Below are positions 1 through 64,000 of a DNA stretch of 64,000 bases, piece after piece. Source of the DNA: a virus; the IMG/VR virus record IMGVR_UViG_3300025401_000027, positions 1 through 64,000 of that record. One strand, written 5' to 3'. A model generated the notes under the pieces. The model worked only from the letters and a program-made list of their open reading frames with translations, ran no database searches and had not been told where the DNA came from. The position numbers and the translations under genes were made by a program. Within the stretch, counting starts at the first letter, position 1. The number at the start of each line of letters is the position of its first letter.

Positions 1-556
1 TCCATAGATTTGCAGCTGGGTGCGTATTTCTTGTTAATGAATCATATTGTGCTGTACCGATATTAGTTGATAATTTAAGTCTAACAAAATTACCAGTTGA
101 AATATTTAAACCATAATTCACAATAACAGAAGTACCACCAGTTATTCCAGAATTTGGTATAGTTGTAACATCAAGGGTATATGGTGAACCAGTTTGTGTT
201 GAGTAGTATGTCGTATTATTTACAAAGAATCCTCTTTCTGTGGCTTGATTATTAACAGTTGCAACGACAACATTTAAGTTTGCCGATGTTATAGGATTTA
301 AATTTGAACCACCTTCTGTTGTGATAAAAGATTTAATATTTGGTTGTAAATCAAAAGTCCTAAAAACTTTAGAAGGTAATGATAGAATTGGGTCACTTGG
401 GTTTGCGTTAACTAATGCTTCTCTACTATAATCTAATTCTGAATCACCAATCGCCCAAGATGAAAAAGTTAATTGACCTTGTGCTAGTTGTGAACGTCCA
501 ACATCGGTTAATTTAATTGAAACAAATGGTGAAGTACTTGGTATTATATATGACAT
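1..556 (-). CDS. Partial virion structural protein, function unknown
   Basis: The reading frame opens with ATG at 554-556 and stays open for 185 codons to the window edge, so its C-terminal part is missing. The protein starts MSYIIPSTSPFVSIKLTDVG and is rich in Ser, Thr, Asn and Val with no visible membrane segment or catalytic motif. It is the last gene seen in the long run of tail and baseplate genes, about 50 bases downstream of the fibre-like gene ending at 607. The T4-late-like element TATTTATA lies 17 bases ahead of the start. A baseplate or fibre component is inferred from context only; I do not recognise the family. Confidence 0.6.
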   Translation of the reverse strand, partial: MSYIIPSTSPFVSIKLTDVGRSQLAQGQLTFSSWAIGDSELDYSREALVNANPSDPILSLPSKVFRTFDLQPNIKSFITTEGGSNLNPITSANLNVVVATVNNQATERGFFVNNTTYYSTQTGSPYTLDVTTIPNSGITGGTSVIVNYGLNISTGNFVRLKLSTNIGTAQYDSLTRNTHPAANLW

Positions 557-606
557 AACTATTCTTTTTTATTATAAATATATTTGTTTTTGTTTATTTG
601 TAAATA

Positions 607-3282
607 TTAGTAACTATTTAATCCATTACTTAAAATTGTTATTGGTACTGTTTCACTATAAGCAACACTAACTATTGGGTCACCACATTTAGATGGGTAA
701 CTCTTTGTGTTTTTAACCCTATAATATAAATTAGTACCAGCATTACCAGTTAGTGATAAAACACCACTATAAGCTGTTACATTAGTATTATAAGGTATTG
801 TACTACTAGTTGTATATGTTGTAAAGGTAATATTGCTACTATATTGTATATCAAATTGACCATAATTACCCATTGGGCCGTGTGCAATTGACCAATTTAA
901 TATATTATTATTTTGGTAAATTCCGTTAACAATACTGGCCTTTGGATTATATATTATTACAATTAAATCACCTTTCATAATAATACCATTAAGGATTATT
1001 CTATTTGGGTTTGTTGTGGATTGATAATAATCTATATTATTTACTAATGTGACACCATTTAGTATAACCATTATTGTTGAACCAACAACTGGAACGTTTT
1101 GTGTATAAATTTCATACTTACCAGTTGTTGTGTTATAATAGTATTTATTATTGCCTTGATTTCCAGTTCTACCACTAGGTATTGTTGTGTTTAAGTATAA
1201 TGAATCTGAAGTTAAAACAATAGAGTTAGTTGTGTTATATGTTACTGTAATAACATCACCATTTAATATAGTACCAAGAAAAGTTAAAACTTGACCACTA
1301 AGTATGTAATCATAACTACTAGCTAAAACTAAACCATTTAATGTAATAATTGGTTGACCATTATAAGTATTTGTTAATGTAAAGGTACTACCAGTATTTG
1401 TATAGTTATTATTATTTTGACCAACAATTATTACTTGTTGTGATAATGCTAAACTACCAGTGGTCGCATTATCAATTAATTGTGCTTGTGATTGTGTAAA
1501 ATTAGGTGTATCAGCATTATAAATTGCAACAAAATAAAAATCAACTTGTGGATTATAAAAATTAGATGTTTTGCTACTAACATAATCCATTGTGTTTATT
1601 TTTTTACCTAAAGCATTTAAGTATTTTGTACCAGCATCACCAATTGTATAACCCTTAACTAAGTAATCACCATCACTTGAGGCACTAAAGTTTATACTTT
1701 GTGTTAAAACATTTGTTCCAGAGAATGCTGAATAGGATATGTTAGAGCTTGAATAAATTGGTGGTACAGTAAATAAATTTAAAGTTGGGTTGAATGGATA
1801 AATTTCATAATTAAATGTTGCATTATTAGTTATGAATGTATTTGTATTTCCAGTAAAATTAAATGTGAATGGTATTGTTGTACCAGTTGTTGGGTCTAAA
1901 ATATAAACACCATTACTCGCATTATTTATTGATGGTAAATCTTGGCTTAATATTTGAAATTCATCACCAGCACAATTACCAGTACATATCTGTGAGTAAG
2001 GTGCCCTTAAAATTTGAGTACACGTATAAGCGGTTGCACATGTATTTAAAGCAAAACCACTTGGACATGAATAACCTAAATTAGTGCCTATATCCCAAGT
2101 TTTACCAACATAACTACTAGTTGAAAAGATTGCATTTGCTTGTGTTGAACCAGTGGTCGTAGCACCAGTTAAAGTTGCATAATTTGTTGGGTAATAAACT
2201 TCAGCACCAAAAGAAGATGCCGAACCAGCATCTAGATTCTCACCAAGCATCTCAATTATGTTTTGTCCAGAAAGTAAATTAACTTTAAAAACACTCCACC
2301 TTTTAAAATTTTGTAGTGTTGTACCTGTAAGATTAACAATTAATTGACCATTAAGTCTAAATTGAGCATCATTATCGGCAGCAAGGCCAATATAGTATGT
2401 ACCACCACTAAGAATATTTAAACACTTACTGAAACCAACAAATGAATTAGTTGTTGCTGATAAACCTATTTTATTAAGTCTACCATCTGTTGGATTACCA
2501 GAATTATACCAAAAACTGTTACTTTGTACACCATTACTAATATTTAAAGCCGTAATTGTACCACCAGTACTATTAATTAAATTACCACTAGGGTTATATG
2601 ATAATGGGTATGGTCCTAAATTTGCAATATCATCATAAAAATAAGCACCATCTCTACAATATGTTGCATCTGTGGAACCAGATTGTATTGTCGAACCAGA
2701 ACCATTATATGATGGTCCATTTGTATAGACATTTACTTGTTGACAACCATCATTGCTAGGGTTTGTAACATAATTTGATGGACATGTAAATGGTGCCACA
2801 TAGTTATAATTAGCGAAAACATCTATGTCTATTTTAACGTTTTGAACACCATAAATTTTAGCTAAGTCAAATGTGTATCCACTAAGTGTGTATTGATAAC
2901 CTAAACTATTAAAACCATCCTGAACGGATTGAACGAATTGATTATCGGTTGGTACACCAGTGATTGTGTTACTTGTATAAAAAGTTCCACTATAAGCTAG
3001 TGAGTTATCTGTGTATATATTTGTATTCCAAGTAGAACCCGTGAAACAACTAATTGGTAGATTTACACCAATACATGAATTTGTTGCAGCTGTTAAATAT
3101 GAATTATATGGGAATCCACTAAGTGTAAATTGAACATCACCGCATTGTACCTTAGTTGCACCACTTATATCAAATTGTGGTGCATAAAATACAGAAATAT
3201 CTGAACTAGTATTAACGATATTAACGCTTTTATTTCTAGCAAAGGTATTTGTTTGTTCATATATTCTTTCTTGATATCTCAT
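607..3282 (-). CDS. Tail fibre or receptor-binding protein with repeated beta domains
   Basis: The protein is 891 residues, Thr/Asn/Ser/Tyr rich, and looks extracellular and all-beta. Residues about 260-370 contain a PA14 or galactose-binding-like stretch (GTYYIGLAADNDAQFRLNG). Residues about 620-690 and 700-785 are two copies of the fibre module built on 'LNG..L....DY....(I/L)......GD.(I/V).V.Y', which recurs in phage tail fibres. Residues about 790-890 look like a fibronectin-III-type domain. Cys-rich segments near residues 165-210 and 400-450 are unusual in a phage protein. The start codon overlaps the stop of the preceding 80-residue gene (TAATG), indicating translational coupling. Host recognition or adhesion is inferred from the modular architecture; the exact receptor is unknown. 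Confidence 0.65.
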   Translation of the reverse strand: MRYQERIYEQTNTFARNKSVNIVNTSSDISVFYAPQFDISGATKVQCGDVQFTLSGFPYNSYLTAATNSCIGVNLPISCFTGSTWNTNIYTDNSLAYSGTFYTSNTITGVPTDNQFVQSVQDGFNSLGYQYTLSGYTFDLAKIYGVQNVKIDIDVFANYNYVAPFTCPSNYVTNPSNDGCQQVNVYTNGPSYNGSGSTIQSGSTDATYCRDGAYFYDDIANLGPYPLSYNPSGNLINSTGGTITALNISNGVQSNSFWYNSGNPTDGRLNKIGLSATTNSFVGFSKCLNILSGGTYYIGLAADNDAQFRLNGQLIVNLTGTTLQNFKRWSVFKVNLLSGQNIIEMLGENLDAGSASSFGAEVYYPTNYATLTGATTTGSTQANAIFSTSSYVGKTWDIGTNLGYSCPSGFALNTCATAYTCTQILRAPYSQICTGNCAGDEFQILSQDLPSINNASNGVYILDPTTGTTIPFTFNFTGNTNTFITNNATFNYEIYPFNPTLNLFTVPPIYSSSNISYSAFSGTNVLTQSINFSASSDGDYLVKGYTIGDAGTKYLNALGKKINTMDYVSSKTSNFYNPQVDFYFVAIYNADTPNFTQSQAQLIDNATTGSLALSQQVIIVGQNNNNYTNTGSTFTLTNTYNGQPIITLNGLVLASSYDYILSGQVLTFLGTILNGDVITVTYNTTNSIVLTSDSLYLNTTIPSGRTGNQGNNKYYYNTTTGKYEIYTQNVPVVGSTIMVILNGVTLVNNIDYYQSTTNPNRIILNGIIMKGDLIVIIYNPKASIVNGIYQNNNILNWSIAHGPMGNYGQFDIQYSSNITFTTYTTSSTIPYNTNVTAYSGVLSLTGNAGTNLYYRVKNTKSYPSKCGDPIVSVAYSETVPITILSNGLNSY

Positions 3283-3524
3283 TAGTATGACAATTGTAAA
3301 ACTGAGGTTGGTAAATTATAATTATTTTTTAAACCATAACTTAATAAGGTTTTTCCTTGTGTTAACGTATTAACTTTTGAATAGTTTTGTAAAAAAAATA
3401 TTTCACCATTAACATTTATATAATCGCTATTTTGTATTGTGGCGGATAACATACTATATATTGGTATATTACTTACATAATTATCCAAAAACTTACCTTC
3501 TATTTTTTTTATTACTAATGGCAT
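3282..3524 (-). CDS. Small protein of the tail-fibre operon, unknown
   Basis: This is an 80-residue protein (MPLVIKKIEGKFLDNYVSNI...) with no signal peptide, membrane segment or recognisable motif. Its stop codon overlaps the start of the 891-residue fibre-like gene by one base, and a TATTTATA element lies four bases before its ATG. Its size and position would suit a fibre chaperone or a small baseplate connector, but no sequence feature proves either. Confidence 0.55.
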   Translation of the reverse strand: MPLVIKKIEGKFLDNYVSNIPIYSMLSATIQNSDYINVNGEIFFLQNYSKVNTLTQGKTLLSYGLKNNYNLPTSVLQLSY

Positions 3525-3558
3525 ATATTATAAATATGTATTAAGTTTAATTATTTTA

Positions 3559-6500
3559 TTATGGATTTTTGGTATTTGTCGGACCATTATATGTATAACC
3601 AGTTATTTTATTACTAGGTGTAATAGTACTTCCACTATAATAATCCAAATGTATTTTATAAGCAACTGTATTCGATGTAAAATATTGTGTACTTGAAGTT
3701 AGAATATCATCAATATATCCACCATTATAATTTACTGTTGAATAACTGTATGTTACACCAGTTGATGGGGAACCGATTGGTCCGTTAGAAGCATCATATA
3801 GTGATACAACAAAATTCGATATTTTACTATTATTGTAAACAGTTGGGTCAAATTGCATTTGGAAATTTACACTTTGTTGAGTAGTAGTATTAGCTATCGT
3901 ATTAGTACTTGCACTAGCAAAAGACGTAGTAAGACAAGCACCACTTATGACTTTTGGTGCACTAATTTTATTTTTATATTGATTAGTAACCTCAAAAATA
4001 TTTGTATTTACAGTTGTTGCTGTTGTACCATACGCATCTATTTGATTAATTTTATTAAGAATACCCTTATCAGAAAGACTAGTATCTGGTGTACCATTTT
4101 TATACCTCATCATTGATGTATAAATATAATTACCAGTTGTATAACCACTATATCTATTATTATAAATACTTAATGTACCCTCACCATTATTAACAGACAT
4201 AAGACTCTTAGTATCATAACCATCATCTACAACTGAAGTATTTAAAGCATAAAAACCTTTGATAAGTCTTTTAAAAACTGATTTATCTCTATCAATTACA
4301 TATGTATTACTCCACCTTGGAGTTTCTTCATCTGATGGGTCATTCATTTGAACTGTACAATATAAAGTATTATTATCAATTGGGTCTAAAGTTACATAAG
4401 TAATTGGAACATAATTAAGATTAGAGAAATCGGAATTATAACCAGAATTATATTTACTAATGTCTATCTCTTTCAAAAGTTTACCACCACCACCAATATT
4501 ATTTCCATTTGTAACATCATAAACTGATATTGTTTGAGAGCCAAAATCAGAAAAATAAACTTTATGGTATGATTCATCATAAAAAATAGAACCCCAATAC
4601 TTCCCATTTATAAATTTTGATTGATTTGGGAGAAGTGCTGGGTCAGCTGGGTTAACTGGTTTAATATTATTAGCACTATCACTAGCCTCTAAAGCGAAAA
4701 TAAGTATACCAGCGTTATTAACACTACCACCAGGACAACTCCAGTAATAGTCACCAACTTTTATGAACAAACCAAGATAAAGTGAACCATTATAAAAATA
4801 ATCCTTATAGGTAATATTATTACCTGCATCTAAGACAATATCAAATGATACTAAACTATTTTTTGTTGGATTCTGTAAATAAGGTTTTATTGTATTAGCT
4901 TGGTAAACGGTAAAGCCACCACCATAAGCACCACCACCACGGTCTATTTTTGAATTATTTACAACAATGAATTTAATTGTTTTATTATTTACATTTGTTG
5001 AGTATGAATATAAAACTTGTCTATCATTAGTATCATTTGAACCATAAGGTATTGTACCAACCCATGTATCTGTATCAATATCATAAACATCCAAACCACC
5101 ATTATTTGGATTTATGCTATTAGCACCACTATTTGGATTTATGCTATTTTCGCCACAAAAATATATATTGTTATTATTTTCATCAAATATAGCGTTTTTA
5201 TAAAAATTATTAACCGTATTCCCATTATATGTACCAATTGGTTTAAAATCTGAACTAGTAAAATATGGTGTGTATGGTGTTGTTGATTTAATAAAATCAT
5301 TTGAATTGTCAAGATAATAAATATTAGAAGTAATAGTATTAGTTGAATTAGAATTGACGTTAAATAAAACATAAATTCTATTTTTACCACCATTTTTAGT
5401 TGTTGGAAACCAATATGATAAAACTGGTGAACTAAACCCAGTTATAAACTCCCTAAGTTTAAAGTCAGCGGTTGCAATTTCACAATAACCAGCATAACCA
5501 CTATATGTTATTTTTGGTATGGATAGTGTCGTACTAGAATAACAACCTATAGCTGAATTATCGATAAATTTAACATTATAAGCACCAGCACTTAAATTAC
5601 CTTCGGTATGATTATTAACATCATTAATTGTCCCAGTTTTATTTGTTGTTATACCACTTACAGTATATGATACACCTAAATTAGGTGATTGGATTGATGT
5701 TGGTTGAGGGTTACCAGCTGGTATTGAACTAGGTATACCGTAAGCATTAGTAACATTAAGAGTTATGGAACCAGTTCCAGTACCATCATCAAATTGTGTA
5801 AATGGTACAGATAATGCTGTAGTACTTAAAATACAAGGATTTTCATTAATTGTTACACCACTAGTTACGTTACAACCATAATTATCAGTTAGTGTTAGTG
5901 AATAAGTTCCAGCTGATAAATTAGCAATTGTTAAAGATAATTGTTGGTTATTGTTTTGGTTATTAAATGTACCAGCACTTATTGTTGTCGCACCACTTGT
6001 TAATGTATAACCAGTTACTAATCCAGTATCGTTAATATTTGAAATAGTAACGAAACCATTATTCATACCCTTAAATGAATTAGTGTTAACCGATGTAAAT
6101 GTTAATACACAAGGGTTATATGAAATAACAAATGTTGAGTTTTGGTGACAACCATAAATATCCGTAACAGTTAATGTGTAAGTATCAGCTGATAAATTAT
6201 TAAATATTGGAAGAACCATTACACCCTGACCACTTTGTATGATTGAATTTGATGATTTAGCACTTAATGAATAGTTAACAGCACCATTTGGACTACTTAG
6301 GATTGTATTACAAATACCACCTGTATTATTAGGTAAAGCATTTGTAGTGTTTGTTGATAATTCAATATTACATGTGAAATTAACTGTTTTAGTTACAGAA
6401 CCAATAAATTCTGAACCACTATTATATTGTATTAAATAAGCATTACTAAAATCATTATTTGTTTTTGGACTTAAGAATTCTGAAATATTACTTGACCCAC

Positions 6501-8037
6501 TTAAGATTACACTTGTTTTAACATCAACACCACAAGTTACACCTGTACATGGACTTAATACTTGATTATAAGTACTAGCGGTACCAAAAAATAATGTATT
6601 TGGTTTATATTGAAATTTTTGTGAATCAAATATTGTATTACCATAAACCTTTGTTGAATTCCAAATGGTTGTTGCTGGCATTACTTGTTCAATTAAGTCA
6701 ACCCAATAATTACCAATAAGATTAGTGAAATTAATCATTTTAAAATAATCAAAATTATTTGATTTTGTACCGCAATAATCTAAACTATTTATATACCTAT
6801 CATAGAGTAATCTAAGTGTTGGATATGATGAAATTATTTTTCTATTTTTACCGTCAACCAATTCTGATTCAACATATGCTTCAAAATTTTCAACCGTTTT
6901 CACCAAGCTTAATGGTTGTGTTGTTAACGCATTAATATTAATTGGTTTATCACCACAACCATCACTAATACAAACACTAACCGATTGTGCACTACATATA
7001 ATAGTTCCAGATGAATAAATTGGTGTGCTGACTTGTTTAGTGACAATTTTTGTGTCAACATTATACCCAGTTAAAATACATGGATTATTAACAATATATG
7101 TCCAAACATCTGTTTCAACAGCTTTAGAAATATCAAGATTTAAATCAATTTCTTTTGAATTAAGAACAAGTGAACCATTATTTATTGTATAATCAGTTTC
7201 TCTTTTTGTTAATAAATTGGTAATATTTGGAACATTGAACGCTCTTTCCTCAGCATTTTTATTTAAAACCCAAGATTTTTTATTATCAACAACTTTTTTA
7301 AGATTAAAACCTGGAGATTTAGATACAAAAATATCATTTTCACTAATATGTGTACAATTTCTTTTAATTACTATATTATCCAATAAAACATATGTATTAA
7401 TAACGGTACCACTAACTTCAACACTTATATTAATATTTTTATTAATAATTTTATTAATTATGGCTGAATCTGTTATATCTTTACTATATTTAGACCAAGT
7501 AGATGATAAACCAGAAATAATTAAGGGGTTAAAACTTTTTGTTATTTTAGAACCATATTCATTTTGTAAACTTGTATATATGGATGGTAAAACTAATGAA
7601 CAAGTTGTTGAACTAGCATTATCAATAGTTAACGGATGGCACGTTGGGTCATTACCAATTTCACCACATAAGAAAAATCCAGAAGATGCACCATTTAAAT
7701 TATTAAGGTAATTAAACATATTTCCAACACCAATTGGTTTAAAAAATGTTTCATTATATACTGATGTTGATGTAACTTTTTTATCATTTGTTGTTAATAA
7801 ATTAAGTGATACTGATGCACCTATTGATTCAAACAAACTTAATAAATTATTGCCAGTTCTGGTATAACTAAGTAAATCAGCACAATCAAATTTGAAAAGA
7901 TAATCAAATGAAATATTTAATGTACATGTTTCATCTGGTGTAACAATAAACATTTCACCACTATTACCATTTGGATTTAAAATGATATTAAATGGTGGGT
8001 TATAATTTAAGTTTGTGTTATTATATAAATTTATCAT
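3559..8037 (-). CDS. Giant tail adhesin with SprB/PKD-like repeats and possible beta-propeller
   Basis: The protein has 1492 residues. Residues about 560-860 hold at least three repeats ending in 'LSA(G/D)TY(S/T)LT(L/V)TD.YGC', the signature of SprB/PKD-like repeats found in Bacteroidota surface adhesins. Residues about 860-1290 contain repeated 'YFCGE', 'VYDIDTDTW' and 'VYFSDFGSQTISVYD' strands that suggest a beta-propeller. The N-terminal 550 residues are beta-rich with scattered cysteines. It is almost contiguous with the neighbouring structural genes. By architecture it is probably a fibre or baseplate-anchored adhesin acting at the host surface. The repeats could have been acquired from a host adhesin, or they may simply be convergent Ig-like folds. 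Confidence 0.65.
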   Translation of the reverse strand: MINLYNNTNLNYNPPFNIILNPNGNSGEMFIVTPDETCTLNISFDYLFKFDCADLLSYTRTGNNLLSLFESIGASVSLNLLTTNDKKVTSTSVYNETFFKPIGVGNMFNYLNNLNGASSGFFLCGEIGNDPTCHPLTIDNASSTTCSLVLPSIYTSLQNEYGSKITKSFNPLIISGLSSTWSKYSKDITDSAIINKIINKNINISVEVSGTVINTYVLLDNIVIKRNCTHISENDIFVSKSPGFNLKKVVDNKKSWVLNKNAEERAFNVPNITNLLTKRETDYTINNGSLVLNSKEIDLNLDISKAVETDVWTYIVNNPCILTGYNVDTKIVTKQVSTPIYSSGTIICSAQSVSVCISDGCGDKPININALTTQPLSLVKTVENFEAYVESELVDGKNRKIISSYPTLRLLYDRYINSLDYCGTKSNNFDYFKMINFTNLIGNYWVDLIEQVMPATTIWNSTKVYGNTIFDSQKFQYKPNTLFFGTASTYNQVLSPCTGVTCGVDVKTSVILSGSSNISEFLSPKTNNDFSNAYLIQYNSGSEFIGSVTKTVNFTCNIELSTNTTNALPNNTGGICNTILSSPNGAVNYSLSAKSSNSIIQSGQGVMVLPIFNNLSADTYTLTVTDIYGCHQNSTFVISYNPCVLTFTSVNTNSFKGMNNGFVTISNINDTGLVTGYTLTSGATTISAGTFNNQNNNQQLSLTIANLSAGTYSLTLTDNYGCNVTSGVTINENPCILSTTALSVPFTQFDDGTGTGSITLNVTNAYGIPSSIPAGNPQPTSIQSPNLGVSYTVSGITTNKTGTINDVNNHTEGNLSAGAYNVKFIDNSAIGCYSSTTLSIPKITYSGYAGYCEIATADFKLREFITGFSSPVLSYWFPTTKNGGKNRIYVLFNVNSNSTNTITSNIYYLDNSNDFIKSTTPYTPYFTSSDFKPIGTYNGNTVNNFYKNAIFDENNNNIYFCGENSINPNSGANSINPNNGGLDVYDIDTDTWVGTIPYGSNDTNDRQVLYSYSTNVNNKTIKFIVVNNSKIDRGGGAYGGGFTVYQANTIKPYLQNPTKNSLVSFDIVLDAGNNITYKDYFYNGSLYLGLFIKVGDYYWSCPGGSVNNAGILIFALEASDSANNIKPVNPADPALLPNQSKFINGKYWGSIFYDESYHKVYFSDFGSQTISVYDVTNGNNIGGGGKLLKEIDISKYNSGYNSDFSNLNYVPITYVTLDPIDNNTLYCTVQMNDPSDEETPRWSNTYVIDRDKSVFKRLIKGFYALNTSVVDDGYDTKSLMSVNNGEGTLSIYNNRYSGYTTGNYIYTSMMRYKNGTPDTSLSDKGILNKINQIDAYGTTATTVNTNIFEVTNQYKNKISAPKVISGACLTTSFASASTNTIANTTTQQSVNFQMQFDPTVYNNSKISNFVVSLYDASNGPIGSPSTGVTYSYSTVNYNGGYIDDILTSSTQYFTSNTVAYKIHLDYYSGSTITPSNKITGYTYNGPTNTKNP

Positions 8038-8045
8038 TTTAATTA

Positions 8046-10100
8046 TTACCTTTTATTACCTTTTATTAGAATACTTAATGATTTTGTATCATTAGGTATT
8101 GGACACTCGTTACAGTTAAATTCTAAACGATTATATGGGTCATCAATTATTGATATAGTAGTACCAGATGCTGTTATATCAATATTTTTTGAATCAATTA
8201 CCTTAATATAAGTATCACCACTATAAAAGTCAAACGTACCAGAATTATAATTTGTAAACATATTAAGAGTGACTGTTGTAACAGTTTGTGAACTTACGGT
8301 TACAGCACTAAAATTAGGTATAAGTGTTTTAAATTGATTTAAATATGTTGAACCACCGTCATATGGTCCAATATGTGGATTGTTACCTGTTGTTATATCT
8401 AACATTGAATTGGCACCCCCAGTTTCCCTATACCATAACCCATTACTTTGAAAGTAAATTGATGATGTGTTAATTAATGGTTTAGGGTTTCCGTTTAAAT
8501 CTATAGGATAATTTGATATATCAGTACTTAATTTATTTAAAGCTAAAACACTTTTAAATAAATCAACATCAATTGATTCTTCAGCGGCATAAACGTATTC
8601 ATTAAATGTGATTAGACCAGAAGGTGTACCTATAAACTTAAATAAAAATTCAATAGCTTTTCTAGTACCCTTTGATTTCCATATCCAAGGTGAATTTAAT
8701 ATAATTCTTCTCCATAGTTCAGTATCAGCTTCTTGTAACGTTAAACCAACACCATGCCCAGCATATGTTGATTTGTTAGGGGTTACATAACTTCTTAATA
8801 AGTCATTCTCTAAAATAGATGAAACTAAGTCCCAACCTAAAATATTCGCAATACTTTTTAAATAGATATCTGGTGTATTATTATTTTTATCATATGATAC
8901 AGTATTAACAAATCTAATACCTTGTATGTAATTATTTATTTCATCGTATTCAACACCATAGATGGTTAGTGTCTTATTCATTTTTTGGTCGGTAGAATCT
9001 TGGTCTAAATCACCTAAATAAACACTTGATGTATCAAATTCAGTTATTGATTCTGTTACAAGGAATCTAACCATTAAATTACCAGTTGTATCATCATAAC
9101 TTGTTGAAATATTTAATAAATTGGTTGCATAATCTGTATAAGCATCTGAATCAAAATCAATATTGTACCCATCACTAGTTGGCCAAGTAACACTATTTGT
9201 TGTATAAGCTATACCACCAGAATCGGTTTTAACTGAAAAACTAAAAGTTGCTGTAAATAAAGGATTTGATAATCTATTTAATAAATAATATTCAAAATTT
9301 GGTAATGAATTATAAAATAAATTTTCTTGTGTAGTATTTGGTTTAATGTGATACGTATTATATCCACTAACAGCACCAGAAAATACATCACCACTAACTG
9401 AAAGATATATATAATCATTAGATATTTGTGTGGAACCAGTAAAACCTAAAATAGGGTACTCTACCCCATTAAGTAAAATTGAATATTGTGAATAATTTAA
9501 CGCAATATTTCTTAATGAATTAGTTGAGTTAAAAGTTTTTTCTAATGAACCACTAGCTAAATAGTTTATTTGAAAATTATTAACTATTACATTTGTATTA
9601 ATGGCAAAAGTGGAAACACTTGTAAGATTATTGAATGAATAATTTTGAAATGTAACACCACTTTGAGTTGAATAATTTGGTGGTAACGCATATAATGGTT
9701 TAACATATAAAGCAGCTGGCCAATTTGTGATAATATTTTCTAATGCAACCCTAACATATTCAGAAAGTGAATTAAATAATGCATAATTAGATAAATTTGT
9801 TTTATCAAGATTTAAAACAACAATATTATTATTATCTAATAATACTTGAATATCTTGTCCAGTAGAATTAATATCATTTAATGACTTATAATTAGATTGA
9901 TTATTGGTTACAAATACTTTATTAACTTTTGGCTCAAGGTTTGTTGTAACATAAAAGTTACCCATCGTAAATAGAGGGGTACCACCATTACTAGCTAATT
10001 GAAAACCAACTAAATCTGGGGTGTATGGTGTATATTGGACTTGGTCCTCATATACTACTTTTTGAGCATAACCTAAAACTTTTATTCTATTACTAGCCAT
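8046..10100 (-). CDS. Probable baseplate/tail structural protein
   Basis: The protein has 684 residues and begins MASNRIKVLGYAQKVVYEDQ. Most of it is beta-rich and Asn/Ser/Thr rich. A distinct helical segment at residues about 465-515 (WRRIILNSPWIWKSKGTRKA followed by an IEFLFKFIG motif) resembles the Gly-Thr-Arg-Lys-Ala helix seen in phage tail protein I-like baseplate components; I regard this resemblance as suggestive only. The C-terminus contains the pair CNECP. It sits between the adhesin gene and a 302-residue unknown gene with gaps of only a few bases, so it is very likely co-transcribed. It is probably a baseplate or fibre-connector protein. Confidence 0.5.
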   Translation of the reverse strand: MASNRIKVLGYAQKVVYEDQVQYTPYTPDLVGFQLASNGGTPLFTMGNFYVTTNLEPKVNKVFVTNNQSNYKSLNDINSTGQDIQVLLDNNNIVVLNLDKTNLSNYALFNSLSEYVRVALENIITNWPAALYVKPLYALPPNYSTQSGVTFQNYSFNNLTSVSTFAINTNVIVNNFQINYLASGSLEKTFNSTNSLRNIALNYSQYSILLNGVEYPILGFTGSTQISNDYIYLSVSGDVFSGAVSGYNTYHIKPNTTQENLFYNSLPNFEYYLLNRLSNPLFTATFSFSVKTDSGGIAYTTNSVTWPTSDGYNIDFDSDAYTDYATNLLNISTSYDDTTGNLMVRFLVTESITEFDTSSVYLGDLDQDSTDQKMNKTLTIYGVEYDEINNYIQGIRFVNTVSYDKNNNTPDIYLKSIANILGWDLVSSILENDLLRSYVTPNKSTYAGHGVGLTLQEADTELWRRIILNSPWIWKSKGTRKAIEFLFKFIGTPSGLITFNEYVYAAEESIDVDLFKSVLALNKLSTDISNYPIDLNGNPKPLINTSSIYFQSNGLWYRETGGANSMLDITTGNNPHIGPYDGGSTYLNQFKTLIPNFSAVTVSSQTVTTVTLNMFTNYNSGTFDFYSGDTYIKVIDSKNIDITASGTTISIIDDPYNRLEFNCNECPIPNDTKSLSILIKGNKR

Positions 10101-10102
10101 AA

Positions 10103-11011
10103 TTAAACTTTTGTTACCGAATTAAAATTCTTTGTGAAATCTATATTATTTCTTTGTTCTCTAATATCAAATAAAGGTACACCAGTGAAAGCATCTTTAA
10201 TTTCATATAGGTCATATTGTGCAAAGATTTGATTATTAAAGTTATATATTGTATAAATTCCATCTTCTGTGGATTTACTTTGATTACCAAATATACCGTA
10301 GGCAAGTGTTTCAATATCATAATTAACTAATTCAATTTCAACCATAATAGGGTTAAAAAATGTATTAGTAATAATTACATTTTGATTTGGTTGTCCAATA
10401 AATGGAAATACATTCGGATTTACACTTGATGCTGAATTTGGGGTAATAGTACAAAAAACTAATGTTGAATTATCATTAAAACGATATCTAACAGCCTTTT
10501 GGTTTGAATTAGTTAAGTTTTGATTTACAACTTCAGCACGATTATTAGATGTTATAATCGTAAAGGTATTATTAACTTTACTATCAGATTTTGTTGTATC
10601 TAAATATTCAATTCTATAACCAATAAGACCATTATTTGCAAATCTATTAGCTAAATTTGTTGGTATAATTGATGAATCAAATACTAAACCTCTAACATCT
10701 GGATATGCTGACAAAACACCAACATCCGTGATTGTTGTTCTAATTTCAATTGGTTTAATTATAACCGTATAAATACCAGCAGTATTAAATATTGATACTG
10801 GTAATTTAAGTGTATATAACCCACCAAACATTTCAAACCCACCATTTGTATTATTTGGATTATTAACCTTTATTAAAACATCACTTGAATTAGCTATTTT
10901 AGTTAATCCATTGCTTTGTTTGTCCCTTGAAGGGGTATAAGTATAAAAGACTTCGATATCATCTGTTGATACATCCGATGGTCTAACTATGCCATAAGTT
11001 CCTGTTGCCAT
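10103..11011 (-). CDS. Unrecognised tail/baseplate-region protein
   Basis: The protein has 302 residues (MATGTYGIVRPSDVSTDDIE...), is beta-rich and has no membrane segment or catalytic motif. Its stop lies two bases before the start of the 684-residue gene. A phrase near the N-terminus, DVSTDDIEVFYTYTPSRD, and the absence of cysteines fit a soluble virion component. A baseplate role is inferred purely from its place in the tightly packed run of structural genes. Confidence 0.5.
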   Translation of the reverse strand: MATGTYGIVRPSDVSTDDIEVFYTYTPSRDKQSNGLTKIANSSDVLIKVNNPNNTNGGFEMFGGLYTLKLPVSIFNTAGIYTVIIKPIEIRTTITDVGVLSAYPDVRGLVFDSSIIPTNLANRFANNGLIGYRIEYLDTTKSDSKVNNTFTIITSNNRAEVVNQNLTNSNQKAVRYRFNDNSTLVFCTITPNSASSVNPNVFPFIGQPNQNVIITNTFFNPIMVEIELVNYDIETLAYGIFGNQSKSTEDGIYTIYNFNNQIFAQYDLYEIKDAFTGVPLFDIREQRNNIDFTKNFNSVTKV

Positions 11012-11031
11012 ATTTTATTTTTTTTATTTTT

Positions 11032-11775
11032 TTATGTTGTTGTTAAATTAAAATATCCGTTACCATACCTTTCCAATTCGCCTAAATTAGTTACTTCAGA
11101 TAATTTTAAGTGTGGTTCAAATACGTTTGTTATTCCTCTGTCAATAAAAACATCACTATTAACTACTGGTACAGAAGTTATTCCAAATGTGTAATCATTT
11201 ATTTTTGTTAATGCTGATAATGATATATTTGTTTCATTCCATCCTTGTCCAATATATGATATATGTGTTAAATTTGTGGCACTATAGTCTTGATATAAAA
11301 GACCACTTTTTTGATTAGTATTACCAATATTTGGGTCATCTTTATCGGTACCAAATACATATGTTATTGGGTCCGAAATGGACGTTACCCTATCAACACC
11401 GTTAATTGTATTACCCTTAAAATCAATATATGTCTCAGAATTTACATTAAAACCAACCTGATATGGGGATTTTGAACTATATGTTCTAACATCTGTTAAA
11501 TGTGATTCTGTACGACCAGTAACTAATTTATTATTTGTTGTATAAAAATCATAAACTTTAACACCAACTTTTTTTACATTATAGTCGTTTATGTTTTGTG
11601 TATATGAACTACTAGAAATATAATCAATATCTGTAAAAATACCTAAATTTTCAATGTCTTGAGTTAACATTACATTAATATAGAAAGAAGTTGCTGTAAT
11701 AGTTCCATAGGTTGGACTATTATAATTTCTATCTGTCGATTCTTCTAACGATATTTGTCTTTTTATTAATTCCAT
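11032..11775 (-). CDS. Unrecognised tail/baseplate-region protein
   Basis: The protein has 247 residues and begins MELIKRQISLEESTDRNYNS. It is Thr/Tyr/Asn rich, predicted mostly beta, and without cysteines. The start ATG overlaps the stop of the upstream 289-residue gene by one base (TAATG), which shows translational coupling. I do not recognise the family. The context argues for a minor structural protein of the baseplate or fibre network. Confidence 0.5.
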   Translation of the reverse strand: MELIKRQISLEESTDRNYNSPTYGTITATSFYINVMLTQDIENLGIFTDIDYISSSSYTQNINDYNVKKVGVKVYDFYTTNNKLVTGRTESHLTDVRTYSSKSPYQVGFNVNSETYIDFKGNTINGVDRVTSISDPITYVFGTDKDDPNIGNTNQKSGLLYQDYSATNLTHISYIGQGWNETNISLSALTKINDYTFGITSVPVVNSDVFIDRGITNVFEPHLKLSEVTNLGELERYGNGYFNLTTT

Positions 11776-12644
11776 TACAACGATTGTATTTGATAAAGAT
11801 TTACAGTAATATTTGGTAAATTAGGTATATTATTGTTAATAAATACATTACTTGAGTAAGTATTATCAATTTCATAATAATAACCAAATTCGTTTTTATA
11901 AAGCTTATATCTAGTGTATAATTTATTAACCAACTCATCAATTGTATATGGCTTTTTTTCAGTCATTAAGTTAATTGTTTTACCATTTTTAGCGTTAAAA
12001 AAACTAGCTTTCATATACAAGTATTTTGATGGTGTTAAATAATAATCACTCTTATAATCATAAATATTATAACCTTCATAAAATCCATTATTTATTTTTA
12101 AAGGGTTAGAAACTATTAATCTTACTGGAATTGCTGAAGCTAATTTTGGATGACCAACTGAATAATTAATTGACTGAGCAGCTGTTGAATCTAAAAAATC
12201 ACCATTATTTCCTTTATTTAAACCACAATACATTTCAATTTCAGTAACTAAATTTTGTGTTAACGTATTATCACTATCATAAAAACCTAAATACAAATAA
12301 CTTTGTAAAAAGTAATTTCTTTCGTATTTAATATCATCATCAGTGAAGTCAATATTTGAATAATATGTTGGTGATAATATTGTATTACCAGTTAAAAAAT
12401 TTACCGTATATGTTATTTGATTAACAGGTCCAGTATTATTTTGAACATTTGAAAATGGTTTAAATTTAATCTTTTCATAATCTAAAATTGGATTAATTGA
12501 TTCTTGAACTTGTTCATTAACAAAATTATTTTGAATAGCTTCACTATTATCAATAGGTTCAAATTTTAATGTAATTGGTATATTAATCGTACTTGCTGTC
12601 GTACCACTAGCAAATATACTTGGATTTATTTGATATTTTAACAT
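11775..12644 (-). CDS. Unrecognised tail/baseplate-region protein
   Basis: The protein has 289 residues and begins MLKYQINPSIFASGTTASTI. It is acidic to neutral, beta-rich at the N-terminus, with a more helical, Tyr/Lys-rich segment at residues about 200-260 (YLYMKASFFNAKNGKTINLM). Its start lies just inside the end of the upstream 557-residue gene. No family is recognised; it is probably a structural partner of the adjacent genes. Confidence 0.5.
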   Translation of the reverse strand: MLKYQINPSIFASGTTASTINIPITLKFEPIDNSEAIQNNFVNEQVQESINPILDYEKIKFKPFSNVQNNTGPVNQITYTVNFLTGNTILSPTYYSNIDFTDDDIKYERNYFLQSYLYLGFYDSDNTLTQNLVTEIEMYCGLNKGNNGDFLDSTAAQSINYSVGHPKLASAIPVRLIVSNPLKINNGFYEGYNIYDYKSDYYLTPSKYLYMKASFFNAKNGKTINLMTEKKPYTIDELVNKLYTRYKLYKNEFGYYYEIDNTYSSNVFINNNIPNLPNITVNLYQIQSL

Positions 12645-14311
12645 ATTGTTTCTGCTGATTTTATTTTAAAATGTGGTGGTGTTGCTTTACCTATTGGGTC
12701 TGCTGGAAATGTAGAATAAAATAAACCCCATTCATCAAAAGCATCTTGTCTTCTTATAATAAATTCATAATTTTGATATATATAATGATTACCATTTAAA
12801 AACGGATAATTTAATACTGGTTGATTAATATCAATATAACCGATGTCTAAAAAGTCTCGCCAAATGTATCTACCATCACTTAAACTTTCAGCATAAATTG
12901 GAATACCAGTTGTTGAACCAGAATTACCTTGTTCAACATAACTACTAAATTGTCTTATATTAATTATGTTATGCGCCTTATAATAATAACCTTCTGGTCT
13001 TGGACCACCAGCAATAATCCCATTTGTTGTTTCTCTATTTATTGTATTAAATCTATATTGAACATCGCTTAAAATTACTTCTTGAATGGTCGTTGTATTA
13101 TATTCAACAACATCACCATAAAAATCTGAATTTGATATTAATACATTTGATTCTAATGACGCTGATGATGATACTTTCCAATCACTTACATTATGTATTT
13201 TTTGTACAACAGTAACAGCTGATAGATATGGTATAACACTATTAAAAACGTCAATAAATGGTACCTCAAGTCCTGATGAAATATTAGAAAAAATACCGTT
13301 TGAATCCGTTTTAATAGTTGTTAAGTATAATTGACTTAATGGTCTACCTAAATTATCATTAAGGCCATTTACATCAATTTCTTCATTAAAAATAAATTGT
13401 GTAATTTCATCAGTAAATATGGTTTCAGAAAATCCTAATTTATAAATGTCGTAATCACCGAATTCAACTTGTTTACCAGCTTTCGTATTAACTTTTTTAA
13501 ATTTCCTAAAATAATAAGTTGATGGAACATCATTATAAATTTTTGACATTCTGCTATTTTGACCAACAGAAATATCAATTATATCAATACAGAAAAAATT
13601 ATTTTTATATGAACCGTCATCTAAACCAACTCTTTTAATATCATAAATTCCATCATTGGTTGTACCAGATAATTGAACAGAATCACCAACTGATAAGTTA
13701 TGTGAAACTGGTACATAAAGTGCTGTCATTGGCTTACCACCTACAATTACATTTGTTGCCGTAACAATCAATAAACCACCATTAATTAAATAATGTGTTG
13801 TGTCAGCTGAATATGGATAGGTTATTGTTAAATACCAATTATTAATACCATGATTTGTCATGTCTGGTAAGAATGAAAATCTTTCACGTTTAGGTTCCAT
13901 ATCAATAAATTGACATAAAGAAGCACTTGTAAAACCAGTATTATAATAACCATACCAACCCTCAATTTCTTTTAAATTATTACTTAATGATTCTGGATAT
14001 GTCAAATTTGTATCACTTACAGCTAAATTAATATCAATAAATACTGGTGAATTAAATATTTCCCATGAATCTGGGCCAGTAATATTAAATAAAACATTTG
14101 ATATTATTGGGTTTATTTTACCTAAAAGTCTATAATAGGTACATGCTTGTCTTTCAGTATTAAACTGAGTTGTAAGGTCTAAAACACTATTTATATCATT
14201 ATCAGGTATAAGTTTTCCACTACCATTAATTTCAATATTGGTATATACATCTGTATTAACAGATGTTTTAGATTCACTAGAACCTAATAATTGAGAAATC
14301 CTATTATCCAT
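12638..14311 (-). CDS. Unrecognised tail/baseplate protein
   Basis: An open frame extends up to a TTG at 14341, inside the upstream gene. The ATG at 14309-14311 (MDNRISQLLGSSESKTSVNT) is the better start because it leaves a two-base gap to the upstream stop and gives a 557-residue protein. A stretch near residues 200-235 (VPVSHNLSVGDSVQLSGTTN) reads like an SH3- or KOW-like beta barrel, of the kind seen in baseplate spokes. The remainder is beta-rich without cysteine clusters. Virion location is inferred from the operon. Confidence 0.5.
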   Translation of the reverse strand: MDNRISQLLGSSESKTSVNTDVYTNIEINGSGKLIPDNDINSVLDLTTQFNTERQACTYYRLLGKINPIISNVLFNITGPDSWEIFNSPVFIDINLAVSDTNLTYPESLSNNLKEIEGWYGYYNTGFTSASLCQFIDMEPKRERFSFLPDMTNHGINNWYLTITYPYSADTTHYLINGGLLIVTATNVIVGGKPMTALYVPVSHNLSVGDSVQLSGTTNDGIYDIKRVGLDDGSYKNNFFCIDIIDISVGQNSRMSKIYNDVPSTYYFRKFKKVNTKAGKQVEFGDYDIYKLGFSETIFTDEITQFIFNEEIDVNGLNDNLGRPLSQLYLTTIKTDSNGIFSNISSGLEVPFIDVFNSVIPYLSAVTVVQKIHNVSDWKVSSSASLESNVLISNSDFYGDVVEYNTTTIQEVILSDVQYRFNTINRETTNGIIAGGPRPEGYYYKAHNIINIRQFSSYVEQGNSGSTTGIPIYAESLSDGRYIWRDFLDIGYIDINQPVLNYPFLNGNHYIYQNYEFIIRRQDAFDEWGLFYSTFPADPIGKATPPHFKIKSAETIC

Positions 14312-14313
14312 AA

Positions 14314-17300
14314 TTAATAAAATGTTTTTGTTACGGTACAACCATTTGTATCAGTTGCTGTTAACGTAAACGAACCATCAGTTGGTATATTTTCCCAACC
14401 AAAAATACCGTTAAGGTTATTTAAGGCATATGGTGATATATTCCACGTATAAGTTGGTGTTCTCGTTTCACCTTTAGCTGATAAAATATAATTAGGTACC
14501 CCACCAGTTACTAAATTATTTTCGGCAATATATTTTATTACTGTTATTTGTGCATTAGTTTTATTACCACCAATTGTTTTTGTTTGTACATCACCGATAA
14601 ATTTCATTTGTTTAGAACCATTAATTGTTATATTTTCTGTAACTATCGTACCAACGGAGTCTTTAACTGTAACCGTATAATCCCCAGCATATAAATCATT
14701 AAATGAATATATTACATCGGAACTACCGCCACTCAAATAACCATCGGTACTTGTAGCACTAAGTATATAAGGTGCCTTACCACCGTTAATGTTTGGTACA
14801 ATTGAACCACTAGGTACACAACTAGTTGCACTACTATCTGTTTTAGATAATATAACAGTTAATGGTGGTGGTGCGGTTAATTCAAAATTAACCGTTTCAC
14901 TTTGTTTTGGTGAACTCTTATCAACAACTTTTAATACATATGTACCAACATTTAAATTTGTAAATTTACCACCTTGTAAATTTGTTGTTGGTGTAAATGA
15001 TTGATTAGTTTTTGTATTTGTTAAAGAAATAGTATATGGTTCGGTACCACCACTTAAATAATCGATTAATACAATACCATCATTTGAAGTACTAGTTGAT
15101 GGGTTATTAAACACACTATAATACATCGTAAGTCTTTGTGGGCCAGAAATAATAACTTTTCTAGTTACTACGGTTCCAAGACTATCTGTTGCAACTATTT
15201 CATATTGACCATCTATTAAACCAGAAACACTTTGTGTTTGACTTTGTGTTGTACTTATATATGTATTGTTTGGAACATTAGGACCAACTATAATTGTACT
15301 GAATGGTGGGGTACCACCAACAAAACTAAAATTGAACCCACCGTCAGATGCTGTAGGTGTGGATGACGGATAAATATCAACTCTAATATCAAAATTATCA
15401 TTTATATTTGGTGGACAAGCTGTTAAGAAATTACTTTTAAGCTTATCATAAGCTGTTTTACCCTTAACAAGACCGAAATACATATAATATGAACCACCAA
15501 GCAAATTATTATAATTTGCATATTTGGAATATAAACCACCGTTTATATATGGATTTGCGTCAACGCCAAATGAAGTACCATCACTTGGTGCTGATAAACT
15601 AGATATTAAATTTGTTGGGAATGTGCTTATACCAGAACCGTTAATATTTAAAAGAGTGTATGAATCCCTAATATACTTATGTATACTAGCTTGTGGTGGT
15701 TCTGTTAAGTCATATATTTGATTTATGGAAAGTTGTGTAATTGTTGTTGCTGTTGATTCTGGTATATCAACACCAAATTCTGAAATCCTCTTCATATTAA
15801 TTTGGGAAAAATCATCTATTGGGGAAACACCACCACAATCAACTTTAAAAAATAAACCAGTACCAGAATCTGTGCTAAACATACCACTCGTATAAGTTTT
15901 TACAATGTTTACATAATCAAAATTACTATCAACAATAATTGGTGGAATTTTATAACTAGTTGGTGATAAATAATTAATTATTTTTGGAAATGATTGCCAA
16001 TCACAATTAAATATTGCACCTAAATTTGTCATATCAGTAGCAAATAGTTTTCTACCAGTTGTTGTAATAGGACTATAATATAAAGTATTATTAGTATCAG
16101 CAATAATTAATCCTTGATTTATTATTTCTGAACTATTAATTGGTTCTGAAGTTCCATTTGGTATTGAATATGAAATAGTACCATCAACACATGGATTACT
16201 ATCGTTAACGCAATTAGCATCACAATACTTATTTCTACCGTTATTTTTATGTTTATATTTTAATAAGTAACTATACAATGCACCATTAATCCAATCATTA
16301 TAAAAATCCATTTGATAAACATCAAAATTAGTTGCCATACCAACAGCAATACAATTTGACCAATCGTTGGCTTTACCATTTACATAGTCAAATAATGTTG
16401 GGGCGTATCCACTAGAATTATCATCAATATCACATTTTAATTTTATAACAGGAACTATATCTATATTAGTTAAACACCAAGGCGTAATACCTAAAAAATG
16501 AGGGCATAAAATAGTATTAAAAATATTTTGAATAACTAAAAAAATACCAAGGCTAGAGTTAACTGTTGCAACTAAAAATGTTACATATTTAGAAATTAAA
16601 CATATTATACTAAACAATATAAAATTAAAACCAATTTTATATGTTGAATAGTTATTATATGGGAAAAGATTATTTGATTCACATTTATCAGTATCTTTTA
16701 TACCTAAAAATCTATTTTCATTATTTCTATAGTATTTAGGTATAAAATTCTTTACTGTGTATATTTTATTCCAATATAAATCAGTAAAGCTAGAATCCTT
16801 AGTTGTTTGGTCAAAATTTAAATCTAACTCATTATAACTAGCTGGATTATTAGGTACTAAGTAATTAGCTCTAGTCCTTAAACGACCTAAATCACCACTT
16901 TCATTCATACTTATTCTAAACCTAACTCTACTTCTTGTTGGGATACCAATATTTGGGTCAGATGATGGAATAAGACTACCATCTTCAGCTGTAACAACAT
17001 AATCTAAATTCATCGGTATTTGATACGCCCAAGCACCATTATTATCAATAACTTGTCCACCATTAACATCGAATGATTCAATTTGATTTTCTTGTGTTTT
17101 TCTAATCATTTCAATCATCCCAGGCCCAGTCTCTTGTTGGCACATTATACCCATTTTTTTTCTAGGTATACAACGTTTATCAACACTGTTTTTTTCATGG
17201 TCACCAAAGATACCACCCATAAAGATAGCTGCTGGGGTTATGTTATAATTCATGTCAAAATCTAAACGATTTATACCAATTTGACAATTATTTTGGTCAC

Positions 17301-17985
17301 CCCAAAATGGTTGAACATTAACTGAAGCATTAGCTGTTTTTATTTGTGGTAATGAATTTAAATTTGTGTTTGCTTTAAATTTAGTTGGACTATAAAACAT
17401 TGATGGTGGTGCTCCTTGACTAATAAGGTCATAAGGTCTTTGTGATGCAATTCCAATGTTTGATATATCCATATCGACATGTACGGTATGGTTACCTAAT
17501 GGAACACCAAAAATCATAAAATCACCAGCATAATTTGTTATGCTTGTAAATTGATAATACTTTTTATAAACATAAAGCATATCATCGTTATCTAAGATTT
17601 CTCTTTTAGTTGGGAAGGTACCTACTGTTGTATAACAAGGGTCTTGACTATCTGAAATACTAGGCAATAAATTATACCTAATACCATCACTATTTTTATC
17701 ATTAACCGTTGTATATGGGTATAACCCACTAATTATTGGGTCTGTACTATCTGTGTCATCTAAGGGTATAAAAATAGAAACCTTAACATTTGGAACACCA
17801 AATCCAGAATTAATTACAACTCTACCAACAACAACACCATAATCGGCACAAAAATTTTGATAAACATTATCTTGTGTTATTTTTAAAGAAAGTACTTGAA
17901 TAAAATCAAAATCTTGCTCAATTTTAACATTTAAATACTTATCTGAACCATTTGGTGTTGTTTTAATTCTTATTGTATCTGACAT
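14314..17985 (-). CDS. Large tail protein: N-terminal beta sandwich, hydrophobic core, C-terminal SprB-like repeats
   Basis: The protein has 1223 residues. Residues about 45-180 (VVVGRVVINSGFGVPNVKVS, then DFMIFGVPLGNHTVHVDMD) look like a carboxypeptidase-regulatory or transthyretin-like beta sandwich. Residues about 448-500 are strikingly hydrophobic (FILFSIICLISKYVTFLVA, then a second run to IFNTILC) and could form two membrane-spanning helices, which is odd for a tail protein. Residues about 850-1223 hold about four SprB/PKD-like repeats marked by 'GG(T/K)(P/E/A)P(F/Y)' and 'L..G.Y...(A/V)TDS.G'. It lies next to the small membrane-protein gene 17987-18298. An adhesin or membrane-engaging baseplate protein is plausible but not demonstrated. 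Confidence 0.6.
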   Translation of the reverse strand: MSDTIRIKTTPNGSDKYLNVKIEQDFDFIQVLSLKITQDNVYQNFCADYGVVVGRVVINSGFGVPNVKVSIFIPLDDTDSTDPIISGLYPYTTVNDKNSDGIRYNLLPSISDSQDPCYTTVGTFPTKREILDNDDMLYVYKKYYQFTSITNYAGDFMIFGVPLGNHTVHVDMDISNIGIASQRPYDLISQGAPPSMFYSPTKFKANTNLNSLPQIKTANASVNVQPFWGDQNNCQIGINRLDFDMNYNITPAAIFMGGIFGDHEKNSVDKRCIPRKKMGIMCQQETGPGMIEMIRKTQENQIESFDVNGGQVIDNNGAWAYQIPMNLDYVVTAEDGSLIPSSDPNIGIPTRSRVRFRISMNESGDLGRLRTRANYLVPNNPASYNELDLNFDQTTKDSSFTDLYWNKIYTVKNFIPKYYRNNENRFLGIKDTDKCESNNLFPYNNYSTYKIGFNFILFSIICLISKYVTFLVATVNSSLGIFLVIQNIFNTILCPHFLGITPWCLTNIDIVPVIKLKCDIDDNSSGYAPTLFDYVNGKANDWSNCIAVGMATNFDVYQMDFYNDWINGALYSYLLKYKHKNNGRNKYCDANCVNDSNPCVDGTISYSIPNGTSEPINSSEIINQGLIIADTNNTLYYSPITTTGRKLFATDMTNLGAIFNCDWQSFPKIINYLSPTSYKIPPIIVDSNFDYVNIVKTYTSGMFSTDSGTGLFFKVDCGGVSPIDDFSQINMKRISEFGVDIPESTATTITQLSINQIYDLTEPPQASIHKYIRDSYTLLNINGSGISTFPTNLISSLSAPSDGTSFGVDANPYINGGLYSKYANYNNLLGGSYYMYFGLVKGKTAYDKLKSNFLTACPPNINDNFDIRVDIYPSSTPTASDGGFNFSFVGGTPPFSTIIVGPNVPNNTYISTTQSQTQSVSGLIDGQYEIVATDSLGTVVTRKVIISGPQRLTMYYSVFNNPSTSTSNDGIVLIDYLSGGTEPYTISLTNTKTNQSFTPTTNLQGGKFTNLNVGTYVLKVVDKSSPKQSETVNFELTAPPPLTVILSKTDSSATSCVPSGSIVPNINGGKAPYILSATSTDGYLSGGSSDVIYSFNDLYAGDYTVTVKDSVGTIVTENITINGSKQMKFIGDVQTKTIGGNKTNAQITVIKYIAENNLVTGGVPNYILSAKGETRTPTYTWNISPYALNNLNGIFGWENIPTDGSFTLTATDTNGCTVTKTFY

Positions 17986-17986
17986 T

Positions 17987-18298
17987 TTAATTTATTATTT
18001 CATCTAATTCGTAATCTTCATCATTAAATTCTTCATCAAGAAATTCATCTTCTTCCTCTTCTTTATAAGCATTTTTTAATAACTTACCAACAATTTTCAT
18101 CATACCAGAACCGTTTAAATTACCCTTATTTATAACTATTGTATAAAATAAAACAATAATTGTTATTGGTATAATAAATGGTAATAAAATTAAATATAAA
18201 ATAAATCTAATTGTATAATCAAGAATTATTGACGTTAATGATAATTTTTCATTTTCTGGTAATTCTATAGTACCAGTATTTTTACAATTACAACCCAT
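17987..18298 (-). CDS. Small membrane protein in the baseplate gene cluster
   Basis: The protein has 103 residues. The N-terminus MGCNCKNTG has two cysteines. Residues about 23-58 form one long or two short hydrophobic helices (IRFILYLILLPFIIPITIIV), followed by a strongly acidic tail (EEEEDEFLDEEFNDEDYELD). This architecture is seen in holins, superinfection-immunity proteins and membrane-bound assembly factors. There is no lysis gene beside it, so a holin call is not supported. It lies between gp6 and the 1223-residue protein, whose hydrophobic segment suggests a possible partner. Confidence 0.55.
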   Translation of the reverse strand: MGCNCKNTGTIELPENEKLSLTSIILDYTIRFILYLILLPFIIPITIIVLFYTIVINKGNLNGSGMMKIVGKLLKNAYKEEEEDEFLDEEFNDEDYELDEIIN

Positions 18299-18346
18299 AT
18301 TTTTTTATAACAATATATTAACTTTATATTAAAAGAAAATAATAAT

Positions 18347-20176
18347 TTATGAAACACTTACAGTTATATCCTTATTAGGATATTTAATTTCATACATACA
18401 GTCAGGTTCACCAAAAAGAGTGTATTGTTGACTTATATCAATTTGACCAGTTGTTGCATCTAAAAGTGGTTGTGAAATTTGATTTGATGAATAATCCCCA
18501 CCAACTAAATTATAAACATTTAAATTAATAACATTTAAAACACCAGCAACACTATTTATAGTTTGTATTAAATTAGATAAATAAATATTTTCACCCATTT
18601 GAAAATTATTAATATCCATATAAGTTTTAATATCATTAACTACATTTGCAATTATTTGTGATTGTGGATATGTTTTATCAATATAAATATTAACTTGAAA
18701 TTTCAGGTTAATAATCCTAGCATTGGTTACTTCAATATAATCATTCATCATTCTATAGTCAGAAAGATATGTCGCTATATTCTTTAAAAGTGTACTAGTT
18801 GATGAATTATCAAGGTTACCGTTAGCATTAAGACCTAAGATATAAATTTGAATCTTATTTTGTAATTCAACAACACCAGTTCTAAATGGTGCACCAAATT
18901 GACCATTCATAAGTGCTATTCTTGATTGATAGTCTTTAATGGTTACAGCTCTATTTTGGGCAGAAAAATTATATCTAACTAAGTTCCTTATTTCTTCAAC
19001 AGATGGGGTATCACGACCACCTAAAGCTGGAATAGGATTGTTTACTTTTAATGATGATTTAACAGCATTATTGGTCGTTTGATTAGCACCATTGACTGTC
19101 ATATTAATTAAACCAACGTTATTTATTATACCTTGACCAATATTTGTATCAGCACCACCACCAACTCTATATTTAACAAATAATGTGGTATTTGGACTAA
19201 GTGTTGTACCTAAAGATAAATTATTTATAAAGTCACCAATTTGGTTGATGATGTCAGCACTAATACCAAAACTATATAATGAGCTTGTGTCTTGATTACC
19301 ACCACCAAATATCATTTTCATAAATCCTAAATCTGTATATTCAGTAATAAATTTTTTATTTGTTGTAATGTATTTACCAGGTATAATTGATGGGTTATCA
19401 CTAATTTTATTATAGTCTGGAACAAAAAGAGTATCTTCAGCTAACGCATCAACCTCATACCAAGTATTATTTTCATTTAGAAATTGTTGTGGTGTCGGGT
19501 CTGAAGTGTAATTAGTACCATTAAGAGTAATAACTGAGGTTACAGATAAAACATTATTATCTGGTAAAAAAACTTCAAAAAATGGAACGACATTGCTTGG
19601 TGTAATAACTTGTCTATATATTTTTGTGTAACCATTAATAACAATTTCTCTTTTTGTTACGGAATAATTTATTAGATTATTATTAGAATCATAATTTGGG
19701 ATAATTGTTCTATTAGGTACACCACTAAGATTAAATGGTGATGAGAAATCAATATCATACTGAGTCTCAAATGTTTTACCAGCACCATTAACTTGTGCAC
19801 CAGCTTGAATAATTGGTGCGTATGAAACGTCAAAAGTTGTTCCGAATACTGGTAACGTTACGGTAAAATCTACAATTGTTGCTGATGGACGTGTATTTGG
19901 AATTTTTAAACCAAATGTCCTAGCCATAGAAAGTACTGAACTTTTTTGTTGTGCATAGTCAATTTGTGCTTCTTGAAACATTCTATCCGTATTAAAAGAT
20001 AACATGTCTCCTACGGCAGCATTAAGTTCTAAAAGCATCATACCGATTGAAGCATCGTTAAAATCATTAAAAATACTTGGGTAGTATTGTTTAACCATAT
20101 TAACTAAATCAGTTCTTATATCTGAGAAATTCCTACTAGTATAATTAACTCTTTGTGAAATATTTGCTTGTGCCAT
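18347..20176 (-). CDS. gp6: Baseplate wedge protein gp6 / baseplate J family
   Basis: The protein has 609 residues, close to the T4 gp6 size. The diagnostic region is at residues about 385-440: a GGRDTPSVEEIRNLVRYNFS stretch followed by 'AQNRAVTIKDYQSRI', the conserved baseplate-J/gp6 motif. The N-terminus (SRNFSDIRTDLVNMVKQYYP) also fits this family. In T4, gp6 dimers form the inner ring of the baseplate wedge. The adjacent gp25 gene lies just upstream, as expected for wedge genes. A TATTTATA element precedes the start by 13 bases. Confidence 0.85.
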   Translation of the reverse strand: MAQANISQRVNYTSRNFSDIRTDLVNMVKQYYPSIFNDFNDASIGMMLLELNAAVGDMLSFNTDRMFQEAQIDYAQQKSSVLSMARTFGLKIPNTRPSATIVDFTVTLPVFGTTFDVSYAPIIQAGAQVNGAGKTFETQYDIDFSSPFNLSGVPNRTIIPNYDSNNNLINYSVTKREIVINGYTKIYRQVITPSNVVPFFEVFLPDNNVLSVTSVITLNGTNYTSDPTPQQFLNENNTWYEVDALAEDTLFVPDYNKISDNPSIIPGKYITTNKKFITEYTDLGFMKMIFGGGNQDTSSLYSFGISADIINQIGDFINNLSLGTTLSPNTTLFVKYRVGGGADTNIGQGIINNVGLINMTVNGANQTTNNAVKSSLKVNNPIPALGGRDTPSVEEIRNLVRYNFSAQNRAVTIKDYQSRIALMNGQFGAPFRTGVVELQNKIQIYILGLNANGNLDNSSTSTLLKNIATYLSDYRMMNDYIEVTNARIINLKFQVNIYIDKTYPQSQIIANVVNDIKTYMDINNFQMGENIYLSNLIQTINSVAGVLNVINLNVYNLVGGDYSSNQISQPLLDATTGQIDISQQYTLFGEPDCMYEIKYPNKDITVSVS

Positions 20177-20280
20177 GAATATATTTTATTATAAATATAA
20201 ACATAAAGAAAAAATTGTAAATTACATTATTTCTAACATATTTTCAAATATTTATTCTTTTATAAAAACTATATTAATCT

Positions 20281-20667
20281 TTATATATTTATAGTAATTG
20301 AATCATCTATCGCAAAGACACCTTCTGTAATCGTATAACTTAAATTTACTACAGCTAGATATTCAGTGTTTGGGTCTGGGTTTACGGTTAAACTATTTAT
20401 TTGTAAATTTGGTAAGTATTTTTTTATACTTGCAGCTATTTCTTCTCTAATTTCATTAAGTGAAATACCATCATTTGGTTCAAAAATAAACTTTAATAAA
20501 TCCGTACCAAAATTTGGATTATAAAGTCTTTGACCCTTTCTAGTCAATAATAAGTGCATTAAATCAGCTTTTATGGCACGTTGTGTATCAGAATTTAAAT
20601 TTAATAAAAAACCATCTGGACTATCTTTAAATGGAAAATCAATATTTATGTATTTTTTAACTGGCAT
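20281..20667 (-). CDS. gp25: Baseplate wedge protein gp25 (GPW/gp25 family)
   Basis: The protein has 128 residues, matching the family length. It shows the typical layout: an N-terminal FPF..SP.G segment, a central helix (LLLTRKGQRLYNPNFGTDLL) and the signature 'FEPND' followed by the helix LNEIREEIAASIKKYLP. In contractile tails gp25 joins the baseplate to the first sheath ring and helps trigger contraction. It is followed after about 100 bases by gp6. A TATTTATG variant of the putative late element lies upstream of the start. Confidence is high from the motif and neighbours. Confidence 0.9.
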   Translation of the reverse strand: MPVKKYINIDFPFKDSPDGFLLNLNSDTQRAIKADLMHLLLTRKGQRLYNPNFGTDLLKFIFEPNDGISLNEIREEIAASIKKYLPNLQINSLTVNPDPNTEYLAVVNLSYTITEGVFAIDDSITINI

Positions 20668-20724
20668 AATAACTTATTTTTACATAAATATTATAATAAT
20701 CATTTTTTATAAGTAAACAAATAA

Positions 20725-20750
20725 AAAAAGCACCAATTAAGGTGCTTTTT
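20725..20750 (-). terminator. Intrinsic terminator after nrdA
   Basis: The inverted repeat AAAAAGCACC / GGTGCTTTTT is separated by AATTAA and flanked by A/T runs on both sides. It lies 30 bases past the nrdA stop and before gp25, and closes the replication/nucleotide block. The symmetrical A and T tracts would let it work in both directions. Confidence 0.8.
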
Positions 20751-20780
20751 ATTTTTGGTTTTTATTGGGTAATTAACTTA

Positions 20781-23552
20781 TTACTCGCAACTCATACAAT
20801 TCTGGAATTTTTTAGCAAATTCAGATGCTGCTGAAACATTGTGTTGGTAATAAAGTGATTTAAGGCCTAAATCGTTAGCCATTAATAATAACTTATTAAC
20901 ATCCTTAGCTTTAGTATCTGCTGTAATAAACAAATTTAAAGATTGACCTTGGTCAATGTATTTTTGTCTATGGCCAGCTTGAACTATTATTTCTTCTTGT
21001 GAAATTTCTCTTGAAGTTTTAAATACAGATTTTTCATCATCTGTTAGTATATCCAAGTGTAATACACTACCACCATGCTTTAAGATATCATCCCATACAT
21101 CATCTGTATTCTGTCCTTTACTCTCTAATAAAGCAGTTAAATACTTATCTTTAATAGTGAATTTACCCTTAGCTAAATCCTTTACCATCAAGTTAGACAT
21201 ATCTGGTTCAATGCTTTGAGATACTTGCATAATAAATGCGCTAGAAGTTGTTGGGGCGATAGCTTGTAGTACCGCATTTCTTCTTCCTAAGCCTTTAGTT
21301 TCTTCACATTCACCAAATATATGTGCTAATTTTTCACTAGCTTTTATTGACTCTTGCTGAATGTGTTTTTGAATTTGAATGTTTATATTTCTAGCTGCTA
21401 GTGATTCAAACGCTATCATTTTGCTTTTTAACAAAGAATGATAACCAAGTCTACCTATACCTAAAGCTCTGTGTCTTGTGGCAAATCTAATAGACCTTTC
21501 CATAAATTCATACTTAGAAGCTTTCTCAATAAATTCAGTTGTTACAGCATCCAATAAAAATGTTACCACTTCTACACAATCTGTATCTTTCCACTCATCA
21601 TAATATAAATCATTTATTGATGATAAATCACAAACAAATGATTCGTTCTCGTCAGATGGTTCCATGATTTCTGTACAGTTTGATGTTATAAAACCATTAC
21701 AAACCCATAAATGTTCATTGCTGTTAACAGTTGTACAATAAACATCTTCTTTACCAACATGTTCAATTGATTCTATTTTAAAAGATTTTTTTGTATTATC
21801 TCTATAATCCCTATTTTCCAATATAACACCTTTTCTAGACAGGAACCCTGTATTTCTTTCTACTTCTAAACAATCTGGCATGTTTGATACATATAGCCTC
21901 CAACAATCTTTTGTTAGATACATCTTGTGCCCACCCTTACCATCAGGTAAATTAGTTTCACCAGCGTATCTAAGAATTTTTATTTTTGAATTTAAACCTA
22001 AATTATTAAACACTAACTGTAATTGTTCAAGAAACTCTTTATTTATATCACTATACGATAACTGAATATTATTTTTATCGCCTAAGAAAACAGTACCATC
22101 AGCTTCCAATAAACCCTTAATATAAGCCCATTGTGTTTTTTCACTACCCTTAAAAATCCATTCAGGTACAAAACCTTTTTTAAAATTTAAAGCTTTATCT
22201 AAAGTTTTAGATGATAACCTTTTCTTTTTAACCAATGATTGAGCAACTTGGCAGTCACTAAATTTAGCTGGTGGAGATTTTTTAGTACCAAACGTACCAA
22301 ATTGATTTTTAACAGTAATTGTATCACAATTATATTTATAGTGAATATTGTTAAATTTATTTTCTATATCGTCAATTAAATCAAAGTCATTTTCCCATAA
22401 ATCAATCATTATTGTATCTTCATATTGTGTACCATCAGATTGATATAAACCTAATAAGTAAGCCTCATCTTCCATTTCAATTTTACCAAATAAACCCTTA
22501 TTAGTTTGAACACATACTTTATCACCAATAACTAAGTCTTTACACTCTTTCATAGTATATGATTCATTATCATATATTTTTAACTTATGATAATCAGTAA
22601 TTGTGTGAGACATACCATTTTCTAATGTTACTTTATAGACATCAACATCTTTCTCAACAAGTCTCATTGGTGATGCGTTTACTGTTTTTTCGTTGTCAAA
22701 TAAAACAAGATTTTCACCCAAATCATAAAGTTCACTTACTTTAACTAAACCATTGGATGTAACAGCCATATCGGAACCAATAACACACAAATTACTAGAT
22801 TTAATTCTTCCTTTATAAATCTCTGGAACACTTTCTCCATAATTTGCATTATCTGTAAAGAATATATATGGTAAACCAGTTTCAAATCTCTTTGTTACCA
22901 CTCTAGCCCATAATTCTCTTTTCTTAGCATCACCATTTTTCATTTCTTCTATCCAATTAGAAGGAACACAAACACCCCAAGTAACATGTTGTATTGCATC
23001 ACCTTCTTTTCTTATATTTAGCCACTCTTCTATGTCTTGGTGATAGATATCTATATACCCAGCAAAATAGCCTCTCCTAGTGCTTCCTTGACTTATTACA
23101 GAGGTTGTGGACTGTGTGTATGCTAGAAACGGATAAGTACCGTTACTGAACCCATTATCCTTTATTAATGAACCTCTACCTCTAATACTACCAAAGTAGC
23201 CACTGGTACCACCACCTAATTTGGTCATCATACCAATTTCAGCATTTGTGTATAATATTGAAGATACACTATCAGAAAAATGACTATTGAAACAACTAAT
23301 TGGTAACCCTCTTTCTGTACCAAAATTTGTCCATATTGGTGTTGAGAAACTAATCCAACCCTTAGACACGTAATCAACTAATTTATTTGAAAAACCAGTA
23401 AAATCGTAATCATTATTCTTCTTAGTCTCAGTAAGTATTCTTTCAGCGTTATCCGCAATAATTTTAATTCTTTCCTCAACCGTTTGACCCAATAATAGAT
23501 AATCCTTTTTTAAAAAGGACTCACTATTTTTATTTAACCATCTTATACCCAT
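20781..23552 (-). CDS. nrdA: Ribonucleotide reductase large subunit, interrupted by an intein
   Basis: The open frame is 923 residues and contains a 370-residue intein at residues 256-625, leaving a 553-residue extein. Extein landmarks of a class I NrdA are present: Cys87 in PISCFNS; spliced SSNL-CTEI, giving the N-x-C-x-E active-site motif; Cys641; the Tyr pair in SLYYQHN; and the C-terminal redox pair CMSCE. There is no N-terminal ATP cone, and the extein is shorter than the usual roughly 750 residues. The enzyme reduces ribonucleotides to supply dNTPs for phage replication. It is followed by a terminator and preceded by nrdB with a 19-base gap. Confidence 0.9.
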   Translation of the reverse strand: MGIRWLNKNSESFLKKDYLLLGQTVEERIKIIADNAERILTETKKNNDYDFTGFSNKLVDYVSKGWISFSTPIWTNFGTERGLPISCFNSHFSDSVSSILYTNAEIGMMTKLGGGTSGYFGSIRGRGSLIKDNGFSNGTYPFLAYTQSTTSVISQGSTRRGYFAGYIDIYHQDIEEWLNIRKEGDAIQHVTWGVCVPSNWIEEMKNGDAKKRELWARVVTKRFETGLPYIFFTDNANYGESVPEIYKGRIKSSNLCVIGSDMAVTSNGLVKVSELYDLGENLVLFDNEKTVNASPMRLVEKDVDVYKVTLENGMSHTITDYHKLKIYDNESYTMKECKDLVIGDKVCVQTNKGLFGKIEMEDEAYLLGLYQSDGTQYEDTIMIDLWENDFDLIDDIENKFNNIHYKYNCDTITVKNQFGTFGTKKSPPAKFSDCQVAQSLVKKKRLSSKTLDKALNFKKGFVPEWIFKGSEKTQWAYIKGLLEADGTVFLGDKNNIQLSYSDINKEFLEQLQLVFNNLGLNSKIKILRYAGETNLPDGKGGHKMYLTKDCWRLYVSNMPDCLEVERNTGFLSRKGVILENRDYRDNTKKSFKIESIEHVGKEDVYCTTVNSNEHLWVCNGFITSNCTEIMEPSDENESFVCDLSSINDLYYDEWKDTDCVEVVTFLLDAVTTEFIEKASKYEFMERSIRFATRHRALGIGRLGYHSLLKSKMIAFESLAARNINIQIQKHIQQESIKASEKLAHIFGECEETKGLGRRNAVLQAIAPTTSSAFIMQVSQSIEPDMSNLMVKDLAKGKFTIKDKYLTALLESKGQNTDDVWDDILKHGGSVLHLDILTDDEKSVFKTSREISQEEIIVQAGHRQKYIDQGQSLNLFITADTKAKDVNKLLLMANDLGLKSLYYQHNVSAASEFAKKFQNCMSCE
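21678..22787 (-). mobile_element. Intein with LAGLIDADG homing endonuclease inside NrdA
   Basis: The intein begins at Cys256 (CVIGSDMAVTSNGLVKVSEL, block A) and ends ...GFITSN, with the catalytic cysteine of NrdA as the +1 residue. Block B is 'HTITDYHKL'. Two LAGLIDADG-type dodecapeptides are visible: LLGLYQSDG at about 366-374 and IKGLLEADG at about 478-486. The block F region is VYCTTVNSNEHLWVCNGF. The penultimate residue is Ser, not the usual His. Splicing would rebuild the SNLCTEI motif exactly. Insertion at a catalytic residue is the usual intein strategy, because imprecise loss kills the enzyme. Confidence 0.9.
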
Positions 23553-23571
23553 ATTGTGTTTTTTTATATAT

Positions 23572-24546
23572 TTAAAATAAATCGTCAGCTGTTATTGATT
23601 GTGTTTTTTTACTGTAATTAGTTGGAGTTTTATTGAAAAAATCGGTGTGAGTTTCTGAAGATACCTCAACATCAAACCAATTTGTTTTTTTCAATAGTTC
23701 TTTATCCACTTCAAATATTTTTTCACAACCAATCATATCCATAGATTTATTAAATCTATTTTTTGTGAATTCTAATACAGTTGCTTTATCTAAGAAATCT
23801 AGTTCACCACCTTCAAATATCCAATCAATGATTTTTTCTTCAGCAAGATAGGCTTTTTTACAAGCTCTTTCAATTGTTTTATAAAATTCTTCATTAAACC
23901 ATTCTGGATTTTCATTTTTAACTAAGTTAATAATATAAGCACCAGCCATTCCATGAAGAGTTTCTTCTTTCATTGTTGCTTGAATAACATTATCGATACC
24001 CTTAAAGTAGTTTTGATACTTATTAAACGACTTAATAATTAAAAATTGACTGAATAGACTACAATTCTCAATAAATAAGCTAAATAACGCTAATGTGAGT
24101 GTATATAATTCCTTATTATTACTACCAGCATTCTTTAAATATTTATTTAAGTAATCGATTCTACCTTGTATTACTGGATTATTAACTAGTTCATTAAACT
24201 CTTCGTTTAAACCTAGTAATTCTAGGACATGAGCATAACTTCTGCTATGTCTAACTTCACTTTCACCAAATGTACTACCTAAAGCATCAAACTCTGGCTT
24301 AGGAAACTGATTGTATAAGTTTGACCAAAACCTTTTTACATTAATTTCAATTTGAGAAATTGCAAGCATCGCACGTTTAACAGCATTCTGATGTGTTTTA
24401 TTAAGATTAACATGATAATCTTGAATGTCACCATCATACGAAAATTCTGTATGTATCCAGTAACTATGATTGATTGCATCAACAAAATCATATAATTCTG
24501 GATACTCAAAAGGTTTAAAATTTGTTCTTTTATCAAAGACCCCCAT
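23572..24546 (-). CDS. nrdB: Ribonucleotide reductase small subunit (class I beta)
   Basis: The protein has 324 residues and the ferritin-like NrdB fold. The key motif is E97-V-R-H100-S-R-S-Y104, with E..H diiron ligands and the candidate radical tyrosine in canonical spacing. Further ligands are in FIENCSLFSQF (about residues 169-179) and MKEETLHGMAGAY (about 197-209). The C-terminal tail (QSITADDLF) fits the peptide that docks on NrdA. It sits between the helicase gene and nrdA. It works with the intein-bearing large subunit in dNTP synthesis. Confidence 0.92.
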   Translation of the reverse strand: MGVFDKRTNFKPFEYPELYDFVDAINHSYWIHTEFSYDGDIQDYHVNLNKTHQNAVKRAMLAISQIEINVKRFWSNLYNQFPKPEFDALGSTFGESEVRHSRSYAHVLELLGLNEEFNELVNNPVIQGRIDYLNKYLKNAGSNNKELYTLTLALFSLFIENCSLFSQFLIIKSFNKYQNYFKGIDNVIQATMKEETLHGMAGAYIINLVKNENPEWFNEEFYKTIERACKKAYLAEEKIIDWIFEGGELDFLDKATVLEFTKNRFNKSMDMIGCEKIFEVDKELLKKTNWFDVEVSSETHTDFFNKTPTNYSKKTQSITADDLF

Positions 24547-24581
24547 TTTTTATTGTTTTTTATTATTTATTATTATTTTTC

Positions 24582-26012
24582 CTATGTGTTAATTGCGCTA
24601 TTTTCTTGCGCAAAACCACTAATCAATCTCTTATATTTTTGCTGTTCTTCTAATGCTTTAGCAACACGTTGAACATTTGAAACTTCTTGTTCTTTCTTGT
24701 ATTCACCTTGACTCTTACCAACCATTGCGGCCGACATATCGATTTGAATTCTGCCGTTATCAAATGTAATATTTTCGAATACGATACCGTCCTTCCCAAA
24801 TCTAGATTTTAGAATGGCCATATTAGCTGTTCCATTTTCTTTTTGTTCAAGGGTTTTAGCTATTGATACAACGAAGTGACCTATTTGACCTTTCTTAATT
24901 GAACCACCCATCTGGTCGGATTGTACTACCGCGGCACCTATTGAACTTCTATTACCTTGTACGGCTGTCCATCCAGCTATATTAAACTCAGATAATAGGG
25001 TTTCAAATTGCCTCATTACTTGTCCTTCACCAGCATATGAATCGTCAAATTGTCTTGTAGGTTGAACACAATCGATGTAATCCAATAGTATAACATCAGG
25101 TTTTAGTCCTTGCGCTATCAACTTTTTAACATATTGTTTAATGATTGGTATTGTGGTACCATCACTAGGAAATTTCTTTAATTTTAAATATCCTTGTTCA
25201 TTGTTTTTAACGTTTGCCAACTCAATTAATTCTTCCCTATGCAAAGATAAGTCATTTAGAGCATATCCAGACCAACATGCTAAATGTTTTCTTTGAATAA
25301 CCTTTGGCATATCTTCAAAAAAGACTTGTAAAACATTCTTACCTAAATTCTTAGCTGTATTAGCTATTTTGGTAATCATTGTTGTTTTACCAACACCATA
25401 TGGTGCTAGTATAATACCCAATTCACTTGGTGCAAGCCCACCATCCATAACCTCATCAAGACCCTTAATACCAGTAGGTATTGGGTTTCTAAAGTCGTCA
25501 ACTAATACAGATTCTATGTTTTCAAAAACATCAATACCATTATCCTTAGGATTACCATGGTCTAATGCTTTTTTAAGTATTTCTTCACATTCTTCGTACC
25601 TATCAAAATCACCCTTATCAATAATTGATTGAATTTCCTTTATTGATTTTTGTAGCTCTTGTTGTTTACAAAACAACATGGCTTTTTCTTGTACTTCGAG
25701 ACCATCATTTAAGTTAGCCTCTTTTATTAACTTTAATTGCTTAATCGTATATTGTCTATCAATATCAAGCTTAACTTTATCAAGTAATCTAAATTCAAGA
25801 CTACCCATATCTGGAATGATATTATAATCATTATAAGCGTCAATAATTGTTGAAACAATAATTTTTAAACTATTCTCAGCACTAAAATAATTCGGGTCTA
25901 AAATATCAATAATGGACTCACCAAATTTATTATCAATTATAATTTGTGCTACTAACCTAACTTGAAAGTCTGCACCCAAATAACTGAAATCATTTCTTTT
26001 TATTTTTGTCAT
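24582..26012 (-). CDS. gp41: Replicative DNA helicase, DnaB/gp41 type
   Basis: The protein has 476 residues. The N-terminal domain (about 1-150) is helical like the DnaB N-domain. The RecA-type motor begins near residue 180 with TGIKGLDEVMDGGLAPSELG. Walker A is APYGVGKTT at about 204-212, and the Walker B region is 'PDVILLDYIDCVQP' near residue 310. This matches T4 gp41, the 5'-3' helicase at the replication fork. No separate primase or loader was recognised in the window. It lies between a small unknown gene and nrdB. Confidence 0.88.
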   Translation of the reverse strand: MTKIKRNDFSYLGADFQVRLVAQIIIDNKFGESIIDILDPNYFSAENSLKIIVSTIIDAYNDYNIIPDMGSLEFRLLDKVKLDIDRQYTIKQLKLIKEANLNDGLEVQEKAMLFCKQQELQKSIKEIQSIIDKGDFDRYEECEEILKKALDHGNPKDNGIDVFENIESVLVDDFRNPIPTGIKGLDEVMDGGLAPSELGIILAPYGVGKTTMITKIANTAKNLGKNVLQVFFEDMPKVIQRKHLACWSGYALNDLSLHREELIELANVKNNEQGYLKLKKFPSDGTTIPIIKQYVKKLIAQGLKPDVILLDYIDCVQPTRQFDDSYAGEGQVMRQFETLLSEFNIAGWTAVQGNRSSIGAAVVQSDQMGGSIKKGQIGHFVVSIAKTLEQKENGTANMAILKSRFGKDGIVFENITFDNGRIQIDMSAAMVGKSQGEYKKEQEVSNVQRVAKALEEQQKYKRLISGFAQENSAINT

Positions 26013-26053
26013 TTTTAATTTTTGTTGAAAAGTGTTAATTATAATAAATATCC

Positions 26054-26539
26054 TTAAAGTGCCAAATCACCGTAATAGTGATTATATATTTTTTGACTTA
26101 ATGTGTCTTTGATATCTGTTATAATCTTAGGTATAATATCCTTAATATCAACTTGATATCTAACTTGTTGAGGAAAATGATTACCAGAGAAATAACTCTT
26201 AGCAATTATATTTTTATCAACTCTGATTTCAAATTCAAAGATATCTTCCTTTTCATAATTGTTCTTTGGTTCATCATTTTTAAATTGATGTGGGTTATAA
26301 TTTCTCCAAAGATAATCTACAGCCTTATTCTTTAAATTTCTTGTAATAAGACCTAATGAACCAAAATTACCATTGTTCATACCTACTAGTCTATCCATTA
26401 ATTCTTTCAATTCAATTGAATAAATTGAATCTAGGTTAAAGTCTTTGATACTAAAGTATCTTTGACAAATGATATTCTTGTTAATATATAACAAGAATTC
26501 AAAACGTTGTTCTTCGATTTTTTTAATTGTTGTACTCAT
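26054..26539 (-). CDS. Unknown protein in the replication cluster, possible internal duplication
   Basis: The protein has 161 residues and overlaps the end of the upstream exonuclease gene by 17 bases. The two halves resemble each other: 'FEFLLYINKNIICQRYFSIKDF' near residues 13-34, kept here as a pattern of F.F....KNII...YFS...F, recurs near residues 103-125 as FEFEIRVDKNIIAKSYFSGN. This suggests an internal duplication of a beta-rich domain. Its place between a nuclease and the replicative helicase fits a replication accessory or helicase-loader role, but nothing in the sequence proves it. Confidence 0.6.
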   Translation of the reverse strand: MSTTIKKIEEQRFEFLLYINKNIICQRYFSIKDFNLDSIYSIELKELMDRLVGMNNGNFGSLGLITRNLKNKAVDYLWRNYNPHQFKNDEPKNNYEKEDIFEFEIRVDKNIIAKSYFSGNHFPQQVRYQVDIKDIIPKIITDIKDTLSQKIYNHYYGDLAL

Positions 26540-27596
26540 CGTTTAATTTTGTTTGTTTTAATTCTCTTTCCATTAGTTGTTTAAAAGGTACTAAGTAATC
26601 TGGATATCTATTCGCACCAATTGTTCTGTCTATTCCATCAATTTTCATCTTAGAATAAACATTTTTAACGCTTCTATCAGTTGTATCAAATTCAGCTTCA
26701 ATAATGAAGTTTAATTCTTCAACAGCATTTTCGGTTAACATAGGTTCTTTAAGGTTAACCAATTTAGAATTTATTTCGTATAGTTTATCACCTTGAATAC
26801 CATCTGTAACACCATTGATGATATTTGTAAGGCTCTTTAGTGGTGGTTTTTTAGCTGAAAGTCTTTCATTTTGTAATTCACCTGCTTTTTTAATTATTTC
26901 ATCAAGTGTAACCTTACGTTCTTTTAACTCTGGGAAAAATGACAATAATGTAGGTTCTTTAACACCCTTAACACCCTTAATACAGTCACTGTTATCACCT
27001 ATGATTGTTTTGATTAGTGCTGCATTCTCGTGGTAATGTGAGAAATAATTTGAATAATTTGTTGTATCGATATAAGTTCGTAAATCACAAAAATAAATTC
27101 TTACATTATCCTTGATAAGTTGGGCCATATCTCGGTCAGTAGTGCAGATAGTTATCTTTTCATTCTCATCCTTATTATTGGTATAATAAGCAATGAAATC
27201 ATCACTTTCCACAACTTCATCTTGTAATTGTCGAATACAAAGGTTATCGAGATAATTCCAAATCATCATCTTTTGTTTCAACTCAGATTCATCAATAGGA
27301 TGAGTCCCGTTGATATAATCCTTATTTCGATTACCCTTATAAGCTTCGTAAATTTTAAATCTTAATTGGCCGCTTAATTTGCCATCCCAGAATACGTAGA
27401 CTCTATGATATAAGTCCTCAGTTAATAGTTTGCGTAGAATCGTTAGGAATTGATAAATCCCACCGATGTGTTCACCCCGATGATTAAACTCACTCTTGGC
27501 ACCCAAATAACCTAATTTAAATAAGGCATTTCCGTCAACCAAGAGTGTATTTTTAATCTTTATTCTTTCACCGCTTTTTGGTGGTCTTTTATTCAA
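26523..27596 (-). CDS. 5'-3' exonuclease / RNase H (FEN-like)
   Basis: The protein has 357 residues. Acidic FEN motifs are visible: LLVDGNALFKLGYLG (Asp21), 'VFWDG' near 69-73, an RFKIYEAYKGNR arch, VVESDDFIAYY near 127, CTTDRDMAQL near 150, and the helix-turn-helix segment TIIGDNSDCIKGVKGV near 197. T4 RNase H and host Pol I exonuclease domains share this layout; they remove Okazaki RNA primers and flaps. No ATG precedes the first motif after an in-frame stop, so the start is probably TTG at 27594-27596. It lies just downstream of uvsX. Confidence 0.85.
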   Translation of the reverse strand: MNKRPPKSGERIKIKNTLLVDGNALFKLGYLGAKSEFNHRGEHIGGIYQFLTILRKLLTEDLYHRVYVFWDGKLSGQLRFKIYEAYKGNRNKDYINGTHPIDESELKQKMMIWNYLDNLCIRQLQDEVVESDDFIAYYTNNKDENEKITICTTDRDMAQLIKDNVRIYFCDLRTYIDTTNYSNYFSHYHENAALIKTIIGDNSDCIKGVKGVKEPTLLSFFPELKERKVTLDEIIKKAGELQNERLSAKKPPLKSLTNIINGVTDGIQGDKLYEINSKLVNLKEPMLTENAVEELNFIIEAEFDTTDRSVKNVYSKMKIDGIDRTIGANRYPDYLVPFKQLMERELKQTKLNDEYNN

Positions 27597-27628
27597 TTCA
27601 CTTGAATTTACTAGTTAAAAAAAAATGT

Positions 27629-28729
27629 TTACATTCTCATGTCCTCACTGCTGAGTGACATTGCTTCAGTTTCAATGATAAAATCATCAAACTCTGTGTT
27701 AAGTTTTTCTTTGATAAAATCCTTGTACTTTTCTTTGTACTCGTCAATCTTATCGGGATTCCAATAACCATGTGGTGTAGAGGCAATAGAACCCTTTTGT
27801 TCAATACCGTTAACTTGATTCTTTTCACATCTTACTTTTGTTGTAACACCAAATTGATATTCTTCACCTCTGTAAGTTGCTTTAAGCTTTTCAGTACTGT
27901 GTGTTAATATACCACCGAAATGGAATATCATTCTTGGTGAATAGAAAAAGGCTTCACCACCCTTGTGCTTAATAACCTTGTTCTCATTATCCAACCAAAT
28001 TTGTTGAACTACGGCAAATGTTGCTGTATATTCACAATCGGTTCTTCTTGATGAAGGAATTCGGTAATTAATCAATGACTTGAAGCAAGTAGCTAAAGCA
28101 CCAGCCGTCCATTGATTATTTGTTGTTTTAGATGTCGCACCCTTGAAGCAGTTAATAGAACCAACTGAATCCCAAAAGAAAGCAACATCTTGTTGAATCA
28201 CACCTTCTTGTTGTTTATCCAAAATATCATTCATAAATGCTGATATATCTTCAACAACTGGTTCGTACCTTAAGGCCTTGGTACCCATTTTACTATGTTG
28301 GTGGTCATAGTTTTGGTAGAGTCTTAATAAGTCTGGACCTTGTAATAAAATAAAGTCCTTTGGCTTATACTTAAGCTCACCAGTTTCTTCATCTGGAACT
28401 TCTCTAAGTTCAACACCAATGTTTTTTGCGTGTTCCCAATTCCAGTTACCTTCAGTTTCAAAGATTACCGCCAAAACACCAAGTTTTTGACAACCAGCTA
28501 TAGCTTCATAAATAGCTGTTGATTTACCAGTGTTTGAGTAACCCCTAAAACTAACAAAATAACCCATAGGAATACCTGGTACCTTTACCGCATCATGAAA
28601 TGCTTCAGATAATGGTATCCATTTTAATTCTTTTTCAGTGACAGTAGCATCTAACCCTTGTGTAGTGATAAAGTCATCTAAGTTAAATTCCTTTTTAGGA
28701 ATAATTTTCTTCTCTGGTTTTTTTGCCAT
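27629..28729 (-). CDS. uvsX: UvsX-type RecA recombinase
   Basis: An upstream ATG at 28784-28786 is in frame but falls inside the terminator hairpin of the preceding gene. ATG at 28727-28729 (MAKKPEKKIIPKKEFNLDDF) is therefore chosen, giving 366 residues. Walker A is GYSNTGKS at about 63-70, the catalytic ETEGNW follows at 91-96, and Walker B is VAFFWDS at about 182-188. This is the phage RecA homologue that forms presynaptic filaments for strand exchange and recombination-dependent replication. It sits between the SSB and exonuclease genes, the classic functional grouping. Confidence 0.9.
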   Translation of the reverse strand: MAKKPEKKIIPKKEFNLDDFITTQGLDATVTEKELKWIPLSEAFHDAVKVPGIPMGYFVSFRGYSNTGKSTAIYEAIAGCQKLGVLAVIFETEGNWNWEHAKNIGVELREVPDEETGELKYKPKDFILLQGPDLLRLYQNYDHQHSKMGTKALRYEPVVEDISAFMNDILDKQQEGVIQQDVAFFWDSVGSINCFKGATSKTTNNQWTAGALATCFKSLINYRIPSSRRTDCEYTATFAVVQQIWLDNENKVIKHKGGEAFFYSPRMIFHFGGILTHSTEKLKATYRGEEYQFGVTTKVRCEKNQVNGIEQKGSIASTPHGYWNPDKIDEYKEKYKDFIKEKLNTEFDDFIIETEAMSLSSEDMRM

Positions 28730-28760
28730 ATTTTTTTTATTAGTATTTTTAAGATAAAAA

Positions 28761-28790
28761 ATAAATGGGTAGTAATTACTACCCATTTAT
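28761..28790 (-). terminator. Perfect 30-base palindrome, terminator after the SSB gene
   Basis: The sequence from ATAAATGGGTAG to CTACCCATTTAT is a perfect palindrome of 30 bases with flanking A/T runs. It starts 16 bases after the SSB stop and precedes uvsX. Partial termination here could keep SSB expression above that of uvsX. Confidence 0.75.
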
Positions 28791-28805
28791 ATTTAGTTTA
28801 CCATT

Positions 28806-29705
28806 CTAAAATGGTAAATCATCGGAATCATCGGAATCATCAGAAGTAACTAAACTAGTCACTGGTGTAGATTTAGCTGCTGTAACATTGCTCTTAACAT
28901 TAGCAACACCCAAACTTAATTCAGTATCTAAAGGTGCGTTAGCTTCTTTAGCTGTAACTAAATTCTTGTCAACAAATCTTTTTTCTTCCTTAGAATAAAC
29001 TGGAACACCACCTTTTACAATGATTTCAAGATATTCATACGGTTTTAGGCTATAAACATCTTGCCAAGTTCTGCTATCATTAGCCCATTCTTGTGAAAGA
29101 CTAGAATCTTCTGATAGTGGTGTAGGGTCTAATTGCGTAATTGTTTGAACAACTGGATTACCATTTTGGTCTCTAGCAATTGAGATAGCTAAATCACGAC
29201 CAGTGTTAACATCTGTGATGTCTTTCTTAATTGTTTGTAGGATACCATAGATTTTATCAAAAACACCAGTCTTACGGAAATCATGATAAAATCTCCAAAA
29301 TTTAACACCGTGGTCTTCGTTATCTCTATCGATAACTTTAACTACATACATTTTCCTAGCTGAATACTTCTTAGCTAGGTCTTTGTCTGTTTCATTACCA
29401 CTAGCCAATAAAGCTTGGCGTGCTTCACAAAACGGACAATCTTCACCCTTAGCATGCTTCAAACACACGAATGTTGGCCAATTACCATCAACTTGGATTC
29501 TGTGTGCCCAAACCTCAACGAATGGTGTTGAACCATCTTTTGTTGGTAGGATTCTTACTGTCTTCGTACCAGTCTTTTCTTTGTCTTTAAGATAAGTTCC
29601 GAAGTAATTGTTTTCGTTAAAGGAGTTTTCCTTTTTTTCTGCATAGCCGTTAGCGTTGTTTTCATACTGACCTAACATAGCCATAAGTGCACTGTTTGTA
29701 CTCAT
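28806..29705 (-). CDS. gp32: Single-stranded DNA-binding protein, gp32-like
   Basis: The protein has 299 residues, near the T4 gp32 length of 301. Candidate zinc ligands are Cys81, His84, Cys90 and Cys93 in VCLKHAKGEDCPFCEA, matching the gp32 zinc subdomain. The C-terminus is an acidic tip ending SDDSDDSDDLPF, which resembles bacterial SSB tails that recruit partner proteins. An N-terminal QYENN... leader fits the cooperative self-interaction segment. It protects and organises single-stranded DNA for replication and recombination. A clear Bacteroidota-type promoter lies about 110 bases upstream and a terminator directly follows. Confidence 0.92.
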   Translation of the reverse strand: MSTNSALMAMLGQYENNANGYAEKKENSFNENNYFGTYLKDKEKTGTKTVRILPTKDGSTPFVEVWAHRIQVDGNWPTFVCLKHAKGEDCPFCEARQALLASGNETDKDLAKKYSARKMYVVKVIDRDNEDHGVKFWRFYHDFRKTGVFDKIYGILQTIKKDITDVNTGRDLAISIARDQNGNPVVQTITQLDPTPLSEDSSLSQEWANDSRTWQDVYSLKPYEYLEIIVKGGVPVYSKEEKRFVDKNLVTAKEANAPLDTELSLGVANVKSNVTAAKSTPVTSLVTSDDSDDSDDLPF

Positions 29706-29813
29706 TGTTTTCTAAATTTATATTTAAGTATTATTTACTATTTTGTATCTTTAATATAAGGAAAATTTTAAAAAAGTCAAGCTATTTTTTTTGTTTTTCC
29801 GAGTAAATATATG

Positions 29814-29844
29814 CAAATATACACCATAAAATTTAAGAACACAA
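29814..29844 (-). promoter_or_regulatory. Bacteroidota-type promoter for the SSB/replication operon
   Basis: On the minus strand TTG (29844-29842) is followed after 20 bases by TATATTTG (29821-29814), a full match to the TAnnTTTG -7 element with a -33 TTG. It lies between the terminator of the preceding gene and the SSB start, about 108 bases upstream of the ATG. Confidence 0.8.
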
Positions 29845-29874
29845 CCTTTATTAAAAAAAAAATATATTAAATAA

Positions 29875-29902
29875 AAAAGGTGCTATTAAGCACCTCTTTT
29901 TT
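29875..29902 (-). terminator. Intrinsic terminator after the acidic protein gene
   Basis: The stem GGTGCT / AGCACC with loop ATTA is flanked by A6 and T6 runs. It lies 15 bases past the stop at 29917 and just upstream of the SSB promoter, so it separates two transcription units. Confidence 0.82.
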
Positions 29903-29916
29903 ATATTTTATTTTGA

Positions 29917-30714
29917 TTAGTAGATATCTTCTTCTTCGTAATCGTTTCTTTCATCTTCTTCTTCATCTGGAACATTAAATGAATTCTTTACATTACTATC
30001 TAAAAATTCGTCATCAATATCGCTTTTAGTTAGAATATATTCTTTGTGTTTTTTATCGGTAACACCAGTATCATAACCATCAACATCTTTCCAATAATCT
30101 TTTAGTTTTATATTAAATGGTGCTGAATCTAAAGACCTAAGTTCTAATTTTTCATTAGGTGTTGGGTTTCTTTTAGCGATTTCTTTTTCAAGTGAATCAA
30201 TTTTATGACTAATACTAGCCATTGAATCGATTTTTCTTTCTAATTCGCTAAACTTATTCATAAGCTTACTAGCTTTATGACCAGCTACATCAGCAGCTTT
30301 TTTGGCATCTTTAGTGTTATCAACCAATTGTGTTACGTCAACATCAACCTCATCTTCTTCTGGTGCTTCAGTATCAGCTGTTTCCATATCGTTTGTATCA
30401 GCTGTTTCCATATCGTCAACACCACTTTCATCATCAGCTGTAGCGTTAGGTCCAGCGGCAGCATCTTGTGGTGCTGGTTCTGGATTAGCTGTCTTTGAAT
30501 CATCGGCTGGTTTAGCATCTGCTGGTGGAACAGTATTTGCATCACCACCAAAATCTATATCAGCATCATTTGATTCTTCGTCAGCTTCATCAACATTACC
30601 TAAGATAAGGTTATCATCATTTTTAGGTTCTTCAGTATAAAAACTGTATTCAGAAAGAAGTCTAAATCTCTTTAAAGCTTCTTGTAACATTTTTGGGTCT
30701 GTTTTTTTTGCCAT
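29917..30714 (-). CDS. Acidic coiled-coil protein, unknown
   Basis: The protein has 265 residues. Residues about 40-125 are Asp/Glu/Ala/Pro rich and include the repeat DDMETADTNDMETADT; residues about 135-185 are predicted coiled coil (SKLMNKFSELERKIDSMASI); the C-terminus is again highly acidic. Such composition is seen in prohead core/scaffold proteins and in disordered virion proteins, but no capsid genes are nearby. It is the last gene before a terminator and the SSB promoter. Function is not assigned. Confidence 0.55.
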   Translation of the reverse strand: MAKKTDPKMLQEALKRFRLLSEYSFYTEEPKNDDNLILGNVDEADEESNDADIDFGGDANTVPPADAKPADDSKTANPEPAPQDAAAGPNATADDESGVDDMETADTNDMETADTEAPEEDEVDVDVTQLVDNTKDAKKAADVAGHKASKLMNKFSELERKIDSMASISHKIDSLEKEIAKRNPTPNEKLELRSLDSAPFNIKLKDYWKDVDGYDTGVTDKKHKEYILTKSDIDDEFLDSNVKNSFNVPDEEEDERNDYEEEDIY

Positions 30715-30716
30715 AA

Positions 30717-30908
30717 TTAAATTAATAGTTGTCTACCGTCTTCAACGATTATCTTTTTATTGATTCTTTCAACAATACTCTTATCATTTTTAATAATGCA
30801 AGTACCTGAACTGCAATCCATTTCTTGATTTTGTTCATTTGTTGTTGGTTGATTTAAAAAAGCATCTATGGCTTTTTTAACATTTTTTTCATTTGTTTGT
30901 GTATTCAT
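30717..30908 (-). CDS. Small unknown protein with a Cys pair
   Basis: The protein has 63 residues, starts MNTQTNEKNVKKAIDAFLNQ and contains CSSGTC in the middle. It is followed after two bases by the acidic protein gene. A GATATTTATA element lies 28 bases before the start. No family is recognised. Confidence 0.5.
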   Translation of the reverse strand: MNTQTNEKNVKKAIDAFLNQPTTNEQNQEMDCSSGTCIIKNDKSIVERINKKIIVEDGRQLLI

Positions 30909-30935
30909 GGTGAAAAATTTATTTATATTATACTA

Positions 30936-30945
30936 TATAAATATC
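30936..30945 (-). promoter_or_regulatory. Putative phage late promoter element GATATTTATA
   Basis: The minus strand reads GATATTTATA 28 bases upstream of the 63-residue gene. The same ten bases occur upstream of the tape-measure, tube and 1041-residue genes. The promoter role is inferred from recurrence. Confidence 0.4.
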
Positions 30946-30954
30946 TTAAATTAA

Positions 30955-31356
30955 TTAAAAAATTCGTTTTATGTTTAAAAAAACCAATTCTTTATTATCC
31001 ACGAGAATAAATTTGTTTTGATATTTTGACCAATTGATTTTAATTGATTTATAATCAATGTTACCCTTAGACTCAGGGTATTCGGAATCTATTAGACTAT
31101 TAAGAGCATTTATTGTATATAACGCATCACCCTTTTTATGGATAATTATAGCGTTAGGAAATAATTCTTTTAAATCTAATCGTTTACCATCTGGTAAATT
31201 CAATCTGAATGTTAAGATGACTTTAGATTCATCATCAACGTTATCGTATCTAAAAACTTTATTCCTTGGAATTTCAAATTTATTTTCTAGGTAATTTAGG
31301 AACCAATCAACTCTTTCTGGGAAAATAAATGATGCTAATAATAATGTTTTATCCAT
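30955..31356 (-). CDS. Unknown small protein
   Basis: The protein has 133 residues (MDKTLLLASFIFPERVDWFL...). It overlaps the end of the upstream 197-residue gene by eight bases, so both are translationally coupled. It has a hydrophobic N-terminus but too short for a confident membrane helix, and otherwise looks like a soluble alpha/beta protein. No known motif is seen. Confidence 0.55.
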   Translation of the reverse strand: MDKTLLLASFIFPERVDWFLNYLENKFEIPRNKVFRYDNVDDESKVILTFRLNLPDGKRLDLKELFPNAIIIHKKGDALYTINALNSLIDSEYPESKGNIDYKSIKINWSKYQNKFILVDNKELVFLNIKRIF

Positions 31357-31942
31357 GTTCTATCGAATATAAAAAAGGTATGTACTTGATTTGATTTTCA
31401 AATACTTCAACCCTATGTTTATATTCTATAAATATCATATCTTTATTCAAAAAGATACTTGTTTTTGTTTTTATTTTTGATAATATTTTTTCACGGCTAA
31501 AACCCATAAATTCTAGTAAGGAAATATCAACACCTAGTATAAAATTTTCAATGTAAATATAAACCATATTTTCATGGTGATAGCTTATTGATTTACTTGA
31601 GCTTATTTTTTTAAGTAATTTCTTTATTGATTTGGGTGTTAATGCGAATGGGTCTATAAAATGATAGACGATATCCTTAATAAGATTATTATAGCAATTT
31701 TGTATGAAGTAATAAATATCTTCTTCGTGAACATTTCTTCTTTCTGTTTTTTTAAATGTCCAAAAAAGATTATCAGATAGTTTTTTATCTATTATATCAT
31801 AGTCTGGGTAGTTTTGTCTTACGTAATCCCACCCAATAATTAATGTAGGTAATCCTTGAATAATTTTATCCAAGGATTGAACCACATTAAAATCTTCAGA
31901 AACACTTATATTTGTTGTTGAAACAATATTACCAATCTTCAT
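31349..31942 (-). CDS. Unknown protein, probably leaderless mRNA
   Basis: The protein has 197 residues and begins MKIGNIVSTTNISVSEDFNV. It is Lys/Ile/Ser/Tyr rich and probably alpha/beta, with no catalytic motif that I can name. A Bacteroidota-type promoter ends only five bases before the ATG, so transcription should begin at or next to the start codon. It heads a small operon of four genes running to the terminator at 29875-29902. An early role, for example in host takeover, is inferred from the host-type promoter alone. Confidence 0.55.
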   Translation of the reverse strand: MKIGNIVSTTNISVSEDFNVVQSLDKIIQGLPTLIIGWDYVRQNYPDYDIIDKKLSDNLFWTFKKTERRNVHEEDIYYFIQNCYNNLIKDIVYHFIDPFALTPKSIKKLLKKISSSKSISYHHENMVYIYIENFILGVDISLLEFMGFSREKILSKIKTKTSIFLNKDMIFIEYKHRVEVFENQIKYIPFLYSIEHG

Positions 31943-31947
31943 GTCGG

Positions 31948-31977
31948 CAAATATACGAAATAATTTTTAATTACCAA
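31948..31977 (-). promoter_or_regulatory. Bacteroidota-type promoter giving a leaderless start
   Basis: TTG (31977-31975) and TATATTTG (31955-31948) are 19 bases apart on the minus strand. The -7 element ends five bases before ATG at 31942. The promoter overlaps the stop codon region of the hub gene. Confidence 0.75.
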
Positions 31978-34900
31978 GCTAGTGGGTCACTTTGATTATT
32001 AAATCTATTGAAAAAATCATTAGCAAATCCTTGTCTTTTTATTATAACTGGTGAATCTCTTCTTTTACAATTATCACATATTTCTACTTTATTAGCCCAG
32101 AAAAATGCTGAATCATTTGCTGAATTTATTATACTAAGTTGTTTAACATAATTTTTAAAGTCTGGATTTTTACCATTATTATTTACAATAGAATTTAATT
32201 GAGAACTAGTATCATTACCAACAATACTACCCATTTGTGATGCTGCTGTAGCTTTATCTCGACTAGTTGGAACATTACCAATTTGTTTGAATATATCTTG
32301 AATACCGTTCCATTGAATTAAACCAAAAGCATATTGATGATTTGAATCTGCGGTTATTTGAGTCGGATTAAAATCAGATTCTGCTTGAATATTTCCCATA
32401 ATACCAGCTGTAATTTCTTTTGCTTTACTAGAATATTTACCATTTTCATAAGACGTAAAATAATCTTTAAAGAAATTTTTAACAGTTAATTGATTAGCAC
32501 TTAATTGTTTACTAGTTTGTTTTGTATTAATTGATGTAATTTGATTTACTGAATCTATTGGGTAATCAGATAAGTTAGTTTTATGGTCGTAATATACACC
32601 ACCAGTATTTTTAGTTAATAATTTGTAATCATTTCCAACTGGAAATTTAACATTATCTGTGATAAACCCATCATCCAATGTAATTGTACTAATATTTACA
32701 GTATTACCATTTACACCCCTAACGTTACCACCCATTAATTTAGCGACATTACCGTTAACTTCATATATCACATTGGAATGTGATTTATAAAAACCACCAG
32801 GTCTAGAAAAAGTTAAAATGTCACCAACCTCTGCTTTTATTTTTAAACCAGAATTAAGTGGAAAAACCTCATAACCACTCTCACCATTCATTGCCTGTGT
32901 TACATAACCACAATGTGATTCATTTATTGGAAAAGTATTATCAGCAGAATACATTACATACGATATAAAAGCCGCACTCCATTGTGTATAATCTGGTGAA
33001 CCTATTTTATTAAAATAATCATTAATTCTATTATTCATTTTAGGTGTTGTGTATGTACCATTACCAAATGTTTTATACTCAGCTAAAGCTGTTTTTGGTA
33101 CATTTGTTTCTAAATTTGTTGAAATAGGTGTACCAGTTGTACGAACAATAGTATTATTACTTGGTAAATTTCTATACAGTATTGCGTGATACTTATCAAC
33201 ATAATTTTTTGTTAAGTCTATGCTTTGTGGTTGAACACTATAACCATAACTAGTTAATAAATCGGCAACAATTTCTGATTGTGTAAGAAGTGGTGTTTTT
33301 CCAGATTTTATCCTAGTACCATTAAATGTTGTTGACATATGGTTTGGTTTAATCGAATGTGTAACTTTTGTAATTAAATAAGCACCATGAAATAATGGTA
33401 TATTTTCTAATTGAAAATACATCATTGGTTGAATCATGGCATTACCAAGCATTTCAACTTCAGCTTTATAACTTCTAACTGAATAAACGTCATAAAGATT
33501 TTGACCAGCATATGTAAGATTTGTTTTACCAAGACTATTTGCTATATTATCAACAACTAATAATGATTCGGCCGTTTCACTAAACTCAGCTTGGTCTAAT
33601 TTTACATCCTTAAATATATTTTGATTTTGTTGACCATATCTAACAACAAAAGCAGCATGTACATCTTCCCAATCTTTAGCTAAATTTGAGAAATCTTGTG
33701 GTAAATTCTTACCATTTAAATCAAACCCATCATTTGGATGACCATAATCTTGGTCATTATCAAAATCTAATTTAGTTGATGTTTGACCAACATAAACGCA
33801 AACAAATGATGGTCCTTGTACTGTCCTAGTTGAAGCCTCGTAATATGTATAGGGTGTAAACATATTAACAACCTCATCTGGATTATTATAGTCAACAAAT
33901 GATGGTAATGCAATAAAATTAAAATGATTATCTGTAAGTATTCGACCAGCCATATCATAAAAATTTATATTAGGGCTATTTATAATCATTTTATAAAAAC
34001 TTAATGGATTAATATTAAATAATTTACTAATATCATTAAAATTTTTATCTAAAAATCTGAAACTATCTATTAATCTTGGTGTATTATAACCACCGAGATT
34101 TTTAGCTATATCAGTATCTTTTTTTAATCTATCACCAACTGAAGTACCTTGAGTACAGCACTGAAATATTACATCGTTAGAACCATTAGTATATTTGTTT
34201 TCTAAAACGTTAATCCACTTCTCATATATTTTTTTTAATGTTCTATAAGTTTCAAATTTAATTGCTAATTCTTGTGTTTGTGAAACTGAAGAACTTTGTG
34301 TATTGGTAACATTAGTATTAGTAATACCTTTAAATGCTTTTAAATAATTAATGATTACAGAACTAGGTATATTAATTGTATAATTAATAGTAACACCATT
34401 ATTATAATTATCATTAAAAATATCATCGCTCCATATTAAATATGAATCATTTGATATATACGTATAATCAAAAATTAAATTTTTTAATATTTTTGATTGT
34501 GAGCTGCCATCAGCATATTCTAAAAATAATGAATAGCCAACCCAATAATCAACATTATTATTAGCATCATTAACAGTATTTGCATATGTGATAACTTTAT
34601 AATCAGTTATTTTACCATTTTTTGGTAAGTCAAAATTATTTAAAATTGTATCAACATTTTTAGTTCCATTTACAATATTTTTAAATGAATTTTCCCAAGT
34701 AGATTTAGGTTTTATTTGACAATATTGATTCACATCATTATCATATGTTAGAGAAAAATTTAAAAATTCTTGAATAAACGAATCCTTAACGGATTGTGGT
34801 AAATTTAGTAAAGTGTCTTCTAATTTAGCATAATTAGAAAATTCTTTAGCACCAAAAGCCATTGAAGATAAAATATCTTTAATATCAACTCTTAGATATT

Positions 34901-37900
34901 CATCGGTTTTTGGAATGTGACCATTTGAATCACTATTAAAAACTGGTATATAGTTATCATTACTTGGTCCCCAATCTATTATATCTTTACCAAGTAAACC
35001 TTCTTGATATCTAAGTAATAAACCACCGATAAATGCTGGGAATAATTTAGGTACTTGAATAAAACCAGTCCTATATTTAAAAATACTTCGTATTTTATCA
35101 TCATTAAAAATACCAAATTTAAATGCGCCTGGTTTACTTGAATAAATTAAACCTCTCCATGGTAGTGAATGTAAAAATAAAAATGTTTGTCCAGTTATGC
35201 TTTGTTTATTATACAAACGAGAACCAAATAAACTAATCAATGTTTCTTGAGTTTCAGGTTCATTATTATTCAGTATGTTTGATGCGGTACTGAATGTAGC
35301 ATATGGGTATTCAGCATTATTTAAATCAGATATTAATTGTATATTTGCACCAAAATTTTGCCTAGTATTATAATTAGGGGTTGTATTTTGTGATTTATTT
35401 GGTCCAGCAATGAAAATACTATTTAATTCGTCTATTGTAACATAAGGTGAACTAGAAGTTATTTCTTTAAAATTATTATTTTTAATATCATAATCAGTTG
35501 TATAACCAACACCATCATAATTTCTTGGATACGTTAAGTAACCAATGTTAGTATTTGGGTTAATTGCATTATCAAAAAATAAACTATAAAAATATAAAGT
35601 CGTTGCATTATTTTTTAAAGTATATATTGAATTAGAATAATCAATTGTTGTAAATTCTTGAACACCATATTTACCAGCATTAGCTAAAAAACCAACATCA
35701 ATTAAATTATCAGGTGTTGGTGTTGGTGTTAACTTTAAATCAGATAATTTTTTAAAATTAATTGGTTTTGCTGCTTTTATTACATTAGGTGTTTGTGTAT
35801 CATATTGGTTTTTATCTATAAAATCTAAATATCTGGGTATTGTGTTAGGGTCATAACCAATACCACCATCAAATGGTGATTTATCAAGTTTATCAGCTGA
35901 TAATGCTGGTCCAAATAGATTATTTAAATAAAAATCATTTTTTTTAATATCTTCATTGGTAATATCACTACTTATTAAATGATAATCTTCAAAAAAATTC
36001 GCAGTAACTGTTTGACTAGTATTTGAAGTATTAACATTTGAGGTAGTTTTTGGTTTTGACTTTATTGGTACAAAACTACCCCTAAAATTATTATTTGAAT
36101 CAAATATTTGTACATCATTTATTTTTAAATCTAAAATACTATTTGTTGAGATGATTGAATTTAATTGTAAGTTAACTGCCGATATTAAATTATTATTATT
36201 TTGATAAGCGGATATGAAATTTGCCGCTTCTTTATCTGCAAAGCCATCACCATTACTGTTAGTTATTTCAGCTTCTGATATAAGTCTATTTGAAAACCCT
36301 AAAAAGGTAACAGCTCTAATAACTATATAATTTATTATATCTAAATTTGTTGCATTATTCCCTAATCTATTATATGGATTTGTTTCATTGGTTTCATTAA
36401 AACCAATAAAATTTATTGATGAATCAACTGGGTTACTGGCAAACCAATTGGCTGTATTTGGTCCACCAACACTTGAATTATTAACTAATTCATTTTCTTT
36501 AAAACCTTGATATAATGCATTAACTAATTGAATTTCTGGTACATTATCTGGATTTTTAACACCATTTGGTCCACCAATATATGTTTCTTCACCATTTAAA
36601 ACATATTCTGGCCAAGGATATATTACAGTTGGGTTATTTGATGAATTATTATTTTTATTATTTTTATTATTTAATATATCTAAATTTTCTATACCTAAAC
36701 CCAATAATTCTTTAACTCTATTATTTTCTTGATATCTTTGTGATGTTTCGATTAATTGTTGTAAGAATATTTCAATACCAGTTGTAAAAACACTTAGCAT
36801 ACCTCTTATTGAGGTATCAACGTTTAAACTTTTTAAATTTGTTTCAGCGGCTGAAACTAATTGAAGATTTAAATCTTTATTTAATGAATCAATAGCACTA
36901 TTTTTATTATTAACATATATTGATAATAAAGAGTTAAAATCATAAAAAAATACGGTTGAATTTTTATCTGAAATGCTATTGGAAACGTTAATTAAATTTT
37001 TTATTATTTCATCTAAAATATCGGTTGATTTAGAATCAACGTTATATGCTGAACTTATTGTATTATATAAATCAACTTTATTTGTTGGGTTTATTAAATC
37101 ATTTAATTTAATATTTAATACATTTGGTTTTTTATCACTTGTTGTATCAGAATATTGTAAATTATCCAAAAATTTATTTGTTCTAACGTCAGTATCAAAA
37201 GTTAATAATAATTTATTAAAATCAGTACTAAAAGTTTGTAATGTTTTATCATCAACAGCACCATTTAATATTGAAATATTATAAGTATTGCTATTGCTAG
37301 GGTCATTAGCATTACCACTATTTAATAAACTTGTATTTGACGTATTAAAAGAATTAATTGTTGAAGTTATTAAAGTTTTTATTGAACTAACATCTGATTG
37401 AATAGTTGGTAAAGCCTTAATCTTTTTATCTAATTCTGGTGGTATATCAGTACCACTACCACCCCTATCAATATTTCCAATATCTGATAATAATTTATTA
37501 ATTGATGGTATACCACTATAATTTGATGATAATAATTCTTTACCCCTAGTAGTTTCTTCAGCTGCTCTCATATAACCTAAAATCATATCAGATAGCATTG
37601 CGTATGTATAACCAACAAATTGTGCCGCTATTTCAAAATTACCAGTTTGAGAATTAAATTTAGTTGTACATTTAATCATATGTAAGCAATATACAACTGG
37701 TTTACCATAATACCCCTTAATTTTTAATTGAAAAATTGGATATGGTAATTTAAAAAAAACACCATATTTTGATTTTGCGCCATTTTGAAATATAGCCGCA
37801 CCTCTAATATCAATAAAGTTGATATTAATCATGGGTGCATATTGTGAATTAAATTCAATGTCAATACTAGTTATACCCAATGCTTCATCAACAGCATTAT

Positions 37901-38255
37901 TATTGGTTGATATATCTGATACATCAGTATAACTTGTCGTTAAATAACTACTTTTTGGGTCATTAGTAACTGTTGAATCATTTTTACCACCGATAAAATT
38001 AACTAAGATTTTTGAATTACCAGCATTAGTATTATTAACTGTAAAATTAGAATTATTACTATTTAAAACTGTTCTGCTAGTTTGATTTGTTTTAAGTTCA
38101 ACTATAATACACAAATCTTCGTTTGGCACAGACATGTTAAATTGACTATTATCATCAAATGAATTACCAGCATATTGATACTCAAAATTATTTGGGTCAA
38201 CTAAATTTAATCTAGTACCAATTGGTTTAATTATTTTTTGACTATTGTTCGCCAT
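31971..38255 (-). CDS. Giant baseplate hub protein with two cell-wall hydrolase domains
   Basis: The protein has 2094 residues. Residues about 120-225 (ITSIDIEFNSQYAPMININF, then a YPIFQLKIKGYYGKP segment) look like a tail-hub beta domain. Residues about 1740-1860 resemble a DUF2272/CHAP-like amidase: 'QWSAAFISYVMYSAD', a central SHCGYV and VGDILTFSRPG.....SHSNVIYEV, with a potential Cys-His pair. Residues about 1940-2060 match the phage tail lysozyme pattern: 'GIMGNIQAESDFNP' with the catalytic Glu candidate, then YAFGLIQWNG. In T4 these roles are shared by gp27 and gp5; here they appear fused. It should sit at the tail tip and open peptidoglycan during injection. It overlaps the gp53-like gene by 14 bases. 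Confidence 0.8.
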   Translation of the reverse strand: MANNSQKIIKPIGTRLNLVDPNNFEYQYAGNSFDDNSQFNMSVPNEDLCIIVELKTNQTSRTVLNSNNSNFTVNNTNAGNSKILVNFIGGKNDSTVTNDPKSSYLTTSYTDVSDISTNNNAVDEALGITSIDIEFNSQYAPMININFIDIRGAAIFQNGAKSKYGVFFKLPYPIFQLKIKGYYGKPVVYCLHMIKCTTKFNSQTGNFEIAAQFVGYTYAMLSDMILGYMRAAEETTRGKELLSSNYSGIPSINKLLSDIGNIDRGGSGTDIPPELDKKIKALPTIQSDVSSIKTLITSTINSFNTSNTSLLNSGNANDPSNSNTYNISILNGAVDDKTLQTFSTDFNKLLLTFDTDVRTNKFLDNLQYSDTTSDKKPNVLNIKLNDLINPTNKVDLYNTISSAYNVDSKSTDILDEIIKNLINVSNSISDKNSTVFFYDFNSLLSIYVNNKNSAIDSLNKDLNLQLVSAAETNLKSLNVDTSIRGMLSVFTTGIEIFLQQLIETSQRYQENNRVKELLGLGIENLDILNNKNNKNNNSSNNPTVIYPWPEYVLNGEETYIGGPNGVKNPDNVPEIQLVNALYQGFKENELVNNSSVGGPNTANWFASNPVDSSINFIGFNETNETNPYNRLGNNATNLDIINYIVIRAVTFLGFSNRLISEAEITNSNGDGFADKEAANFISAYQNNNNLISAVNLQLNSIISTNSILDLKINDVQIFDSNNNFRGSFVPIKSKPKTTSNVNTSNTSQTVTANFFEDYHLISSDITNEDIKKNDFYLNNLFGPALSADKLDKSPFDGGIGYDPNTIPRYLDFIDKNQYDTQTPNVIKAAKPINFKKLSDLKLTPTPTPDNLIDVGFLANAGKYGVQEFTTIDYSNSIYTLKNNATTLYFYSLFFDNAINPNTNIGYLTYPRNYDGVGYTTDYDIKNNNFKEITSSSPYVTIDELNSIFIAGPNKSQNTTPNYNTRQNFGANIQLISDLNNAEYPYATFSTASNILNNNEPETQETLISLFGSRLYNKQSITGQTFLFLHSLPWRGLIYSSKPGAFKFGIFNDDKIRSIFKYRTGFIQVPKLFPAFIGGLLLRYQEGLLGKDIIDWGPSNDNYIPVFNSDSNGHIPKTDEYLRVDIKDILSSMAFGAKEFSNYAKLEDTLLNLPQSVKDSFIQEFLNFSLTYDNDVNQYCQIKPKSTWENSFKNIVNGTKNVDTILNNFDLPKNGKITDYKVITYANTVNDANNNVDYWVGYSLFLEYADGSSQSKILKNLIFDYTYISNDSYLIWSDDIFNDNYNNGVTINYTINIPSSVIINYLKAFKGITNTNVTNTQSSSVSQTQELAIKFETYRTLKKIYEKWINVLENKYTNGSNDVIFQCCTQGTSVGDRLKKDTDIAKNLGGYNTPRLIDSFRFLDKNFNDISKLFNINPLSFYKMIINSPNINFYDMAGRILTDNHFNFIALPSFVDYNNPDEVVNMFTPYTYYEASTRTVQGPSFVCVYVGQTSTKLDFDNDQDYGHPNDGFDLNGKNLPQDFSNLAKDWEDVHAAFVVRYGQQNQNIFKDVKLDQAEFSETAESLLVVDNIANSLGKTNLTYAGQNLYDVYSVRSYKAEVEMLGNAMIQPMMYFQLENIPLFHGAYLITKVTHSIKPNHMSTTFNGTRIKSGKTPLLTQSEIVADLLTSYGYSVQPQSIDLTKNYVDKYHAILYRNLPSNNTIVRTTGTPISTNLETNVPKTALAEYKTFGNGTYTTPKMNNRINDYFNKIGSPDYTQWSAAFISYVMYSADNTFPINESHCGYVTQAMNGESGYEVFPLNSGLKIKAEVGDILTFSRPGGFYKSHSNVIYEVNGNVAKLMGGNVRGVNGNTVNISTITLDDGFITDNVKFPVGNDYKLLTKNTGGVYYDHKTNLSDYPIDSVNQITSINTKQTSKQLSANQLTVKNFFKDYFTSYENGKYSSKAKEITAGIMGNIQAESDFNPTQITADSNHQYAFGLIQWNGIQDIFKQIGNVPTSRDKATAASQMGSIVGNDTSSQLNSIVNNNGKNPDFKNYVKQLSIINSANDSAFFWANKVEICDNCKRRDSPVIIKRQGFANDFFNRFNNQSDPLAW

Positions 38256-38562
38256 ATAAAGACTTGTATGTATTAATCGATGTTATATATCTTTCTATCG
38301 CACTTTCAAATGGAAATGGGATTGTTAAAATTGATTGGTCTTTAATATTAAATTCTAAACCACCAAATTCTTGATTGGCCAATAAAATAAGCCAACCATA
38401 ATAAGGACTATTATAGTATTGATTACTTATAATGTCAAGTCTTGATTTACCTAATTCATAAATAATTTGTTTATCTGATGAAAGTGGTGGTAAAATTAAA
38501 CCTGGTATTGGTTTCATTGCACCATTAACCCTAAAATTATTATATCTATCAAAATATGCCAT
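38242..38562 (-). CDS. gp53: Baseplate wedge protein gp53-like
   Basis: The protein has 106 residues. The segment RLDIISNQYYNSPYYGWLIL followed by LANQEFGG is the conserved gp53/LysM-like motif (Y..P..YW.I...N). The C-terminal YITSINTYKSLYGEQ is probably helical. In T4, gp53 clamps neighbouring wedges around the hub. It is sandwiched between two giant baseplate genes, overlapping the hub start and starting three bases after the upstream stop. Confidence 0.82.
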   Translation of the reverse strand: MAYFDRYNNFRVNGAMKPIPGLILPPLSSDKQIIYELGKSRLDIISNQYYNSPYYGWLILLANQEFGGLEFNIKDQSILTIPFPFESAIERYITSINTYKSLYGEQ

Positions 38563-38565
38563 ATA

Positions 38566-41500
38566 TTAAAAATATTTAGTTTGACTAGAACCATCAAAAG
38601 GTATTTGAACCATTGATTTTTGTATTATTGTTCCATTATACCATAATTTCAACACATAAGTTCCATCAACTAATTTAACTGTAGGGTTAGACCCTATTGG
38701 TGAACCAAGATAAACGCCAATACTACCAACAGCTTGACCTAATGGGTTATCACAATTTTTTGTACAAATAGAACCATTATTTATATCTCCATTAATTGGG
38801 GTGTATACTGGATAATTAATAATTAACGATTCTGAAAAATCACTTGGATTAACAGAATTTTCGAGTGTTATTTTTATACCTTTATTTACAAAACTTTGTA
38901 ATTCTGAATCACTTATTATTTGAGTAATAGTATTGCCACATATGATATAAATATTTTCTGTATTTATACTAACATTAAATGTATAAACATAATCATAAAG
39001 AGTTGAATGAATTTCATAACTTTTAAACCCAACAATTTTTGGTGCTTTATCAGATGATGATGCACTTGAAGAATTGATTAGTGTATCACCACTATAATTT
39101 CCTGTTAAAGTACCAGCATCACCAACTTTTACATTAAAAGTATAATTTATATTAGGTGTTATACCAGTAAAATTAGGTATTAAGTATGTAAATGGAAATG
39201 AAAAATCTTGACTTGTTTCATTACTTTTTAATGGTGTATCATCAGCTAAGTAAGTTGTTAAATCAATATTATATGTGTTTGTACCATCAATAATATTAAC
39301 AGATAAAGGGTAATCTTGTTTTAACGAACCATCATCGGTTAAATCTTTCCTACCAATATTGAAATACCATGATGTTGTATCTGCCGATAAATTATAAAGT
39401 TCTAGTCTTTGTATATCAGTTAAGCTAGTATTAGGATTTGCAGCAATTTGAGCATTTATTGGTTGTATATCACTTTGTGATGGACCAAATAATTTTTCAA
39501 TTTCAGCATCTGTAATTTTACCCATTGATTGTGTTAAAGGATTTAAACCAGTATTTAATTGATACTTTTGAGCATCAAAAGCTGTTTGTTGATTTTTAGT
39601 ATCTGGGTCAGAAGGAGTCTCACCTTTTACAACAATATCTGGTGATTTAGTGATAAAATCAGCTCTTGGGTCATAAACTTGAGCATTTGCAAAATAATTA
39701 AAAGATAAAGCATTTTGAAGCTTATTAATAGGTCCATAAAGCGTTGAACCACCAATATATTTAAATGATATATTAACAGTTGTAATCATCGGTTGAACAC
39801 CTATACCCTCAGGATTTAAATCCCACAGGTTATCATCAAAATTAAAGGTAACATTATCAATCATTATTTTTGTGTTATAAAAATCACCAATTCTTAAAAT
39901 ACAAACTGGTGGTTGACCAAATGCTAAATTTTGTGGGTCACCAGTTGAATTTTGTGTTGCACCTTGTCTTGTACACTGTAATAAAAATGTTAATCTAGAA
40001 TTAAATCCTTCAGGTGTAATAGAATGAAATGATGGGTGAAAATATCTTATTTTTTCCCTAAATTTATCAAAAATAAATGTATCTGCTGGAATCCCATTAG
40101 CTGGGTCACCTTTTTGTAATTTTTCAAAAAAATCTAATTCAGTATAAAATCTTTTTAAAAACCCATTACTAAAACTACTTGGTATACTACCATTAATAGG
40201 TGTGATTTTTGGTTGTTCAATTGGTATTTTTTCTGGGTCAATAGTAAAGGTAACTGAAGCTATTCTGTCAAATTTAGCAGCCTGAGAATCAGTAGAACCA
40301 TCTTTTGAATAAGTACCATAAGGATTGTTACCAGTACCAACATTTGTTTTTGTTATTTTACATTTTACATTTGGAAAATTAGAAGTAATAAACTCGTTTA
40401 AACTTTTAGCTCTTTCTTGTGCTAGTTGTGAATTAATATTATTAGCAACAGTCTGACTACTTGCCTTACCACTAATTCTAGCTGTACAACCCTTACAACC
40501 ACCATCCTTTATTTCTGTATTTAACCAAGTATTTAAATCAGAAATAAAATTTGGACTAAAAACTGAATCATATTTTTTACCTGTTGGACCTTCAACACCA
40601 AGATTAAAATCATAATTGGTATTATCAACCCAATTATTACCCTCTTGTCCAGCATAAACACCAATACCATCAACAGAATCACCATTTTTATTTTCGTGTT
40701 TGCTATTATGTTCATAAAATTTAACTAAGGTACCATCATTAAGATTACGGGTATAATTAATGTCATAAACATCATTTGGAAAATAAAAACTAAAGATATA
40801 TATTGGTGGTTTTACGACTTGTTGTTTTGGTACTTCAGTCACCGTTTTAATTTTTACTTGATGCATTTCATCATATGTAAATTTATTTCCCCAACTTGCT
40901 TCTAAATCAATACAACCAGATAAAAATGAACGAACAAAATCTTCACTTGGCCCATTTTTACCAGCAAAAGTATTCATAATACTAGAATGGTCAGCAAATA
41001 TTTTAAACGATAAATTACCTGTTCTTTCAGTGTTATTATATGTATATATTGGCTCACCTCTACCAATAAAATTTGTTGTTTCAAGACTAACGTTACTTGT
41101 TTCACTAAAAGTTAAATCATAAGGTGGAAACCACATTATTCTACCAAACTTACCCGTTAAAAGGTCACCAGGTCCTTGTTCAATTGGTAATAAGTTAGAT
41201 GCCGCTTGACCAGCCCAAGCTAAATTTTCTATTGAAAACATATATTTCTTAGGTGAGGTTGGTATTCCACCACCATAAGTTCCACTTCTATCAATATCTT
41301 TATCAGTCTTATATGGAACAATTTTAACAAAACCATTATCATCTAATACAGAACCTTGATAATTTAACCTCCACCTATTTTGTATTGTATTTCCATTACC
41401 AGGTGTTTCAGCTTGATTGATACCAGCACTTCTTATTAATTTACTTAATGAATCATATCTATTATATGGTGTCCAAGCCCTACAAAAAGTATTATCGGCA

Positions 41501-43245
41501 GTTTGCCCAGTAGCATTTTTCATTATTGACCCATCTTTTGGATTAAACATCCAATTAGTTAAGACAGCTGAACCCTTAGATATACCACCAACTGAAGATA
41601 CTGTTTGTATTTGTGTACTCTTTTTAATACCCATATCACCCTTAACAGATACGATATTTTTCATACCTTTATCGTTAAATAATAATTGGGTTTTCCATAA
41701 TAGTGATTTTTTATTATTTGAAGGTGTGGCTAAATCACCTTGAAACGTGATTCCACCTTTATTTGAATTTAAAGCATCACCATTATTAGTAATCCAAGTA
41801 AAATTAGTTTTGAATGGTGCACCATCGTCAACATTATAATGGATATTACCATCTTCTGGACTAACAAAACCATAATCAACAACAATCGCCTCTCTATTCC
41901 AATTTAAATCTGGAATTACTTTATTTGTGGTAGTAGTACCACCAGTTGTTGTTGTTAAAGCATTAACAAATGGGTATAAATCACCCTTAGTTGTCATAAA
42001 TGCGTAACCATTAGGGTTTACTATAAATTTACGTTTATGGTCAGTATAACCTGGTGAATAACCACTTCTAAATGGTGTATCGTCTTGATTATATCCATTA
42101 GAAACATTTTTACCTAAACCAAGATTAGCTTTAATATTAGCTGTAAGTGAATCAATTTGTCCATCACCAGTATTAATAAGCATACTGTTAGTCCATTGCA
42201 TGTCGGTTACATAACCATTTTCATTTGAGAATGGTGAACCATCACTACTTAAAAAAGAATTCGGTGTATAAAAACCTAATACTTTTTCAACATATGTTAA
42301 TGGTTTAGTATTAGAAGGAACAGTAATTGTATAATTTTTTCTAAAACCATTTAAACCTTTACCTTGAATAATATTAGTAATATCTGTACTAACATCAAAT
42401 AAACCTAATATTTGCTTTTGTGTATTAAACGCTGCGTTATTAGCTAAGGCTAAAGCTAATTGTTGACCACCAATAACACCTAATTTAGTATCTTTAAGTA
42501 TGCCAGCTGCTGTTAAAGCTCTACCAGCTAAAGAACTTCTAATATCAAAACTATTTGATAATCCACCATTAAGATTTGAAATACCAATACCTTGACCATT
42601 AATTGCACTACCTAAAATATTAGCGGCTTGAACTGCTACACCTTGACCTAAGTTTATCCCACCATATTTATCTAAATAACCACCACTTATTTGAGAATTA
42701 GTATTAATTGGTTGAAGTACAATATAATCTGATACATCAACTTGTTTAGTATTATCAACATATAAATTCTTTAATGTAGATTTTTCTCTATACGATAATA
42801 AATTAGATTTAGGTAAAATACCATATTTATTTCTATCTTCTTTATAATAATCAGTTGTACCATTATCTGGATTTGGTGATGTTGGATAATCTGGATTAGA
42901 TTCTATTAGTTGGTATTCAATTTTAACAAATGTTGGTGGTAACCCATCAGAATTAACAAATCTATTATTAATAACATTATTTTCATAACGAAAAGTCTCA
43001 GATTCGATTGGTAATTGATTAATTACCGAATCACCATTATTAGCAAATGTATCTAATACTGGTTCACCACCAAGTGGTCCAGTTCCTTGAAATATAGCTT
43101 TCTGTGGATATTTAATAGGGTTTATGATATTTTTACTTAATAAGAAGTCACGAATATCATTACCAGTTACTGTACCAACAGTAACACTATTTATAGTATT
43201 ACGAGTACTATCTGTTGGTATTGATGTATTATAATACAATGGCAT
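38566..43245 (-). CDS. Giant baseplate/tail protein with an OmpA-like domain
   Basis: The protein has 1559 residues. Residues about 885-1000 read as an OmpA-like peptidoglycan-binding domain: ARISGKASSQTVANNINSQL then AQERAKSLNEFI and a DRIASVTFTID end strand. Residues about 700-770 carry 'FIGRGEPIYTYNNTERTGNL', a pattern I associate with phage baseplate or tube-initiator proteins in which a Gly-Glu-Pro turn precedes TERT-G. Residues about 1250-1559 are beta-rich. It is placed between the tape measure and gp53, where T4 encodes gp48/gp54-type proteins, so a tube-initiation or hub-wedge role is possible. A T4-late-like TATTTATA lies 16 bases before the ATG. Confidence 0.65.
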   Translation of the reverse strand: MPLYYNTSIPTDSTRNTINSVTVGTVTGNDIRDFLLSKNIINPIKYPQKAIFQGTGPLGGEPVLDTFANNGDSVINQLPIESETFRYENNVINNRFVNSDGLPPTFVKIEYQLIESNPDYPTSPNPDNGTTDYYKEDRNKYGILPKSNLLSYREKSTLKNLYVDNTKQVDVSDYIVLQPINTNSQISGGYLDKYGGINLGQGVAVQAANILGSAINGQGIGISNLNGGLSNSFDIRSSLAGRALTAAGILKDTKLGVIGGQQLALALANNAAFNTQKQILGLFDVSTDITNIIQGKGLNGFRKNYTITVPSNTKPLTYVEKVLGFYTPNSFLSSDGSPFSNENGYVTDMQWTNSMLINTGDGQIDSLTANIKANLGLGKNVSNGYNQDDTPFRSGYSPGYTDHKRKFIVNPNGYAFMTTKGDLYPFVNALTTTTGGTTTTNKVIPDLNWNREAIVVDYGFVSPEDGNIHYNVDDGAPFKTNFTWITNNGDALNSNKGGITFQGDLATPSNNKKSLLWKTQLLFNDKGMKNIVSVKGDMGIKKSTQIQTVSSVGGISKGSAVLTNWMFNPKDGSIMKNATGQTADNTFCRAWTPYNRYDSLSKLIRSAGINQAETPGNGNTIQNRWRLNYQGSVLDDNGFVKIVPYKTDKDIDRSGTYGGGIPTSPKKYMFSIENLAWAGQAASNLLPIEQGPGDLLTGKFGRIMWFPPYDLTFSETSNVSLETTNFIGRGEPIYTYNNTERTGNLSFKIFADHSSIMNTFAGKNGPSEDFVRSFLSGCIDLEASWGNKFTYDEMHQVKIKTVTEVPKQQVVKPPIYIFSFYFPNDVYDINYTRNLNDGTLVKFYEHNSKHENKNGDSVDGIGVYAGQEGNNWVDNTNYDFNLGVEGPTGKKYDSVFSPNFISDLNTWLNTEIKDGGCKGCTARISGKASSQTVANNINSQLAQERAKSLNEFITSNFPNVKCKITKTNVGTGNNPYGTYSKDGSTDSQAAKFDRIASVTFTIDPEKIPIEQPKITPINGSIPSSFSNGFLKRFYTELDFFEKLQKGDPANGIPADTFIFDKFREKIRYFHPSFHSITPEGFNSRLTFLLQCTRQGATQNSTGDPQNLAFGQPPVCILRIGDFYNTKIMIDNVTFNFDDNLWDLNPEGIGVQPMITTVNISFKYIGGSTLYGPINKLQNALSFNYFANAQVYDPRADFITKSPDIVVKGETPSDPDTKNQQTAFDAQKYQLNTGLNPLTQSMGKITDAEIEKLFGPSQSDIQPINAQIAANPNTSLTDIQRLELYNLSADTTSWYFNIGRKDLTDDGSLKQDYPLSVNIIDGTNTYNIDLTTYLADDTPLKSNETSQDFSFPFTYLIPNFTGITPNINYTFNVKVGDAGTLTGNYSGDTLINSSSASSSDKAPKIVGFKSYEIHSTLYDYVYTFNVSINTENIYIICGNTITQIISDSELQSFVNKGIKITLENSVNPSDFSESLIINYPVYTPINGDINNGSICTKNCDNPLGQAVGSIGVYLGSPIGSNPTVKLVDGTYVLKLWYNGTIIQKSMVQIPFDGSSQTKYF

Positions 43246-43306
43246 AGTATAAATCTTTTTATATAAATAGTATTATATAAAAAAATTTAACAAAATAAAG
43301 GTTGTA

Positions 43307-43346
43307 TAAAATAAAATAGACCCATTTAGGGCCTATATTTTATTTT
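43307..43346 (-). terminator. Long-stem bidirectional terminator downstream of the tape measure
   Basis: Stem TAGGCCC / GGGTCTA with loop TAAAT is extended by complementary A/T tracts (TAAAATAAAA / TTTTATTTTA) with a two-base bulge. It lies downstream of both the tape-measure stop and a host-type promoter, and upstream of the 1559-residue gene. Confidence 0.75.
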
Positions 43347-43428
43347 ATATTTTTTATTGTAATTATAATAATAATTATAATCTATAATTATATAGTTATT
43401 TAATAGTTGTTATTTAATATATTATATG

Positions 43429-43459
43429 CAAATATACGTAAAAAAAATTATAAAATCAA
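43429..43459 (-). promoter_or_regulatory. Bacteroidota-type promoter downstream of the tape measure
   Basis: TTG (43459-43457) and TATATTTG (43436-43429) are 20 bases apart on the minus strand. A terminator follows about 85-115 bases downstream, before any gene starts, so the product would be a short RNA unless the terminator is leaky. Confidence 0.7.
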
Positions 43460-43489
43460 CTTATTTTTAATTATTTTTTTAAATATTTA

Positions 43490-46144
43490 TTAGCTTTTAA
43501 CTAAACCAGGTTTACCAGAAACAGATGTTTGAGTAGCCTGGTTAACTAATCTTGATATATTTCTGATAAATGATGGGTCATTTATCAATTGAGTACCCAA
43601 TTCTTGAGTTATATTATTACCTAATTTTAATTCAATTGAGCCATTTATTTTTAAATCACCTAATTGTACATTTAAATTACCTGGTAATGAATTAATAGGT
43701 GTTGATGGTGCGTTAACTTGTTGTGAACCCAATACTCTAGCTAAATCTTTATTACCATTAACATTAGTACCAGCAATCATCGTACCATCATTAACCTTCA
43801 TAAATTTATCGTTAGGATTAAATACAACCCCATCATTAACCTCACCAATTTTATTACCAATATATGAACCAGCTGAAGAACCAAGTGTTGAAAAAAGTGG
43901 GATTAATTCTGGTTGTGCTAATAAAAGAGCACCAATAGTACCTAAAGCACCACCAGCTATCGCACCAAATGTACCACCTTTATTAGCTTGTTTTCCACTA
44001 GTCATCTCATAAGCACCACTACCTAAAAGACCACCAGTTACAGTACCACCAATAGCACCTAAAGTACCTTTTGCAACGTTACCAATTTTAGATATTACAC
44101 TAGTAGATGCTTTTTCAACATTTTGAACACTTTGTGTTGTAACCCCACCAACTTTATTAATTGTATTTGTTCCAGTTTCTCCTATATCGTTACTAATATT
44201 TGTAACATTTCTAGCAGCTTGACCCTCAGCAAATATCATACCTTCTTGTTCAGCTGTTGTAGCTGCATTAGCGGCACTAACACCTAAACCACCACCTACA
44301 GTAGGGCCACCACCACCACCACCACCACCACCAGTAAGGCTAATTAAATTATTTTTTTTCATTCCAAATAAAAACCCTTCAGAAAGTAAAACTCCATTTT
44401 CAATCCATTGTCCAACATCTGAAAGAGCCTTTACCATATTACCACCAAGAAAAACACCAGCAATTAATTTCCAATTCTCTACAACAAATGAAAATACTTT
44501 TCCAACTGCCTTACCAAAACCAATTATCGCTTCTTGAAAACCTTTATCACTTAACGTATCGGTTAATTTTTTAAACCCATTTGAAATACGTTTCATGTTT
44601 TCATCTGTTAAAAATCCTTTAGCAAAATCAACTTTAAATTTATTAATAATCCCATCAATACTCTCATCAAAACTTTTTGAATTTTCAGCCAACTCCGAAA
44701 GAGTTTTTTGTCTATTCATTTCATTAATAAGTTGTTGCTTATTTAAATTTTTAATATCTTTAGTATCACCATTAATATTTAAGGTTATTACACCATTTTT
44801 ACTAATTTGTGCTTTATTAGCTAAAAATTCTTCTAAATCTTTATCGGGTTCACCAGAAAGACTAATTCTTTTTTTAATTTCGTCTAATTTTAATTGGTTT
44901 CTACCCATAGTAACAATCTTATCATATTCAACACCAGTAGCCTTAGCAGCCTCTCTAAGTCTTGACATCTCATATGTGTTCATTTCTATACCATTCTTAC
45001 CAAAATGCATTGAAGATTTTGCGGCATCAGCAAAATCTTGAGTTAATCCTTCAACATCATTACGTGCTTTATACATTAATTTGAATGGGTCTGCCAAACT
45101 TGATAAACTACCACCCAATACTTGTAATTGGGCTGACATTTCAACAGCACCTTCAATATCAAAAGCCTTATCAGCCATTGGTTCAATTGTTTTCATCTCA
45201 ATTCCCAATTTATTAGCTGTTTCAGCCATTTTAGCTAAACCTTTGGCACCATTTTTAAAATCATACTTATTTAACATATCCATATTATTGGTTATGTCGT
45301 TAAGTATTTTTTTAGGTTTAAGACCTAATTTTCTAGCTTCTTGATAAGTATCTTGGGTAAAATCACGAGCATCTTCAACTGACATACCTAATTTATCAAA
45401 ACTAGCCGCCAATTTTATTACGGCTTCTTCACCTAAACCAGTACCTTGAGCCATTTGAGTCATAGCCACTAACCCCTTTGAACCAAGTTCAACAGACCTA
45501 CCTAATTCATCACTGAATTCATTTTGCATTTTGGACATTTGTTCAATGTTACCACCAATTTGTGAAGTTTGGTCAACAGCATCGAAAAAATTACCTCTAA
45601 AATCATTGGCTTTATCATTAAAAACACCTAAACTTAATGCTGATTTTTTAATAGCTTTATCTATTTCAAAAACACCACTATTTTTAATCATACCAAAACC
45701 AGACATCATTAAATCTGGTATTTTTGCAAGTATTTTACCTGACATTTGAAGACCTAAATTCCATTTATTAATAGAATCAAGACCTTCTTTAATTTCATTA
45801 TTTTGCTCCTTTAAATAATTTATTTGTTTAATTAACTGAGAAATCCTTTCATTGTTTTCCTCTTTATTTTCTTTATTTAATTTTAATAATCTTTCTTCTA
45901 AAAAATTAATTTCAGTTTGTGTTTTTTTCCACTTTTTAAGATACTCTAAGTATTCTGAACTATCTTTTTTAATTGAATCTTGAACATCATGAGTTTCTCT
46001 AAGTATCCTAACATACTTAGCTGCACTAGAACCCCATTCGTCAATTATTTTACTTAATTGTTCCGAATTTTGTAAATCTTTACTATTTGGTACAATTTTA
46101 CCACCATCATTACCACCACTATTATTTTTTTCGTTAACTGCCAT
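43490..46144 (-). CDS. Tail tape-measure protein
   Basis: The protein has 884 residues. The first 130 residues are charged coiled coil (EERLLKLNKENKEENNERIS). The middle is helical with many MAQ, AAS and FADAAKS segments. Residues about 600-610 contain nine consecutive glycines. Residues about 680-770 are Gly/Ala-rich and hydrophobic (GALGTIGALLLAQPELIPLF), as in the membrane-interacting part of tape measures. It directly follows the putative frameshifted tail chaperone, the conserved position for tape measures. At about 1.5 angstroms per residue, a tail near 130 nm would be expected if the whole chain spans the tube. Confidence 0.85.
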   Translation of the reverse strand: MAVNEKNNSGGNDGGKIVPNSKDLQNSEQLSKIIDEWGSSAAKYVRILRETHDVQDSIKKDSSEYLEYLKKWKKTQTEINFLEERLLKLNKENKEENNERISQLIKQINYLKEQNNEIKEGLDSINKWNLGLQMSGKILAKIPDLMMSGFGMIKNSGVFEIDKAIKKSALSLGVFNDKANDFRGNFFDAVDQTSQIGGNIEQMSKMQNEFSDELGRSVELGSKGLVAMTQMAQGTGLGEEAVIKLAASFDKLGMSVEDARDFTQDTYQEARKLGLKPKKILNDITNNMDMLNKYDFKNGAKGLAKMAETANKLGIEMKTIEPMADKAFDIEGAVEMSAQLQVLGGSLSSLADPFKLMYKARNDVEGLTQDFADAAKSSMHFGKNGIEMNTYEMSRLREAAKATGVEYDKIVTMGRNQLKLDEIKKRISLSGEPDKDLEEFLANKAQISKNGVITLNINGDTKDIKNLNKQQLINEMNRQKTLSELAENSKSFDESIDGIINKFKVDFAKGFLTDENMKRISNGFKKLTDTLSDKGFQEAIIGFGKAVGKVFSFVVENWKLIAGVFLGGNMVKALSDVGQWIENGVLLSEGFLFGMKKNNLISLTGGGGGGGGGPTVGGGLGVSAANAATTAEQEGMIFAEGQAARNVTNISNDIGETGTNTINKVGGVTTQSVQNVEKASTSVISKIGNVAKGTLGAIGGTVTGGLLGSGAYEMTSGKQANKGGTFGAIAGGALGTIGALLLAQPELIPLFSTLGSSAGSYIGNKIGEVNDGVVFNPNDKFMKVNDGTMIAGTNVNGNKDLARVLGSQQVNAPSTPINSLPGNLNVQLGDLKINGSIELKLGNNITQELGTQLINDPSFIRNISRLVNQATQTSVSGKPGLVKS

Positions 46145-46157
46145 TACTTTATTTTTA

Positions 46158-46167
46158 TATAAATATC
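46158..46167 (-). promoter_or_regulatory. Putative late promoter element GATATTTATA before the tape measure
   Basis: GATATTTATA is followed by 13 bases (TAAAAATAAAGTA is the leader) before ATG. The leader resembles that of the 1041-residue gene. Inferred from recurrence only. Confidence 0.45.
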
Positions 46168-46177
46168 TTAAAATAAA

Positions 46178-46200
46178 AAAACCCCATATGGGGTTCTTTT
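46178..46200 (-). terminator. Intrinsic terminator after the tail chaperone frames
   Basis: The palindrome AACCCCATATGGGGTT has a preceding A run and a T-rich tract on the minus strand. It touches the stop of the 46200 frame and precedes the late-like element of the tape measure gene. Confidence 0.75.
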
Positions 46201-46463
46201 TAATTTAATGGTATTTCACCAGTTTTTATTTTACTTTTTAATGCACTCCCACTTATTGATGATTGTCTTTTACCCTTTCCAGTTGAATTTTTTTGCCCAT
46301 CAACCATTTCTCTTTCTTTATTTTTCTTTTTAACTAATAAACCTAAATAAAATCTTCTTTCGCAAGTTGGCATCATAATAACATCAGCATAAGTTACATT
46401 CATATGTTGTGTACAAAGAAATATTTCTTCCCATAATTCAGCTTTATATTGAAATGTTAGGCC
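46200..46463 (-). CDS. Downstream half of a probable frameshifted tail-assembly chaperone
   Basis: The open frame extends upstream to 46529 but there begins only with TTG inside the upstream gene, in a different frame. The first ATG is at 46403. Residues encoded before that ATG (GLTFQYKAELWEEIFLCTQH) look genuinely protein-like, so this frame is probably reached by ribosomal frameshifting from the gp26-like gene at the T7 run 46470-46464. It encodes about 87 residues including ADVIMMPTCERRFYLGLL, a 'P..ERR.Y...L' pattern seen in small phage tail-assembly proteins. A terminator follows immediately, then the tape measure. Confidence 0.6.
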   Translation of the reverse strand, partial: GLTFQYKAELWEEIFLCTQHMNVTYADVIMMPTCERRFYLGLLVKKKNKEREMVDGQKNSTGKGKRQSSISGSALKSKIKTGEIPLN

Positions 46464-47607
46464 AAAAAAACTTGAAGTTAAGTGGAAGAAATGTTTTAAT
46501 GGAACCACCTCCAGGGGTTCCAACTTCAATATTTAAATCAACACCACTTTCAATATTACTTATATAGTCCCTTAAAGCCTTAGCATCACCAACCCTCATA
46601 TTTTGAACAAATTCTTTTATAAGGGTTTTATTTCTTTCACCATCTACTTCAACCAATTGTCTTTCTAAAGCATATGTTGATGTATTATTTATTGGTATAC
46701 CATTTTTTTCTTCATCATCAACAATCTTTTGTATATCATCAATGTCACCAACGTTTAATAGTCTAAATTTAATATTAAACTTAGATACTGGTAATTTAAA
46801 ATTAAATAACCCTTCAGCATCTGGTTCAGCTCCTAATTTATTTACTTTTAATGTATTAAGGTTAACCTCCGTTTCAAATGGGTCATTATTTTCATCAAAA
46901 AGTGTTACTGGATACATTTCACCATAACCAGTCGCCCTAATCCAAAGCATAATCGCATTTCTATCCCCAACATGTAAATCACGATATCTTAAATCATGCT
47001 CAAGAAGTTTTCTATTTATAAGAATCTCTAAAAATTCACCACTTTTTAATAAATTAGGTGATGTAAGAATATTCTCATCTGCCGTTGTCATATAAGCTAC
47101 TCTAACATTAGCTTTTTTATTTTTATAAAGTTTACCCTCAGATGGTAAAGGAATAACATCAAAACTCATATTATATTGAGGTTGACTTAATTGTTCAATG
47201 TAAGAATCTTGTGAATTCATATTAAAATTTGTTTTAATTGGTGATGTTATTGTTTGTTTTGTTGGTACAATAACTTTAGGTTGTTCTTTTATTTGTTCTT
47301 TAGGTTTTTCAGTTTGTACTTCATCCTTAGATTTTTCTTGTTCTTTTTGTTTAGCTTCACTCCTAAGCCTTAATTGTTCTAAAGTTCTAAGTCTCATTTG
47401 CTCAATAGCATCATCTAACGGCGTGTTTGTTTTACCACCATTATAAAATTCATCAATAAGTTCTGGTAATTTTTCTTCATACTCAGGTTGACTTGATATT
47501 TGTTTAATATCTTCTGGTTTTGGAATTAATGTTTCTTGATTTGTTGTTTCTTGATTTGTTGTTTTTAGTTGTACCTTTGGAAATACATTAGGCTTTATAT
47601 CACTCAT
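46444..47607 (-). CDS. gp26: gp26-like baseplate hub / tail chaperone
   Basis: The protein has 387 residues. The N-terminal 140 residues are Gln/Lys/Glu rich and probably disordered. The conserved core starts at about 150: FDVIPLPSEGKLYKNKKANV, then 'MTTADENILTSP.LLKSG', 'RDLHVGDRNAIMLWIRATGYG' in shortened form and VGDIDDIQKI. This pattern is shared by gp26-type proteins of T4-like phages, encoded next to the tape measure. It lies downstream of a homing endonuclease insertion and overlaps the following frame, suggesting a frameshift product of about 468 residues. Such pairs typically chaperone the tape-measure protein during tail assembly. Confidence 0.72.
   Translation of the reverse strand: MSDIKPNVFPKVQLKTTNQETTNQETLIPKPEDIKQISSQPEYEEKLPELIDEFYNGGKTNTPLDDAIEQMRLRTLEQLRLRSEAKQKEQEKSKDEVQTEKPKEQIKEQPKVIVPTKQTITSPIKTNFNMNSQDSYIEQLSQPQYNMSFDVIPLPSEGKLYKNKKANVRVAYMTTADENILTSPNLLKSGEFLEILINRKLLEHDLRYRDLHVGDRNAIMLWIRATGYGEMYPVTLFDENNDPFETEVNLNTLKVNKLGAEPDAEGLFNFKLPVSKFNIKFRLLNVGDIDDIQKIVDDEEKNGIPINNTSTYALERQLVEVDGERNKTLIKEFVQNMRVGDAKALRDYISNIESGVDLNIEVGTPGGGSIKTFLPLNFKFFWPNISI
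46464..46470 (-). other. Candidate programmed frameshift site (T7 run)
   Basis: The upstream frame reads AAG TTT TTT TGG. A +1 or -2 slip of Phe-tRNA on the seven T residues leads to GGC and into the downstream open frame without any stop between. The downstream frame lacks an ATG before it is needed. Lambda-like and Mu-like phages use slips of this kind in tail chaperones. Confidence 0.5.
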
Positions 47608-47672
47608 ATTTTTAAAACTTTATTCTAATAAATATAGATAATATAATTTTTTTGTAAATACCACAAATAAAA

Positions 47673-47698
47673 AACCCCATAGAATTATCCATAGGGTT
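47673..47698 (-). terminator. Intrinsic terminator after homing endonuclease 1
   Basis: Minus-strand stem AACCCTATGGA / TCTATGGGGTT (with two G-T pairs, loop TAAT) is followed by a T run. It isolates the endonuclease transcript from the downstream gp26-like gene. Confidence 0.75.
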
Positions 47699-47720
47699 CT
47701 TTGTAATAAATTTTGTAAAT

Positions 47721-48611
47721 TTAAAGTAATTCTTCTTTTAATTTTTTAATAACCGATTCTAAATCATTTTTAATATCTGATTCCCAAAATCTAAGTAATT
47801 TAAAACCATTCTCAATACACCATTCAGATTTAATTTTGTCTTGAATTAAATTACCTATTTGTGCATCTGAAGTTGGTTCAGCATATCTTGAATTTGGGTT
47901 ACAATGCCAATAATCACCATCAACCTCAATTAATATTTTTTTACCTGAAATTTTAAAATCAAAAATTGCTTTAATTTTTCTAACATAAAATTGATAGTAA
48001 TAATCCTTATCAAGTTTAAAATTAAAATTATCAATTAATATTTTTTCAAATGTTTCTTCTAATTTTGAAGTTGGTGTAAAACCATTTTTAATTATATACT
48101 CCATTCTTCTATTAGATTGTTTTTCACGTTCTTCTGGATTTTCCCATCTTAATTTTGAATGTTCCTTTATTTTTTTAATATGTTCCTGACTCTTAGCAAC
48201 ACCAGTTAATTTTTTTGAGATATTGTTACCACGTTCTGGGTTTGACATAACTTTAGTAATATTATCCCTAACTCTATCGTCTTCAATTGTTAACCCTTTA
48301 TTCCAAATTGTTAGCTCACCATTCTCGTGCATTTTTTTTTGAGTTTCATGTGATTTTTTTATAGCATTAGGATTATGTCCCCAATTGTTATTTACCCTAG
48401 AAGCATGACCTAATTTATAATCCCTAAAACCAACTTCAACACCTAAAAATTTAGGTTTTTCATTACAACCACATTTACATTTAGGTTCAATTCCATCTAA
48501 TACATAATCAATATATGTTTGTTCAGCGGATACTTTATGTTTTTGAACACGATGTCTTCTTAAAGCATCTAACGTTTCAAACTCTCTATTACATTCTTTA
48601 CAAATTACCAT
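47721..48611 (-). CDS. Free-standing homing endonuclease 1 (Vsr/EDxHD-like, zinc finger)
   Basis: The protein has 296 residues. The N-terminus is a C2H2 zinc finger, CKECNREFETLDALRRHRVQ with a following His. The middle (about 110-180) is Lys-rich with KLTGVAKSQEHIKKIKEHSK, a NUMOD-like DNA-binding segment. The C-terminal nuclease domain (about 190-296) contains 'KAIFDFKI', 'ILIEVDGDYWHCNP' and FKLLRFWESDI, a Vsr-like PD-(D/E)XK arrangement. It is inserted between the tube gene and gp26-like gene, with its own promoter and terminator, and lies beside a fossil of a tube-gene 3' end. Typical selfish mobile gene. Confidence 0.82.
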   Translation of the reverse strand: MVICKECNREFETLDALRRHRVQKHKVSAEQTYIDYVLDGIEPKCKCGCNEKPKFLGVEVGFRDYKLGHASRVNNNWGHNPNAIKKSHETQKKMHENGELTIWNKGLTIEDDRVRDNITKVMSNPERGNNISKKLTGVAKSQEHIKKIKEHSKLRWENPEEREKQSNRRMEYIIKNGFTPTSKLEETFEKILIDNFNFKLDKDYYYQFYVRKIKAIFDFKISGKKILIEVDGDYWHCNPNSRYAEPTSDAQIGNLIQDKIKSEWCIENGFKLLRFWESDIKNDLESVIKKLKEELL

Positions 48612-48646
48612 AAATAAAAATTCTTTTAATATACTTGTTATTTATA

Positions 48647-48677
48647 CAAATATACTAAAAGAATTAATACAAGTCAA
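48647..48677 (-). promoter_or_regulatory. Bacteroidota-type promoter of homing endonuclease 1
   Basis: TTG (48677-48675) and TATATTTG (48654-48647) are 20 bases apart. The core TTTTAGTATATTTGTA is shared exactly with the promoter of homing endonuclease 2. Confidence 0.75.
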
Positions 48678-48712
48678 GTATTTGACGGAAATAATAATAT
48701 AGCTTTGTCGAA
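48674..48712 (-). pseudogene. Fossil 3' end of a diverged tail-tube gene
   Basis: In frame the minus strand reads FDKAILLFPSNT and stop. The live tube gene ends FDRAILLF and stop only eight bases earlier. Over 24 bases there are seven differences; only one, AGA to AAA, alters the amino acid. This is the mark of coding divergence before the duplication. Confidence 0.65.
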
Positions 48713-48719
48713 TAAGATA

Positions 48720-49208
48720 CTAGAATAAAAGTATAGCTCTATCAAAACGTAAAGTTGCTGTAATTTGAGCGATACCATCATCATCCATACCTAAGTCACC
48801 GAAGCTAACGTTTGTAAGCATAGTACCATCTAAAAGCCAGTTTTCAACAACAACACCAGTCGGGTCAAGCATCTCAAGATTAACTTGACGCTTATAACCA
48901 GCGGCATAACCTTGACGACCAGTAATTGATTCAGAATGAAGACGAACCCATTCCATAAGTGCTTGTGATGCAGAAGGACCAATAGGGTCTCTAAATGTAA
49001 CGTCAATTGCTTCCCAAGTAAATCTACCAATAACCCATGTTGAAGTGTTTAAAAATTGAATTTCTGTTTCATTTTGTGTAATTGAAGGCCTAGAAGCACT
49101 TTCTAACCACCATTGTTGAATACCCAAATCAGCTGGGAAAGTTATTAACCAACGATTTTTCCTTTTAGGTTCGTATGGTAAGGGCATTTTCATTAATAAA
49201 TCTGACAT
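48720..49208 (-). CDS. gp19: Tail tube protein gp19
   Basis: The protein has 162 residues, matching T4 gp19 (163). The N-terminal segment MPLPYEPKRKNRWLITFPAD, the WWLESASRPS motif and a beta-rich C-terminus with GIAQITATLRFDRA fit tail tube proteins. Hexamer rings of this protein stack to form the inner tube. Codon and base composition are less AT-biased than flanking genes (for example several CGC/GGT codons), as expected for a highly expressed major virion protein. It is followed by a fossil of its own 3' end and a homing endonuclease. Confidence 0.9.
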   Translation of the reverse strand: MSDLLMKMPLPYEPKRKNRWLITFPADLGIQQWWLESASRPSITQNETEIQFLNTSTWVIGRFTWEAIDVTFRDPIGPSASQALMEWVRLHSESITGRQGYAAGYKRQVNLEMLDPTGVVVENWLLDGTMLTNVSFGDLGMDDDGIAQITATLRFDRAILLF

Positions 49209-49267
49209 ATTTTTTTCTTTTTTAAAATATTTATTAGCATATTTGCATACTAATGTTTATTGTTTAT

Positions 49268-49277
49268 TATAAATATC
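49268..49277 (-). promoter_or_regulatory. Putative late promoter element GATATTTATA before the tube gene
   Basis: GATATTTATA lies 59 bases upstream of the tube ATG in a 159-base intergenic region, downstream of the terminator of the preceding gene. Inferred from recurrence. Confidence 0.45.
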
Positions 49278-49340
49278 ATTAAAATAAAAAAAAATGGATA
49301 AATCATAAAAATTTATAAATAAAAATAATACACATAAAAA

Positions 49341-49361
49341 AACCCAAGATTAACTTGGGTT
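49341..49361 (-). terminator. Intrinsic terminator after the 1041-residue gene
   Basis: Stem AACCCAAG / CTTGGGTT with loop ATTAA, flanked by A and T runs. It lies seven bases past the stop at 49368. Confidence 0.82.
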
Positions 49362-49367
49362 TTTTAT

Positions 49368-52300
49368 TTAACTAAACATTATTTTTTTAATTCTTTCTAT
49401 ATTTTCTTTCACACTCTTATTTTCTTCCATCCATTCTATATCATTTGATATTTCTGATTTTTCTGGATTTCTATTCGGATTTGCTTGACCAGCTGGTTTA
49501 GCTTGTTGTACTTGTTGTGGTTCTTTATTTTGTTGTGCTTGTGGTTCTTTATTTTGTTGTGCTTGTGGTTCTTTATTTTGTTGTGGTTGTGCTTGTGGTT
49601 TTTGTGAACCAGAATTACTTGTTTTTTTACCAGAATTTAATTTACCACTATCCTTTAATTTATTCATATATTGGAACAAATTAATTGTTGTTGATAAGAA
49701 CTTAACCAAATTATTTTTAAATGAACCTCTATTTTGAGCATCTTTTTTAAATGATTTATTTGGTTCTTTAAAATTATACCCAGCTTCTTCTTCCAATGAA
49801 TTTATACTTCCACCGATTCCAGCCATCTTATCAATCATGTTACCATATTTGAATTTACCAGAATAAACCGTAATAAAAATATCATCAATAAAAGCCTTAA
49901 GCGCATTTACAGCTTGTGGATTATTAGGGTCTATTGAGAATAATTTTTGAAAATCAGTTGACATAATTGGGTTTGAACTATATTCAGACATAAAATTTTG
50001 AATAGCCTTATCACCCATTGGGTCAATCTTTTTAATTTTATTCCTGATTATTTCAACTCTATTCATAAAGTCTTCAAACGATTTTAATTTATCGTATGAT
50101 AGGCTTTTCTGTAAAAATTGAATAAGTCTCTTATCTTTTATGTACTTACCTTCATTAAGACTTGTACTTGGTGTTAGTTTTATTGTCTTAATAGAAATTT
50201 GATTACCATTTTGAGTTTTAACAATTGTTTCATTTGGGTTTTGACTTGGTCCAACAATTGTTCCAGTAGTATTAGAACCATCCTTTTTGGTCCAACTAAC
50301 CTTTTGACCCTTCACAAGTTTATCAGCATTAGCTGTACCAACATTATTAGCAGAACGAACACCTAAATTTTTTCTATTATTAACAACAAATTTAAATAAA
50401 TTTTTAATAGAATTATAAAGGTCATCATTAACTTGTGACATCTTATTGTCACCACCCTTTTGCGTATCAGCATTAGCTACGTTAGCACCTTTATCACCAC
50501 CTTTATCACCACCATTATCACTACTAGCTATATTACTTAATTCTTGTGGATTTGATACAGCATCAACACTTACTGTTTCTGTTTCTGGTTCAACTAAACC
50601 AACACCACCATCTATGTTTCTTAATGATTGATACAAGTCGTTAAGAGTTTTAGCCCTTGACTGTTTTTGGCCTTTCATACGCATTATTTTAACTAATGCA
50701 CCCGTACCCACAGCAGCTAAACCAATAGGGCCTAGAATGGCTCCTAATCCCTTCGCAGCAGCATATCCAGCACCAGTCTTAATAGCTGTTTTCATAACTA
50801 GTGTTGGTACTGCTTTAGTAATTGTAGTAGATATAAGTCCTTTTACTTGGCCCATGTCCTTACAAGTAAGCATATCACCCACTGATTTACCAGTACCAGC
50901 CCATTTTCCTTTAAATATTTGACCTAGAGTATCACCATGACCATGTGGATTTTTTGCTATATCAGTCAATACTGATTTAGCGGCATCTGGATTAACAAAT
51001 ATACCACCTTTAGCTGCTAAAGCATTAATACCAGCATTTACGTCACCACCACCTAGTATTTTAACTTGTTCTAAAAATTGTTCTGGTGTTGTTTTAGGTG
51101 TTATACCAGCATGGTTCATCGCATTCATAAGTTGAGTAAGACCTTGACCTGGTTTTATATTACCAATAATATCTGAATTACTAGCAACCTGTTTGTTAAC
51201 CATTTCAATAGATGGATTTTTACTAACGACATCAAATAAGTGTTTAAACCAATCTGTATTAACAAGCCAACTAAAAGCACCCAAACTAGCACCAATACCA
51301 GCAAGTGTCATTGGTAATTTATTTGATTTAAGTGTATTCATTCTAGTACTAGCAAAATCATCACCAGCACCTCTTTTAGCTTGTAAGCCAGCTCTAACAT
51401 CCTTAGCGTTTAAACCTTGTTTTCCACCACCAGCTGCACCACCACCAGCAGAACTAGCAGCTGCACCATTCCCAATACCACCAGCAGAACTAGCAGCTGC
51501 ACCATTCCCAATACCACCAGCAGAACTAGCAGCACCACCATTTGATGCTTGATTATTTGGTATATCCTCGTAATCAATATCTGTTATATCTTTATTTCTA
51601 GTACTAGCCTTACCAGTACCTTTATCTATAATATTACTATTATTAGTGTTGGCAACACCAGTATTTTGATTAGTTGTAGCAACGCCAGTATTTTGATTAG
51701 TGTTGGCAACGCCAGTATTTTGATTAGTTGTAGCAACGCCAGTATTTTGATTAGTGTTGGCAACGCCAGTATTTTGATTGGTTGTGGCAACTTGTGAATT
51801 TGCTTTAACTGGTCTGGTATCATTTGGATTTAAATCAATTGGTTTTGATATGTCTTCAGGTTCACCTTTAGCATATATATCTTCTGGATTTGGTTTTTTT
51901 CTTATACCACTTGGACCATCTTCTTCATCTAGGCCCCAAGCTTCATCTAAGCTCATAGCTTCTTCTTCTGTTAATTCAAGAGTATTACCTTGAATCTCAT
52001 CAACAACTGAATAAGCTGCCTTTAAATCAATATCTAAAAATTTCTTAACATAATCTCTAAGGTCATTAATAATACCATTAGCAGCGTCTGCTGGTATTGT
52101 ACCTTTCTTAGCACCATCGATTACAGAATCATAAACAGCTGCAATTTCCATTATAGTATTTAAGAATTGGTCACCTTTTTCGTTATTAGGGAATTCTGGA
52201 TTAGTTTCTTTAATACTAGCATTTAAATTCTTGATAAGTTCATTACCTTCTTTATCAATAATTGCTTGAATTTTAGCACCAGCTTCTTTGTCTATTTTTC

Positions 52301-52493
52301 CCTTTCCAAAAATTTTACCATTAGCTTTATATCTACCTAATTTTGAAAGACCATATTTAACTTTTTCCCATACACTTTCATTTATGGTACCATTTTCATT
52401 AATTAATTCATTGGTGTTTGTAACCATTTCTGATACAAGATGATTCATTAATTTTTCATGTTGTTCAGTTGTTAACAATATTTTTGTTGCCAT
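49368..52493 (-). CDS. Large repeat-bearing protein, possibly internal or tail virion component
   Basis: The protein has 1041 residues. Residues 1-200 are helical (LLTTEQHEKLMNHLVSEMVT). Residues about 230-290 contain five copies of the nine-residue unit NQNTGVA(T/N)T. Residues about 315-355 have 12-residue Gly/Ala/Ser repeats. Residues about 555-615 are hydrophobic and Gly/Ala-rich (AAKGLGAILGPIGLAAVGTG) and could insert in a membrane. The C-terminus is low-complexity Gln/Pro/Lys with an NKEPQAQQ repeat, ending in a helical tail. Its position between sheath and tube genes and its own late-like element suggest a virion protein, perhaps ejected. Function is unknown. Confidence 0.55.
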   Translation of the reverse strand: MATKILLTTEQHEKLMNHLVSEMVTNTNELINENGTINESVWEKVKYGLSKLGRYKANGKIFGKGKIDKEAGAKIQAIIDKEGNELIKNLNASIKETNPEFPNNEKGDQFLNTIMEIAAVYDSVIDGAKKGTIPADAANGIINDLRDYVKKFLDIDLKAAYSVVDEIQGNTLELTEEEAMSLDEAWGLDEEDGPSGIRKKPNPEDIYAKGEPEDISKPIDLNPNDTRPVKANSQVATTNQNTGVANTNQNTGVATTNQNTGVANTNQNTGVATTNQNTGVANTNNSNIIDKGTGKASTRNKDITDIDYEDIPNNQASNGGAASSAGGIGNGAAASSAGGIGNGAAASSAGGGAAGGGKQGLNAKDVRAGLQAKRGAGDDFASTRMNTLKSNKLPMTLAGIGASLGAFSWLVNTDWFKHLFDVVSKNPSIEMVNKQVASNSDIIGNIKPGQGLTQLMNAMNHAGITPKTTPEQFLEQVKILGGGDVNAGINALAAKGGIFVNPDAAKSVLTDIAKNPHGHGDTLGQIFKGKWAGTGKSVGDMLTCKDMGQVKGLISTTITKAVPTLVMKTAIKTGAGYAAAKGLGAILGPIGLAAVGTGALVKIMRMKGQKQSRAKTLNDLYQSLRNIDGGVGLVEPETETVSVDAVSNPQELSNIASSDNGGDKGGDKGANVANADTQKGGDNKMSQVNDDLYNSIKNLFKFVVNNRKNLGVRSANNVGTANADKLVKGQKVSWTKKDGSNTTGTIVGPSQNPNETIVKTQNGNQISIKTIKLTPSTSLNEGKYIKDKRLIQFLQKSLSYDKLKSFEDFMNRVEIIRNKIKKIDPMGDKAIQNFMSEYSSNPIMSTDFQKLFSIDPNNPQAVNALKAFIDDIFITVYSGKFKYGNMIDKMAGIGGSINSLEEEAGYNFKEPNKSFKKDAQNRGSFKNNLVKFLSTTINLFQYMNKLKDSGKLNSGKKTSNSGSQKPQAQPQQNKEPQAQQNKEPQAQQNKEPQQVQQAKPAGQANPNRNPEKSEISNDIEWMEENKSVKENIERIKKIMFS
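49505..49585 (-). repeat. 24-base coding repeat (NKEPQAQQ), about three copies
   Basis: The plus strand shows ttctttattttgttgtgctt repeated at 24-base spacing. It encodes a Gln/Pro/Lys-rich low-complexity linker near the C-terminus of the 1041-residue protein. Confidence 0.75.
51440..51545 (-). repeat. 36-base coding repeat (GGIGNGAAASSA)
   Basis: Two full copies and a partial copy of a 36-base unit, nearly identical in sequence, encode a Gly/Ala/Ser linker in the 1041-residue protein. The near-identity shows recent expansion. Confidence 0.8.
51645..51793 (-). repeat. 27-base coding repeat (NQNTGVA), five copies
   Basis: Five tandem copies of a 27-base unit alternate between two versions (ATT and ANT), making a 54-base higher-order repeat. 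It encodes an Asn/Thr/Gly linker and is likely variable in copy number. Confidence 0.85.
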
Positions 52494-52503
52494 ATACTTT
52501 ATT

Positions 52504-52513
52504 TATAAATATC
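52504..52513 (-). promoter_or_regulatory. Putative late promoter element before the 1041-residue gene
   Basis: GATATTTATA is followed by AATAAAGTAT and then ATG. The leader is nearly the same as that of the tape-measure gene. Inferred from recurrence. Confidence 0.45.
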
Positions 52514-52520
52514 TGATTTT

Positions 52521-52958
52521 TTAGTAAAATTTAAAGTCTTTGAATTTTTCTAAAACGAATTCTCTTACTGATTTTTCATCATAACCAAGTAATATTCCTA
52601 TCCTATAAACTTCTTCTGGTTTTGCGAATAAACCATTAAAATTAGTTTTACCTGTTGATGGTAAGAAACCACTAAATTTTCTAGCAATATTAGCTAACTC
52701 TTGAGCTTCAATCTCATAACCATCGTTATAAAATACATAAGCGTTATTCATGTTAATTGGTATGTATTTTAAACCACTTTTTTTTAAATCATTAATATCC
52801 TTCTCACTTGCACCACCGTAAAATCCAATATTTCTTTTTTTATTAATTACCATTAGTAGTGATTTTTCATGGTTATTAGCTTCTTCAGGGTCAATTGTTT
52901 CTAATATGTGGTTTTCAATAATCTTTAATTGACTTTCTTTTATTATGAGTCTTTTCAT
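52521..52958 (-). CDS. Unknown protein between the sheath region and the 1041-residue gene
   Basis: The protein has 145 residues and begins MKRLIIKESQLKIIENHILE. This N-terminus is similar in style to that of the 1041-residue protein (both with a short 'ES/EQ...' helix), suggesting a common targeting or assembly peptide, but that is inference. The middle contains KSGLKYIPINMNNAYVFYND, an alpha/beta fold. A TATTTATT element overlaps the region just before ATG. No function is recognised. Confidence 0.55.
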   Translation of the reverse strand: MKRLIIKESQLKIIENHILETIDPEEANNHEKSLLMVINKKRNIGFYGGASEKDINDLKKSGLKYIPINMNNAYVFYNDGYEIEAQELANIARKFSGFLPSTGKTNFNGLFAKPEEVYRIGILLGYDEKSVREFVLEKFKDFKFY

Positions 52959-52982
52959 ATCAATAAATATTTCATATAAAAT

Positions 52983-53010
52983 AAAAAGCCCCTATTGCTA
53001 GAGGCTTTTT
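52983..53010 (-). terminator. Intrinsic terminator after homing endonuclease 2 and the sheath fossil
   Basis: Minus-strand stem GCCTCTA / TAGGGGC (one G-T pair) with loop GCAA lies between A and T runs. It follows the fossil sheath end by about 20 bases and may be the terminator of the ancestral sheath gene. Confidence 0.78.
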
Positions 53011-53029
53011 ACTTATTTTATTGTGCTAA

Positions 53030-53077
53030 TTAAACATTGTCAAATGATGCACCTGAGTTCATGATTACAAATTGAAT
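53030..53077 (-). pseudogene. Fossil 3' end of a sheath gene, overlapped by endonuclease 2
   Basis: Reading the minus strand in the sheath frame gives IQFVIMNSGASFDNV and stop, against IQFVILPSGASFDNI and stop at the end of the live sheath gene. Third-position changes dominate. Similarity continues 13 bases past both stops (TTAGCACAATAAA). The endonuclease frame ends inside this fossil, with its stop TGA at 53042-53040. Confidence 0.8.
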
Positions 53078-54596
53078 TTCTAGTCCATTCAAATTTCATA
53101 TTTCCACAGTCCCATATTCTATCAAATTCCTTTAATTTCATAATCTCAAATTCAGACATGTTTTTATCAAAACCTTCTTTAACTAGAATATCTTTTCTAA
53201 AATTATATCTATGATATCTATGATTATATTGTCCAACTTTTAAGTACCAATAATTTGGTGATGTATTTTTAATATACTTAAAACCATTTTTTATATAAAC
53301 AGTATCTAATTCATTTAATCCAGACCATCTAATATCAGCGTAAGTTACAATTTTTTTAGGTTTATATGTTACAATAAAATGTTTTAAAAGTTTAGAAAAC
53401 CCACCAACAACATTAGAATTTATTAAATTACAAAATCTAACCAATTCATAAGTATCCTCAGTTTCTATATTACCTAAAGCTTTTCGCTCTTTACCAAATG
53501 TCATTAATGAAATTAATATATTATTATAATATAACCCTAATCTTATTAAATCAATAGAATTTCCTTGAATATGATTATTATCTAAAAATAAAGTAGATTC
53601 TTTTTTACTTACAATTCTAATTTCACAATTTCTTGCAAAGTATCTTATATTATTTAAATTTAACTGATTACTCAATCTAGATAATACTATGTCTTTTTTA
53701 TATAGTATTTCGTCTTCAAATATGTGTATTAATTTTATATTTTTTTCATGTGCTAATTTTGTTTTACTTAAATGATATTTACTATCTTTTTCACCACTTA
53801 TTTCACTATGAAAATAATTGCCGTCTACCTCTATACCTAAATTAAAATCGCTCAAGAATATATCAATCTCTTTACCGTTAAGTATTTTTCTACTGTTATC
53901 TAAGTGTTTAATATTTTTTAAATTTAAAAAATCCTTTATTACTTCTTCAATTTTTGAATTTTTTTCTAACGGTGTACATTTTCTACAAATTGGTATCTTA
54001 CCAGAACCAAGCACGGTACTTGAAAATATATTTTCACACTTTTTACATTTAAAATTATAAGACATTGATGTTGAACCACTTTTATTTACACTGTATTCAT
54101 CAAGTAATATTATATTATGTTCATTAAGTTTTGGTAGTAAGTTTTTAATTTGTTTTTCATTCAGAGTTTTTTGTAGTTTATTTACAATTAACTTATCTTT
54201 CATCGGATTTATAACACCTATTTTATCTAAGAAAATTTGATTACGGTTAGCTTTATATTCAATTTTCTTAAACATTGAATCAACACCATGATTTATTAAT
54301 AATGTATCTTTACTTAATTTTATTCTATTAGACTTATTTTCTTCTATAGAGTTCCATTCTTTTCTACACTCATTAGAACACATTTTATTTTCTTGTTTTT
54401 TCTTACACTCAAATTCTTTATTACAAATTAAACAAATTCTTTTTTCCCTTATTTCTTCATCTATTTTTCTACCAATAGTTTTATGCTCTTTAGAATATTC
54501 AAAAAAACACTTCCTACCACAAAACTTCTTACTTCTATATTTAAACTCCGTTTCAAAATCATTATTACAGTTTATACAATTTAACTTTATTTTCAT
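53040..54596 (-). CDS. Free-standing homing endonuclease 2 (zinc-finger, Vsr-like nuclease)
   Basis: The protein has 518 residues. Three zinc-binding Cys clusters occur: CINCNNDF...FCGRKC at the N-terminus, CLICNKEFECKKK...CSNEC, and FKCKKCENIF...ICRKC near 190-220. The nuclease core near 225-310 has 'KIEEVIKDFL', KEIDIFLSDFNLGIEVDGNY and KLIHIFEDEI, a PD-(D/E)XK/Vsr-like set. The last 200 residues contain NNHIQG...LMTFGKER...VRFCNL..NVVGGFSKLL, a domain often attached to phage homing endonucleases. About 15 terminal codons are written over the fossil sheath end in another frame. It has its own promoter and a terminator on each side. Confidence 0.82.
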   Translation of the reverse strand: MKIKLNCINCNNDFETEFKYRSKKFCGRKCFFEYSKEHKTIGRKIDEEIREKRICLICNKEFECKKKQENKMCSNECRKEWNSIEENKSNRIKLSKDTLLINHGVDSMFKKIEYKANRNQIFLDKIGVINPMKDKLIVNKLQKTLNEKQIKNLLPKLNEHNIILLDEYSVNKSGSTSMSYNFKCKKCENIFSSTVLGSGKIPICRKCTPLEKNSKIEEVIKDFLNLKNIKHLDNSRKILNGKEIDIFLSDFNLGIEVDGNYFHSEISGEKDSKYHLSKTKLAHEKNIKLIHIFEDEILYKKDIVLSRLSNQLNLNNIRYFARNCEIRIVSKKESTLFLDNNHIQGNSIDLIRLGLYYNNILISLMTFGKERKALGNIETEDTYELVRFCNLINSNVVGGFSKLLKHFIVTYKPKKIVTYADIRWSGLNELDTVYIKNGFKYIKNTSPNYWYLKVGQYNHRYHRYNFRKDILVKEGFDKNMSEFEIMKLKEFDRIWDCGNMKFEWTRNSICNHELRCII

Positions 54597-54645
54597 GGTT
54601 ATATATTTTTTATACTAACAAATGTTTATCTACAAATAAATATTA

Positions 54646-54677
54646 CAAATATACTAAAAAAACAAAAAGGAGACAAA
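54646..54677 (-). promoter_or_regulatory. Bacteroidota-type promoter of homing endonuclease 2
   Basis: TTTG (54677-54674) and TATATTTG (54653-54646) are 20 bases apart. The -33 element lies inside the sheath terminator stem. Confidence 0.75.
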
Positions 54678-54693
54678 TATTTGTCTCCTTTTT
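54664..54693 (-). terminator. Perfect palindromic terminator after the sheath gene
   Basis: A 30-base perfect palindrome, AAAAAGGAGACAAAT and its complement, lies 24 bases past the sheath stop and continues into a T run. It overlaps the -33 element of the endonuclease promoter. Confidence 0.85.
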
Positions 54694-54716
54694 TTAAAAT
54701 TAATTTATTGTGCTAA

Positions 54717-57700
54717 TTAAATGTTATCAAATGATGCACCTGATGGAAGTATAACAAATTGAATTTGAATGAATTCTAACGCTGTTGTTGGTTTAAGGAA
54801 TATTTGACCAGTTAATTGATTATTATCAAAATCTTCTGGGCTATTATTTAACACAACTCTAAAATCAGAAAGACCTCTTTCGCTTCTAATGTTATCCAAT
54901 ATTGGGTTAACAAGTGATAAGAATTGATTTCTAACCACAGCATCATTTTGTTCGAACAACAATCTGATTGAAACAGCAGAAATAAGTTTTCTTGCTTGTA
55001 ATAAAAGTCTTCTAATGTTGATTCTATTAAGATAAGTATCAGCAACTTGAAGTGTTTTATTACCCCAGATATTAACACCATTTGAAGCAAATGTTGCGAT
55101 AGGATTAATTCTATTTTCATAAAGTGTATCCCTATCTGTTTGCGTTAATTTAACTCTAGCTTTAATACAATCTACCGAACCTCTGTTAACACCAGCCACA
55201 GCAAACCATGGGAATGAAATGTTATCAGTTAAAGCGATATTTCTTACAACATCTCTTGTTGGTGGAACATATATGTATGTTGTGTTTTCAGAATCAAATA
55301 TTTGAACCCAAGGCCAATACGTTGCTGTATAGTTACTATCAAAATTACCATTAAGCTCATCAACCACATTTGAAACCGTCAATGGAGTACCAGTAGAATC
55401 AGAATCTGGTGTTGTAACTATGTACAATGAGTCAGCTCTGTTATTCTCAACCATTTCAATAGTTTGGTTAACCAATGATTGGTTATCGAAAGTATCAATA
55501 CCTGGTGTTGCAAACACATTTATATTAGCTTCAGGATTTATAAATGTCCAAATACCTTCTAAATATGCGTAGTAATCTGATGTAAGACCTTCTGAACCAT
55601 CTTGAAGAGGATACTTAGAAAATGCTCCATAACTTAAACCAGTTTGACCACCCTTACCCTTAATATCGTAAGTGTCCAAGTTCGTTCTTCTTGTTCTATA
55701 AATGTCCCAACCATCGAAACCACCATAAGGTACAAGTGTAAATTTACGAGCATATAAGTTTGCGTATGGCGTACCTTGAACACCAGCTTCACTTTGGAAT
55801 GGTGCGTCACCAGTATCAAATTTAAATATTGGGTTATAAGTCGCTCCAGAACCACCATTTATGTATTCAGCAATATCAGCAATTGTTACCGCACTAGCAT
55901 TAATATCCATGTGATAACCTGGTGTAAGTCCAGTCCATTCGCTATATTCTAAACCTTTTATTGGTAAACCTTTGTAATCAAAGAAGTCTGTATCGATACC
56001 AACAGTATCATTTAAACCTAAATAGAATTTACGTGGGTTATCATATGTACCGTAAGCCTTATAATACATAATATCTGGTGTTAATACACTATCATTACCA
56101 CTAGTTTGGTAATCTCTTACTGGGTACCCAACAAAACCAGCTGGGAAAGCATCAGTTGTATCTGAGTTCACATCTAATTCAACAAGTACGTAAGAAGATT
56201 TTGACGCATAAGCACCATCATATGTACCAATTAATTGACCAATGTAATTATTTGAAGTTGGGTCTAAATTACAACGACTATAAGCTTCTAGGATTTTAGG
56301 TCTAGCATCTGTATCGTTATAATCTCTAATTTGTACATCAAATTCTTGAGTATCAGGTCTAATATTAGCAATTGAAACTTTAATTTCCATATTAGCCATA
56401 TTACCATCTGATATTGTCCAGAATCTAAATAATCTAATAACTTGGTTACCCTTAACTTCCGATACCACATATGGGGTAACAGCAGATTGATATTGTTGTA
56501 AATAGTTATCAAATGGACCAAATTCACCTGGTGAAGAGTAATTAATTAAACTTTGGTTAATACCATAAATTTTACCTTCATTAAAGTCATTAGTAAATAC
56601 ATTACCGTAAAATTCCTCAACGAATACTGATGTCTTTTTATCAAAAGCCATTCTACCTAATGCTCTAGGAACGTAATCTTTTTTAGTAACATCAAATGAA
56701 AGTTCATAATTAAATATACCTTGCGTTACAGATGTACCAGTCAAATTAAATATACCTAAAGGATTTTTTGTTGCACCAGTTGCAGTTGAACTAAAGTTAA
56801 TATCAGTTACATTAGCAATTTGGAATGTTGGTAATTGAGTTGATACGTCAACCGTAGCCCTAGAACGTAAAAGTGCTATTATCTTTCCTTCAACATCCGA
56901 ATAACCACTACCAGTATAAGCGTAACTTATACCAGTTGTTAAACCAGTTAAATCACCAGCATTATCACCATAGTAAGTATAGCTACTACCACTTGTAGAA
57001 CCAGTAATACTACTATAGAAACCATTATATGTTAATGTGACATTATTTGTTGTACCAGTTAAGTTTTGATAATAACCACTATATTGTGTTGTAATACCAC
57101 TTGTAGAACCAGTAATTGATTGGTAATTACCAGTGTATGATTGACTTGTACCACTTGTTGAACCAATTAGTAAAGTATAAACACCACCACTAATTATAGT
57201 TGTACCACTTGTTGAACCAGTAATTGATTGGTAAATACCAGTGTTAACACTACTAGTACCAGTCATATTATATTGAATACTTTGATATGAACCAGAATTA
57301 GTTCTACTTGTACCACTTGTTGAACCAGTAATTGATTGGTAAATACCAGAGTTAACTGTTGTTAAACCACTAGTAGAACCAGTTACAGATTGATAATAAC
57401 CTGTAGTACTTACAGTTAAACCAGTTGTTGTACCAGTAATATTATATAATGTAGTATTTATAGTCGTATTCCCACCAACACCAACAGTAATGTTATTATA
57501 AGCAATCGCATAACCATTAGTGAAACCACTTGTTGTACCTGTAATATATTGACCAGTTGTACCAGTTTGCGTTACCACATAGTTTTGTGAAAGCATATAA
57601 ATGTCCATGTAACTAGTATAGTTAGGGCTATATTGTAACCAATCAATATTATAATTAAGTGTTAATGATTGACCTGGAGATAAAAGACCAAAACCATTAA

Positions 57701-60700
57701 AATAGTAAGGACCATAATTGTAGAAAAATGTTGTACCAGAATTAGACGCTGGAATATTTATAGCAACAATATTACCATTACTTGAGTTAGCCGTATACGT
57801 AAACGTATTACCAGTATAATTAAATAATGGGTTTGTAAATGAACCAGATGGTGTTATACTATTAATTGTTGTTAACATATTTCCACTAGTAGCAACCGCA
57901 CCAACTTGTGTTTGAGGTACATTTACAACATAACTAGAATTGTTATTTGCTGAATATATAAAACCAAAGCTACTAGCTGAGTATGTTGAATATATTTGAT
58001 TAGCAATTGGTGTACTAAATGTTGGTGTACTAATAATTGTGTGGTTTCCTAAATTAACTGCGTAAGTACCAGTAAATGAACTAATTGTAGTTGCACTAGA
58101 TGGACTTGTATAACCAGTCGAAACTATATATGCGCTAATATTTGCACCACTATAATTAATACCATTTGGTGTGTAAGTTGTTGCTAAGTTAACTGTTGTA
58201 CCTGTAGCTGTTGAAGATATTACGTTAAATATATTAGGATTTACACTATATGTACTATTATACAATGGTGTTGAACCACTAGTTGTGTAAAGTAAATTAC
58301 TTGAATTAGCCGAGAACGTTGCTGTATAAGCTGATGTACTAACAGTTGTACCACTTGATGGGTTTGTATAACCAGTTGAAAGAACACTTAAATTAAGTGT
58401 ACCACTACTATAGTTAATACCATTTGATGATTGACCTATTGTTACAATTCCACCTGTACCACCAGTTAAGAAGTTAAACGCACTTGGTGTAGTTGCATAA
58501 GTTGAGTTATATAAACCTGAACCAGCACCAACTGCACTTGTTGAATAAAGAGTATTACCAGTACTTGCTGAGTATACACCAGTAAACTGTGTAGTTGCTG
58601 TTGTTGCACTAGATGGGTTTGTATAACCAGTTGCAAAAGCAACTATTGTTACAGTATTTGCACTAGTAAAATTAGCACCGTTAGACGATGATGGCGCATT
58701 TACAACTGAATAAGTACCACCAGTTGCTAAGAAGTTAAATGCACTTGGTGTAGCCGCATAAGCTGAGTTATATAAACCTGAACCAGCACCACCAGTTGCA
58801 CTTGTTGTATTAAGTGTACCACCAGTTGTTGCAGAGAATGTACCATTAAATACTGAAGTAGATGCTGTTAAACTAGATGGGTTTGTATAACCTGTTGAAA
58901 GTACACTTACTGCAATACTACCACCAGTAAAGTAAGCACCGTTATTTGATGTTGGACCAGTTATAGTACCAGTACTAGCAGTATTTAAGAAAGTAAACGC
59001 TGAAGGTGATACTGAACCACTAAAATAAGTAACATAATTTGGGTTACCATATACATTAGTCAATGCGTAAGAAGATACAACACCATTTAAATTTGTTATG
59101 TAATTACTTCCAACACCAACTGTTCCAGCTGTATTTACACTAGATGGACTTGTAAAACCAGTTGAAAGTACATTTACACTTACATTACCACCACTAAAGT
59201 AAGCACCAATTTGTGTGCGTGTTATAGCAATATTACTTGTTGCACCAGTATTAGCTGTTGCTAAGAAGTAAAAAGGAACTGGATTAGCAGCGTAAACTAA
59301 GTTATATATTGAATTATTAAGACTATATGTAGAATAAAGTATACCATTAGTACTAGCTGAATATACAGCGGTATATCCAGAAGTTATAGCACTTGTTACT
59401 GGTGTTGTATAATTTAATACATTAATATTATAATTAATACCACTATAATTAAAATTAATTCCGTTTGGAGCATAAGCTGTAGCTAAAGAACCAGTTGAAT
59501 TTAATGTAGCACCAGTTAAGAAGTTAAAGTTACTTGCACTAGCAGCATAAATTTGATTTGTTATTGCATCCGTTGATACAAAACTACTAAGTGTATTTGC
59601 TGTGGTTGAAGCTGTATATGAGAATAGAGCATTACCACTAGTATCTGGGTATATATTTGCATTACCAACAGCTGTTATATTACCACCATTTGTATAACCA
59701 GTTGCATATGGTGTAATAGCTAATGTATTGTAACTATAAAGAATACCGTTATAAACATTTGGGGTTTGTATTGTTTGACTAACACCACTAGCTATAAAGG
59801 TAAATGCTGATGGATTTTGTTGATAATATTGATTATATGCGTTAGCACCACCACCAGCAGTTGCTGTTGTTGAATAAAGTGTATTTCCAGTACTTGCTGA
59901 ATATGTACCAAAAAATTGTGATATAGAATTACCAGTTAATATGCTACTAGAGTAACCAGTTGTAGCAACATTAATTGTTATATAACCACCACTATAGTTA
60001 TTACCACCATATAATAATGTTGGTTCAGTTAAAATTTGTTGTGTACCAATTGTAGCACCAGTTAAGAAATTAAAACTACTTGCACTAGCAGCATAAATTT
60101 GATTAACAAATGAATCAGTAGATGTTATACCATAAAGAACATTACTATTTGATGACGCAGTATATGTAAAATTAGTTGGTGAACTTGCTGAAACAGGTAT
60201 TGATGCATCTGTATAACCAGTTGAAAGAACTTTTGAATTAATATTACCACCATAGAATGTTGTACCATCTGATGTTTGTGGTATTAGTATATTTTGTGCT
60301 GTACCAGTTGCTGCTGTAATAAATAAATTAAAATAACTAGGTGTTGCGGTATAAACTTGATTAACAAATGAATCAGTAGATACAATTGAAGTAAGAGTAC
60401 CACCTGTTGTAAGTTTATAAGTTAATAAAGTTGATGAACCAGAATTTGGGTAAATATTTGTTACTGTACCAGCAGTAATAAATGGTGTAACACTGGCAGA
60501 AATAATATTAAATGTAATATAACCACCACTAAATATAAGACCATTTTTAACTTGTGGTATGTATATTGTATAGCTTTGCCCAGTAGTTGCACCAGCCAAA
60601 AAGCTAAATGCTGATGGGTTTTGTTGATAATAAGCATTTAAATTACTATCAGTTGTTTGGATACTATAAAGAGTATCACCAGTAGTAACTGTATAATTTG

Positions 60701-61094
60701 CTGTATAAGTTGAAACATATGATGTACCAGTTGTTGTCGGGTCTAATGCCGCACTAAGCGTGATACCCCAAGCTAAACCAGCATGGTATCCAGAAAGACC
60801 CAATATCCTTGTTACGAATAACTGATTTGATTGAGATAAGTAAGATTTTGCAATGTATGGTAACTCATACAATGGAGCACCATTACCATCTGGTCCATTT
60901 ACTAATGTATTATCTAACCCCCCAAAAAATGTTTGGAAGCCACCATAATCACTAATGAAAATTGGTTGAAAAGCTGGTCCTTTTGTTGTTTCACCGACCA
61001 ACCCTAATGTTGTAACACCTACTTGACGGGTTACATATGTTAGGTCTAATTCTGAAGTGTAAACACCTGGACTAACGAATACTTGATTTGCCAT
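54717..61094 (-). CDS. gp18: Giant tail sheath protein (gp18 type) with a huge repeat insertion
   Basis: The protein has 2125 residues, against 400-700 for usual sheaths. Residues 1-115 are a normal sheath N-terminus (VFVSPGVYTSELDLTYVTRQ, then SQSNQLFVTRILG). Residues about 120-1080 hold eleven or so diverged repeats of 75-95 residues marked by '(P/S)SAFNFL' and 'LSTGYT'. Residues about 1180-1393 hold about eleven 18-residue repeats around YQSITGSTSG. Residues about 1400-2125 return to sheath sequence (ALLRSRATVDVSTQLPTFQI to the conserved C-terminus ...PSGASFDNI). The insertion is Ser/Thr/Gly/Asn rich, free of cysteine and should project from the sheath surface. The upstream genes are glycosyl- and sulfotransferases. 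Confidence 0.9.
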   Translation of the reverse strand: MANQVFVSPGVYTSELDLTYVTRQVGVTTLGLVGETTKGPAFQPIFISDYGGFQTFFGGLDNTLVNGPDGNGAPLYELPYIAKSYLSQSNQLFVTRILGLSGYHAGLAWGITLSAALDPTTTGTSYVSTYTANYTVTTGDTLYSIQTTDSNLNAYYQQNPSAFSFLAGATTGQSYTIYIPQVKNGLIFSGGYITFNIISASVTPFITAGTVTNIYPNSGSSTLLTYKLTTGGTLTSIVSTDSFVNQVYTATPSYFNLFITAATGTAQNILIPQTSDGTTFYGGNINSKVLSTGYTDASIPVSASSPTNFTYTASSNSNVLYGITSTDSFVNQIYAASASSFNFLTGATIGTQQILTEPTLLYGGNNYSGGYITINVATTGYSSSILTGNSISQFFGTYSASTGNTLYSTTATAGGGANAYNQYYQQNPSAFTFIASGVSQTIQTPNVYNGILYSYNTLAITPYATGYTNGGNITAVGNANIYPDTSGNALFSYTASTTANTLSSFVSTDAITNQIYAASASNFNFLTGATLNSTGSLATAYAPNGINFNYSGINYNINVLNYTTPVTSAITSGYTAVYSASTNGILYSTYSLNNSIYNLVYAANPVPFYFLATANTGATSNIAITRTQIGAYFSGGNVSVNVLSTGFTSPSSVNTAGTVGVGSNYITNLNGVVSSYALTNVYGNPNYVTYFSGSVSPSAFTFLNTASTGTITGPTSNNGAYFTGGSIAVSVLSTGYTNPSSLTASTSVFNGTFSATTGGTLNTTSATGGAGSGLYNSAYAATPSAFNFLATGGTYSVVNAPSSSNGANFTSANTVTIVAFATGYTNPSSATTATTQFTGVYSASTGNTLYSTSAVGAGSGLYNSTYATTPSAFNFLTGGTGGIVTIGQSSNGINYSSGTLNLSVLSTGYTNPSSGTTVSTSAYTATFSANSSNLLYTTSGSTPLYNSTYSVNPNIFNVISSTATGTTVNLATTYTPNGINYSGANISAYIVSTGYTSPSSATTISSFTGTYAVNLGNHTIISTPTFSTPIANQIYSTYSASSFGFIYSANNNSSYVVNVPQTQVGAVATSGNMLTTINSITPSGSFTNPLFNYTGNTFTYTANSSNGNIVAINIPASNSGTTFFYNYGPYYFNGFGLLSPGQSLTLNYNIDWLQYSPNYTSYMDIYMLSQNYVVTQTGTTGQYITGTTSGFTNGYAIAYNNITVGVGGNTTINTTLYNITGTTTGLTVSTTGYYQSVTGSTSGLTTVNSGIYQSITGSTSGTSRTNSGSYQSIQYNMTGTSSVNTGIYQSITGSTSGTTIISGGVYTLLIGSTSGTSQSYTGNYQSITGSTSGITTQYSGYYQNLTGTTNNVTLTYNGFYSSITGSTSGSSYTYYGDNAGDLTGLTTGISYAYTGSGYSDVEGKIIALLRSRATVDVSTQLPTFQIANVTDINFSSTATGATKNPLGIFNLTGTSVTQGIFNYELSFDVTKKDYVPRALGRMAFDKKTSVFVEEFYGNVFTNDFNEGKIYGINQSLINYSSPGEFGPFDNYLQQYQSAVTPYVVSEVKGNQVIRLFRFWTISDGNMANMEIKVSIANIRPDTQEFDVQIRDYNDTDARPKILEAYSRCNLDPTSNNYIGQLIGTYDGAYASKSSYVLVELDVNSDTTDAFPAGFVGYPVRDYQTSGNDSVLTPDIMYYKAYGTYDNPRKFYLGLNDTVGIDTDFFDYKGLPIKGLEYSEWTGLTPGYHMDINASAVTIADIAEYINGGSGATYNPIFKFDTGDAPFQSEAGVQGTPYANLYARKFTLVPYGGFDGWDIYRTRRTNLDTYDIKGKGGQTGLSYGAFSKYPLQDGSEGLTSDYYAYLEGIWTFINPEANINVFATPGIDTFDNQSLVNQTIEMVENNRADSLYIVTTPDSDSTGTPLTVSNVVDELNGNFDSNYTATYWPWVQIFDSENTTYIYVPPTRDVVRNIALTDNISFPWFAVAGVNRGSVDCIKARVKLTQTDRDTLYENRINPIATFASNGVNIWGNKTLQVADTYLNRINIRRLLLQARKLISAVSIRLLFEQNDAVVRNQFLSLVNPILDNIRSERGLSDFRVVLNNSPEDFDNNQLTGQIFLKPTTALEFIQIQFVILPSGASFDNI
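56915..57560 (-). repeat. 18-residue (54-base) repeats in the sheath insertion
   Basis: About eleven tandem copies encode a unit like YQSITGSTSGTxxxxxG; the core SITGSTSG recurs nearly unchanged while the linker varies. Third-codon changes between copies show moderate age. Confidence 0.85.
57880..60720 (-). repeat. Long (75-95 residue) repeats in the sheath insertion
   Basis: About eleven diverged copies share the order 'LYST', 'Y....PSAFNFL', '..G..YSGG.(I/L)...VLSTGYT'. Boundaries are approximate. Residues with beta propensity and Ser/Thr dominate, as in Ig-like decoration domains. Confidence 0.8.
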
Positions 61095-61183
61095 ATTGTT
61101 TTTTTTTAATTTAATTATTGTTATTAATAAATATTCAAAAAAAACAGAAAAATAAGTTATTCTTAGAAATGTTTAAAATATCT

Positions 61184-61612
61184 TTAAATTGATATTAATT
61201 TTGATGACTCTTCAGGTGTTTTTGCTGTTGTATCGATATCTATAAAATTAAATAATGGTGGTTCATAATCACTTACATGGAAGTTTTCCCTACCTCTAAT
61301 TTCACTTGTATGTATATAATATTCTTTAATATCTTCACCCATTTTTTCCTTAAAACGTTCTCTTTGGTCCCTGTATGGGGATACCATTGCAACGATAACC
61401 GTTTTAAAATTATCATTAATGTAGTAAGCTAAATTCTGAGCTAATTCAATATTTTCTCTTCTACCTTTTTCAGAATAGTCTTGATTATTGAATAATTCCC
61501 TTAATTTATCACCATCAATTAAAAATGCGTTACTAAATTCTTTTCTTTTTAATAACTCCTTTCCTATTGTTGTTTTACCAGAACTTGGCTGGCCAGTTAA
61601 CCAAATTATCAT
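61184..61612 (-). CDS. Adenylylsulfate (APS) kinase-like protein
   Basis: The protein has 142 residues, shorter than typical APS kinases (near 200). Walker A is GQPSSGKTT at 7-15. 'FLIDGDKLRELF' at 30-41 and the YSEKGRRENIELAQNLAYYI helix at 46-65 match the APS-binding and DGD..R motifs; SPYRDQRERFKE at 78-89 matches the family SPYR motif. APS kinase makes PAPS, the sulfate donor for sulfotransferases. Its ATG overlaps the stop of the sulfotransferase gene (ATGA). A bare P-loop kinase of another specificity remains possible because the family C-terminus is truncated. Confidence 0.75.
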   Translation of the reverse strand: MIIWLTGQPSSGKTTIGKELLKRKEFSNAFLIDGDKLRELFNNQDYSEKGRRENIELAQNLAYYINDNFKTVIVAMVSPYRDQRERFKEKMGEDIKEYYIHTSEIRGRENFHVSDYEPPLFNFIDIDTTAKTPEESSKLISI

Positions 61613-62427
61613 TTGTATCTAAATTTATCGTTATACCATTTATAATTATTCATTATCCAATCACAAACATCCTTACCTAGAATTTCCTTAGCTTTAGATG
61701 TAACTGGTTCAAGTGTTGTTCTGATAGTATGGTCACCATACACACCATAAACTTCATCATCTTCTTTTGTTATTTGTTCGATATTATCAAAATCATGTTT
61801 AAAATATGGAATATCTAAATAAGCATATATCTTACCTAGAGTTTGTTCTGGATAAAGACACAAGTCTTCAAATCTTACAAAATGAATTTTACTATCAATA
61901 CCCATTCTAATCATTTCACCTAAACGTTCAAATGCCATACCAACTGGTGGATTTTGAACCCACATATCAATACGCTTAGGTGTCGTTGTTCCTTGCATTT
62001 TACTCCAATCAACCAACGGACTTGCTTTATCACTAGCTTTTCTAAAGTTTTTTTCCATTGATGTAAATATATCCCTAGGGTCCCTAACCATACATATAAT
62101 CTTTGGGTTACCATGTATAAGGTTTAAAAAATCATAATGAATTCCCCACCCTCTACTCTTATCGATAACATACTTTTTATCCGTAATCCCATTATAAAAT
62201 CCATACATACCTTCTTTACAAAAGTTAAGGAATCCTGATTTCATCAATTCAGGGTCTTGTGCTTTAAACTCAGGTGATGAGGTGTAATTACCTCTAGCAG
62301 CAAAAATTAATTCAAGAACACCAGATGTTGGTGTCGCGTATATATCTGGATTTTGTGCTAAAATGTTTTGTAATAGAGTTGAACCCGCACGAGGCATTGA
62401 ACTCTGATAAAATATTTGTTCTATCAT
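61609..62427 (-). CDS. Sulfotransferase
   Basis: The protein has 272 residues. The 5'-phosphosulfate-binding loop is SSMPRAGSTLLQ at 9-20, and the 3'-phosphate motif is ICMVRDPRDIFTSME at 111-125, both canonical for PAPS-dependent sulfotransferases. A C-terminal WIMNNYKWYNDKFRYK helix ends the domain. The gene is translationally coupled to the APS kinase-like gene, so donor synthesis and transfer are encoded together. The acceptor is unknown; a glycan or tyrosine on the virion or host surface is plausible because two glycosyltransferase genes precede it. Confidence 0.85.
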   Translation of the reverse strand: MIEQIFYQSSMPRAGSTLLQNILAQNPDIYATPTSGVLELIFAARGNYTSSPEFKAQDPELMKSGFLNFCKEGMYGFYNGITDKKYVIDKSRGWGIHYDFLNLIHGNPKIICMVRDPRDIFTSMEKNFRKASDKASPLVDWSKMQGTTTPKRIDMWVQNPPVGMAFERLGEMIRMGIDSKIHFVRFEDLCLYPEQTLGKIYAYLDIPYFKHDFDNIEQITKEDDEVYGVYGDHTIRTTLEPVTSKAKEILGKDVCDWIMNNYKWYNDKFRYK

Positions 62428-62428
62428 A

Positions 62429-63337
62429 TTAAAGTAAATTTGGGTCTATATAATCTTCATTTCTTCCAATGAAATAATCATACATTATTTTATTATATTT
62501 CTGTGGGTTTACAAATTCTAAAACACCATCAGCATTTTTTGTAATTTCAGTGTCTAATTGTAAACCTTGTAAAAGTACATGTCTATCTAAATACTTTCTA
62601 TCTAAAGCGTTACCATGATATAAATGATAGACTATACCACCTAAATAAGAATATGTTAAATTTAAGGACTTTAGTTTTTGAATATAATCATCTTTTTTTG
62701 TTGAATTAAATGAATTAATCATTATTGGTCGTCTTATATAATTAACTAAGTTCATCTTATCCCCACCACCGAAAATAGCATATTCATACATACCTATAGT
62801 TTCAAAAAAACTACGTCTGAATGCTATTGCATAACCAGAACAAAATGGACCATCATCAGTATCATATCTAATATCTAAAAGCGTTTTAGCATGAAATAAG
62901 ACCTTATCAAAATAAGGGTCTAAATTACAACCATCATGATACGGTACTACAACATCATATTTATCTAATTCGCTATCAACATCATTTATCCAATCTTTAT
63001 TCTCAAAAATAACATCACCATCCAAACAAACAATCTTGTTTATGTGCTTAGGTAAATTATTTACTAAAATGTTAAATAAATTTTCTTTATGAAACATGTA
63101 TGAATTAGATTTAACGTGAAATACAAATTCACTTTCAATAAATGTTGGTTTTTGATTTGGATAAATTAATTCAATCATATAATGAGGTATTTCACTTTTT
63201 TTAAGAAGATTATCCACATATAGATTATTCATTATTGTTTTAGTAAAATTACCAGCATTAAAAAAAACAGAACATACCGCAATATTGTTACTTTTGGGTT
63301 TGGTATATGATTTTATATTTTTAAAAGGGTTTTGCAA
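62429..63337 (-). CDS. GT-A type glycosyltransferase
   Basis: The protein has 302 residues. The N-terminal Rossmann-like part (IAVCSVFFNAGNFTKTIMNN) leads to the metal-binding CLDGDVIF (Asp-Gly-Asp at 106-108). The acceptor side contains PFCSGYAIAFRRSFFETIGM and FGGGDKMNLVNYIRRP, typical of GT-A enzymes with a GG(G)D helix. The start is TTG, directly after the upstream stop (TAATTG), because no in-frame ATG precedes the first strand. It probably transfers a sugar onto a phage or host surface polymer, with the neighbours 63338 and 61609. Confidence 0.75.
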   Translation of the reverse strand: MQNPFKNIKSYTKPKSNNIAVCSVFFNAGNFTKTIMNNLYVDNLLKKSEIPHYMIELIYPNQKPTFIESEFVFHVKSNSYMFHKENLFNILVNNLPKHINKIVCLDGDVIFENKDWINDVDSELDKYDVVVPYHDGCNLDPYFDKVLFHAKTLLDIRYDTDDGPFCSGYAIAFRRSFFETIGMYEYAIFGGGDKMNLVNYIRRPIMINSFNSTKKDDYIQKLKSLNLTYSYLGGIVYHLYHGNALDRKYLDRHVLLQGLQLDTEITKNADGVLEFVNPQKYNKIMYDYFIGRNEDYIDPNLL

Positions 63338-64000
63338 TTACTTTTGCTTTTTAATTGAATTAATTATTTGTTCGATATTAAAGATTTCCTTTTCACTATT
63401 AAAAGGAAATTCTAATAAATCGCCACTAATATTAAATTTTTGTAAATATGAACCCTTAAGTTCTGGTTTAACGGTAAAATGATTTGCTATGATATTATCG
63501 TGTAATTCATAACCGAATACTTCTGGCTTATTAGCAATCCAACAAACGGTTGAATTCATATTTAAAGCAGCTGCTGTATGTTGTGCGAAGCTATCTAAGA
63601 ATAATCTTTTTCTACTAATACTAATTAATACTGCCAATGCCCTAAAATTATCTGTAACTGGTATTGTGTTTTCTAAGATGAATTGGTCATCTCTTCTTAT
63701 GTGTAAAATTGTATAAGCATCTTTAAATTCATCAATTACTGAGGCTGCAACTACAACTGGAATATCCCTAGCCCAAGAATATTTCATATCAGTACTTGCA
63801 CCACCATTTGTTTGTAGTAATAAGATTGGTTTTTCAAAAACATACTTATTCCCGTAAAACTTCTTCTCTCTATCACTAAGATAAATTTTAGGTTGTTCAC
63901 CATTATAAGTAATACCAAACATATTACACCATGTAATAATAAGGTGTTCATTTTGTAACAAATGAGTTGTTTCTAAGTACGGGTCGTGAGCTAAAACTTT
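63338..64000 (-). CDS. Partial GT-B/heptosyltransferase-like glycosyltransferase
   Basis: The frame stays open to the window edge (KVLAHDPYLETTHLLQNEHL...), so the N-terminus is missing and the TTG at 63961 is not the likely start. The visible 220 residues contain LLLQTNGGAS, TILHIRRDDQFI, a LFLDSFAQHTAAALNMNSTV segment and VCWIANKPEVFGY. The 'DSF..H.AAAL' motif is the nucleotide-sugar-binding region of GT9-type heptosyltransferases. It is probably the first or second gene of the glycosylation and sulfation cassette. Substrate is unknown. Confidence 0.68.
   Translation of the reverse strand, partial: KVLAHDPYLETTHLLQNEHLIITWCNMFGITYNGEQPKIYLSDREKKFYGNKYVFEKPILLLQTNGGASTDMKYSWARDIPVVVAASVIDEFKDAYTILHIRRDDQFILENTIPVTDNFRALAVLISISRKRLFLDSFAQHTAAALNMNSTVCWIANKPEVFGYELHDNIIANHFTVKPELKGSYLQKFNISGDLLEFPFNSEKEIFNIEQIINSIKKQK

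Follow-up and report, generated by a model that had tools for sequence, protein, structure and literature searches.

Tail sheath gene and its insert

The window, that is, the whole 64,000-nucleotide stretch of viral DNA analysed, carries on its minus strand a tail sheath gene whose conserved N- and C-parts are separated by a large repetitive insert. The sheath gene, its parts and the tube gene of the same tail module are located as follows.

54717..61094, minus strand: tail sheath gene, 2125 aa (open reading frame call, PF04984, phrog_23)
60759..61094, minus strand: sheath N-part (conserved core), residues 1-112 (identity to L293-L296; alignment with the T4 gp18 N-terminus)
56907..60749, minus strand: insert, residues 116-1396, 1281 aa (composition; boundaries set from relatives)
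57825..60710, minus strand: repeat family 1, 11 units of 81-95 aa, residues 129-1090 (repeats, periodicity, homology to the domain that relatives have in single copy)
57561..57824, minus strand: 88-aa segment, residues 1091-1178, which may be a final unit that has diverged (lies between the families)
56913..57560, minus strand: repeat family 2, 12 units of 18 aa, residues 1179-1394 (resembles the strand that returns to the core in relatives)
54717..56906, minus strand: sheath C-part with the sheath domain, residues 1397-2125 (PF04984, phrog_23; 75% identity to L296)
48720..49208, minus strand: tail tube protein, same tail module as the sheath (phrog_4542, E 2.4e-27)

By its sequence matches the encoded protein is a gp18-type tail sheath, as the original prediction had proposed, and the position and length of 2125 residues given there are correct. 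PF04984 is matched in the C-part with E 2.6e-10 (40.8 bits against a cut-off of 31.4; best stretch, residues 1840-2015) and phrog_23 is matched with E 1.1e-52 (best stretch, residues 1844-2123, with a second stretch also matched). The C-terminal sheath domain PF17482 scores 18.3 bits, under its cut-off of 26.9. A sequence match to T4 gp18 is also found, and the N-part shares 79-89% identity with the corresponding parts of L293-L296. There is one place matching phrog_23 per contig in both longer contigs. Tail genes including the tube gene adjoin the sheath gene in the window, and a tube homologue occurs in 190 of the 264 listed relative loci, some contigs being counted more than once.

The insert had been described as about 1280 residues rich in Ser, Thr, Gly and Asn, which is borne out by its length and composition. 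Within the boundaries that we set, it makes up 132 of 226 kDa and contains 423 Ser/Thr, 112 Tyr, 19 D/E/K/R and no Cys, a Ser/Thr/Gly/Asn/Tyr-rich and almost uncharged composition. Both of the predicted repeat families are found, the 18-residue size being exact and the larger units measuring 81-95 rather than 75-95 aa, and the layout additionally includes the 88-aa segment between the families, which the prediction had not separated. The periodicities at lag 86 (0.066 versus a shuffle maximum of -0.156) and lag 18 (1.95 versus 0.57) exceed those of all 300 shuffles. Conservation within the repeat alignment is nowhere high enough to provide a scan query. No Pfam family, Ig-like domains included, matches the insert at E 0.01. 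A tblastn search of 50,697 isolated-phage records with residues 129-1425 gave no match at E 0.01 with the low-complexity filter on, and a viral contig scan with the same residues matched only two contigs, both from the window's own population.

Relatives with one, two and six units

Related sheaths were surveyed as the best 80 loci from each of four viral scans, so that counts are not frequencies; the 264 loci (228 complete, 196 distinct proteins) include some contigs more than once and five loci from a genome scan, and L292-L299 were added later, outside this set. The close relatives have a median length of 949 aa (98 distinct proteins among the matches listed), and the window sheath is more than twice the usual family length. 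Those inspected mostly carry one unit and one strand at the same site, and L100 and L232 each have one unit of the window type and one strand. A sister phage, L296, encodes a sheath of 1057 aa with 75% core identity to that of the window and with two units and two strands. In a second lineage (L226-L230), recovered with the expanded L098 as query, the sheaths are 1636-1643 aa long with six units and a strand array. Copy numbers of one, two and six in relatives thus stand beside 11 in the window, which answers the call of the original prediction for a comparison of repeat number.

Homology between the repeats and the single-copy domain is supported by profile searches. A profile of 121 one-unit inserts, from which duplicates were removed and which includes L100 and L232 and no member of the window or L226 lineages, matches the window with E 2.8e-21, with 6 of the 11 units at i-E < 1e-3, and matches L226-L228 with E 1.8e-51 to 4.2e-50, finding six units in each. 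When best-domain scores are compared, a profile of L015-L018 reaches 20.1 bits in the window insert versus at most 6.3 bits among 200 shuffles. With the repeat profile, none of 500 shuffled sequences reaches the scores of L015, L017 and L018, and 43 of 500 reach that of L016, which is therefore not distinguished from its shuffles. The second unit of L296 gives i-E 0.32 with the one-unit profile and 0.015 with the window repeat profile. In a direct comparison of the window with L296, whose E-values were computed with neither masking nor composition correction and are over-favourable at this degree of bias, the unit is 33% identical to the 88-aa segment of the window and is closer to R3. By these comparisons the window insert is an amplification of a pre-existing domain and not a single-gene oddity.

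The two expansions differ in their units, which cluster by lineage, with a mean identity of 0.338 among window units and 0.208 between window and L226-lineage units. A core tree joining the window and the L226 lineage without L296 is rejected (p 5.7e-44). From this rejection and the clustering of the units, sequence comparison indicates that the outer domain, which occupies the position of domain I in T4, has been amplified at least twice. A two-unit ancestor common to the window, L296 and the L226 lineage is possible, as a clade of all three is not rejected (p 0.0996); before L296 was added, a single origin of both expansions was likewise not rejected (p 0.075).

Selective constraint was estimated for the inserts. 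The expanded insert of the L226 lineage has dN/dS values of 0.226-0.342, in comparison with a median of 0.360 for one-unit inserts (60 pairs), whose core median is 0.117. Constrained as it is like the single-copy inserts, the L226-lineage insert is probably folded and used, and six units are kept at corresponding places in L226, L227 and L228. Within the window protein the copies have diverged under only slight constraint, with dN/dS of 0.46-0.84 for five unit pairs and 1.03 for the 18-mers.

Position and predicted structure of the insert

The original prediction placed the repeats on the outside of the tail. This position is supported by the N-part, which aligns with gp18 to about residue 86; beyond that point the mapping is topological, and across the N-terminal alignment T4 gp18 matches the family profile only weakly. 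In T4 gp18 the outward-protruding domain I is inserted at residues 98-188 (PMC3004832). An AlphaFold2 model of the one-unit homologue L015 resembles gp18-type sheaths (Z 15.6-17.9), and Foldseek also finds such matches. For L015, VIA-align matches 425 residues within the model range 25-946 to 3j2m with Z 15.9, corresponding to the core fold of the N- and C-parts. The unit region of L015 contains strands and a helix, and at residues 130-234 the block means are mostly 80-87 pLDDT, with one block at 67.

Structure prediction had also been suggested, and for the repeats themselves it failed: the AlphaFold2 model of residues 1006-1840 is unusable (mean pLDDT 43.8), so that L015 serves as the guide to how the units of the window would fold. 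The same model contains a weak period-18 strand pattern at a pLDDT of about 50-60, which is not counted as evidence.

Neighbouring genes

Two genes upstream of the sheath gene are possible partners.

61184..61612, minus strand: adenylylsulfate (APS) kinase, directly upstream of the sheath (PF01583, E 1.9e-17)
61609..62427, minus strand: sulfotransferase (PF13469, E 3.1e-19; PF00685, E 2.7e-13)

It is conceivable, and in our judgement quite improbable, that the kinase makes PAPS with which the sulfotransferase would sulfate the arms or arm glycans, the resulting polyanionic coat repelling, masking or targeting the tail. The reading is based on the order APS kinase, sulfotransferase, sheath being kept in L296 (62.6% and 78.6% identity to the window for the kinase and the sulfotransferase, respectively). 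Against it, L296 has only two units, and neither gene has a match in the 264 other listed sheath loci, 147 of which have at least 2.5 kb upstream, or in any of four contigs from the second expanded lineage, each of which may be a fragment. As a general cause of expansion the sulfation genes were rejected, both on the L226-lineage contigs and on L296.

Downstream of the sheath, a 145-aa gene (52521-52958) accompanies all 3 expanded close-clade proteins and 4 of the 76 others, counted over the 79 eligible proteins among the matches listed (at least 2.6 kb downstream); two of those four (L020, L279) are 5′-truncated sheaths, so that the length available for them is a minimum. The gene was not found in L296 by tblastn, and a scan with it matched only the window's own population. 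A link to expanded sheaths was considered and set aside, the association probably reflecting shared ancestry.

Origin and function of the insert

The account that we favour, and consider reasonably probable, is that of a tail sheath enlarged by in-frame tandem amplification in two lineages to give a brush of outward arms making weak multivalent contacts. The amplified pieces lie next to each other and are an outer domain of about 85 residues and a strand of about 18 residues returning to the core, both single in most relatives; comparison supports this origin, and supports amplification in the window separate from that in the second phage lineage. Each unit would be a small folded domain, the 11 units would form an arm projecting from the T4 domain I site, and the 18-residue repeats may extend the sheet at the arm base as a stalk. 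With six arms per sheath ring, the tail would be wrapped in a near-uncharged brush rich in Tyr, Ser, Thr and Asn. Least certain are the proposals that the brush would provide many weak contacts to host envelope, capsule or particles, holding the tail near its target, and that the core would contract as usual because the arms are proposed to lie outside the contact surfaces.

An alternative is that slippage or unequal crossing-over has multiplied a tolerated surface loop, leaving arms with no function save non-interference with contraction. Such near-neutral expansion would fit the divergence of the paralogous copies in the window and the tandem repeats in other genes of the same phage, as well as a 36-nt repeat unit in a neighbouring gene for which L003 is unlike the other two contigs. 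It is nevertheless fairly unlikely, as orthologous expanded inserts are constrained as much as single-copy inserts, the six units are retained in place in L226-L228, and the insert amounts to 58% of the mass of a protein that is normally among the most abundant in the virion. The arms and strand repeats might instead pack on neighbouring subunits or rings as a cement that stabilises the extended or contracted sheath, a role proposed for extra sheath domains with phage 812 as the cited case (Evseev et al., PMC9230969) and compatible with the resemblance of the 18-residue repeats to the strand joining the core-side sheet. Rapid divergence of the units is unexpected at an inter-subunit contact and the additional domains of T4 are supposed to be nonessential for sheath formation (PMC9230969), leaving this reading rather doubtful.

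Readings in which the insert would be absent from the virion or from the genome are less probable still. Removal as an intein-like or proteolytically excised segment is very unlikely: a Pfam intein domain matches the window's ribonucleotide reductase (PF14890, E 1.2e-7, under the curated cut-off; LAGLIDADG above its cut-off) and none matches the sheath at E 0.01, and in relatives the site is still occupied by a short domain. A simple assembly artefact is unlikely because two other IMG/VR contigs (L002 and L003) carry the same gene of 11 + 12 units, their DNA being identical apart from an insertion of 3 nt, one Val codon in the C-part, and the reading frame staying open for 6.4 kb in each of the three contigs. 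Every sequence used is a metagenome contig, from samples that may be non-independent, assemblers fail at repeats, and the expanded L098 contig terminates within its array. However, the units are uniquely assemblable because they differ from each other (33% mean identity within family 1), and a comparable array occurs in five contigs of another lineage, so that multiplication or misjoining of a shorter true array is extremely improbable.

Comparison with known sheaths and implications

As in T4 gp18 (659 aa), the core is split into N- and C-terminal parts with outer domains between them, but where T4 has one domain I (PMC3004832) the window has 11 units, the 88-aa segment and 12 strand repeats. 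The statement that no sheath with so large an insertion is known is consistent with the survey of PMC9230969, in which the longest of 153 listed sheath proteins are LacPavin_0818_WC45 with 1283 aa and then 1248, 1086 and 1032 aa. The window sheath is like the 'type 3' multi-domain sheaths of that survey, which have extra domains placed away from the tube, more of them in larger phages; in the portions of the survey seen here, tandem amplification of one sheath domain is not mentioned, and a literature search over titles and abstract openings of the top matches named no sheath with tandemly amplified domains. What is new here, on the comparison with relatives, is that sheaths with one, two and six units explain the origin of an expanded insert.

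Filaments on contractile tails are described for the hairy myoviruses CBB, phAPEC6 and Erwinia phage Y3 and are proposed to aid host contact (PMC5259590, PMC7247149, PMC13282480). In the available text of these reports the hairs of CBB have no assigned gene and phAPEC6 has filaments at three rings and a sheath of 97 kDa; in the window, the sheath subunit itself would bear the arm, on every ring. An analogy only is offered by flagellins, tube-forming proteins in which the terminal parts form the conserved core (PMC9230969) and the outer regions are large and hypervariable.

Because sheath subunits move past one another, the amount of added mass that a sheath tolerates bears on how contraction works. 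If the window's tail had 138 sheath copies, the figure for T4 gp18 (PMC3004832), each tail would gain about 18 MDa from the inserts. The roles of outer sheath domains are still hypotheses in the available text of PMC9230969. Taken together, the relatives and the window provide a natural series in which one outer domain occurs 1, 2, 6 or 11 times at a single site, arising from two separate expansions. If real in virions, this series would be a graded set in which to test whether outer sheath domains serve adhesion, stability or nothing, and the expanded sheath would offer a naturally occurring scaffold for display on a contractile tube.

Tail sheath gene and its insert

The 68,850-base virus record that contains the window encodes a 2125-residue protein whose C-part matches the sheath families PF04984 (E 2.6e-10) and phrog_23 (E 1.1e-52) in family profile searches, the latter at a single place per contig in two longer contigs. 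Of the solved T4-type phage sheaths that the C-part matches, 9ev2 scores best (E 5.4e-31, residues 1867-2124), and these matches bear out the sheath identity put forward in the original prediction. The surrounding genes encode a tube protein, two homing endonucleases, a baseplate hub and a wedge, and on sequence grounds the sheath gene is assigned to the tail module. By tube and wedge proteins, the nearest named relatives are phages of Microcystis, Flavobacterium and Rhodothermus (26-39% identity). A same-family sheath (L176, 939 aa, 52% identity) lies on a Prochlorococcus single-cell genome contig and may point to a host of the wider sheath family.

Features of the window and of its sheath protein
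54717-61094, minus strand: tail sheath ORF, 2125 residues, no internal stop
Sheath residues 129-1090: family 1, 11 units of 81-95 aa, mean pairwise identity 33%
Between family 1 and family 2: 88-residue segment
Up to sheath residue 1394: family 2, twelve 18-residue units
53040-54596 and 47721-48611, minus strand: two homing/HNH endonuclease genes flanking the sheath-to-tube stretch
52521-52958, minus strand: 145-aa gene next to the sheath gene where this is expanded and in a few relatives with one unit
49368-52493, minus strand: repeat-rich ORF, 1041 aa, several low-complexity tandem repeats
43490-46144: second tape-measure-family ORF, phrog_167 match
31971-38255, minus strand: 2094-aa ORF with a PF18013 tail lysozyme domain, also matching a tape-measure family over a short stretch
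20781-23552, minus strand: large subunit of ribonucleotide reductase, interrupted by an intein-like insert

The sheath insert (residues 116-1396, 1281 aa, 132 kDa) contains 19 D/E/K/R residues (1.5%) against 18% across the remaining 844 residues, together with 112 Tyr and no Cys. Both repeat families have a periodicity above all 300 of 300 shuffles, so that the predicted large insert with two repeat families stands; the 75-95 residues expected for the long unit hold at the upper limit and fail at the lower. The assembly artefact raised as a possible refutation is unlikely in a simple form, as the gene recurs in two contigs of the same population (L002, 107 kb; L003, 140 kb) unchanged except for one additional codon in the C-part. 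The array is thus probably not a simple artefact, though the samples behind the three contigs may not be independent. In the repeat-rich ORF, L003 differs from the window and L002 in the copy number of a 36-nt repeat unit. In the reductase, stretches of the enzyme itself flank a PF14890 match (270-624), which falls below its cut-off, and a LAGLIDADG_3 match (475-542), which exceeds its own. Of the 264 sheath loci listed, 51 contain a match to the endonuclease at 53040-54596.

Relatives and origin of the insert

Four viral scans, each represented by its best 80 loci, and one genome scan yield at least 264 relative loci, with some contigs repeated, of which 228 are complete and 196 are distinct proteins. 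The close clade (at least 57% identity to the window C-part; 98 distinct proteins among the matches listed) has a median length of 949 and a median insert of 117 residues. Apart from L098, L226-L230 and L240, the inspected close-clade inserts are a single domain ending in a single strand like xxTGxTSGxTxxYSGxxY. Similar strands occur in more distant relatives, the search motif being present in 59 of the best 80 loci, and the 18-residue window units resemble this ending. A profile built from 121 one-unit inserts recovers R1, R2, R3, R5, R6 and R10 of the window at i-E <1e-3 (whole protein 2.8e-21) and six units each in L226, L227 and L228. Single units of plain window type are found in L100 and L232 (68% identity), and L240 (1064 aa) combines a clear unit with a weak, partial second one (i-E 0.62). 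The sister phage L296, from the last scan, has a 1057-aa sheath with 75% identity to the window in the core and 89% in the N-part. Its first unit is strong (3.9e-14) and its second weaker (0.32; 0.015 with the window repeat profile), the latter being 38% identical to R3 versus 33% to the 88-residue segment region; its two strands align with the last window strands (61%). The proposed comparison of repeat number thus gives one, two and six units in relatives versus 11 in the window.

The six-unit lineage comprises L226-L230, whose 1636-1643-aa sheaths carry six units plus another segment and an array of strands, and the truncated L098; the insert is the same in L227, L229 and L230. Mean unit identity is 0.338 within the window and 0.340 within L226 versus 0.208 between them, and units cluster by lineage, with the L100 and L232 single units falling among window units. 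The core tree makes the window and L296 sisters (SH-aLRT 100) and places the L226 lineage among one- or two-unit relatives (support 92 for that group of ten). Since a clade of the window and the L226 lineage lacking L296 is rejected (p 5.7e-44), growth past two units occurred separately in the two. The same clade with L296 is not rejected (p 0.0996), and a shared ancestor with two units is possible.

Among L226, L227 and L228 pairs, dN/dS is 0.226-0.342 in the expanded insert and 0.048-0.105 in the core, and one-unit inserts have a median of 0.360 (interquartile 0.238-0.444, 60 pairs; cores 0.117). Because these insert values are similar, the extra units of the L226 lineage are constrained about as firmly as a single unit. 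Copies within the window protein (R8-R9 0.78, R4-R9 0.84, R9-R10 0.46, R6-R10 0.56, R1-R4 0.74; 18-mers 1.03) have diverged under weak constraint, as expected after duplication and as a neutral expansion would likewise predict. The comparison supports an origin in which two neighbouring pieces were amplified at a single site on two occasions, with constraint seen in one of the lineages. Three distant sheaths (L059, L092, L093) have Cys-containing inserts of 387-466 residues at the same site, non-repetitive by eye, and on that judgement have gained a large insert by another route.

Insertion site

The window N-part is alignable with T4 gp18 to about residue 86, weakly by profile. In gp18, domain III comprises 24-87 and 346-510, domain II 88-97 and 189-345, and the outward-protruding domain I 98-188 (PMC3004832). 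The model of L015, a one-unit homologue of 955 aa, has a mean pLDDT of 73.3 and resembles gp18-type sheaths (Z 15.6-17.9); it proceeds from a further strand (102-112) to the inserted domain and then to strands leading back into the C-part. From this layout and strand order, the insert seems to occupy the place of T4 domain I and its return into domain II, past residue 86 by topology rather than sequence similarity. The sheaths of the related contigs L005 (696 aa) and L007 (573 aa), with 84-91% DNA identity in matching pieces, differ by one domain near the insert site, which may be a general hot spot.

Upstream genes and proposed function

Immediately upstream of the window sheath are genes for an APS kinase and a sulfotransferase, in the order found in L296, with two further upstream ORFs that are glycosyltransferase-like by eye and have no Pfam match, one having an L296 homologue (73%). 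The four genes have no tblastn matches in 264 surveyed loci (147 with at least 2.5 kb upstream). Pfam searches of 19 records find sulfotransferase in four and APS kinase in three, both in the three window-population contigs, the fourth sulfotransferase being far from its sheath; neither is found in the four L226-lineage records. Upstream of this cassette in L003 (1564-4449) is a 961-aa gene with fibre-like repeats and a long IGGG/ISGG...N-ISG repeat region that by eye resembles a YadA-type head. In L227, three Gly-rich, adhesin-like genes (by eye) stand in a row (2890-5905) upstream of the 1636-aa sheath.

Tail hairs are described for phage CBB, where no gene is assigned to them (PMC5259590), for phAPEC6 at three rings (PMC7247149) and, in a review, for Erwinia phage Y3 (PMC13282480). 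Those of Atu_ph07 are reported mainly on the capsid; its sheath has 1086 aa (PMC9230969). The prediction that no sheath insertion of this size is known holds within a 153-sheath survey, where the longest sheath has 1283 aa (PMC9230969); the longest here outside the two expanded lineages is L059 (1363 aa, among the matches listed), with an insert non-repetitive by eye. The window protein is a sheath of the known multi-domain kind; within the scope of these searches, both its tandem amplification and its size are new.

The amplified units may each be folded and would form outward arms, six per sheath ring. The upstream APS kinase and sulfotransferase genes prompt the bold, though testable, idea that these enzymes might chemically modify the arms. 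Adhesion or stability roles have been proposed for extra sheath domains (PMC9230969), and because the units change fast and are nearly uncharged, adhesion is ranked, on thin evidence, above cementing. As the least certain step, the arms might provide weak multivalent adhesion.
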